Below the pieces are notes generated by a model that did not search any database, was not told the DNA's origin, and was given only the letters and a program-made list of their open reading frames with translations. From a virus, in the IMG/VR virus record IMGVR_UViG_3300042484_000952, positions 1 through 27,624 of that record: a stretch of 27,624 nt of DNA; one strand, given 5' to 3'. Each line of letters starts with the position of its first letter. Within the stretch, counting starts at the first letter, position 1. This document shows positions 1-27,624 of this stretch, one piece after another. The position numbers and the translations under genes are program-made.

Positions 1-27
1 CTTTTCTTCACACATGGGCGAAAATAG

Positions 28-57
28 ATTTGCAAATTTTAACGTATATTTGTAAAT
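28..57 (+). promoter_or_regulatory. Promoter/operator before the packaging genes
   Basis: A Bacteroidota -7 type element TATATTTG lies at 45-52, five bases before the terminase ATG. Two near-identical 10-bp boxes, ATTTGCAAAT (28-37) and ATTTGTAAAT (48-57), start exactly 20 bp apart; the second overlaps the -7 element and abuts the start codon. The same pair with the same spacing occurs at 19194-19223. A TTTG at 29-32 is only 12 bases from the -7 element, too short for the usual -33/-7 spacing, so the -33 part is weak. A protein bound to the boxes would block this promoter; that is inference. Confidence 0.5.
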
Positions 58-528
58 ATGAAAGGGAGACCACGCAAACCCGTTGATTTAAAAAAAATCG
101 AGGGGACTTTTCGCGCCGACCGAAGTCTTGACCAGCCGATGATTGTCGAGCTGAGTGTTGGAGTTCCACAACCACCCGCTCACCTAAATGAATTGGGCTT
201 TGAGTATTGGGATATCACTTGCAAGGAGTTGAAAAATAATAACCTACTGGCTGGCGCAGATCTCGGGCTGGTTGCCGGGTACTGCAACGAATTGGGTTTG
301 TATAAAAAAGCCTGTGAGATAAACAATAAAGAGGGCGAGGTTGTTGTTAATAGATTTGGCGAGCGTGTTGTTTCGCCGTGGTATGATGTGCGCAGCAAAG
401 CATTGAAGCAAGCCACGCAGATGGGGCAGTTGTTTGGGATCACGCCGAGCGCCCGGGCAAGAATTGAAACGGGAAACGTAAAGCCAGCGAGTAAATTAGA
501 ATTATTAAGAAAACCAAAAACCGCATAA
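58..528 (+). CDS. terS: Terminase small subunit, P27 family
   Basis: This is the DNA-recognition subunit of the packaging motor; it binds the packaging site and delivers genome ends to the large subunit. The 156-residue protein has the P27-family plan: a basic N-terminus (GRPRKP at 3-8), a PQPPAHLN-x-WD stretch in the first third, then paired helices, and a conserved C-terminal LFGITPSARARI segment that is very typical of the family. The start is fixed by the basic MKGRPRKP opening, which matches family members. It lies next to terL, apart from one small intervening gene, and behind an HNH gene if the ends are joined, the usual HNH-TerS-TerL order of HK97-like cos phages. Confidence 0.92.
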   Translation: MKGRPRKPVDLKKIEGTFRADRSLDQPMIVELSVGVPQPPAHLNELGFEYWDITCKELKNNNLLAGADLGLVAGYCNELGLYKKACEINNKEGEVVVNRFGERVVSPWYDVRSKALKQATQMGQLFGITPSARARIETGNVKPASKLELLRKPKTA

Positions 529-529
529 C

Positions 530-781
530 ATGAAAAAGACAGTTAACAAAGCAACGCACAAAGCCGCATTTGAAACGGCGCACGTGGAATATGAAGGTAG
601 GGAGTACAGGATTGAAGAGCGAGGCCATCAATTTGTGATCACCATGGACCAAGGCAGCGGATTCCGTGAGTGTGGCAAGTTTGGTTTGTGGGATGAGGCG
701 TTTGTGTATCGCAACTTGAAACTCGCTGAAGAGGCAAAGGCCATTTTTGAAAGCCAGTGCAAAAAGTTGAAAAGTATATAA
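530..781 (+). CDS. Unknown small protein between terS and terL
   Basis: An 83-residue protein that starts one base after the terS stop and overlaps the terL start by 25 bases, so it is part of the packaging operon. The N-terminal third is basic (KKTVNKATHK), the middle is predicted to be beta-rich (VEYEGREYRIEERGHQFVIT), and the C-terminal third is a charged helix (KLAEEAKAIFESQCKKLK). I do not recognise a family. Its position suggests an accessory packaging or head role, but nothing in the sequence shows one. Confidence 0.7.
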   Translation: MKKTVNKATHKAAFETAHVEYEGREYRIEERGHQFVITMDQGSGFRECGKFGLWDEAFVYRNLKLAEEAKAIFESQCKKLKSI

Positions 782-2382
782 GCGACGTACAATCTGGCGC
801 GGTGCCAGTTTGTGAACACGTGCGCAATGCGGTCGATAGATACGTGGCAGATCGTGCAGCGGGTTGGGGATTCTCTGACACCTACGCTTTGCATGCCATT
901 GAATTTATTGAGCAGCTCGAGCATTCGACGGGCGAATATGCGGGCAAGCCGTTTGAGTTGGAACCTTGGCAGGCTTTTATTATTTGGAATCTGTTTGGGT
1001 TTTTGAACGAGGATGGTAGCCGTAGGTTTACGCGGGCCTATGTTGAAGTGCCACGCAAAAATGGTAAATCTACATTCAGCAGCGCCATTATGCTATACGG
1101 GCTTATTGCAGATGACGAATCGGCGGCGCAAGTTTACAGCGCGGCTACAAAGTTGGACCAAGCCATGATGGTTTTTGGCGAGTCTGTTAGGGTTTGCCAA
1201 AATCTGCCCTGGTTAAATGAAGCGCTTACCGTTAACAATTCTGTAAACAATCGGCGCATCCTTTACGGGCAGTCAATATACAAACCGCTCGAGTGGAACC
1301 CAGGCAAGCAGGACGGACTCAATGCGCACTTTTGTTGTATCGATGAATACCACGCCCACCCAAATGATGAGCTGTATAACGTAATACGCAACTCAATGGG
1401 GGCAAGGCGGCAGCCGTTGCTGTTTACCATTACCACGGCGGGCTTCAATCGTGAGGCACCCTGCTACAAACACCGGCAGTACTGCGCAGGGGTATTGAGT
1501 GGCAATATAAAAGACGATGCTTTGTTTTCGGTGATCTATACATTGGATGAGGGCGATGATTGGACAGACCCGGCAGTATGGGCCAAAGCAAATCCAAATT
1601 GGGGTATTTCTGTAAACCCTAGGCAGTTGGAGCAGGGATTGACCGAGGCCAAGGAGTTTGTGCACAAAGAAGTTGAATTTAAAACCAAACTGCTGAACGT
1701 TTGGACCGATACGGCAATGACTTGGATAAGTGATAGTGATTGGAAGGCTTGCGATGGCGCGGATAATCTTGAAGGCGCTTTGTGTTATGGCGGATTGGAT
1801 TTGGCGTCGACGGGTGACTTTTGCGCATTTAGTTTATACTTCCCAGAATTTCACGCGATTCGCTCATGGTATTGGTTGCCAGTGGAGACGGCATATAAAA
1901 GAAAGGACGCAGCAGGGCAATCGATTAGGCAGTGGGCGAGCGATGGGCATATTGAGTTAACGGACGGAAACGTAACTGATTACGCTTTTATTAAGGCGCG
2001 GGTTATTCAGTTGGCGCAACAGTACGACATCAAAGACATTGCCTTTGACCGATTCAACTCTTCGCAGTTAGTCATTGAGCTACAAAATGAGGGCCTGCAA
2101 ATGTTCCCATTCGGCCAGGGCTTTGTATCAATGTCGGCGCCTACCAAAGAACTGGAGCGATTGACAAAGGATAAACAATTAAGGCACGCGGGCAATCCCG
2201 TTACGCGTTGGATGATGGGCAACATAATGCTGCGCACAGATCCCGCGGGCAACATTAAAATAGACAAAGCGAAGTCGGGCGATAAAGTCGATGGGCCTGT
2301 TTCGATAGTTATGGCATTGGGCACTTGCATGCAGGATGCCGCAAAAGAAAAAGAATCAGATTTTTGGTTTGTAAGCTTATGA
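757..2382 (+). CDS. terL: Terminase large subunit (ATPase and nuclease)
   Basis: This is the packaging motor: an N-terminal ATPase drives DNA into the prohead and a C-terminal RNase H-like nuclease cuts concatemers. The 541-residue protein shows Walker A VPRKNGKST (98-106), Walker B FCCIDEYHA with D196/E197, the coupling motif TITTAG (224-229), and nuclease acidic residues in GGLDLAST (D348), AFDRF (D431) and KVDGP (D512). Length and motif order fit the phage terminase family that includes HK97 (Terminase_1). The start is a GTG at 757 inside the preceding gene; the family-like opening (KYISDVQSGAVP) would be lost from any later start. Confidence 0.95.
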   Translation: MQKVEKYISDVQSGAVPVCEHVRNAVDRYVADRAAGWGFSDTYALHAIEFIEQLEHSTGEYAGKPFELEPWQAFIIWNLFGFLNEDGSRRFTRAYVEVPRKNGKSTFSSAIMLYGLIADDESAAQVYSAATKLDQAMMVFGESVRVCQNLPWLNEALTVNNSVNNRRILYGQSIYKPLEWNPGKQDGLNAHFCCIDEYHAHPNDELYNVIRNSMGARRQPLLFTITTAGFNREAPCYKHRQYCAGVLSGNIKDDALFSVIYTLDEGDDWTDPAVWAKANPNWGISVNPRQLEQGLTEAKEFVHKEVEFKTKLLNVWTDTAMTWISDSDWKACDGADNLEGALCYGGLDLASTGDFCAFSLYFPEFHAIRSWYWLPVETAYKRKDAAGQSIRQWASDGHIELTDGNVTDYAFIKARVIQLAQQYDIKDIAFDRFNSSQLVIELQNEGLQMFPFGQGFVSMSAPTKELERLTKDKQLRHAGNPVTRWMMGNIMLRTDPAGNIKIDKAKSGDKVDGPVSIVMALGTCMQDAAKEKESDFWFVSL

Positions 2383-2564
2383 AATTTTTGGATGACTACA
2401 TGCAGGAATATTACAACAACCTACCGAGATATCGGACTTATGAGGATGCCTACAATGCAACCGAGGAAAAGTATTTTGGCAAGTTTGGGATAAGAAGGTA
2501 CAAAAACTACGATGTATTCAGGGCAGCGCTCAGCAGGTGGTTGGCTCAGGGGCGTAATAAGTAA
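2379..2564 (+). CDS. Small conserved protein of the packaging operon
   Basis: A 61-residue protein whose ATG overlaps the terL stop (ATGA), implying translational coupling. The frame stays open further upstream to 2325 but that part lies inside terL, so the coupled ATG is preferred. The sequence is rich in aromatic and charged residues (YEDAYNATEEKYFGKFG, then RYKNYDVFRAALSRWL). I believe similar small proteins occur in Bacteroidota prophages, from memory only, and no function is known to me. Its TAA stop is also the first part of the promoter-like repeat at 2562-2574. Confidence 0.7.
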   Translation: MKFLDDYMQEYYNNLPRYRTYEDAYNATEEKYFGKFGIRRYKNYDVFRAALSRWLAQGRNK

Positions 2565-2601
2565 TTTGTTAACGTGATTGATTTAGGGCAGTTGTAATTT
2601 G
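2562..2601 (+). promoter_or_regulatory. Promoter-like element before the portal gene
   Basis: TAATTTGTTAACG (2562-2574) is followed 33 bases from its start by TAATTTG (2595-2601), seven bases before the portal ATG at 2608. The same 13-mer, the same 33-base phase and a similar TAATTTTG occur at 13563-13603. In both places the first three bases are the stop codon of the upstream gene. The -7 element here is one T short of the TAnnTTTG consensus. Confidence 0.45.
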
Positions 2602-2607
2602 CGGGCG

Positions 2608-3882
2608 ATGAATCTAAAATTCTGGCAGCCAAAAAGAGCGGAGAAGCGCAGTAGCTTATCGCAGCCAACTGATTGGCTTGTGAATACTTTACAAAATGTT
2701 TTCGGATATCAAACAAAAAGCGGTCAGGCGGTTAATGATCGCACGGCGTTATCTATTGCGTCGGTGCACGCGTGCGTTAGAGTTATTGCAGACGGTATTG
2801 CGGGGCTATCTTTAAAGTTGTATAAAGATGATGGCACCAATCGCGAGCAGGTTGTAATCCATTACGCTACGGCATTGGTAAACGAACCAAACCCGTATCA
2901 AACAAAATACGATTTCACCAAATACATGGTGAGCCATTTGGCGCTGAAGGGCAACGCTTACGCTTTTATCAATCGCGACAGCAGATATTTGGGCATTGAG
3001 TTGCACCCGATTGCACCTGATTACGTTCAGCCAATCATGCAGGACGGCCAATTGTTTTACAAAGTGAATCGAAAAGGATTCCCTGGCATGATTCCAGCGG
3101 CCGACATGTTGCACTTTAAAGGGCTTTGTGGTGATGATCCGCTTGTGGGTTTATCGCCCATCGTGGTGCACGCCGAAACCTTGGGCATTGATTTGGCAGC
3201 AATTAGCCAGAGCGCTGGCGTCTACAAAAATGGAGTATTGAAATTTTTGTTAACATCTGACGCACAGATTAAACCCGAGCAGGCAGTGCCATTAAAGAAA
3301 TCGCTTGACGATGTAATTGATGGGGCAAGCCGCAGCACTGTGTTGCCAAATGGCATCAAGATGGAAAAACTATCTTTAAGCCCAGAAGAGGCTCAGTATT
3401 TGGAAACCCGCAAATTTTCGGCTGAGGAAATCGCCCGTATTTTTGGGGTGCCCGCCTCCATGATCGGCGCAAAGGATGGCATCAAGTCCAGCGTTGAGCA
3501 GGAATATCAAGATTTTTACGCACGTACTTTGGCATCCTATGCGATTAACATCGAGCAGGAAATGGCCCGTAAGCTGTTAACAGAAAACGACAAGTTGACT
3601 TATTACTTTAAATTTAACTTTAATTCGCTGTTGAGAGCCTCCGCCAATGAGCGCGCTGACTATTACAATAAAGGCATTCGCGGCGGTTGGCTTTCACGTA
3701 ACGAGGCCCGCATGTTTGAAGATGCTAACGGATTTAATGGAGGCGATGAATATTTGATCGAATCTAATTTGATGCCGTCCAGCAAAATCGATGAATACAT
3801 GGACGCTAAGATTGCGCAACTAATGAGCACCGCCGACAAAAACAACAATCCAGAGGGAACCAATAATACAGAAGTCATTTAA
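2608..3882 (+). CDS. Portal protein, HK97 family
   Basis: This forms the dodecameric ring at one capsid vertex through which DNA enters and leaves and to which the tail connects. The 424-residue protein has the HK97-type portal signature: N-terminal S-V-x-ACVRVIADGIAGL, the SHLALKGNAYAFINRD segment, HFKGLCGDDPLVGLSPI in the middle, and KFSAEEIARIFGVPASMIG followed by EQEYQDFYARTLASYA in the stem/crown region. The C-terminal tail is polar and disordered. A TTG start nine bases upstream is possible, but ATG at 2608 follows a promoter-like element at the usual distance. It is followed after one base by the protease gene. Confidence 0.95.
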   Translation: MNLKFWQPKRAEKRSSLSQPTDWLVNTLQNVFGYQTKSGQAVNDRTALSIASVHACVRVIADGIAGLSLKLYKDDGTNREQVVIHYATALVNEPNPYQTKYDFTKYMVSHLALKGNAYAFINRDSRYLGIELHPIAPDYVQPIMQDGQLFYKVNRKGFPGMIPAADMLHFKGLCGDDPLVGLSPIVVHAETLGIDLAAISQSAGVYKNGVLKFLLTSDAQIKPEQAVPLKKSLDDVIDGASRSTVLPNGIKMEKLSLSPEEAQYLETRKFSAEEIARIFGVPASMIGAKDGIKSSVEQEYQDFYARTLASYAINIEQEMARKLLTENDKLTYYFKFNFNSLLRASANERADYYNKGIRGGWLSRNEARMFEDANGFNGGDEYLIESNLMPSSKIDEYMDAKIAQLMSTADKNNNPEGTNNTEVI

Positions 3883-3883
3883 C

Positions 3884-4495
3884 ATGAAACAAGAAAGGCG
3901 CACATTTACGGGCACCGTCCACACCAGGTCAGAAGGCGAAGGCATGCCAAAAGAAATTGGCGGCATTGCTGCTGTCATTAATTCCGCTACGGATCTAGGA
4001 TATTTTGAGGAGGTTATTTTGCCAGGGGCGTTTGACAATGCTCTTTCAAAAGATTACGACATTCGCTGTTTGTTTAATCACGAAGCCGAGTTAATTTTGG
4101 GCCGCACAAAAGCAAACACCTGCAAAGTGTTTGTAAATGGCGACGGCAATCTTGAATATACTTGGGTACCAGATTATGAGAATCCCACACATATGTCGGT
4201 TGTGCGTTCTATCATGCGCGGCGATATCACGCAAAGCTCATTTGCTTTTACAATCAAAGAGCAAATGTGGAGCGAGTCAGAAAAGTACGGATCTATGGGC
4301 AAGCGCACAATCAAGGTCATCGAGGATTTGTACGACGTTAGCCCTGTAACTTATCCCGCTTACGCCGATACTGAAGCCGACGCCCGTAGCATTGTTGCTA
4401 TGCGTGATCAGGAGCAAGAAATTGAAGAGGCAAAAAGAAGCCAAGCCTCTGCCGATGTTATTAAATTGGCTTTATTGAGATACCAAAACCTTTAA
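3884..4495 (+). CDS. Prohead maturation protease, HK97/S78 family
   Basis: A serine protease packed in the prohead that cleaves the capsid delta domain and itself before DNA packaging. The 203-residue protein starts with the family opening RRTFTGTVHTRSEGE, then GIAAVINSATDLGYFEEVILPGAF, the catalytic His in LFNHEAELILGRT (H66), the catalytic Ser in GDITQSSFAF (about S118-S119) and the third motif DVSPVTYPAY (151-160). The C-terminus is a charged helix, probably the capsid-targeting tail. It sits between portal and capsid, as expected. Confidence 0.94.
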   Translation: MKQERRTFTGTVHTRSEGEGMPKEIGGIAAVINSATDLGYFEEVILPGAFDNALSKDYDIRCLFNHEAELILGRTKANTCKVFVNGDGNLEYTWVPDYENPTHMSVVRSIMRGDITQSSFAFTIKEQMWSESEKYGSMGKRTIKVIEDLYDVSPVTYPAYADTEADARSIVAMRDQEQEIEEAKRSQASADVIKLALLRYQNL

Positions 4496-4510
4496 ACAAA
4501 AAACAAAATC

Positions 4511-5824
4511 ATGAATAAAATCAAAGCCCTTAAAGAAGAGCGTGGACGTTTGCTAGGCGAATTGTCTACCTTGCAAACCACCATTGAAAAAGAAGCCAGA
4601 TCTATGGCCGATTCAGAAACTAATCGCTTGGCTGAAATCGAGGCTCGTTTGGGCGCGATCAAAGCAGAGGTTGAAACCTTGGAAAAGTTGCAGAATCTTG
4701 CAGCTCAAGCCGCTGGCCACGTTGCTAGCCGTAGCGAAGAAAAAGAAAAGTCAGAAATGGCTAAAGAGTACAGCTTTAAGCGCGCTATCGATATGGCTAT
4801 TTCTGGCCGTCGCGAAGGTGTTGAAGGTGAATTTTCTGCCTTGGCTTCTAGCGAGTATCAGCGTAGCGGTGTAAGCGTAAGCGCTCACTCTATGAAAATC
4901 CCTTCTGAAGTATTTAAGCGTGATATGTCTGCTACTGGCGGAACTTCTGGCTCTGAAGGTGGTGTAAACGTTCAAACTTCTGTTGGTTCTATTATCGACG
5001 TATTGCTTCCTAAGACTGTATTGCGCGGTTTGGGTGTGCAGCAGTTGAGCGGATTGGTTGGTAACTTGGATATGCCAACAGCTTCAACTGTGCCTTCTGC
5101 AGGTTGGAACACTGAAAACGGAACTGCTACTGAAAAGAGCCCCGCGTTCAGCAAAATCACTTTCAGCCCTAAGCGTTTGGCCGCTTACATTCAAGTTTCT
5201 AACCAGTTGATGTTGCAATCTAGCAACTCAATCGACGCTTACGTGCGTAACTGGTTGTTGAATGCAATGGCTCAGTCTTTGGAAACTGCTGCTATTAAAG
5301 GCGGTGGATCTAACGAGCCAACCGGTATCATTGCTAACTCTTCAGTTAACGTAACTTTTGCAGGTGGCGCATCTTCTAACAGCACAAACGCAAACGGAAT
5401 CGCTCCAGTATGGGCCGACGTTGTTAACTTGATGAAAGCCGTTGAAAACGCAAACGGTGAGGGTGTTGCTTACTTGACCAACCCTAAAGTAAAAGCCGCT
5501 TTGCAAACTATCCCACGCCAAGCTTCAGGTGTTGAAGGTAACTTCATCTGGCCTGCAGGTGGTGCTGAATTGAACGGTTACAACGTAGCCACTTCAACTT
5601 TGGTTCCTTCAAACTTGTCTAAGGGTACTAGCTCAACTTTGTCTGCAATGATCTTTGGAGATTTCAGCAAAATGGCTATCGCTTCTTGGGGTGGTATGGA
5701 GTTGACAGTTGACCCTTATAGCGGTGCTACTGCTGGCTTGACTAACGTTGTATTGAATGCTTACTTAGATTGCAACTTGTTGCAGCCTACTGCCTTCGCA
5801 GTTTGTAAGGACATCGTAGCCTAA
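4511..5824 (+). CDS. Major capsid protein, HK97 fold
   Basis: This is the shell subunit. The 437-residue protein has an N-terminal coiled-coil delta domain of about 85 residues (KALKEERGRLLGELSTL and on) acting as built-in scaffold, then the HK97 core: GGVNVQTSVGSIIDVLLPKT, NLDMPTASTVPSAGW, FSPKRLAAYIQVSNQLM, an AAIKGGGSNEPTGI loop, and a C-terminal IFGDFSKMAIASWGGMELTVD strand. Cleavage by the upstream protease probably falls between residues 75 and 120. Codon use is markedly different from the neighbours (AAC, CGT, TTG, TCT, GCT favoured), as expected for the most highly expressed gene. It ends with tandem TAA TAA. Confidence 0.95.
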   Translation: MNKIKALKEERGRLLGELSTLQTTIEKEARSMADSETNRLAEIEARLGAIKAEVETLEKLQNLAAQAAGHVASRSEEKEKSEMAKEYSFKRAIDMAISGRREGVEGEFSALASSEYQRSGVSVSAHSMKIPSEVFKRDMSATGGTSGSEGGVNVQTSVGSIIDVLLPKTVLRGLGVQQLSGLVGNLDMPTASTVPSAGWNTENGTATEKSPAFSKITFSPKRLAAYIQVSNQLMLQSSNSIDAYVRNWLLNAMAQSLETAAIKGGGSNEPTGIIANSSVNVTFAGGASSNSTNANGIAPVWADVVNLMKAVENANGEGVAYLTNPKVKAALQTIPRQASGVEGNFIWPAGGAELNGYNVATSTLVPSNLSKGTSSTLSAMIFGDFSKMAIASWGGMELTVDPYSGATAGLTNVVLNAYLDCNLLQPTAFAVCKDIVA

Positions 5825-5827
5825 TAA

Positions 5828-5890
5828 CTTGACTGCTCGGAGTCATTAAATACCGAGTGCCGGGGGTGATCTTGACTGCATCGCCCCTGG
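5828..5890 (+). terminator. Structured spacer after the capsid gene
   Basis: Two hairpins fill the 72-base gap after the capsid gene. The first pairs CTCGG (5836-5840) with CCGAG (5853-5857), with two more G-U pairs possible. The second pairs 5860-5870 with 5880-5890, an 11-bp stem with two G-U pairs and a 9-base loop. CTTGACTGC occurs twice, before hairpin 1 (5828-5836) and as the loop of hairpin 2 (5871-5879). No T-run follows, so it may be a partial terminator, an mRNA-stabilising end or a processing site rather than a simple intrinsic terminator. Confidence 0.5.
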
Positions 5891-5896
5891 GCCAAT

Positions 5897-6094
5897 ATGA
5901 AAGTGAGATTTACAGCAAACCCTACAGGGCAATTTAATTTAAGTTACAATGTAGGCGAGGAAGTAATAATGGAAACTAAGCAGGCTATGCTCTTAATTGA
6001 GGCGGGCGTTGCTGAAGAGATTGCAGTATTGACGCCAACGAAGCCAAAGAAGGCAAAACCAGTAAACCCTGAAACCGAACTAGACGCAGAATAA
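5897..6094 (+). CDS. Small head-associated protein, function unknown
   Basis: A 65-residue protein directly after the capsid spacer that shares its last base with the next gene. The N-terminal half is beta-like (MKVRFTANPTGQFNLSYNVGEEV), followed by a helix (TKQAMLLIEAGVAEEI) and a Lys/Pro-rich then acidic tail (TKPKKAKPVNPETELDAE). From memory, short proteins with this pattern follow the capsid gene in many Bacteroidota prophages. It could be a capsid cement or connector-associated protein; the sequence does not decide. Confidence 0.75.
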   Translation: MKVRFTANPTGQFNLSYNVGEEVIMETKQAMLLIEAGVAEEIAVLTPTKPKKAKPVNPETELDAE

Positions 6095-6753
6095 TGTTTG
6101 TTAGCCGTAGATATACCGCCTTCGCAAATGCCGCAACTGATTACCTCAGTTTGGCAGATGCAAAAACCCATTTAAGGGTTACAAGTTCCTCAGATGATAC
6201 TTACATTTCGGGGCTTATCTCTATGGCAATTGATGCCTGCAGTAATTATTTGGGTTACTCAATTCGCAAAGGGACGGCAAAGTATGGCTTTGACTCATTT
6301 ACTGGCCAGCCTGCGCTCGTGAATCCCGTGAATGGACTCAATATACCTTCGGGCAATTATCTGCGCTTAAACACGCGCTGCTTGGCGATCAACTCTGTGA
6401 GCTATGTGAACGACTCGCAAACAGTTGTTGCTTTTGATTCTGGCGATTGGTTGGTTGCGCCTGATCCAATGGGCGGGTATTCTCGAAATATCTTTTTTGA
6501 AAACACGCCATCCTCAATAACGGACGATACAATTAAATATATTGTTGAAATTTCTGAGGGTTTTAATCCTGTCGGCACTTCTTCTGTAGATCCCGATACA
6601 ATTCTACCCGCTACGATTAAGCACGCGGCGCTGTTGTTGGTTGCACAGTATTACGATAACAGGCAGGCCATCATTGCGGGGAGTATTAACAGCGAAATGA
6701 ATTTCGGCTTTCACTACCTACTCGATCCGTACAAAATCCAAATCATGATCTGA
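6094..6753 (+). CDS. Head-tail connector protein, gp6/phiE125 gp8 type
   Basis: An adaptor that docks beneath the portal ring. The 219-residue protein begins with the typical connector helix-loop-helix YLSLADAKTHLRV followed by SSSDDTYISGLISMAIDACSNYLGY, which matches the gp6-like/phiE125 gp8 families; the C-terminal part (AALLLVAQYYDNRQAI) is the conserved last helix. It is longer than the minimal 100-residue gp6 because of a central beta insertion (residues 45-160). It overlaps both neighbours by one base in a tight connector operon. Confidence 0.85.
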   Translation: MFVSRRYTAFANAATDYLSLADAKTHLRVTSSSDDTYISGLISMAIDACSNYLGYSIRKGTAKYGFDSFTGQPALVNPVNGLNIPSGNYLRLNTRCLAINSVSYVNDSQTVVAFDSGDWLVAPDPMGGYSRNIFFENTPSSITDDTIKYIVEISEGFNPVGTSSVDPDTILPATIKHAALLLVAQYYDNRQAIIAGSINSEMNFGFHYLLDPYKIQIMI

Positions 6754-7073
6754 TGAATGCGGGATTAATGGATGTTTTGGTGAGCCTACAAAGTTACACC
6801 GAAACCATAGATACAAACACAGGCGAAAAGCTGCAAACGTGGACGGAATATGCAACCGCCTGGGCGCAGCGTGTTGAGCAGGAAAGTGGCGCCGAGAATG
6901 TAAACGCAGACAGGCGCGAGCATAAGCAAATTGTAATGTATACCATTCGTTTCAATTCTGCCGTAGGCGTTAAGCACAGGGTGGTTGATGACAATGGAGC
7001 GCACAACATTGTTAACATTGCAAACCTTCAGCGCAATCTATATTTGAAACTACAAACCGAATTAACGCAATAA
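6753..7073 (+). CDS. Head closure protein, SPP1 gp16/H-T joining family
   Basis: A head completion (stopper) protein that closes the connector after packaging. The 106-residue protein has the usual plan of this family: an opening MDVLVSLQSYTETIDTNTGE, a W-rich TWTEYATAWAQRVEQE, and a beta-barrel core MYTIRFNSAVGVKHRVVDDN followed by HNIVNI. Size and position between the gp6-like adaptor and the gp10-like protein support the call. It overlaps both neighbours by one base. Confidence 0.82.
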   Translation: MNAGLMDVLVSLQSYTETIDTNTGEKLQTWTEYATAWAQRVEQESGAENVNADRREHKQIVMYTIRFNSAVGVKHRVVDDNGAHNIVNIANLQRNLYLKLQTELTQ

Positions 7074-7516
7074 TGGAGAAAATCGACGGACTCGCTGAAA
7101 CCTTGGAAGCCCTAAAGGCTATGGGGGTCAGTGTGAAAAGTCGTAAACTTCAGCAAGTTTTAAAGAAAAGCGCAAGCCCAATTATCGCAACGGCCAAAAG
7201 TTTGGTGCCAGTTGATACAGGCGATTTGCGGGACTCAATCGGTTTTATTAATAGCAAGGATAATCAGAACTATGATAAGGCTTTGATTGGCTTGCGCAAG
7301 GAGTACCACAACAACTATTTGGGCGTGATGTATGAATACGGCACGGTTGAGCGAATCCAATCGAGCACAGGCCGCTATACAGGCGCCATTGCCCCCGTGC
7401 GTTTTATGCAAAGGGCCGTCGATTCAAACGCCACAAGCGTCGAAGAAAACATAATGAAAGGCGTTGATCAAATCATTGCCGATTTAGCTAAAAAAAATAA
7501 TCTAATATACAAATAA
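7073..7516 (+). CDS. Tail completion protein, HK97 gp10 family
   Basis: A head-tail joining/tail completion protein. The 147-residue protein has the HK97-gp10 signature: an N-terminal helix, LKKSASPIIATAKSLVPVDTGDLRDSI (about residues 34-56, with the family hallmark VPVDTGDLRDS), YEYGTVERIQSSTGRYTGAIAPVRFMQRAV in the second half, and a C-terminal helix. It comes two bases before the major tail protein, which is its usual place. Confidence 0.9.
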   Translation: MEKIDGLAETLEALKAMGVSVKSRKLQQVLKKSASPIIATAKSLVPVDTGDLRDSIGFINSKDNQNYDKALIGLRKEYHNNYLGVMYEYGTVERIQSSTGRYTGAIAPVRFMQRAVDSNATSVEENIMKGVDQIIADLAKKNNLIYK

Positions 7517-7518
7517 CC

Positions 7519-7956
7519 ATGGCAATCTCTGGACCAGTAAACGGCACGCTGATAAGCATCTATAAAGATGTGAGCGGAACCTTGACCAAAATCGCAAACG
7601 CGACATCTCATTCAATCGACATTTCTAAAGATATGATCGACGTTACTAACAAAGACAGCGCAGGCGCAAAGGAGTTTATCGCCGGCGAATATGGCTACAC
7701 TTTGAACGTTGAAGGTATTTTTGAAGAAGATGCATCTGTGAGCACAAGCGGTTTGTCTTTTAAAGATCTTTTGACCGATTTGTTAGCGGGTACTTCTGTT
7801 ACAATTGTAATGACTACCAACAGCACAGGAGATCAAAAATTAACAGGCGGCGCTTTCTTCAGCAGCTTGAGTTTGAGCGCACCCAACAATGACAAAGCAA
7901 CCTTCACAGGAACTTTGCAAGGTACAGGCGCTTTGACTATTGGCACCGTTTCATAA
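7519..7956 (+). CDS. Major tail protein, TP901-1 type
   Basis: The tail-tube subunit. The 145-residue protein has a central TSHSIDISKDMIDVTNKDSAGAKEF stretch, typical of the TP901-1 (Phage_tail_2) family, followed by the beta-rich tube core (YGYTLNVEGIFEE, SFKDLLTDLLAGTSVTIVM) and a C-terminal FTGTLQGTGALTIG strand. Length is right for a single-domain tube protein with no Ig-like extension. It is placed after the gp10-like protein and before the tail chaperones. The gene that follows has its own promoter element. Confidence 0.9.
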   Translation: MAISGPVNGTLISIYKDVSGTLTKIANATSHSIDISKDMIDVTNKDSAGAKEFIAGEYGYTLNVEGIFEEDASVSTSGLSFKDLLTDLLAGTSVTIVMTTNSTGDQKLTGGAFFSSLSLSAPNNDKATFTGTLQGTGALTIGTVS

Positions 7957-7973
7957 TTTATTTGTTATCTTTG
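7940..7973 (+). promoter_or_regulatory. Promoter before the tail chaperone genes
   Basis: TATCTTTG at 7966-7973 is an exact TAnnTTTG element, four bases before the ATG at 7978. A TTG at 7940-7942 lies 23 bases upstream, at the long end of the spacing reported for Flavobacterium promoters. A start about six bases after the element would give a leaderless message. Confidence 0.5.
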
Positions 7974-7977
7974 TGGC

Positions 7978-8304
7978 ATGAGCCACATTATCATCGGGGG
8001 TGTTCAGCACCCCCTTTTGTTTAACATGAACAGCCTGCGCAATGTGATGCAGTTGGCTGGAATGGAAAATTTCGCAGATCTAAACCTGCAAAAAGACCTT
8101 GCCAAATCTATGGACTTCGCACTGAGTTGCGCATTCTATGGGATTCTCGAAGGCTACGAAGCCGACGGCAAAAAAACGCCATATCCCACAATCCAAAAAT
8201 TGGGCGCATCGGTTAAAAGATTTACAGAGTTGAGTCCTGCGCTAGATGGATTTACGCAGGCCGTTAGTGATTTCTTTAGCACCGAAGAGCCAGAGGGAAA
8301 GTAA
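7978..8304 (+). CDS. Tail assembly chaperone G
   Basis: A helical chaperone that coats the tape measure protein during tail assembly. The 108-residue protein (MSHIIIGGVQHPLLFNMNSL onwards) has the size, charge and position of the G protein of siphophages. The gene ends in GGGAAAG TAA: codons GGA AAG directly before the stop lie on the slippery heptamer at 8295-8301, and the -1 frame past the stop stays open for another 114 residues. So a minor product is the G-T fusion of about 222 residues. It follows the major tail protein behind its own promoter. Confidence 0.85.
   Translation: MSHIIIGGVQHPLLFNMNSLRNVMQLAGMENFADLNLQKDLAKSMDFALSCAFYGILEGYEADGKKTPYPTIQKLGASVKRFTELSPALDGFTQAVSDFFSTEEPEGK
8295..8301 (+). 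other. Programmed -1 frameshift site GGGAAAG
   Basis: The heptamer reads G GGA AAG in the G frame, an exact X XXY YYZ slippery site and, from memory, the same heptamer as in lambda G/G-T. It is followed at once by the TAA stop of G (8302-8304). After slipping back one base the ribosome reads GTA at 8301-8303 and continues to the stop at 8643-8645. The frame between 8301 and 8367 has no ATG, which argues against independent start of the second frame. Confidence 0.85.
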
Positions 8305-8645
8305 AAGCCAAGGGCGACGGCGCACCGCTAACTTGGCGCAAGATTGAGCGCATCAGTTACGGCGAATTGAATCTAACTGAGCGGGAATTTTGGAAATGCT
8401 CGCCACGTTTTTGGCGTTTGAAATTGGAGGGCATGCGTGAGGCGCAGCAACAGCAGTACAGAAACCAATGGGAAATAACTCGCTGGGCAGTTGCTACAGG
8501 CATGGCGCCCCACTTAAAAAAGCCAATAGAACCGAAAAGGCTGTTAACATTTCCATGGGAGGAACCTGAGTTTTTGTCTATTCACGAAGCGGTTAGGTTA
8601 TATTCGCATGTCTTTGATAAATTAACACCGGACGCCAAGGCATGA
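8301..8645 (+). CDS. T domain of tail chaperone G-T (frameshift product)
   Basis: The T part of the G-T fusion, translated only through the -1 shift, giving 114 residues added to the C-terminus of G. It begins VKAKGDGAPLTWRKIERISY and is basic and tryptophan-rich (EREFWKCSPRFWRLKLEGM, RNQWEITRWAVATGM), typical of T domains, which bridge the tape measure and the tube subunits. No good start codon exists near its beginning; a TTG at 8367 would cut off the first 22 residues. The stop overlaps the ATG of the next gene. Confidence 0.82.
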   Translation, partial: VKAKGDGAPLTWRKIERISYGELNLTEREFWKCSPRFWRLKLEGMREAQQQQYRNQWEITRWAVATGMAPHLKKPIEPKRLLTFPWEEPEFLSIHEAVRLYSHVFDKLTPDAKA

Positions 8646-9136
8646 GCGCACCAATAAAAATAGTATATAACATTTTAAGCAATGCGTCAGACCTCACGGC
8701 GTTGGTTTCCACTCGCTTAAACCCTTTGCGGATTCCGCAAGAGTCTGCATTTCCTGCAATCGCTTATAATTTAGTCAGCGTAATTGCAAGCCCTACCAAC
8801 ACAAGCCACTCACGCACAGACTTTGCTCGGGTGCAAGTTAGTAGTTTTGGGGCCACGTTTGCCGATGCGATGGACACAGCCGCGCAGGTTCGGGCCGCGT
8901 TTGAAGCTGCTACCTTTCCAGATACTTTTAATGGGGTATACTGCCAAGCGATTGAGTTCGATGGCGAGGTGCATTTGGTTGAAGATGAGGCAGGATTTGC
9001 TGGGATTTACCACGTTGCTCAGGACTTTATAATTAATTACATTTATGCCGCGCCAGTGCCATCTGGTGCCAGTTATTTGTTGCTCGAAGATGGCGCTTAT
9101 TTATTGCAAGAAGATAGTTATAAAATAGAATTGTAA
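8642..9136 (+). CDS. Tail terminator protein, DUF3168/gp17-like
   Basis: Caps the finished tail tube and joins it to the head. The 164-residue protein fits DUF3168: DLTALVSTRLNPLRIPQESAF at the start, FPAIAYNLVSV, then FARVQVSSFG and a helix with DTAAQVRAAFEAA. The last 25 residues (ASYLLLEDGAYLLQEDSYKI) form a short duplicated LLLEDGAYLL/LLQED tail seen from memory in other phage structural proteins. The position between G-T and the tape measure is unusual, since in most HK97-like phages this gene precedes the major tail protein. Confidence 0.75.
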   Translation: MSAPIKIVYNILSNASDLTALVSTRLNPLRIPQESAFPAIAYNLVSVIASPTNTSHSRTDFARVQVSSFGATFADAMDTAAQVRAAFEAATFPDTFNGVYCQAIEFDGEVHLVEDEAGFAGIYHVAQDFIINYIYAAPVPSGASYLLLEDGAYLLQEDSYKIEL

Positions 9137-9138
9137 GC

Positions 9139-11145
9139 ATGGCAAGGTCGTTAAATATAGTAATTGGCGCAAACATTGAAAAGCTCAGACAGGGCTTTAA
9201 TGATGCGATATCAGTAATAAAAAAGGCGGGCGGTGAAATGTCTGCCGATGTGGCTAAGAGTGCGAAGAGCATTGAGGAGAAGCTAGCAGCGATTGCAACT
9301 AAAAATCCAACAGCGGGAACTGTTAGGCAGTTAACAAATTTGGCGATGGAAGCGCGGGCATTAGGTCCAGAGTTCCAAAATGTAGCTAATGATATAATTC
9401 GTGAAGCGGGTAGAATAAAAGATAGCATAGGCGATGCACGTGCAGAGGTTGCGTATTTCGCAAGTGATACGCGAAAACTTGACGCAGTAATAGGAACTGT
9501 GCAAGGTGTTGCCGGGGCTTATTCTGTAGCAGAGGGCGCCATTGCTTTGATGGGCGTTGAAAGTGAAGATCTTCAAAAAACCATGGTTAAGCTGCAGGCA
9601 GTTATGGCAGTGGTTACAGGGTTACAAGAAATAGAAACTTTACTACAAGAAGAGAGCGCGGCGATGCAGGGGTTGCTTGCTTTGCGCACTTCTGCATTAA
9701 CAGCAGCAAAAACGGCTTACGCTGCCGCAGTTGGCACGGCCACGGGAGTGCAAAGGGGTTTTAACTTAGTAATGGCTGCTGCGCCTTGGGCATTGGCTGC
9801 TACTGCTATAGCGTCAATAGCTTACGCACTTAGTGCTTACGCGGAAAAAACTAAAAAGGCGGCTCAAGAGCAGAAGCTATTTAATGAGCTTAACGCTGAA
9901 ACGCAAAAGAATTTTGAAGAGGAGGTAAAGAGTGTTAGTGGTTTATTGGCAGTTGTAAATAACCATAACGCCAGCATGCGAGAGCGTAAAAATGCGCTAG
10001 CAGAAATACAAAAAATTTACCCAGACTTTCTAGCAAACCAAAGCATTGACAAGGTAAACAGCGCAGAGTTAAAAACTGCGACTAGTAACTTGACTGCTGA
10101 AATTTTTAAGCAGGCAAAAGCAAAAGCCGCATTTGCAAAGTTGCAAGAGTTGAGCGCTAAAATGCTTGAGTACGAACTAGGCAAACAGCAGGCTCAGCTA
10201 AGCACACAGGCTGAATTAAATAGACTTTATGCTAGCGGGGCTTCTGCTTCACAAGTGCAAGGTTTTATAGACAGCCAAAAGAATATAGGCACAATAGCCG
10301 CAGCAAACGCCGCAAAAATCCAAACGCAAATAGACGCCATAGTTCAAATGGCTACTGCCCAAGGATTAAGCATAACGCCTATTGCTCAAAGCACAAATGC
10401 AATAAACCAACAAACGGTAGCAGTAGAAAAACTAACCGAAGCAAAATCTTTTGATAATAGCGCAATACAACCCACTAGCCAATTTGGCGCAACTTCGCCA
10501 ACTATTGAGGCTTTTGCTAAAGCTACTGGGCCATTGCCACAATACACAGCGGTAGTAAAAGCGGAAACTACAGAGCAGGCCCTAGTGATTTCAGATTATG
10601 AGAAAAACATGGCTACCGCTATGGAAGGCGTTAACCAGGCTTTTAATAATTTGACCGCCCAGGGCCTCGAAGATTTCGGGGTATTGTTGGGCGATATTAT
10701 GACGGGCCAAATCGGTAGCTTTCAAGATTTTGGCAAGAAATTACTGGGATCCGTTGCGGCATTCATGAAATCCTTTGGACAGGCATTGATTGCAACGGCT
10801 ACAGCGTCAAAGGCTTTTAAGGAGTTGCTAATTAAAAACCCTGTGCTCGCAGCTGCTGCGGGTGTTGCATTGATTGCGGGCTCTGCGGTGATCACTGGAA
10901 TGCTTAACAAAGGCCCACAGGCTACAGCATTCGCCGAGGGGGGAATTGTGAGCGGTCCGACTTTGGGATTGGTAGGTGAGTACCCAGGGGCAAGTAGTAA
11001 CCCTGAAGTGATTGCACCACTTGACAAACTTAAGGGGATGCTAAACACAAACGAGCAAAGCGGATTTGTTGCTAGCACCACAATACAGGGGCGAGATTTG
11101 GCGATAGTATTGGAACGATATAACAAAGATTCAAGAAGAGGATAA
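9139..11145 (+). CDS. Tape measure protein
   Basis: Sets tail length and is ejected before DNA. The 668-residue protein is mostly alpha-helical and Ala/Gln/Lys-rich, with coiled-coil stretches (about 235-440), a hydrophobic segment at 208-231 and a second at 567-589, as is common for this class. The C-terminal part AEGGIVSGPTLGLVGEYPG (599-617) followed by NPEVIAPLDKL is a very typical ending in phage tape measure proteins. At roughly 0.15 nm per residue, a general rule for siphophages, the tail would be near 100 nm. It starts two bases after the tail terminator and shares one base with the tail-tip gene. Confidence 0.93.
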   Translation: MARSLNIVIGANIEKLRQGFNDAISVIKKAGGEMSADVAKSAKSIEEKLAAIATKNPTAGTVRQLTNLAMEARALGPEFQNVANDIIREAGRIKDSIGDARAEVAYFASDTRKLDAVIGTVQGVAGAYSVAEGAIALMGVESEDLQKTMVKLQAVMAVVTGLQEIETLLQEESAAMQGLLALRTSALTAAKTAYAAAVGTATGVQRGFNLVMAAAPWALAATAIASIAYALSAYAEKTKKAAQEQKLFNELNAETQKNFEEEVKSVSGLLAVVNNHNASMRERKNALAEIQKIYPDFLANQSIDKVNSAELKTATSNLTAEIFKQAKAKAAFAKLQELSAKMLEYELGKQQAQLSTQAELNRLYASGASASQVQGFIDSQKNIGTIAAANAAKIQTQIDAIVQMATAQGLSITPIAQSTNAINQQTVAVEKLTEAKSFDNSAIQPTSQFGATSPTIEAFAKATGPLPQYTAVVKAETTEQALVISDYEKNMATAMEGVNQAFNNLTAQGLEDFGVLLGDIMTGQIGSFQDFGKKLLGSVAAFMKSFGQALIATATASKAFKELLIKNPVLAAAAGVALIAGSAVITGMLNKGPQATAFAEGGIVSGPTLGLVGEYPGASSNPEVIAPLDKLKGMLNTNEQSGFVASTTIQGRDLAIVLERYNKDSRRG

Positions 11146-13565
11146 TGGCAAGGAAATACTATGGTTCGTTTTATTCGGTTACGGGCAAACTGCACCGCGT
11201 TGAGATTTGGGATGCGCCGAGCGGTTCGGGATCAGGTGGCACAGAGTTAAAACTTGCGGGCGATGGCTACGAAATACAACGCGATGGTGAAGGCGATACA
11301 TTTTATCAAAATGCTATCAGACCTTCACGCAGTACATCTTATTGGGTAATGCCATCCAACACAGTACTGGGCGAGTTCAAAGCAATTGCCACAACATCAG
11401 AACAATTTTGGGCTGTGCTTATCTATCAAGATAATTCTTTGGTCCACGTCGGCCGAGTTCTTGCGGATCAAATGACATTCCAACGTGAAGCCATAGAAGC
11501 TAAGCCCATTATTTCTTTGGGCGCTGTGGATGGCTTGGAGCTTTTGAGTGGTTACAAAGTACAAGCTTCGTGGTTTACCGATGGCAAAATAACAATTGCA
11601 CAGTTATTTCGTCGGTGCCTAGATGAGTTGGCGCTTAAAGATTACTGGGTTGTTGCCAGTGCAAATACAGATTATTTTCGTGATGCTGTTGCGCCGTTTT
11701 CTTTGGATGCTACACGCAAAGGCATTGATCTTTTGCAGGTTGATGTAAATACTTTTGTAGACAATTACGACCAATTTAAAGACATCAAAGCTACCGACAT
11801 TGCTGCTTTTCAATATGCTGAAAACAACATGATGGATTGCAAGGCAGCCCTTGAGCAAGTTTGCGAAATTCTGCAGGCTCGATTTATTCTAGAAATTGGG
11901 AAGTATTGGCTAGTCAGCGCAACCGAATATCTAGATACAACAGTTGCCTATCGCCAATATAACTACACGCTTCAGTACATTGGAACGGGTACCTACACGC
12001 ACACGGTAACCCTCGGCAACGATGTGCGCCCGCAATGGATAGCCAAGCCATCCCTAAGCTACCAGGCGGCCGCTAAATACGTGCAGATTGACACAGAGCG
12101 AATGCTTGCGGCCACGGCCTACAGAACTTATGCAAATCAATCAGACGCTTCATTTGCTAAAACATTTACAGGGGTGCCAACTGGTAGCACGCCAGATGCT
12201 GCGCCCTTAAGAATCCGATTTGCTATAAAATTTGGCAGGCATACATTTACCACCTCGCCAACGGGTCCAGAGGATAAGACAAAAGTACGAATCAAAATAT
12301 ATTTGAGAGATGGCGGTAGTGGCTACAGGGTATTAGATTTGAATACTTTGTTATGGGTCAGCGCTTCGTCTGTGCCAGGTGCGACATTTGTAGAAGAGAT
12401 TGCAAACGACTTTCAAAATAGTAACTGGACATCATTTGTATTTGATAAGCAAGTGAGCACACCGCCTGCAGGCTTTACTATTTTAGAAGTCGAAGTAATT
12501 CAAGTGCAAGCGGTAAAACAAAAATTTAATATATTCGGAAACCCTAGCGCGTTAAATGAATTTGATAAACCATTTTGGGGATCTATACAGCTAGCATTCG
12601 CCGACGCTTCGCCATACCAAAACCCAGATTTTACTTTCAACATAACCGAAACCTACACGCCAGATACGGCCAACAGCGTAAACTCTACGCCGATAATTTT
12701 AGAGCCAAAGTATTACAGCAGCTCAAGCAAATACGCTATCGGAAATATAGACGCTTACAACTCAAGCAACCAGTGGGTAATTGCAGACGATTGGCGAGGG
12801 GGATGGGATAGCACTACACACGGCACGCCTACTGAAATGCTCGGCCAAGGCATTGCAGGATTGTACAAGGATTTTGTGCCAACAATACGAGGCACCTGGG
12901 CAGACTCAGGAACTTTAACAGCAATTAAATCACTTTACTTTGATGACTACAAATGGCTATTAAATGGCGCTGTTTATACAGCACGATCTGAGCAATGGGA
13001 TGGCGAATGGTTGGGATTGGTTCCGATTTACACGGGGCTAACTTCTTCTGGCGAAGGGCTGAAAGTTGGTTCTGGTTTAAAGGATCGCGTTAATTATATG
13101 GACGATCAAATAGGGCGTTTAAATGATTCTGTACAGCGCACCCCTGCATTGGTATTGAATTATTTAGTGAATGATGCCGACGGCGCGCCCGCAACTACAC
13201 CAACGCAAAATACACGTTACGAGGTGATGGTGCAATACGACGATGCAGCCGAACAAGTTGCATGGCATTTGCAAGAGCACAACGCTTCTGTGGTTTACAC
13301 AGCCGGGACTCACACAATTACAAACGGCTACGAGCTTATTATTTGCAACACTGCCGACGGCAATGTAACTGTGAACTTACCTAACGCAACCGAGAGCAAG
13401 GGTAAAAAATACTATTTCTTAAAGAAAGCCAATCCGCACGTAGTGACTATAAGCGGCGGATCGTACAATATTAACGGCTCCAGTTCAACAACAATAAATC
13501 ATCAATACGGAAGCAAGACAATTATAAGCGACGGCGCCCAGTGGTATATTATTGCAAGCGTTTAA
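11145..13565 (+). CDS. Tail-tip/baseplate hub protein
   Basis: A large structural protein (806 residues) following the tape measure, in the position of the distal tail and hub proteins. The N-terminus (KYYGSFYSVTGKLHRVEIWD) and YWVMPSNTVLGEFKAI stretch resemble tail-tip proteins of Bacteroidota phages, from memory. The middle (200-300) is mixed alpha/beta with CKAALEQVCEILQARFIL, then long beta-rich segments. The last 90 residues (YELIICNTADGNVTVNLP and GSKTIISDGAQWYIIA) form a small beta domain that recurs at the C-termini of fibres. It probably combines distal tail, hub and fibre-anchor functions; no enzymatic motif is visible. Confidence 0.75.
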   Translation: MARKYYGSFYSVTGKLHRVEIWDAPSGSGSGGTELKLAGDGYEIQRDGEGDTFYQNAIRPSRSTSYWVMPSNTVLGEFKAIATTSEQFWAVLIYQDNSLVHVGRVLADQMTFQREAIEAKPIISLGAVDGLELLSGYKVQASWFTDGKITIAQLFRRCLDELALKDYWVVASANTDYFRDAVAPFSLDATRKGIDLLQVDVNTFVDNYDQFKDIKATDIAAFQYAENNMMDCKAALEQVCEILQARFILEIGKYWLVSATEYLDTTVAYRQYNYTLQYIGTGTYTHTVTLGNDVRPQWIAKPSLSYQAAAKYVQIDTERMLAATAYRTYANQSDASFAKTFTGVPTGSTPDAAPLRIRFAIKFGRHTFTTSPTGPEDKTKVRIKIYLRDGGSGYRVLDLNTLLWVSASSVPGATFVEEIANDFQNSNWTSFVFDKQVSTPPAGFTILEVEVIQVQAVKQKFNIFGNPSALNEFDKPFWGSIQLAFADASPYQNPDFTFNITETYTPDTANSVNSTPIILEPKYYSSSSKYAIGNIDAYNSSNQWVIADDWRGGWDSTTHGTPTEMLGQGIAGLYKDFVPTIRGTWADSGTLTAIKSLYFDDYKWLLNGAVYTARSEQWDGEWLGLVPIYTGLTSSGEGLKVGSGLKDRVNYMDDQIGRLNDSVQRTPALVLNYLVNDADGAPATTPTQNTRYEVMVQYDDAAEQVAWHLQEHNASVVYTAGTHTITNGYELIICNTADGNVTVNLPNATESKGKKYYFLKKANPHVVTISGGSYNINGSSSTTINHQYGSKTIISDGAQWYIIASV

Positions 13566-13603
13566 TTTGTTAACGAGTCGGCGGTAGGTGTTTTGTAATT
13601 TTG
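13563..13603 (+). promoter_or_regulatory. Promoter before the fibre genes
   Basis: TAATTTGTTAACG (13563-13575), identical to 2562-2574, is followed at the same 33-base offset by TAATTTTG (13596-13603), an exact TAnnTTTG element four bases before the fibre ATG at 13608. The first TAA is the stop codon of the tail-tip gene. Confidence 0.55.
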
Positions 13604-13607
13604 GCAT

Positions 13608-14753
13608 ATGCCAGACCAGAAGATATCGGAACTCGCCTCCATTACAACCATTGACAATGCGGCCGATGTTCTGCCAATAGTTGATACAAGCGCAACCACC
13701 ACAAAGAAAGTAACGCCGACGCAGTTAAAGACTAGCTTGGCGTTGAACAATGTTGACAATACAAGCGATGCCAATAAGCCAGTGAGCTCAGCCACACAGA
13801 CGGCTTTGGATGCTAAGCAGGCAACATTGGTGAGTGGTACCAATATCAAGACCATCAATTCAACTTCCATTTTGGGAAGCGGAAACATTGCCATCAGTTC
13901 GGCAGTTGCTTGGGGTGGTGTTACTGGCACTTTGTCAAACCAAACCGATTTGCAAACGGCCTTAGATGGCAAGGTTGATGAGAACACCGCAATCACAGGA
14001 GCAACCAAAACGAAGATCACTTACGATGCGAAAGGTTTGGTAACTGCTGGGGCAGATGCAACCACAGCGGACATCGCAGATTCAACGAATAGGCGTTATG
14101 TAACCGATGCACAATTGGTAGTTGTTGGAAACACAAGCGGAACGAATACAGGTGACAATGCAACCAACTCACAGTATTCGGGATTGGCTACAAGCAAACA
14201 AGATGCGTTGGTTTCAGGTACAAACATTAAGACCATCAATAGCACTTCGCTTTTGGGTAGTGGGAATGTTGCAGTTGAACCAACAATAACCGCCACAACT
14301 TCAGCGGATTACTACAGAGGGGACAAAACATTTGCAACTCTAAACAAGGCTGCGGTAGGTTTGGGCAATGTTGACAATACTTCGGATTTAAACAAACCCG
14401 TTTCAACTGCAACACAAACGGCACTTGATGCAAAGACAAACAAACTGATCACCACCAACAGACAGACCGCATCCTACACTTTGGTTTTGAGTGATGCCGA
14501 TAAATTGGTTGAGATGAATGTGGGCAGTGCTAACAACTTGACAGTCCCTTTGAATAGTTCAGTTGCATTCAGCACAGGCACACAGATTCTATTGGCACAA
14601 TATGGGGCGGGTCAAACGACCATTGTTGCCACAAGTGGGGTAACAATCCGAAGCAACGGGGCAAAGTTGAAATTGAACGCCCAGTATAGCGGTGCAACTT
14701 TGGTGAAGATTGCGGAAAATGAGTGGTATTTGTTTGGTGATATAGCATCGTAA
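13608..14753 (+). CDS. Tail fibre protein with internal repeats
   Basis: A 381-residue fibre built of repeated short beta and linker segments rich in Thr, Asn, Asp and Ser. Two segment types are each present twice: VDNTSDANKPVSSATQTALD (residues 49-68) and its copy at 255-274, and VSGTNIKTINSTSILGSGN (75-93) and its copy at 202-220. These resemble phage tail-fibre repeat motifs. The C-terminus (about 280-381, ending LVKIAENEWYLFGDIAS) is a compact beta domain similar in style to the end of the tail-tip protein. The N-terminus (PDQKISELASITTIDNAADV) is the attachment segment common in such fibres. It probably trimerises and contacts the host surface. Confidence 0.85.
   Translation: MPDQKISELASITTIDNAADVLPIVDTSATTTKKVTPTQLKTSLALNNVDNTSDANKPVSSATQTALDAKQATLVSGTNIKTINSTSILGSGNIAISSAVAWGGVTGTLSNQTDLQTALDGKVDENTAITGATKTKITYDAKGLVTAGADATTADIADSTNRRYVTDAQLVVVGNTSGTNTGDNATNSQYSGLATSKQDALVSGTNIKTINSTSLLGSGNVAVEPTITATTSADYYRGDKTFATLNKAAVGLGNVDNTSDLNKPVSTATQTALDAKTNKLITTNRQTASYTLVLSDADKLVEMNVGSANNLTVPLNSSVAFSTGTQILLAQYGAGQTTIVATSGVTIRSNGAKLKLNAQYSGATLVKIAENEWYLFGDIAS
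13746..14435 (+). repeat. Repeated segments inside the fibre gene
   Basis: Segment A is at 13746-13817 and 14364-14435 (24 codons each, 3 amino-acid differences). Segment B is at 13827-13892 and 14208-14273 (22 codons each, two conservative differences). Order is A-B-B-A. The nucleotide sequences have diverged at third positions, so the duplication is old, or the copies were acquired from different fibres. Confidence 0.75.
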
Positions 14754-14754
14754 T

Positions 14755-15579
14755 ATGATACTTTCAACACACGGTATTGTTGGTTCGCAAATCCAATCCT
14801 TTGTTGGTTTATTGGATACTTACCCAAACGCGGCGGCGGCTTATTCAGTTCGTAAATTAAGAACAGCGTACACGGGTAGTGCTATTCGTGTTCGTAGGTC
14901 AAGTGATAACACAGAAACGGACATTGGATTTAGTGGTGCAAATCTTGACACATCTTCTTTAACTTCTTTTTGTAGTGGTACAAATGGATTTGTAACCACT
15001 TGGTACGATCAAAGTGGTAATGCCAGAAACGCAACGCAGACAACAGCCTCAAACCAACCTAAAATCGTAAATGCGGGGAGTGTTTTAGTAGATGCAAATG
15101 GTAAGCCAAGAATTCAAGGCAACCAAAGTTCAACAACAAATTTATCGACTACATTTTCATCGTCGCAACCTACAACAATTTTTGGAGTGGTAAATTATAC
15201 CTCTTTAACCTCTCCAACAATATACCCTTACGCAGTGGATTTGGCTTCCTCTGGAAATATTGTTGTTATTGGGTATTATAACGGTGCATTTATAGATGGA
15301 GGTGCTTCATTATATAGTACAGTTTCAATTTCAACAAATACAAATTATTTATCCTATGGTTTACTAAATACCACAAGTTCTGAAATAGCAATAAATACAA
15401 CTTTAACCACAGGTAATGCGGGAACAGCTAACCCAAGCGCTATTAAAATGTTTAATGCACGAGGTAACGATGCCGTTTTGAACGGATTTTTAAGCGAAGT
15501 AATTATTTACCCATCTAATCAGTCAACAAATAGAACGGGCATTTCAACAAATATAAACACATACTATGCAATCTATTAA
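14755..15579 (+). CDS. Adhesin-like protein with GH54 N-terminal similarity
   Basis: A 274-residue protein one base after the fibre gene. Residues about 24-105 (AAAAYSVRKLRTAYTGSAIR, VRRSSDNTETDIGF, LTSFCSGTNGFVTTWYDQSG, ARNATQT) resemble the start of the alpha-L-arabinofuranosidase B (GH54) catalytic region, which has a concanavalin-like fold, including the SFC-G and YDQSG motifs. The rest is a Ser/Thr/Asn-rich beta sandwich in LamG style, ending LSEVIIYPSNQS. It is about half the length of the GH54 catalytic module, and I cannot locate the catalytic residues, so sugar binding is more likely than hydrolysis. Base composition is clearly more AT-rich than the head and tail genes, suggesting recent exchange. 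Confidence 0.65.
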   Translation: MILSTHGIVGSQIQSFVGLLDTYPNAAAAYSVRKLRTAYTGSAIRVRRSSDNTETDIGFSGANLDTSSLTSFCSGTNGFVTTWYDQSGNARNATQTTASNQPKIVNAGSVLVDANGKPRIQGNQSSTTNLSTTFSSSQPTTIFGVVNYTSLTSPTIYPYAVDLASSGNIVVIGYYNGAFIDGGASLYSTVSISTNTNYLSYGLLNTTSSEIAINTTLTTGNAGTANPSAIKMFNARGNDAVLNGFLSEVIIYPSNQSTNRTGISTNINTYYAIY

Positions 15580-15808
15580 CGGTTATTCCTATCCAACAGA
15601 GCAGGAAGCAATTAACGCCCGTGAAGCGTGTGATGCTTATTATGGTATCCCCGTTGCACCCGATGATGTAACGCAAAATTGGTGCGACTATCAGTTTGCA
15701 GAATTAAACACCCCGCAATTTTGGTATATTGTTTTTGATGAATCACTCACGCCAATCCTCGGAACACCAACAGAGTTTGAAGTTGTACCCCCACCATTCC
15801 CATTATGA
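15566..15808 (+). CDS. Small fibre-associated protein, unknown
   Basis: An 80-residue protein that overlaps the end of the adhesin gene by 14 bases. It opens MQSINGYSYPTEQEAINARE, is acidic, aromatic and Pro-rich (TPQFWYIVFDESLTPILGTP) and ends FEVVPPPFPL. I do not recognise a family. Tight coupling to the adhesin suggests a fibre assembly chaperone or a small tip subunit; that is an inference from position only. Confidence 0.65.
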   Translation: MQSINGYSYPTEQEAINAREACDAYYGIPVAPDDVTQNWCDYQFAELNTPQFWYIVFDESLTPILGTPTEFEVVPPPFPL

Positions 15809-16086
15809 CAACACCGAAAGTAAAACCCAATGCGCTACCTGTTAGCTTTGACCAATTCCGTAAAAATCCTGTTGCTGCCGTGGCTTTTTGTATGCTGTTG
15901 GCTGTTAGTTATTTGTATATGGACTTGCGTTCGGGCAATCAGGCGCAAATTGATGAATGCCGTAAGGAGATGGCGGTTATGAGGGCAGAGCAGAAACAAG
16001 CCTACAAGATGCTCAAGACGGCAGACAGTGCTTTGTCTGCGGCGATCACCGAATTGCGTATAATTAACTCAATGAAAAAACTATAA
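15805..16086 (+). CDS. Membrane-anchored coiled-coil protein
   Basis: A 93-residue protein with one membrane segment (about 23-41, PVAAVAFCMLLAVSYLYMDL), a basic N-terminus facing the cytoplasm and a C-terminal coiled coil (EMAVMRAEQKQAYKMLKTAD onwards). Its ATG overlaps the previous stop. This topology (N-in, helical rest outside) is shared by i-spanins and some lysis accessory proteins, and the gene opens the lysis region. I cannot assign it more closely. Confidence 0.65.
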   Translation: MTTPKVKPNALPVSFDQFRKNPVAAVAFCMLLAVSYLYMDLRSGNQAQIDECRKEMAVMRAEQKQAYKMLKTADSALSAAITELRIINSMKKL

Positions 16087-16090
16087 CGAC

Positions 16091-16456
16091 ATGAGACTGC
16101 TATACATTTTTTCTTTTCTTTTTCTTTGCGGTTTTTTGTTTACGACATCGTGGGCAGTAAAGCCTGAGCCAGTGAACGAAATGGATGCAATGTTAAAAAA
16201 GATTCAGCAACACACCCAGGCAGTGGGGCAAGCGACTCACGCAGCTCACGCAGTTAGCGAGGCAATGGTTGAAAGTAAGGTAGCGGAAAAGCAAGCGCTA
16301 AAGGAGGCAGTAGTTGAAGCTACAAACAAGGCCCAAGTTTTTGAATTGAAGGCGGAAAAATATGCAACTACAATGATGATCATGGGCGTTGATACCTCAC
16401 TGGCTGAAATGGACACGCTAAGCCTCAACAATATGATGAAGTTAAACGGCTTGTAA
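16091..16456 (+). CDS. Secreted coiled-coil protein of the lysis region
   Basis: A 121-residue protein with a clear signal peptide (MRLLYIFSFLFLCGFLF, probable cut after TSWA near residue 22), followed by a long Ala/Glu/Lys helix (about 30-95: AVSEAMVESKVAEKQALKEA) predicted to be a coiled coil, and a Met-rich end. There is no lipobox cysteine. The product should be periplasmic. It could be a spanin-like or superinfection-related factor; I do not recognise a family. Confidence 0.6.
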   Translation: MRLLYIFSFLFLCGFLFTTSWAVKPEPVNEMDAMLKKIQQHTQAVGQATHAAHAVSEAMVESKVAEKQALKEAVVEATNKAQVFELKAEKYATTMMIMGVDTSLAEMDTLSLNNMMKLNGL

Positions 16457-16457
16457 A

Positions 16458-16574
16458 ATGGCAAAGGCGAGCGCATCCGTAGGTAAATGGCAACCAAAGC
16501 CCAAGCGTAAAAACAAGGGCGTACATTCAAAAAATAATAAGCCCGCGAAAAGATATCGCGGCCAAGGACGATGA
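16458..16574 (+). CDS. 38-residue very basic protein
   Basis: A short gene encoding MAKASASVGKWQPKPKRKNK and 18 more residues ending AKRYRGQGR. About one third of the residues are Lys or Arg. It starts one base after the previous stop, and its stop overlaps the next ATG (ATGA), so it is translationally coupled within the lysis operon. From memory, similar short KWQPKPK...YRGQGR proteins occur in Bacteroidota phages. It may bind nucleic acid or membrane phospholipid; the function is unknown. Confidence 0.65.
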   Translation: MAKASASVGKWQPKPKRKNKGVHSKNNKPAKRYRGQGR

Positions 16575-16804
16575 AAAAAATACTCGAAATATTTAAGGGC
16601 GATAACGGTCAACTTTCCAGCAAGCGCTTTGTGGGGATCATTGGCGCATTTGTTCTGTTTGGAACGATGGCACACAACTCAATGAGCCCGCAGGAGATTG
16701 CACCCAGTGCGGAATTGGTGGCTGCTGTTGAGTGGGTTACAATCCTAACGCTCGGTTTTACCTCAGTCGATAAGTTCAGCGGTAAAAAGGGTGAGCAAGA
16801 GTAA
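16571..16804 (+). CDS. Holin candidate, two membrane segments
   Basis: A 77-residue protein with two probable membrane helices (about 19-35, KRFVGIIGAFVLFGTMA, and 47-64, ELVAAVEWVTILTLGFTSV), a short connecting loop with Pro and acidic residues, a positive N-terminus and a charged C-terminus (DKFSGKKGEQE). Size and topology match class II holins, which form the inner-membrane hole that triggers lysis. Its place between small lysis genes and the spanin-like and endolysin genes supports the call. The next gene starts inside its end at a GTG. Confidence 0.65.
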   Translation: MKKILEIFKGDNGQLSSKRFVGIIGAFVLFGTMAHNSMSPQEIAPSAELVAAVEWVTILTLGFTSVDKFSGKKGEQE

Positions 16805-17093
16805 CCTCACCATCCTGCTGTTGATCCTGCTTGTTTTTGGCGGGATGGCTTACGTGGAATTTGCGGTACCAAAACGCGAGCGGGTAGTGCACGGCCCTGC
16901 GATTAGGATTGTTGAAAAAGATTTAGATACCCTGTATCAAATCCGCCTGAAATACAAAGCCCTGCACGATACACAAATTGTAATTAATCAAAAATATGAC
17001 ACGCTCTATATTGCTCTTGATGGTGATACTTCTTGCGGCGCCACGCTACGGCTTATCGCAATGCACCGACAGCTCGACAGTCTCGGCAAATAA
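16791..17093 (+). CDS. Inner-membrane spanin candidate (Rz-like)
   Basis: A 100-residue protein with one N-terminal membrane helix (about 6-25, LTILLLILLVFGGMAYVEFA) and a periplasmic charged domain (VEKDLDTLYQIRLKYKALHD), as in i-spanins. The start is a GTG at 16791 overlapping the holin candidate by 14 bases. The next gene begins 98 bases before its end in another frame, the nested arrangement typical of Rz/Rz1 pairs. A rival reading is a generic membrane-anchored helper. Confidence 0.55.
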   Translation: MSKSNLTILLLILLVFGGMAYVEFAVPKRERVVHGPAIRIVEKDLDTLYQIRLKYKALHDTQIVINQKYDTLYIALDGDTSCGATLRLIAMHRQLDSLGK

Positions 17094-17301
17094 TTACTAT
17101 CTGCTGAAGGGCGCAGAAGCCCGGGAGAATCTGGCGCTTTGTATTGAGTATCGGAAGATTGATGCGGAGGTAATTGCGCAGCAGGATAAAATCCAGGCTA
17201 AGTTATTGGATGAGCTGCAGAAGCGTGATCAGAAATACCACCGACTCCGCCGCACAACATATGCAATTGCAGCCGTCTTTTTAGTAACTTTGATCTTATG
17301 A
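16996..17301 (+). CDS. Outer or unimolecular spanin candidate
   Basis: A 101-residue protein, started inside the previous gene, with an N-terminal signal sequence (MTRSILLLMVILLAAPRYG), a Cys at 22 in GLSQC, a charged helical middle (EVIAQQDKIQAKLLDELQKR) and a C-terminal membrane helix (about 87-101, TTYAIAAVFLVTLIL). Signal plus Cys at one end and a membrane anchor at the other is the plan of unimolecular spanins, which bridge both membranes. The Gln before Cys is not a standard lipobox, so cleavage by signal peptidase I after LSQ, common in Bacteroidota, is an alternative. It overlaps the endolysin start by 4 bases. Confidence 0.55.
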   Translation: MTRSILLLMVILLAAPRYGLSQCTDSSTVSANNYYLLKGAEARENLALCIEYRKIDAEVIAQQDKIQAKLLDELQKRDQKYHRLRRTTYAIAAVFLVTLIL

Positions 17302-17861
17302 ATATAGCAGTACTAAAGGCCACGATGGCCGCCAAAAAATATGCCTTCTTTGAAGATGGCGAGTACAATTTAAATATTATCGGAATCCGTAATAGTTCCA
17401 CCGGCAACAAAGTAACCAATGCCTTTGACGATAAAATTGTAGTTGCTTACAAAATACAAAATACTTGGGTAGTAAAAGAATGGGCTGCAACAACTGATAA
17501 CGGCGGCGGAACTGCTCGCTTGGTTGCAAATCAGTACAGAGGTAGCCACGCCATTGGATTGCATCAGGGCAAATATGAGGCATTAAAACAATGCGGCCCT
17601 GTAACCGTCTACCGGGATTACACCAAAGACGGAATTTATCAAACCGATAAGACCGAAACAGGCGTTTTTGGTATCAATATTCACAAGGCTGGAGTTGACA
17701 GTGTCCGGGTGGATGACTGGAGCCACGGCTGCCAAGTGTTCAAACGCGTTGCAGATTTCAACGAGTTTATGGCACTCGCAAAAAAAGCGGCCACCATTCA
17801 CGGCAACCGCTTCACTTACACTTTGCTCGAATCTAAAGACCTTATTCAGCCGTTGGGTTAA
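17298..17861 (+). CDS. Endolysin, YkuD-like (L,D-transpeptidase fold)
   Basis: Probably the peptidoglycan-degrading enzyme of the lysis cassette. The 187-residue protein carries the YkuD catalytic pattern: H129 in FGINIHKAG and SHGC at 142-145 with C145 as the likely nucleophile. Upstream, QYRGSHAIGLHQGKYEALKQ and VTVYRDYTKDG match phage proteins of this type, from memory. It has no signal peptide, so release would depend on the holin. L,D-transpeptidases usually build cross-links, so a phage copy is most simply read as one turned to hydrolysis. Its 3-prime end overlaps the end of recT, on the other strand, by 20 bases. Confidence 0.75.
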   Translation: MNIAVLKATMAAKKYAFFEDGEYNLNIIGIRNSSTGNKVTNAFDDKIVVAYKIQNTWVVKEWAATTDNGGGTARLVANQYRGSHAIGLHQGKYEALKQCGPVTVYRDYTKDGIYQTDKTETGVFGINIHKAGVDSVRVDDWSHGCQVFKRVADFNEFMALAKKAATIHGNRFTYTLLESKDLIQPLG

Positions 17862-18429
17862 TTAGCTTAGCGTTGATCGCTGCAACCCCTGCGGGCTCTT
17901 CGTGTTGGATATCTACCACCTCATCAACGCTATGCATCCCCATTGTAATTTCGGGGGCGTAGAGACGGCCAAAGAAAGCGGCGGCCCTGTAGCGCATCAT
18001 TAGCTCGGGCATTGTTTTCCATTTGCTGCCTGCCTTGCTTACCCACCCCTCAGCGTTTGCCATTGCCATCGTAACGGCGGGGCCTTCTACGGTCTCGCCT
18101 GTTGCCTTTTCGGTGGCCACTGCCTTAATACCTTTGTCAAGATCACCAACAAAGCGCAGGGCGGTGAACTTTCCGCAGCCGTTTATTGCAGCAATCACGA
18201 ATGTACTGGACCAACTCGGACGCCCGTGAATGATGTGAAGGTTTTGCATAACCATAAGCGGAGAGGCTCCGATGCGGTTTGCAATTTCGAGGGCTACCAA
18301 TGTATTGGCTACGTTGCCTTTGTATTGTTGTGGCACCAAGTCTGAAGCGCTCAGGGCTTTCGCTTGGCGTTGGGCCAACTCGAAGCTGCTGAGTGGCGCG
18401 GGGTTTGTTTCTGTTATTTCTGTGCTCAT
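17842..18429 (-). CDS. recT: RecT-family single-strand annealing protein
   Basis: Anneals complementary single strands during phage recombination. The 195-residue protein has the RecT core: SASDLVPQQYKGNVANTLVA, ALEIANRIGASPLMVMQNLH, IIHGRPSWSSTFVIAAING (68-84), and the C-terminal KWKTMPELMMRYRAAAFFGR followed by APEITMGMHSVDEV. It is shorter than E. coli RecT (269 residues) because the N- and C-terminal extensions are missing. Its start overlaps the stop of the RecE-like nuclease gene by 4 bases, so exonuclease and annealing protein form one leftward operon. The end runs convergently into the endolysin gene with no terminator between. Confidence 0.93.
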   Translation of the reverse strand: MSTEITETNPAPLSSFELAQRQAKALSASDLVPQQYKGNVANTLVALEIANRIGASPLMVMQNLHIIHGRPSWSSTFVIAAINGCGKFTALRFVGDLDKGIKAVATEKATGETVEGPAVTMAMANAEGWVSKAGSKWKTMPELMMRYRAAAFFGRLYAPEITMGMHSVDEVVDIQHEEPAGVAAINAKLINPTAE

Positions 18430-19190
18430 AAAATTACCTTTGTTACAATTTCGCTATATCCGTGCCAGATTCCGCTTTTCTTACAAAAGCCGTAGGTCAT
18501 TAGATTTTTTTTGTATTTCTGTCTGGCTTCCTTTAGATCCTCGTTGCCGATGAAATACCAGCCAACTAAATAGGGCGGGTGCTTTTCAACAGCAACAAAA
18601 AAGAAACCGTTGCAGGGCTTTCCCGTGGCTTCCTCGAGCCCGTCGGAGTAAAATGCGGCCTGCACATCGTAGCGGTACTTTTTAACGCTCTGTGAGAAGC
18701 CGCGCGGGCTTGCGTCCTCTGTTGTTTTAAGGTCAATAATTACGTTGTCAGGCGTCAACCAATCGGGGCGAGCCTTGCAATCAATTTCGGTTTCTTCATC
18801 ATTCCAGTAAATGGGTTGCTCAGCGATGCCGTCTTTTAAAAGATACTGCGCCGTCCGATGACCGCGGACGCTTTCCATTATGCGCTCCACCATTGTGGCG
18901 CTTTCTGCATCCAGTGGAATTAGGCCCTGCGAGTGCTTGAGGAAATTGGCCCAGGTTTCTTTGCCTTCCTTTGTGCGTCGGTCGCAATGAGGGGCGACGG
19001 CATAGCGTTTGCCGAACTCAGCGGGCTCAAATACTGCACAATGAGCAGCGGAGCCAATGATTAGCGCAGGGGTTTCTTTCTGCGGTGAGGCGTTGGGGTT
19101 TAGATAGCGCTCGTAATAAAGTGCCGGGGCGCGATTAATTAGGTCGAGGCCGCTCTTTGAGACGCGGCTAATGTCTGTGTGGTACTGCAT
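18426..19190 (-). CDS. RecE-like PD-(D/E)XK exonuclease
   Basis: Probably resects double-strand ends to give the single strands used by RecT. The 254-residue protein has the RecE-type/PDDEXK_1 core: SKSGLDLINRAPALYYERYL, GSAAHCAVFEP (46-56), and the active site RPDW (D143), IIDLKTT (D153, K155) and YRYDVQAAFYSDGL (173-184). An upstream ATG at 19232 would add 14 residues (LQIYKKSD...), but 19190 lies eight bases after a minus-strand TAAATTTG element and gives a family-like start, so it is preferred. The frame also ends in a coupled ATGA with recT. Confidence 0.9.
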   Translation of the reverse strand: MQYHTDISRVSKSGLDLINRAPALYYERYLNPNASPQKETPALIIGSAAHCAVFEPAEFGKRYAVAPHCDRRTKEGKETWANFLKHSQGLIPLDAESATMVERIMESVRGHRTAQYLLKDGIAEQPIYWNDEETEIDCKARPDWLTPDNVIIDLKTTEDASPRGFSQSVKKYRYDVQAAFYSDGLEEATGKPCNGFFFVAVEKHPPYLVGWYFIGNEDLKEARQKYKKNLMTYGFCKKSGIWHGYSEIVTKVIL

Positions 19191-19193
19191 AAC

Positions 19194-19226
19194 ATTTGCA
19201 AATTTATCGCTTTTTTTGTAAATTTG
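19194..19226. promoter_or_regulatory. Divergent early control region
   Basis: Plus strand: TTTG (19195-19198), 20 bases, TAAATTTG (19219-19226), six bases, ATG of the HTH gene; this is a full consensus Bacteroidota promoter. Minus strand: TAAATTTG read from 19206 to 19199, eight bases before the nuclease ATG, with no clear -33. The box ATTTGCAAAT (19194-19203) is a perfect palindrome, and TTTTGTAAAT (19214-19223) starts exactly 20 bp further on. They cover the minus -7 and the plus -7 elements, so one bound repressor could control both directions. Confidence 0.65.
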
Positions 19227-19232
19227 TAGCAT

Positions 19233-19409
19233 ATGGAAAAAAATATCGTTACTGATTTAAAAATTAAGGCAATCCAAAAGGGCGTAACCCTCACAAAACT
19301 TTGCGCACTTGCAGGCGTGAATCGGTGCGTCTTAACTCACTGGAGCAGAAAGGAGCCGAAGAGCTTAGAAACGTTGAGGAAATTAGAACAGACCTTACAA
19401 AATCTTTGA
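19233..19409 (+). CDS. Small HTH regulator, Cro-like candidate
   Basis: A 58-residue protein, MEKNIVTDLKIKAIQKGVTL followed by TKLCALAGVNRCVLTHWSRK. The helix-turn-helix spans about residues 18-38 (VTLTKLCALAGVNRCVLTHW), with the usual A-x-x-x-G-V turn of Cro/CI-type domains. It is a bare DNA-binding domain with no visible dimerisation or cleavage part, which fits a Cro-like switch protein. It is the first gene of the rightward early operon behind the consensus promoter and is followed by an intrinsic terminator at 19440-19472. The boxes at 19194/19214 and 28/48 are its best candidate targets; that is an inference. Confidence 0.75.
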   Translation: MEKNIVTDLKIKAIQKGVTLTKLCALAGVNRCVLTHWSRKEPKSLETLRKLEQTLQNL

Positions 19410-19410
19410 G

Positions 19411-19472
19411 TATATTTGCGCCGTTAGTGTGGTGCTAACTGCCTCGGGTTTCGGCTCGGGGCATTTTTTTTT
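19411..19472 (+). ncRNA. Candidate short RNA with TGTGGTG loop
   Basis: An exact TAnnTTTG element (TATATTTG, 19411-19418) right after the HTH stop codon could start a transcript near 19424 that ends at the terminator at 19472, about 50 bases. It would fold as GTTAG (19423-19427), loop TGTGGTG, CTAAC (19435-19439), then the terminator hairpin. Bases 19428-19437 (TGTGGTGCTA) are perfectly complementary to TAGCACCACA at 19520-19529 and 19924-19933, just before two start codons. There is no good -33 element, so the RNA could instead be the 3-prime end of the HTH message. Confidence 0.35.
19440..19472 (+). terminator. Intrinsic terminator after the HTH gene
   Basis: A 9-bp stem (TGCCTCGGG, 19440-19448, with 19455-19463, two G-U pairs), a 6-base loop (TTTCGG) and a run of nine T (19464-19472). 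It would end the HTH transcript before the next promoter at 19481. Confidence 0.85.
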
Positions 19473-19480
19473 CAAATTTA

Positions 19481-19511
19481 TTTGGTTTTGTGGATAATGC
19501 CTTTATATTTG
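19481..19511 (+). promoter_or_regulatory. Early operon promoter
   Basis: TTTG (19481-19484), 19 bases, TATATTTG (19504-19511): a complete -33/-7 Bacteroidota promoter with consensus spacing, directly after the terminator. A start near 19518 leaves a leader of about 15 bases containing AGCACCACATTT before the ATG at 19533, unlike the other promoters here, which leave almost no leader. Confidence 0.75.
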
Positions 19512-19518
19512 CAACCAC

Positions 19519-19536
19519 ATAGCACCACATTTATGA
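19519..19536 (+). repeat. 18-bp leader repeat, copy 1
   Basis: ATAGCACCACATTTATGA, identical to 19923-19940, spanning the leader, the start codon and one base more of the 124-residue gene. Contains TAGCACCACA, complementary to the loop region at 19428-19437. Confidence 0.9.
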
Positions 19537-19907
19537 AAAACACCACATTAAAACAAAAACACACCGCTTACTTCCTTATCAACGAAAAAGGAAATTTAGA
19601 ATTGGTTACTTATGCGCCTGACCAAAATTTAAGCGGACAAAAAGCATCGGATTCTTATGCACTTGCACAAGGGTTATTTGTAGATGCAATTTCACACGAA
19701 CTTTGGCTTACTGATGTAAAATGCCATAGAGTGGTTGGAACGCCCAGCGGATTGCAAACTATTAAAGATTTGAATTGCAAAATAATTGCAAAACAAACTT
19801 TCAATTGGGATATGTCAAAGCCAATCGGACAAAGACAAAGCGACTTGAAAAAGTCAAGCAAATGGGATGAGTGCTTTGCTTTTTATAAAAACCAAACGGG
19901 GGCTTAA
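19533..19907 (+). CDS. Unknown early protein in an AT-rich cassette
   Basis: A 124-residue protein. An in-frame TTG upstream at 19482 lies inside the promoter, so ATG at 19533 is used. It looks like a small soluble alpha/beta protein: TAYFLINEKGNLELVTYAPD, a helix (KASDSYALAQGLFVDAIS), WLTDVKCHRVVGTPSGLQTI, and a basic end (RQSDLKKSSKWDECFAFYKN). I recognise no family. It is the first gene after the early promoter, is AT-richer than its neighbours, and lies exactly between two 18-bp direct repeats, so it looks like an inserted accessory gene. First-expressed phage genes of this kind often target host functions; that is a guess. Confidence 0.7.
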   Translation: MKNTTLKQKHTAYFLINEKGNLELVTYAPDQNLSGQKASDSYALAQGLFVDAISHELWLTDVKCHRVVGTPSGLQTIKDLNCKIIAKQTFNWDMSKPIGQRQSDLKKSSKWDECFAFYKNQTGA

Positions 19908-19922
19908 CCGTACCCTTATTTA

Positions 19923-19940
19923 ATAGCACCACATTTATGA
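19923..19940 (+). repeat. 18-bp leader repeat, copy 2
   Basis: The second copy of ATAGCACCACATTTATGA, again ending in the start codon plus one base, here of the gene at 19937. Distance to copy 1 is 404 bases. No promoter element lies directly in front of this copy. Confidence 0.9.
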
Positions 19941-20152
19941 GTTTAGATATTATTTACCCAATCATTTTAGCGCCTGCTACCATTGCGGTGGCCTACTGCG
20001 CTCACGTAATTCGCCGCAACAAAAAGCGCAGAATCGAAACCCCTGAAGCCGAGCCGTACAAATTTGAGCGCGATGAATTTCGCCCCGAGTTTGATGAGTT
20101 CACGCAAATGCTTTATCAGCGCAGAATGTACAGAGGGAGGGGCGACAAATGA
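19937..20152 (+). CDS. Small membrane protein
   Basis: A 71-residue protein with one N-terminal membrane helix (about 5-24, IIYPIILAPATIAVAYCAHV), followed by a strongly basic stop-transfer (RRNKKRR) and a charged C-terminus rich in Glu, Phe and Arg (FERDEFRPEFDEFTQMLYQR). It probably sits N-out/C-in. It starts within the 18-bp leader repeat and overlaps the next gene by 4 bases. No family recognised. Confidence 0.65.
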   Translation: MSLDIIYPIILAPATIAVAYCAHVIRRNKKRRIETPEAEPYKFERDEFRPEFDEFTQMLYQRRMYRGRGDK

Positions 20153-20334
20153 GCATCCGCACTACTATGCTCTGCTTTGCGCAGGCCCTGCTGATTACCT
20201 ACGCAGGATTTGTATTTGTATCGGGGCAATTTAACCCGTTGACGTGGCCAGAAAGCGCTCGCTTTTCTTTTATGCTTTGCGTGGCTGCGCTTTATGTTTT
20301 AAACCTTGTAATCAAAAACGATAATGATAATTGA
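20149..20334 (+). CDS. Two-helix membrane protein
   Basis: A 61-residue protein with two probable membrane helices (about 7-26, MLCFAQALLITYAGFVFVSG, and 39-56, FSFMLCVAALYVLNLVIK) joined by a short polar loop with PLTWPES, and a polar C-terminus (KNDNDN). Overlaps both neighbours (4 and 11 bases). It is in the early operon, away from the lysis genes, so it may alter the host envelope, for example by superinfection exclusion; this is speculation. Confidence 0.65.
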   Translation: MSIRTTMLCFAQALLITYAGFVFVSGQFNPLTWPESARFSFMLCVAALYVLNLVIKNDNDN

Positions 20335-20689
20335 AATCTTAACCGCAGCAACAGCCGGCAGCACGATCGTGCTCGGGCTTGCCATTAACGCCTCACGCGC
20401 TCAGGTGCGCGGATTGGGCAGGGAATTAAACCGCAAAACTTTGCAATATGCTAAGCAATCCACCCGCCTGCTTGACCTGCAAGCTGAAGCCAGAGCAGAA
20501 AAAGACAAAGCAAAGACTTGGGAAGATCGCGGGCAAGATTGTGCAAAGCGTTGCCTAGTTGCTGAGAATGATTTGGCAGCAGCGTTGCAGAAATTGTTTG
20601 CACTGGAGGCAAAGGAATCAATCAGAAGAGAACAGGCGAGAGTTAGAAAAGCAAGGCACAGGGCGAAAAAGAAAGGGATGGGGCAATGA
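20324..20689 (+). CDS. Membrane-anchored basic coiled-coil protein
   Basis: A 121-residue protein with a short N-terminal hydrophobic segment (about 2-22, IIEILTAATAGSTIVLGLAI), a coiled coil from about 28 to 100 (RLLDLQAEARAEKDKAKTWE and on) and a very basic C-terminus (ARVRKARHRAKKKGMGQ). The tail could bind nucleic acid or the membrane surface. Overlaps the neighbours by 11 and 4 bases. No family recognised. Confidence 0.6.
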   Translation: MIIEILTAATAGSTIVLGLAINASRAQVRGLGRELNRKTLQYAKQSTRLLDLQAEARAEKDKAKTWEDRGQDCAKRCLVAENDLAAALQKLFALEAKESIRREQARVRKARHRAKKKGMGQ

Positions 20690-20916
20690 CAAACAATAAA
20701 CAACAAACGGCGGTGGAGTGGGTGCAATCCATAGAACTTGAAAGAGATTTAACCCTTGCAGATTGGAAGCAAGCCAAAGAAATGGAGAAGCAGCGGATGA
20801 TTGATTTTGCGAACAATTGCATAAAACAAATTGAGGTAAGTGATACCTGTGAATTATTAATGGTAGAAAGTCCAACAGATTTATACGAACAAACCTACGG
20901 AGGAGGTGAGCAATGA
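20686..20916 (+). CDS. Small conserved early protein
   Basis: A 76-residue, mostly helical and acidic protein, with TAVEWVQSIELERDLTLADW and KQAKEMEKQRMIDFANNC. From memory, TAVEWL...AKEMEKEQI...AF proteins are frequent in Bacteroidota phages and lack a known function. It ends GGGEQ, and its ATG overlaps the previous stop; the next ATG overlaps its own stop. Confidence 0.7.
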   Translation: MTNNKQQTAVEWVQSIELERDLTLADWKQAKEMEKQRMIDFANNCIKQIEVSDTCELLMVESPTDLYEQTYGGGEQ

Positions 20917-21110
20917 TTGACCTACCAGAACAAACAATATCACTGCACATTTACAACGCTTGCTTCATGATCACCAACATTGAAGAGCGCGACAAAATGA
21001 GGGAATATATAAAAGTTGCCGAGCAGTACGAACTTTCACGACATTCAATAATAAAGCCAAATGATTACAGATTATTTACAACTATACAGCAGAGCGAGAC
21101 GCGAGAATAA
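20913..21110 (+). CDS. Unknown small early protein
   Basis: A 65-residue protein with no recognised domain: ISLHIYNACFMITNIEERDK, then a charged helix (MREYIKVAEQYELS) and a polar end. It starts in an ATGA overlap. Its stop TAA (21108-21110) is directly followed by GGAG, which forms a Shine-Dalgarno-like TAAGGAG six bases before the ATG at 21121. Confidence 0.6.
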   Translation: MIDLPEQTISLHIYNACFMITNIEERDKMREYIKVAEQYELSRHSIIKPNDYRLFTTIQQSETRE

Positions 21111-21120
21111 GGAGCTACAA

Positions 21121-21504
21121 ATGCGCATTCTTCAAATGACATCCAAATATGAGGCCGAGGTGGTAAGGTTGAAAAACGAACTACTTCGCCCACAGGTGAA
21201 ATTCACCAGCAAGATGGATGACTTCGCCAAGGTTATGCAATCCGTATGCATTGCCTGCGATGTAACTCCTGCGCAGTTGTTAAGCACTTCCAGGGAGGGC
21301 GACATTAAGGATGCCCGGCATATGTTGGTTTACATTCTGCGACAGCACTACGCCCTTCGCTATTCGGAAATCGGCCGCAGGTTGGGCCGTGATCACTCGA
21401 CAGCGATTAACAGTTATCAAAGAATGTCGGAGTTTTTGGAATACGATAAAGGAGTGCAGAAGATTTACAACACAGTAAAGGAGCTGCTGGGGATATGCAA
21501 TTAA
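21121..21504 (+). CDS. DnaA domain IV-like DNA-binding protein
   Basis: A 127-residue protein whose C-terminal two thirds resemble the DNA-binding domain IV of DnaA: DVTPAQLLSTSREGDIKDAR, HMLVYILRQHY, YSEIGRRLGR, then the signature DHSTAINSYQRM (91-102). The AAA+ part of DnaA is missing; an N-terminal coiled coil (about 5-22) takes its place. The start follows TAAGGAG; an ATG at 21061 in the same frame would add 20 residues, continue the coiled coil and overlap the previous gene by 50 bases. It sits before the helicase and primase, so it may mark the phage origin or recruit the helicase, or compete with host DnaA. Confidence 0.75.
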   Translation: MRILQMTSKYEAEVVRLKNELLRPQVKFTSKMDDFAKVMQSVCIACDVTPAQLLSTSREGDIKDARHMLVYILRQHYALRYSEIGRRLGRDHSTAINSYQRMSEFLEYDKGVQKIYNTVKELLGICN

Positions 21505-22886
21505 GGCCGTATCAATTGACTGCTGTGGATGAGATCCGCGGGGCTTTTAAGGAGGCTAAGCGCGTTATTTTATGCCTACCTACTGGAGCGGGCAAGACGG
21601 TTGTATTTTCTGAGATTGTGCGTAGAGTGTTGGAAAAGGGGCGGCGCGTGGCCATCATTACCCACAGGCGCGAGTTGCTCAGCCAAGCGGGCAAATTAAA
21701 CCGCTGCGATATCTTGATGGTGGAGACGCTAAACAACCAAATAAAGCGCGGGGTGGTGAACTTGGGCAGTTACGATTTGCTCGTAATTGATGAGGCCCAC
21801 ATTGGCAACTTTCGCAAGATTCTGGAGGGCTTTGACGGCTTTGTAATCGGCGCAACTGCAACGCCTGTAAGTAAGCCACCAATGGCCCAAAGCTATGGCA
21901 AACTGATTAACTCGGTAGGGATTGGTGAACTGATCGCGCAGGGCTATTTGTGCAATCCTATCACATATGCAATGCACCCAGTGGACACTTCCAAAATTGC
22001 CAGCAGAATGGGTGAATTTACAGCGCAGGGATTGGATGACGCTTTCAACCGCCCGAAAGTTTATGAGGGAGTTGTGAGTGAGTATTGCAAGCGTTGGAGG
22101 GATAAGAAGGCGATTGTTTTTTGTGTGAATATTGAGGCGTCAATTAATACCGCTGAGGCTTTTGTTAAGGAGTTGGGAGTTGGAAGGGTTTATTGCGTTC
22201 ACTCAAAACTGAGCGCATACGAACGAGCCGATTTAATACAGGATTTTATAACGAGCAAATACGGAATCCTCGTTAACTGTGGTATTGCCACAACTGGCTT
22301 TGATTGCCCAGATATTGAGGTTGTTGTTGTTAACAGGGCTACCAAATCCGTAGCGCTATGGCTTCAAATGGTGGGGCGTGGATCTCGGCCGACGGCGAGT
22401 AAAAAAGAGTTCACTATCCTCGACTTTGGCGAAAATGTGCACCGCTTAGGATTTTGGCAGGAGGCACGCGATTGGGGCAAGGCGTTTGCTGGGATGGAAA
22501 ACAAAAAAGGGCAAGGCGTGGCACCTGTAAAGGATTGCCCCTGCTGTGGCGCTGTGCTCTACGCATCTGCTCGCTTCTGTGAGTTTTGCGGTGAGTTATT
22601 TGCAACCGAAAAGAAAGCCGAGCGCGGCAGTTTGGAATTGATGGCCTACGAAAAGCTCAACGGGCGCTATCTGTTTGAGATTGCAAAAACGCCCGCTGAT
22701 CTATGGGAATTGAAAAGCCGTAAAAACTACAAGCAGGCATTTATTGAGCGGGTATTGTATTACGCCAATTACAGCGAGTTGCGTAGGTTCTGGGATGCAA
22801 AAGGCTACACGCAGGGCTATACCAATCGCAGAGAGCGAGAATTTGCCGAGGGTGGCGCAGTTAAAAACTTTATAGTAAAATTATGA
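21495..22886 (+). CDS. SF2 helicase with C-terminal zinc ribbon
   Basis: An ATP-dependent DNA or RNA helicase of the DEAD/DEAH superfamily 2 type. The 463-residue protein opens MQLRPYQLTAVDEIRGAF (Q-motif-like), then Walker A PTGAGKT (29-35), RRELLSQ (58-64), DEAH (99-102), GATATP (119-124), VHSKLSAYERADLI, GFDCPDI and motif VI QMVGRGSRP (291-299). After the helicase core come four cysteines (CPCC at 348-351, CEFC at 362-365) that would bind zinc, and an aromatic C-terminal helical domain. Overlaps the DnaA-like gene by 10 bases. Phage helicases of this type act in replication or recombination. Confidence 0.93.
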   Translation: MQLRPYQLTAVDEIRGAFKEAKRVILCLPTGAGKTVVFSEIVRRVLEKGRRVAIITHRRELLSQAGKLNRCDILMVETLNNQIKRGVVNLGSYDLLVIDEAHIGNFRKILEGFDGFVIGATATPVSKPPMAQSYGKLINSVGIGELIAQGYLCNPITYAMHPVDTSKIASRMGEFTAQGLDDAFNRPKVYEGVVSEYCKRWRDKKAIVFCVNIEASINTAEAFVKELGVGRVYCVHSKLSAYERADLIQDFITSKYGILVNCGIATTGFDCPDIEVVVVNRATKSVALWLQMVGRGSRPTASKKEFTILDFGENVHRLGFWQEARDWGKAFAGMENKKGQGVAPVKDCPCCGAVLYASARFCEFCGELFATEKKAERGSLELMAYEKLNGRYLFEIAKTPADLWELKSRKNYKQAFIERVLYYANYSELRRFWDAKGYTQGYTNRREREFAEGGAVKNFIVKL

Positions 22887-23029
22887 GACTAAATTTAAAC
22901 GGCTACACGCCGAAACAATATGCCGTTTTGATTATGCGGCAGGATCTAAAGTATTCAATTAGGGAAATTTCCGAGCGGTTGGGTTACAGCCAGTCGGGCG
23001 TTAGGTACATTTTAAGTATGAAGAAATGA
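22883..23029 (+). CDS. 48-residue HTH protein
   Basis: A very short gene, MRLNLNGYTPKQYAVLIMRQ followed by DLKYSIREISERLGYSQSGV and RYILSMKK. The region 24-44 (YSIREISERLGYSQSGVRYIL) is a good helix-turn-helix of the sigma region 4/homeodomain-like sort. ATG overlaps the helicase stop and the TGA overlaps the next ATG, so it is firmly in the operon. It may be a transcription factor; the target is unknown. Confidence 0.7.
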   Translation: MRLNLNGYTPKQYAVLIMRQDLKYSIREISERLGYSQSGVRYILSMKK

Positions 23030-23220
23030 AAACATTTGTAATCACAGTAGAAATCGAGCACACGGATAAGAGCTATAACAGCACCGAGATACAGGAATTT
23101 ATCCAGGGGATCAGTTTGCCTGAAGCGCAATGGGTGAAGGTGATGAAAAAGGCGTTTAAAGAAACTACACTCGGGCATAACGCTTTTGGGATTGAGGTAA
23201 CTTATGCAATAAAGGAATGA
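23026..23220 (+). CDS. Unknown small early protein
   Basis: A 64-residue protein beginning MKTFVITVEIEHTDKSYNST with a predicted beta-alpha-beta-like order: strand, helix (EIQEFIQGIS), helix (AQWVKVMKKAFKETTL), strand (GIEVTYAIKE). It is linked to both neighbours by ATGA-type overlaps. No family recognised. Confidence 0.6.
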   Translation: MKTFVITVEIEHTDKSYNSTEIQEFIQGISLPEAQWVKVMKKAFKETTLGHNAFGIEVTYAIKE

Positions 23221-23831
23221 AACGCAAGCAATGGACTGAAGCCGAAACGGCAGAATTTGTGCAGCTATACCCGACTACAATGGCTAAAGATTTGGCCGAG
23301 CGATTTGGTTGCTCAGTTGCGCAGATCTACCACAAACAGCAAAATACTGGCGTTAACAAAAGCACAGACTTTTTGCATCAATACTACAAAGCCAATTTCA
23401 AAGGCCACCCGGCTACCCAATTTAAAAAGGGTATGACAAGCTGGAACAAAGGCACCAAAGGCCTAATGATGGGCGGGGTTGAAACCCAATTTAAGAAGGG
23501 GCAAAATCCGCACAATACAAAGCCGATAGGCTATCGCAGTTATCGCGATGGCTACATGGTTGAAAAGACAGCCCAGGGTTTTAAATTGGTGCACGTATTG
23601 CTTTGGGAGTCAGTTAACGGCCCAGTGCCAAAAGGTATGTTTGTGGTATTTAAAGACCGCAACAAGGCCAACATCGCACTGGACAATCTCGAGCTAATCG
23701 ACCGCCACGAGCATATGAGGCGCAACAACATCAAAAACTTGCCCGAGGAATTGAGGGAAGTATTAAGCATTAAAAGAAGTATCACAAGACAAATTAACAA
23801 ACTAGAAAAAAATGGCACGCAACAAAATTAA
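23217..23831 (+). CDS. HNH endonuclease (HNH_3) with HTH start
   Basis: A 204-residue DNA nuclease of the free-standing homing type. Residues 5-45 form a Myb/SANT-like HTH (WTEAETAEFVQLYPT, DLAERFGCSVAQIYHKQQ). Two related linker motifs follow, TQFKKGMTSWNKGTKG (67-82) and TQFKKGQNPHNTKPIG (90-105). The HNH_3 core is DGYMVEKTAQGFKLVHVLLW (H126), ESVNGPVPKGMFVVFKDRNK, ANIALDNLELIDR (N152, N157) and a C-terminal charged helix. Such genes are often mobile within phages. It overlaps both neighbours by 4 and 20 bases, so any insertion was well fitted to the operon. Confidence 0.85.
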   Translation: MKRKQWTEAETAEFVQLYPTTMAKDLAERFGCSVAQIYHKQQNTGVNKSTDFLHQYYKANFKGHPATQFKKGMTSWNKGTKGLMMGGVETQFKKGQNPHNTKPIGYRSYRDGYMVEKTAQGFKLVHVLLWESVNGPVPKGMFVVFKDRNKANIALDNLELIDRHEHMRRNNIKNLPEELREVLSIKRSITRQINKLEKNGTQQN

Positions 23832-24033
23832 TGATCTACGCGATCACCTCTTTGAAACCCTGGAACGCCTAAAGGATGGCGATATTGACATAGCAACAGC
23901 GAAGGCAATGGCCGACGTTGGGCAGGTTATTATAAACTCGGCAAAGTTGGAGGTGGATTTTATCCGCGCCACTGGATCTACAAAAGACTCGGGATTTATT
24001 AAGTTGGGCGATGGTAATGAGAAGTTATTATGA
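23812..24033 (+). CDS. Small conserved phage protein, unknown
   Basis: A 73-residue helical protein, MARNKINDLRDHLFETLERL, then DIDIATAKAMADVGQVIINS and AKLEVDFIRATG. I recall close relatives in Bacteroidota prophages, always of this size and without a known role. Starts 20 bases inside the HNH gene and overlaps the next start by 4 bases. Its helical, charged nature would suit a DNA-binding or oligomeric adaptor; not shown. Confidence 0.75.
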   Translation: MARNKINDLRDHLFETLERLKDGDIDIATAKAMADVGQVIINSAKLEVDFIRATGSTKDSGFIKLGDGNEKLL

Positions 24034-24356
24034 GTAAACCAATGCTACATGATGTTATTGAAATGCTGTCGGCAAATGCAATTCAAATTGAACTTTTAAC
24101 GGGTACAACAGACGCATCGGGGGGTTATGGATGGCATACTTTGTATGTTGTTACGTTATTGGGGACTGTTGAATATTGCCCATATTGTAGAGAAAAAGAA
24201 AATAAAAACTATTCAGATACAGCACACCCATTAAATAGACATAGTTGGAGGCGTGAAAATCCAACTTTATTTTACGGAGAATTTAGAAGCCACGAAAAAT
24301 TAATTGAGGCGCTTTTGCCTTTTACTGATAAAAAATTTAATCAATTTGGAAAATGA
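24030..24356 (+). CDS. Unknown protein with CPYC motif
   Basis: A 108-residue protein, AT-rich in codon use compared with its neighbours. An N-terminal helix (MLHDVIEMLSANAIQIELL) is followed by a Gly-rich turn (TTDASGGYGWHTLYVVTLLG) and VEYCPYCREKENKNYSDTAH; the C-P-Y-C pair (positions 49-52) is of the thioredoxin/zinc type but only one CxxC is present, with possible His partners later (HPLNRHSW). The ending FYGEFRSHEKLIEALLPF is helical. I do not recognise a family; the composition suggests recent acquisition. Confidence 0.6.
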   Translation: MSKPMLHDVIEMLSANAIQIELLTGTTDASGGYGWHTLYVVTLLGTVEYCPYCREKENKNYSDTAHPLNRHSWRRENPTLFYGEFRSHEKLIEALLPFTDKKFNQFGK

Positions 24357-24529
24357 ATAAACCAACACACGCACGAATTGCCCACGTTGAAGTTACCGAA
24401 AACGGCATACTTATAAAAGCAATTCACCTACACGATAAAAATGGCGAGTATATTCGCGACGCTAAACTGAACGGGCAACTACTTTGCACGCTTACTGAGC
24501 ATTTACTCAAGATCACCATATGCAAATAA
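24353..24529 (+). CDS. Unknown 58-residue protein before the primase
   Basis: A 58-residue protein: MNKPTHARIAHVEVTENGIL, IKAIHLHDKNGEYIRDAKLN, GQLLCTLTEHLLKITICK. Mostly beta in the first half, with a final helix. Its ATG overlaps the previous stop, and the primase ATG lies 10 bases before its end, so translation is coupled. No family recognised. Confidence 0.6.
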   Translation: MNKPTHARIAHVEVTENGILIKAIHLHDKNGEYIRDAKLNGQLLCTLTEHLLKITICK

Positions 24530-26685
24530 CCTATCTGCCGAACATTAAACAGTCGGCAAAGCACCACACAATTACCATAGCGGATTATTTCGCCCTGGTG
24601 CGCTCAGGGCAACACTTGGCACTTATTGAAGCGTACAGGAATACAAAGGCGTTAAGTAAGGATGAGCAAGCCGAGGCAAAGCAGCGGATTCCAGCGGTTA
24701 CGATCTCGGGGGTGTTTAAAGACAATGTGAGCAACGCAAACCTCATTCAACACTCAGGGCTTATTTGTATTGATTTTGATGCTGTGGACGATGTGGCTCG
24801 ATTAAAGTCTGAACTGGCTAAAGATCCGTATACTTTTGCCGCTTTGCTATCCGTTTCGGGCAATGGGCTGGCAGCACTTGTTAAGATTGAGCCAGAGCGG
24901 CACCTTGACGCGTTCAATGGATTAAAACAGTATTATTTCCGCAACTACGGGCAACTGATTGATCAGAGTTGTAAGAATGTGAGCCGTCTGCGATTCCTGT
25001 CTTATGACCCATTACTTTATACCAACGAGCAAAGCAAGACCTTTAAAGAGTACCCTAAAAAGGAAGCCAAGCCAAAGCAAGTGCACACTGTACTAACTGG
25101 CAACGAATTTGATGAATTGATTGATAGGATTTGCCGGGGCGGTTATGATCTAACAGAGGGCGCTTACAAAAACTATCTCGATATTGGCTTTGCGCTGGCT
25201 TCAGAGTTTGGAGAGCGAGGCCGTGAGTATTTCCACGCCATCGCCGCCCAAAATTCAAAATACGACCATATTAAGGCCGATAGACAGTATAATTATTGCC
25301 TACGAGATACAGGCCAGAGCAAGATTGCAATCGGCACATTTTACTATTATGCTAAACAGGCAGGCGTTGAGTTAAAAAGCCAGCAGGCTGTGAAGTTGGA
25401 GAACATTGCAAAAATGGCCAAAAAGCAAGGGCGTGCTCAGGAGTCGGTGGTTGAGATTGCCCGGCTGTCTGGCATGGACGTTGAAAAGGCCACAGAGACC
25501 GCCGCCGCAGTTTTTGAGGCTAACGTTTCGCTGCAGCTCACGGGCCAGACGCCCGTAGCGCTATGCCAGTTGTATCTATCCAACAATCACCAACTGCACT
25601 ATAACACGATCACCGCAGATATTGAGGACCGCGCTGTAACATTTAACAACAGGCCGAAGCAAATCGATGATATGTCGTTAAATACGATGTATTTGAAATT
25701 TTCAGAATTAACAGACAACAAAATATCATTTGAGTTTTTTTGCCGCGTGATCTATTCCGAAATGACCCGCTATTACAACCCATTCGAGGACTTTTTAAAG
25801 GCTAATGAGTCAGTACAGCGCAGCCAGCAAATTATTGAAGAGTTGGCCGCTTGCATCGAAACAACCACGCCCCACGTTGCCAAATATCTCACTCACTGGG
25901 GCGTTGGAATGATTGCCAGCGTTTACGGCCACACCTCGCCCCTGGTATTGGTATTGGCAGGCGAGCGCCAAAATACGGGTAAAACTGAGTTTTTTAGGCG
26001 TCTGCTTCCTAAGCCACTCGCCAACTACTACGCAGAGTCTAAACTAGATGGGGGCAAAGATGACGATATTTTGCTGACAAAAAAACTGATCATAATGGAC
26101 GATGAATTTGGGGGTAAATCAAAGTTTGAGGCCAAACGATTTAAGGAGTTAACGAGTAAGGCGTCATTTTCAATTCGCTTGCCTTATGGGCGTACGCACC
26201 GGGATCTGAAGCGCTTGGCTGTCTTAGCAGGAACTACAAACGACTTGGGCCTTATCTCGGACCCTACAGGCAACCGTCGAATCCTGCCTATTAATGTGCT
26301 CGGCATCAATCACCCGGCATACAACGCAATTGACAAAACCGCGCTATTCATGGCCTTCTATGACCTATATCAATCAGGGTTCAATTGGCACCTTTCGAGT
26401 GAGGATATACTACAACTAAACGAAAATAGCACGGAATTTAATGCAATTAATTTTGAGGCGGAATTAATAAACCAATATTTTCGCGTTCCGCAAAATGGTG
26501 ATTACAGCGATTATTTAACAAATACAGAATTGAAAATATATCTCGAGGTAAACAGCCAACAGCGGATTTTTGACACTCGAAAGTTGGGGATGGAAATGAA
26601 AAATTTGGGCTTTCAACAAGTGAAAAGGAAGGTCAATGGATCAACAATGCGCTGCTATGCGGTTGTAAAAATAGCCAGACAATGA
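24520..26685 (+). CDS. VirE-type primase-helicase replication protein
   Basis: Probably the main phage replication initiator. The 721-residue protein begins with a VirE N-terminal/BT4734-like primase-fold domain (about 1-185: GLICIDFDAVDD with acidic pair at 85-87, SVSGNGLAALVKI, SRLRFLSYDP). A PriCT-like linker follows (about 215-280: YKNYLDIGFALASEFGERGR). The C-terminal VirE-type P-loop ATPase (about 440-720) has Walker A GERQNTGKT (481-489), Walker B KKLIIMDDEFG (521-531) and GTTNDLGLISDPTGNRRILP (571-590) with a likely arginine finger. It combines priming and unwinding, as in other Bacteroidota mobile elements. The repeat array at 26697-26940 directly follows. Confidence 0.88.
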   Translation: MQITYLPNIKQSAKHHTITIADYFALVRSGQHLALIEAYRNTKALSKDEQAEAKQRIPAVTISGVFKDNVSNANLIQHSGLICIDFDAVDDVARLKSELAKDPYTFAALLSVSGNGLAALVKIEPERHLDAFNGLKQYYFRNYGQLIDQSCKNVSRLRFLSYDPLLYTNEQSKTFKEYPKKEAKPKQVHTVLTGNEFDELIDRICRGGYDLTEGAYKNYLDIGFALASEFGERGREYFHAIAAQNSKYDHIKADRQYNYCLRDTGQSKIAIGTFYYYAKQAGVELKSQQAVKLENIAKMAKKQGRAQESVVEIARLSGMDVEKATETAAAVFEANVSLQLTGQTPVALCQLYLSNNHQLHYNTITADIEDRAVTFNNRPKQIDDMSLNTMYLKFSELTDNKISFEFFCRVIYSEMTRYYNPFEDFLKANESVQRSQQIIEELAACIETTTPHVAKYLTHWGVGMIASVYGHTSPLVLVLAGERQNTGKTEFFRRLLPKPLANYYAESKLDGGKDDDILLTKKLIIMDDEFGGKSKFEAKRFKELTSKASFSIRLPYGRTHRDLKRLAVLAGTTNDLGLISDPTGNRRILPINVLGINHPAYNAIDKTALFMAFYDLYQSGFNWHLSSEDILQLNENSTEFNAINFEAELINQYFRVPQNGDYSDYLTNTELKIYLEVNSQQRIFDTRKLGMEMKNLGFQQVKRKVNGSTMRCYAVVKIARQ

Positions 26686-26696
26686 AAAACCAATTT

Positions 26697-26940
26697 TCTC
26701 TGACCACCTCTGAGCCCAATGTTTGTAAGGGTTTGACCAAAAGGTGGTCAGAGAGGCACGTAAAAAACATAACTTCCCTAGAAAAATATTTTTTCAATTT
26801 CCATTTTTTTTATTTTGTAGTTCTGGAAAAGTCTTTGACTTTCTCTGACCACCTGACCACCTTTCGACTTGCGCCCAATGATAGCGCGCCTCTAGAGGTG
26901 GTCAGAGAGCTTTTTTTTCTCTGACCACCCTCTGACCACC
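26697..26940. repeat. Duplicated inverted-repeat array, origin candidate
   Basis: The 11-mer CTCTGACCACC occurs on the plus strand at 26698, 26843, 26919 and 26930 (the last two in direct tandem) and on the minus strand at 26743-26753 and 26897-26907; a partial TGACCACC is at 26854-26861. Two modules have the same order: 11-mer, GCCCAATG (26714-26721; 26873-26880), inverted 11-mer. Between them 26759-26840 is about three quarters A/T. A third perfect 12-bp hairpin is 26897-26908 with 26918-26929, with a T-run in its loop. Iterons, AT-rich core and adjacency to the primase gene suggest a replication origin. Confidence 0.7.
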
Positions 26941-26951
26941 GCACAAATTGC

Positions 26952-26959
26952 TAACTTTG
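26952..26959 (+). promoter_or_regulatory. Promoter element before the VRR-NUC gene
   Basis: TAACTTTG is an exact TAnnTTTG element, eight bases before the ATG at 26968. No TTTG lies at the right distance upstream; the repeat array occupies that place, so a protein bound there might act as activator or repressor. Confidence 0.45.
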
Positions 26960-26967
26960 CTAATAAT

Positions 26968-27303
26968 ATGACTGAGGATAAAATACAGCAGGAAATTATA
27001 ATTTATTATCGAAATACTTTTCAAAGGGTTTATAAGAGTTGTTTAATCTTTAGCATACCTAACGGAGGGCTAAGGGATAAGCGCACGGCCATGCTGATGA
27101 AGGCCACAGGATTAACACCAGGGGCGAGTGATTTAATTGTGATATACTTTGGTAAGTTGCTATTCGTTGAAGTCAAGACATCGACAGGCACGCAATCAGA
27201 AGAGCAGAAGGTATTTGCTCAGCGTGTTAGAGACTGTGGTTTTGATTATCATTTGGTGCGATCACTGCTAGACTTTAAACTGTTACTCACATGCCAACAA
27301 TAA
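26968..27303 (+). CDS. VRR-NUC nuclease
   Basis: A 111-residue stand-alone VRR-NUC domain, a PD-(D/E)XK-type nuclease that in phages probably resolves branched DNA. Motifs: SIPNGGLRDKR (29-39), the metal site TPGASDLIVI (D55), LFVEVKT (E68, K70), then SEEQKVFAQRVRDCGFDYHL with the family Gln and the YHLVRS strand. Length is typical of phage VRR-NUC proteins. It may assist in preparing concatemers for packaging. Overlaps the HNH gene by 13 bases. Confidence 0.9.
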   Translation: MTEDKIQQEIIIYYRNTFQRVYKSCLIFSIPNGGLRDKRTAMLMKATGLTPGASDLIVIYFGKLLFVEVKTSTGTQSEEQKVFAQRVRDCGFDYHLVRSLLDFKLLLTCQQ

Positions 27304-27599
27304 ACAAGCCTAAGCAAGGAGGCAAGAAGCCACGCCAATACGTGAAGGGGTCATACATAGAGCCGCGCTATAATACCCAGCATTGGCGTAACCTTCGCGC
27401 TTCAGTGTTGCAAGCCTCACCACTGTGCAAAGCGTGTGAGTCTGTTGGGTTGATTACATTGGCGCAGATGGTTGATCACATTGAGCCAGTGAGATTAGGC
27501 GGTGAGTTTTGGGATCAGTCAAATCTTCAACCTTTGTGCAATTCCTGCCACGCAAGCAAGAGCGCCAAGGAAAGGAATCTCGAGCCCAACCCCTTCTGA
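27291..27599 (+). CDS. HNH endonuclease of the packaging module
   Basis: A 102-residue HNH protein with structural zinc cysteines C46/C49 and C83/C86, and the catalytic core VDHIEPVRLGGEFWDQSNLQ (61-80; D62, H63, N78) plus CNSCHASK (83-90, H87). The N-terminus is basic (KPKQGGKKPRQYVKG). In HK97-like cos phages such a protein next to the terminase, like HK97 gp74, is needed for specific cos cutting. It ends 25 bases before the window end; joined to the start, it would be directly upstream of terS, the usual order. Confidence 0.92.
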   Translation: MPTINKPKQGGKKPRQYVKGSYIEPRYNTQHWRNLRASVLQASPLCKACESVGLITLAQMVDHIEPVRLGGEFWDQSNLQPLCNSCHASKSAKERNLEPNPF

Positions 27600-27624
27600 A
27601 ATCTTGGGACAGGACCCACAAAAC
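27600..27624. other. Genome junction, possible cos region
   Basis: Together with bases 1-27 this is a non-coding gap of 82 bases between the HNH gene and terS, if the ends are contiguous. It holds an imperfect dyad (TGGGACAGGACCCA, 27605-27618). Packaging sites of HNH/P27 phages lie here, but no terminal repeat or overhang can be read from one strand. Confidence 0.3.

Follow-up and report, generated by a model that had tools for sequence, protein, structure and literature searches.

A predicted short phage RNA with complementarity to the starts of early genes in two divergent operons

Predicted RNA Locus and Its Phage Setting

The window, by which we mean the whole stretch of DNA that was analysed, comprises 27,624 bases and has the gene content of a tailed phage. 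The genes and elements that frame the locus are as follows:

58 to 5824: terminase, portal, protease and capsid genes
18426–19190, minus strand: gene for a RecE-like exonuclease, the left-hand predicted target operon (Pfam DUF3799 (PD-DEXK), E 4e-40; PHROG exonuclease VIII, E 1e-86)
19233–19409, plus strand: gene for a small HTH protein of unknown role, upstream of the RNA
19411–19418, plus strand: TATATTTG, the -7 element (Bacteroidota type TAnnTTTG) of the RNA gene
19423–19472, plus strand: predicted short RNA of about 50 nt, consisting of a hairpin with the seed loop and an intrinsic terminator
19423–19427 and 19435–19439, plus strand: hairpin stem GTTAG/CTAAC, 5 bp
19428–19434, plus strand: exposed loop TGTGGTG
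19440–19463, plus strand: terminator stem of 10 pairs, with a T run to 19472
19481–19511, plus strand: early rightward promoter TTTG-N19-TATATTTG (read directly)

The RNA locus sits between the HTH gene, whose stop codon ends at 19409, and the early promoter at 19481–19511. An earlier sequence-only reading had described the TATATTTG element, the hairpin with loop TGTGGTG and the terminator in this interval, and this description held. Folding of 19419–19472 gave -20.8 kcal/mol (z -3.8) with the hairpin as drawn, and none of 200 shuffled sequences folded equally well. A TAnnTTTG element precedes the RNA in all 25 distinct variants from the 35 contigs described below as well as in most of the distant types, but a clear TTTG box at -33 was not found. 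Thus, a promoter-like element and a terminator are present and conserved, while a -33 box and expression data are missing. Given the lack of a clear -33 box, it is conceivable that the RNA is a 3' UTR product of the HTH mRNA. An Rfam cmscan of 19180–20000 with E values up to 5 yielded five weak and unrelated matches, and C4 was not among them.

To the right of the RNA locus lie the genes for a helicase and a VapE/PriCT primase. The relatives of the helicase among named phages include Flavobacterium and Cellulophaga phages (35–36% identity), and the primase carries a BT4734-like domain. TTTG-N19-TATATTTG, or TAnnTTTG, is the promoter type of Bacteroidota. Taken together, the helicase relatives, the primase domain and the promoters suggest that the phage probably has a Bacteroidota host. 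A search of 24 records of the group for tyrosine integrase (PF00589) and resolvase (PF00239) was negative in all 24, whereas the positive controls were detected. The phages of the group show no sign of lysogeny, with the reservation that the records may be fragments. The HTH protein had no Pfam or PHROG match. As separate observations, the structural gene region contains a partial match to an alpha-L-arabinofuranosidase B catalytic domain (14755–15579; PF09206, E 8e-12), and the C-terminal DNA-binding domain of bacterial DnaA (PF08299, E 6e-16) is recognisable in a small protein encoded at 21061–21504, a homologue of which is a predicted target in clade 2.

Complementary Sites in the Window and a Duplicated Leader

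Bases 19428–19437 of the predicted RNA are complementary to TAGCACCACA, which occurs exactly at 19520–19529 and 19924–19933, and the pairing extends to 12 nt with one G-U. The sites considered within the window are:

19177–19183, minus strand: ACCACAC at codons 3–5 of the divergent exonuclease gene (start codon 19190–19188); 7 nt, or 8 with one G-U
19520–19529, plus strand: target site 1, TAGCACCACA; lies in the first rightward gene's leader and ends 3 nt upstream of the ATG at 19533
19533–19907, plus strand: inserted cassette gene at the first position of the rightward operon
19541–19547, plus strand: secondary site CACCACA at codons 3–5 of the inserted gene; the sole site word in G015 and G024
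19924–19933, plus strand: target site 2, TAGCACCACA, in the leader of gene 19937–20152, 3 nt before its ATG
24560–24569, plus strand: AGCACCACAC, 40 nt into the primase gene (24520–26685)

The ten-of-ten match, its extension and the two exact copies before start codons had been claimed in the sequence-only reading and were confirmed. Its placement of the sites 6 to 8 bases before the start codon was wrong, since they begin 13 nt and end 3 nt before the ATG. It had also held that the early promoter is the only one with a leader long enough to be targeted, and this found no support either, because further sites lie inside coding sequence, namely in the exonuclease (19177–19183, minus) and primase (24560–24569, plus) genes.

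The two leaders, which had been offered as evidence, hold only in part: the copies are real but not independent. They are portions of a direct repeat, TAGCACCACATTTATGA, that flanks gene 19533–19907. This gene occurs in only one of the 35 contigs, the window itself, and cassette-free relatives have a single leader copy, so that the second copy of TAGCACCACA cannot count as independent evidence. Site 2 probably represents the original leader copy that remained after the insertion; the simplest explanation of the second copy is that it arose with the insertion. Homologues of the cassette gene (P2) elsewhere have different N-termini and lack ACCACA upstream of the start.

With at most one mismatch, TAGCACCACA has six matches in the window versus 1.62 expected, a number reached in none of 100 shuffles. 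Taken alone, the window gives moderate evidence against chance, with p 0.0025 for the leader and p 0.055 for the exonuclease start. A third exact copy at 11073–11082 lies inside a tail-region gene (9139–11145), 72 bases before the next start codon, and is probably due to chance. The first position of the rightward operon is an exchange spot for different small genes (19533–19907 in the window; also G014, G015, G017, G024, G029, G031, G033), several of which begin with a common MKNTTL module while their remainders are unrelated.

The RNA and Its Leader Site in Close Relatives

Viral contigs were scanned with the pattern TTTGC-N1-12-TTAGTGTGGTGCTAA, which led to 34 contigs, or 35 together with the window. 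The RNA is kept in all 34 further contigs, and relatives of the HTH protein occur in exactly the same 34. The contigs form two clades: clade 1 consists of the window and 19 contigs with the stem GTTAG/CTAAC, clade 2 of 15 contigs with ATTAG/CTAAT, so that the base of the stem shows a paired change from G-C to A-T. The minimum free energy fold of clade 2 does not contain the drawn hairpin. The loop is invariant across the close relatives, and a loop-degenerate scan of viral contigs returned 32 stretches, all within the known 34, and no loop variants in the near clades.

On the target side, ACCACA is located 2–14 nt before the first ATG in 33 of the 35 contigs. Counted as distinct leaders, these are 17 of 18; the one exception, shared by G015 and G024, has CACCACA at codons 3–5 instead. 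Outside ACCACA the complementarity slides, giving TAGCACCACA in the window, CACCACACTA in G021 and the 14-nt ACCACACTAATAAG in G029. In those clade-2 contigs that carry a first-position cassette (G014, G015, G017, G029, G031, G033), the site accompanies the cassette and is absent from P3, the next gene. This fits a site that belongs to the first start of the operon and not to a particular gene. The P3 protein of these relatives had no match among named phages.

A match in a bacterial genome contig from a Firmicutes assembly was judged to be due to chance, as it lies inside a permease-like frame (by eye) without terminator or leader. Between the HTH gene and the RNA of G018/L029 lie about 130 bases (roughly 5590–5760) for which a tRNA-Leu was considered and rejected, since neither ARAGORN nor Rfam at the gathering threshold gave a call; by eye, the L029 stretch has acceptor and T-arm motifs and an enlarged middle, and a similar stretch is present in L215. 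Contig G012 (36,727 bases; L093, L094) is longer than its relatives and possibly represents two joined genomes; it has a second primase-length frame on the other strand with the same AGCACCACAC site at +40.

Further Predicted Targets and a Genome-Wide Null

Homologous gene starts were scored in all 35 contigs for a match containing CCAC within -35 to +55. The exonuclease start carries a match of at least 7 nt in 33 of 33 contigs. Of the 14 clade-2 contigs that have the gene, 13 reach 11–12 nt there and G034 has 7 nt. The other sites are specific to one clade or patchy. The primase site at +40 (8–12 nt) is present in all 14 clade-1 contigs with the gene and in none of six from clade 2. Conversely, the P5 homologue has a 9–10 nt site at +11 in 13/13 contigs of clade 2, and none of 18 in clade 1 reaches 8 nt. 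The gene for the DnaA C-terminal domain protein has a site at -22 in clade 2 (8–10 nt in 10 of 11 contigs, 7 nt in the other) and none in clade 1. For a 101-aa gene (window 16996–17301) at least 8 nt were found in 12 of 29 contigs, the window not included. No site of at least 7 nt was found at RecT in clades 1 and 2 (0/32), nor did the helicase and most other gene starts show one.

Conservation of the exonuclease and primase sites may partly reflect the proteins, because the sites overlap conserved residues (YHT and KHH, respectively). Among the 554 primase columns with an invariant residue, 109 keep a single codon, and Lys14-His15-His16 all belong to these (14/14). Since 7 of the 12 His columns show an invariant codon in any case, this synonymous-site test is only suggestive.

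For a genome-wide null, every 23-mer on both strands of the same genome served as a pseudo-RNA, and genes with a complement of at least 10 nt at -25 to +45 were counted. The genes matched by the RNA and the number of pseudo-RNAs that were as good are:

G030: 4 genes; 0 of 43,904
G015: 3 genes; 7 of 39,770
G016: 3 genes; 40 of 55,496
Window: 2 genes; 234 of 55,018
G031: 2 genes; 174 of 39,048
G034: 2 genes; 302 of 41,490
G033: 2 genes; 472 of 52,584

The result was not notable for G018 (no gene at 10 nt; two at 9 nt, 1,815 of 54,550) nor for G022, G010, G011, G006 and G029 with one gene each; apart from the window, the group-1 tests (G022, G010, G011, G006) were not significant. Sense matches occurred in 13/13 contigs, and the antisense control gave zero in all 13. 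The null was run with two gene callers, the other of which gave weaker results for several contigs (G010, 15,044 of 61,634; G012, 3,107 of 73,224). The ORF caller picked other starts in some contigs, e.g. G029 and several loci, and thus missed the first-gene or exonuclease start there.

RNA and Targets Change Together in Distant Relatives

Distant loci were reached via exonucleases (46–52% identity) and P3 relatives, taking 80 of 170 and 80 of 261, respectively. Their gene order is the same: the divergent gene lies to the left and is in many cases followed by an HTH gene; then come TAnnTTTG, a hairpin or linker, a terminator, the early promoter and the P3 operon. The RNA of the distant types is unrelated in sequence to that of clades 1 and 2. 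Loci were assigned to types on the basis of synteny and of an element, promoter plus terminator, located between the divergent gene and the P3 operon; every type identified in this way was tested. The inspection covered 23 and then 22 exonuclease-relative loci (overlapping sets) and 27 of the 80 P3-relative loci. Left out for lack of such an element were L198, L199, L202–L204, L209, L213, L215, L217, L218, L226, L239, L240, L242 and L243, and also the amidase-like group L274–L318 except L316. As an aside, L198, L202, L218 and L226 have divergent exonuclease and HTH genes without the RNA element, and there the HTH gene directly precedes an apparent single-strand-binding protein gene (by eye).

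Type 3a (L207, L208, L210, L214, L222, L224) carries TTCTGTTTTCATGTT, the perfect complement of AACATGAAAACAGAA at the exonuclease start with the AUG included. This perfect 15-nt match across the AUG is present in six of the seven members compared, and the seventh (L221) has 9 nt plus G-U. Clade-1 and clade-2 RNAs match only 4–6 nt at the 3a exonuclease starts, and the same holds for 3a RNAs at the clade-1 and clade-2 starts. Type 3a sites occur at other starts too, for instance at RecT, where L207- and L221-like phages match through different RNA segments, and L222 has a second 15-mer match at a 74-aa gene. The pseudo-RNA null is moderate for this type (L222, 3 genes, 65 of 16,360; L207, 1 gene, 1,695 of 17,832), and L214 has one antisense match. 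In L316, L319 and L321 the RNA matches the start of the left-hand gene, which by eye resembles RecT. These three and L200 have no HTH gene beside the RNA, and complementarity is kept.

Single-type p-values were derived from 400 dinucleotide shuffles of the RNA:

Window: divergent gene 0.055; leader 0.0025
G023: divergent gene 0.047; leader 0.027
G016: divergent gene 0.040; leader 0.0125
G030: divergent gene 0.040; leader 0.030
L207: divergent gene 0.010; leader 0.98
L221: divergent gene 0.020; leader 0.33
L231: divergent gene 0.052; leader 0.0025
L271: divergent gene 0.027; leader 0.27
L200: divergent gene 0.005; leader 0.062
L230: divergent gene 0.12; leader 0.80
L266: divergent gene 0.0025; leader 0.59
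L316: divergent gene 0.047; leader 0.067
L319: divergent gene 0.025; leader 0.20
L321: divergent gene 0.052; leader 0.0075

No single type is strong on both targets, several leaders fail, and L230 fails on both. When RNAs were swapped among nine types, own pairs scored better than permuted pairs with all three scores (divergent gene p 0.0002–0.0004, leader p 0.0003–0.0022). Alternative members gave p 0.00015–0.0013 for the divergent gene and 0.0002–0.0009 for the leader; with related types merged to seven, the values were 0.0013–0.0045 and 0.0028–0.018. As whole-window RNAduplex energies were noisy for longer RNAs, contiguous runs and a Smith-Waterman complementarity score were used alongside. 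Members, RNA borders and windows were picked by hand after viewing the sequences, and the swap p-values are therefore not blind. With these hand-set members and borders, the data show at the sequence level that seed and targets change together between relatives.

A check for covariation of loop and leader had been proposed together with the initial idea of a short phage RNA pairing with two early leaders. Close relatives keep the loop while the leader varies around ACCACA, and distant RNAs are wholly different and match the gene starts that flank them better than those of other types. The comparison thus supports the idea with a target set wider than two leaders; transcription has not been shown by data. 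It is the comparative data, and not the two copies in the window, that constitute the main evidence.

Proposed Mechanism

What is established at the sequence level are the promoter-like and terminator elements, the complementarity, the position of the sites on the sense strand at start codons and the correlated change of RNA and targets. On this basis the locus likely encodes a short phage antisense RNA that represses the translation of both early operons, whereby transcription, pairing in cells, repression and timing are inferred without expression data. Transcription of the RNA would start at a dedicated TAnnTTTG promoter downstream of the HTH gene and stop at the intrinsic terminator. The hairpin loop of the RNA, GUGUGGUG, or in distant types a single-stranded linker and/or loop, would pair with the ribosome-binding region or the first codons of the leading gene in each of the two divergent early operons (exonuclease or RecT on the left, replication on the right); the same would hold for some further early genes. 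A duplex at or beside the AUG would block initiation, and early recombination and replication genes would be turned down, the brake acting either after the early phase or in step with the copy number of the phage genome.

Type 3a pairing would cover the AUG itself, and the clade-1 and clade-2 sites range from 2–14 nt before to about 20 nt after it. Such sites are within reach of an initiating ribosome, and the primase site at +40 is outside. Because the sites are within this reach, a block of initiation is the most likely effect. The predicted targets on either side of the RNA gene serve recombination and replication, and the best interpretation of the RNA is therefore that it restrains early functions.

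A bolder reading, which we regard as no more than possible, would be a widespread and fast-turning antisense RNA family in Bacteroidota-type phages that serves as a type-specific early shut-off or superinfection switch without lysogeny, with RNA "keys" being replaced wholesale together with their locks. If this were true, a phage already in the cell would shut down newly arriving phages only when they belong to its own type.

Alternative Explanations

A first alternative takes the repeated word to be an operator in the DNA for the HTH protein, with the hairpin as its palindrome and the other copies as further operators. It is supported by the HTH gene, which adjoins the RNA and occurs in exactly the 34 RNA-bearing contigs, by the palindromic arms of the hairpin in the DNA and by one leader site that overlaps the downstream side of the early promoter. 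However, in the vicinity of starts only the sense strand of the target carries sites (sense 13/13 contigs, antisense 0/13), some of them within codons and mid-operon (+11, +40) and away from promoters. Furthermore, the target copies lack the palindrome and often have only ACCACA in common, L200 and the RecT types (L316, L319, L321) show complementarity without an adjacent HTH gene, and the type 3a match is a 15-mer over the AUG. We thus consider an operator unlikely.

It might also be that an ordinary terminator hairpin follows the HTH gene and that the word was spread by cassette insertion and leader recombination. The direct repeat around the insertion, the common N-terminal MKNTTL module of cassette genes and the moderate window-only statistics would agree with such a coincidence. 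Yet insertion leaves the exonuclease, primase, P5 and DnaA C-terminal domain sites unexplained, as well as the correlated change of RNA and targets between types, which makes this explanation very unlikely.

Cis attenuation, in which the loop would pair with the leader in one read-through transcript and control termination or leader folding without a free trans RNA, is suggested by the common strand and the distance of about 90 nt between RNA and right-hand leader, but is hardly tenable because the exonuclease gene on the other strand and the primase gene 5 kb away cannot be cis targets and because a strong terminator and a complete second promoter separate RNA and leader.

Comparison With Known Systems

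The closest analogue of the proposed antisense RNA is the C4 antisense RNA of P1/P7, which we take to be Rfam C4 (RF01695). C4 RNA blocks translation by pairing around the ribosome-binding site of an early-acting phage gene (PMC12197685). Like C4, the window RNA is a short phage RNA just upstream of a gene it would control, with a loop as seed and predicted pairing around the ribosome-binding site, and it meets the trait of a loop complementary to the ribosome-binding region of a nearby phage gene (19428–19437 versus 19520–19529; 33 of 35 relatives). Unlike C4, the locus matches no Rfam model even at a permissive threshold, and its predicted targets are several genes in two divergent operons (exonuclease, small early genes, primase). 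An antirepressor was not found among the window proteins scanned, which did not include every window ORF. C4 is processed from the transcript of its own target, whereas the window RNA has an apparent promoter and terminator of its own, as inferred from sequence alone. C4 also belongs to temperate phages, in contrast to the 24/24 records without integrase or resolvase. By analogy, the window RNA may work like C4, but it is not a C4 member.

The CI RNA of P4 arises by processing of an operon transcript and terminates transcription prematurely in the leader. The window locus resembles this immunity system in having a small RNA upstream of a replication operon and complementary sites in the operon leader, and differs from it in that a separate, terminator-ended RNA is predicted and that the sites are at start codons. 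OOP and aQ of lambda are short phage antisense RNAs that turn down the phage's own regulators (PMC12197685). The likeness lies in a short antisense RNA of a phage against its own genes; OOP and aQ, however, are cis-antisense and lie opposite their target, whereas the window RNA is encoded apart and matches several targets.

Phage antisense RNAs are mostly known from temperate phages of Proteobacteria. No such phage RNA was found for Bacteroidota-type phages in the literature searched, a search of limited depth, and in the above review (PMC12197685) the term "bacteroid" occurs 0 times. The RNA described here would be a short RNA that apparently controls both early operons in phages without sign of lysogeny. 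It shares with multi-target bacterial sRNAs of fixed seed a short seed, many mRNAs and sites in the region of the initiating ribosome, but its targets are phage genes, and its seed is replaced wholesale together with the targets between related phages. In several independent types the RNA has changed in concert with several targets, which makes the family a source of ready-made swap experiments and a natural series for watching an RNA regulator exchange its target specificity.

Follow-up and report, generated by a model that had tools for sequence, protein, structure and literature searches.

A convergent repeat array directly behind a phage primase gene: a probable replication origin exchanged together with the end of its putative reader

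The window, that is, the whole 27,624-base stretch of viral DNA analysed here, encodes a terminase of its own (TerS and TerL), and in several relatives its end is joined to its start (27624/1) with 11 extra bases, the junction being flanked by an HNH gene and, on its opposite side, by TerS. Because relatives link end to start in this way, all of a 27.6-kb cos phage genome is probably present in the window, except for a putative overhang of 11 bases. A scan of bacterial genomes gave just two relatives, both distant and lying in MAGs labelled Chitinophagaceae and Bacteroidia, and the host, probably a member of the Bacteroidota, was therefore inferred through cultured relatives. The minus strand of 17842-19232 carries an ORF with a weak match to RecT next to a DUF3799 exonuclease, a short block in an otherwise plus-strand genome. 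The locus of interest comprises a primase-helicase gene, an array of short repeats and a VRR-NUC gene; these features and a DnaA-like gene are as follows:

21061-21504, plus strand: Bac_DnaA_C-like protein (domain E 6e-16), rejected below as reader of the repeated word
24520-26685, plus strand: primase-helicase (BT4734-like_N, PriCT_2 and VapE-like, by domain matches and fold), the proposed origin-binding initiator
26452-26682, plus strand: C-terminal winged-helix domain of the primase, residues 645-721, from the predicted structure
26611-26652, plus strand: wing region, residues 698-711 including K702, which best separates same-word from different-word phages
26698-26708, plus strand: iteron 1 (CTCTGACCACC, exact match), left set
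26743-26753, minus strand: iteron 2 (CTCTGACCACC, exact match), inner left box, directed at the core
26754-26842, no strand: AT-rich core, presumed DNA-unwinding element
26843-26853, plus strand: iteron 3 (CTCTGACCACC, exact match), first box on the right of the core
26854-26861, plus strand: iteron 4, a partial copy, TGACCACC, without the CTC prefix, 8 bp from iteron 3
26897-26907, minus strand: iteron 5 (CTCTGACCACC, exact match), inverted copy, right set
26919-26929, plus strand: iteron 6 (CTCTGACCACC, exact match)
26930-26940, plus strand: iteron 7 (CTCTGACCACC, exact match), in tandem with iteron 6 at an 11-bp period
26968-27303, plus strand: VRR-NUC gene, directly behind the array; a cassette boundary, outside the origin

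Six exact CTCTGACCACC boxes and one TGACCACC half-box, in the pattern < > core << > <<, fall within 26698-26940, and no further exact copy occurs elsewhere in the 27,624-base record. These coordinates bear out the initial annotation, which had described six perfect boxes (four plus, two minus) and one partial copy. The first box begins 12 bases past the end of the primase gene, and 27 bases separate the last from the start of VRR-NUC. With up to two mismatches allowed, CTCTGACCACC has nine matches, compared with 3.1 ± 1.8 in shuffled sequence, and nine were reached in 0 of 100 shuffles; the commonest 7-mer occurs seven times in the 350 bases behind the primase. The AT-rich separator, put earlier at about 80 bases, is AT-rich as described but measures 89 bp between the 11-mers and 97 bp between the 7-mer cores, the latter stretch being 72% AT compared with 62% across the array region. 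A second shared word, GCCCAATG, is present in both halves of the array, and stems of at least 12 bp can form, both as first reported: the inverted arms I5 and I6 are perfect over 13 bp, and iterons 5 and 6 make up a 12-bp inverted repeat (I10) with a 9-nt loop. An ORF on the plus strand (26682-26924) spans the array. It has no family match, and its variable sites are spread 17/17/16 over codon positions, where the primase gene end shows 2/1/29; it was rejected as a gene on these grounds, in keeping with the view that the array is non-coding. A turning point in GC skew, which had been suggested as a check on this site, is absent, as the cumulative skew climbs almost throughout the genome and is uninformative.

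Relatives were gathered from viral-contig scans as 140 distinct loci, each containing the primase and 200 bases or more of the DNA that follows, and an array was called where the commonest 7-mer reached five or more copies in the 350 bases behind the primase. By this measure an array follows the primase stop in 98 of 140 loci, compared with 22 of 2,891 control 350-base windows elsewhere in the same loci; in 42 of 140, no 7-mer reaches five copies behind the primase. A search beside related primases, which the initial annotation had suggested, thus finds arrays to be general, but the word itself differs among relatives. Array words include TGACCACC, TGTACACC, TGTAACAGG, TGTAGAAAG, TGTAACTTT, TGTAGTCA, TTACCACC, TGTGCCAAC, TGAGACCAGC and others, giving 28 distinct canonical 7-mers, or about 17 groups once overlapping words are merged. 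On a tree built from primase residues 1-640 (FastTree; many forks are weak), the word changes 22 times or more. The inner boxes are convergent in 80 of 97 loci, around a core with a median length of 96 bp (IQR 86-97) and an AT fraction of 0.72, compared with 0.63 for the array region (97 loci). Other elements of the window array are less constant: TGTACACC phages lack GCCCAATG, L016, L017 and L034 carry an altered form of it, and many relatives are without the left inverted copy, their left set consisting of two or three direct boxes. Since only the general geometry persists, we regard both as lineage features, and the arrangement box-GCCCAATG-inverted box, first read as a general module, does not extend past the closest relatives. 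The gene behind the array varies by lineage (VRR-NUC, ResIII helicase or NUMOD4-HNH) and the gene in front is always the primase, so the array belongs with the primase. In many lineages with unlike words, an inverted box and the direct box that follows it are 23-26 bp apart and enclose an A/T tract (window 26897-26929 and its equivalents). In L011 (6166-8400), the sequence jumps within the right inverted box, at an offset of about 216 past the primase stop, to an inverted copy of the primase gene that is 87.6% identical, reflecting either an assembly chimera or an inverted duplication.

Named phages and satellites present a mixed picture. Flavobacterium phage FPSV-S1 carries nine copies of GTGTAAC between VapE and VRR-NUC, Flavobacterium phage mymlan6-1 (L211) has a AGGTAACC array, and P12024S has a weak one. 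The satellite Javan21 shows a weak array behind its VapE-type gene. Two more distant cases, the Lactococcus satellite bIL312 and S. thermophilus SW30, show clear repeats behind the helicase gene. No array was found behind the VapE-type genes of Xanthomonas phage Murka and Cellulophaga phi38:2, nor behind the primase (37% identical) of Cellulophaga phi46:1 (L215), whose origin must therefore lie elsewhere or be of another kind. In mymlan6-1 (L211 3699-4262) a gene annotated as a nuclease (HWC94_gp41) sits within the array and separates the first iteron pair from the rest, and in L040 a NUMOD4-HNH gene (6361-6927) lies directly behind the array; homing-type nucleases at such sites are reminiscent of Odn and PLE.

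Among PDB entries, the predicted structure of the primase is most like PriRep1 bound to dsDNA (E 1e-13; Z 24.7 across 380 aa, a likeness of fold only), a staphylococcal VapE-type helicase whose structure was solved on dsDNA; against the SaPI5 primase-helicase, Z was 12. At the C-terminus, AlphaFold predicts a winged helix with helices at residues 645-653, 668-679 and 686-695 and strands at 664-666, 700-705 and 708-717, mostly at a pLDDT of 83-89. Taken alone, this domain is nearest to RFX5 (Z 8.0) and RFX1 (Z 6.8), and it also matches the origin-binding domain of P4 (Z 5.9 over 72 aa). For a single domain, Z scores of 6-8 are modest, and a common fold does not imply a common function. The matches of this domain came from VIA-align, and Foldseek returned none under E 0.001 for the C-terminal domain alone. 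In RFX1 it is the wing that contacts the major groove (PMC8998557, PMC2533330). The RFX DNA-binding domain (PDB 1DP7, 8ZJR) is thus both the nearest fold and one whose wing reads DNA (PMC8998557), but it belongs to a eukaryotic transcription factor and the likeness is of fold alone.

Several comparisons point to this C-terminal domain as the part of the phage that tracks the repeated word. Between thirteen TGACCACC phages and two TGTACACC phages (L015 and L028), the primase differs without overlap at two of 721 positions, K702R and A/S719N, and the same two positions emerged from a 14-phage comparison. Seven neighbouring genes, including that for the DnaA-like protein, have zero residues separating TGACCACC from TGTACACC in both TGTACACC phages tested. 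In a second group, three word contrasts place 3 of 4, 6 of 8 and 7 of 9 separating columns within the last 45 residues. Residues 694-715 best split same-word from different-word pairs, with an AUC of 0.95, the median over the whole protein being 0.65. This comparison covered 201 same-word and 64 different-word pairs of 85% identity or more, which are not independent of one another. From the positions of the AlphaFold elements, the word-tracking stretch is the predicted wing rather than the usual recognition helix. We consider the wing the probable reader of the repeated word, and infer from co-variation and fold that its residues, approximately 698-711, provide much of the sequence specificity. 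Same or similar words (TGTAGTCA, TTACCACC, TGTAAC) also occur in distant lineages (L128, L144, L122, L086, L018 and L064) with unlike wings, and a search by eye for a convergent amino-acid code among distant lineages with a common word saw none.

The array and the adjoining tip of the primase gene appear to travel as one piece. L015 and L028 share about 87% DNA identity over most of the primase, as do any two members of the group, and they are not sisters on the primase tree (support 91-92, not starred). Between a point some 150 bases ahead of the primase stop and one 260 bases past it, identity rises to 97-100% (93% in the AT-rich core), returning to background within VRR-NUC; between different-word pairs it falls to 67-69% in the box regions. 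Because the two are near-identical here and at background elsewhere, the comparison demonstrates, at the level of sequence, a joint exchange of the primase gene end and the array in a tract of about 0.4 kb. Initiator and origin would then probably act as one swappable lock-and-key cassette, with reading by the primase tip probable.

Such an exchange raises the question of whether the association between word and wing reflects linkage alone, with adjacent DNA exchanged and no functional match between wing and boxes. Linkage does account for part of the association, because wing and array adjoin and were exchanged together. The TGACCACC/TGTACACC contrast shows no significant excess of amino-acid changes at the tip (2 N, 6 S; p 0.28), and in the L021/L022 group (L021-L029) part of a VRR-like gene, about 500-700 bases past the primase stop, co-segregates with the word as well, with 16 residues separating TGTAGAAAG from TGTAACTTT phages. 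Against linkage as the whole explanation, no residue of VRR-NUC, equally near on the other side of the array, separates the words within the window group, the association is strongest over the wing of a domain that binds DNA, and the tip is enriched in amino-acid-changing substitutions in four of five different-word contrasts (p 0.011-0.022). We therefore judge linkage alone unlikely, and selection on the match between wing and word is supported, if not proven.

A second possibility is that the hairpins matter and the word is secondary, the array being a stem-loop origin or a single-strand initiation site. Plasmid pRN1 offers a precedent, as its replication requires a stem-loop downstream of the primase-helicase gene (PMC4234260), and the window could form comparable stems, namely the I5 and I6 arms and the I10 pair; the spacing of the inverted copy from the next box also recurs across lineages with unlike words. 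These stems are not independent evidence, however, because any inverted copy of a common box pairs automatically. Moreover, the left stem is not conserved, its inverted copy being replaced by direct boxes in many relatives, and the co-segregation of the wing points to reading of sequence, so that we find a stem-loop origin improbable.

It is less probable still that the boxes form an origin read by the DnaA-like helix-turn-helix protein, the binder that had been suggested at first alongside the primase-helicase. Related cultured phages likewise encode a Bac_DnaA_C domain, and the words TTACCACC and TGACCACC loosely resemble DnaA boxes. However, the array moves with the primase gene, and the window, L015 and L007 have one and the same DnaA domain across two words. 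Because its DNA-binding part does not change with the word, we rejected both this protein as the reader and a DnaA-box origin. Operators or a transcription terminator of the primase operon would suit an intergenic site with hairpins and T-runs, but seven boxes over 243 bp in convergent sets around a fixed core of about 96 bp, kept in very diverged phages, are not the layout of operators, and the T-run sits in the loop rather than behind the stem; this explanation has very little to recommend it. Least probable of all is a cosB-like packaging signal recognized by the small terminase subunit. About 0.7 kb separates the array from the end of the genome, where a cos junction is probable and TerS follows immediately, but in many relatives a helicase gene, not packaging genes, follows the array, and the genes from the array to the genome end hold no separating residues.

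The reading that we prefer, a replication origin recognized by the primase, has its closest parallel in staphylococcal pathogenicity islands and related PICI satellites. There, an AT-rich region between iteron sets lies immediately 3' of the gene for the initiator-helicase (PMC6092414, PMC7581432; Ubeda et al. 2007 as cited in PMC7581432), and SaPI Rep and Cch2 use their C-terminal domains to bind iterons just behind their own genes (PMC7581432). The window type shares the position immediately 3' of the gene for the putative initiator, the two iteron sets on either side of an AT-rich region (median 96 bp, 72% AT), the element-specific words, a VapE/D5-like helicase initiator (from the VapE-like domain and the PriRep1 fold, in fold only) and, with indirect support from the tracking of the word, the assignment of specificity to the C-terminal domain. 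In each feature that sequence or fold could address, the SaPI/PICI organisation thus appears to be matched. There are differences: the window primase has a BT4734-like AEP and PriCT-2 fused to the helicase, one iteron set contains a conserved inverted copy, word turnover is traced to the wing, and the window is apparently a complete tailed phage, probably of Bacteroidota. A PICI is a satellite that relies on a helper phage for structural and packaging genes, the large terminase among them. We rejected assignment of the window as a PICI element because it carries its own terminase, TerS and TerL, and an apparently complete cos genome.

Other systems share individual parts of this arrangement. 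Phage P4 has two separate sites, ori and crr. Its alpha protein is likewise a primase-helicase with a C-terminal winged-helix origin-binding domain (PDB 1KA8, Z 5.9), but of another primase type. SCCmec Cch2 is a helicase of the D5 type that uses its C-terminal domain to bind direct repeats just behind its operon (PMC7581432), differing in its three 5-nt iterons and separate polymerase-type primase. In PLE of Vibrio cholerae, iterons co-vary with the DNA-binding domain of the initiator, and escape from an origin-directed nuclease is documented (PMC8263062); however, its RepA_N initiator lacks primase and helicase, the ori lies apart from repA and the iterons are about 30 bp (PMC7145576, PMC8263062).

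The array, its position and geometry, the turnover of its word, the co-segregation of the wing, the cassette boundaries and the predicted fold were computed directly. Comparison strongly supports the origin of iterons and unwinding element, tied to a VirE/VapE-type primase-helicase, that was first suggested here: arrays lie behind related primases, the layout is PICI/SaPI-like and the word is tracked by the C-terminus of the primase. Replication of the phage very probably starts at these repeats. We propose with good confidence, by analogy and from these comparisons, that the array is a SaPI/PICI-like phage origin, that the primase binds its iterons through the C-terminal winged helix, and that wing and array form an exchangeable cassette. 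Weighing against this proposal are the loci that fall short of five copies, phi46:1 with its bare primase, the recurrence of words beside unlike wings, the part of the co-segregation due to linkage and the lack of a skew turning point. As co-variation and fold suggest, the winged helix would bind the boxes with its wing in the major groove; primase hexamers would assemble on the two convergent iteron sets, given their geometry and the SaPI precedent; and the AT-rich core would presumably melt. Judging from its domain content, the helicase may load itself, with the fused AEP domain priming. The cassette would consist of the last 22-50 or so primase codons and the array, and because the specificity part of the primase gene adjoins the array, the word could be replaced in all boxes at once, leaving the rest of the enzyme unchanged.

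The origins of Bacteroidota tailed phages seem largely unmapped, as far as an incomplete literature shows, and our comparison yields a rule for finding them: 3' of BT4734/VapE primases, convergent iterons should be sought around an AT-rich core of about 96 bp. A layout described as unique to PICI satellites would thereby extend to complete phages. More tentatively, and with the balance tilted somewhat against it, the family may hold many alternative wing/iteron specificities at one locus as exchangeable cassettes, with selection favouring a word unlike those of competitors and natural pairs amounting to a recognition code for a wing-reading winged helix. We speculate, by analogy, that such competitors could be co-infecting relatives, satellites, or origin-directed or homing nucleases, as with Odn on PLE; escape of the PLE kind is one possible reason for word turnover, a speculative one for the window phages. 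Nature also supplies near-identical initiator pairs with different words, such as K702R with TGACCACC to TGTACACC, in which a change of origin specificity would be directly testable.
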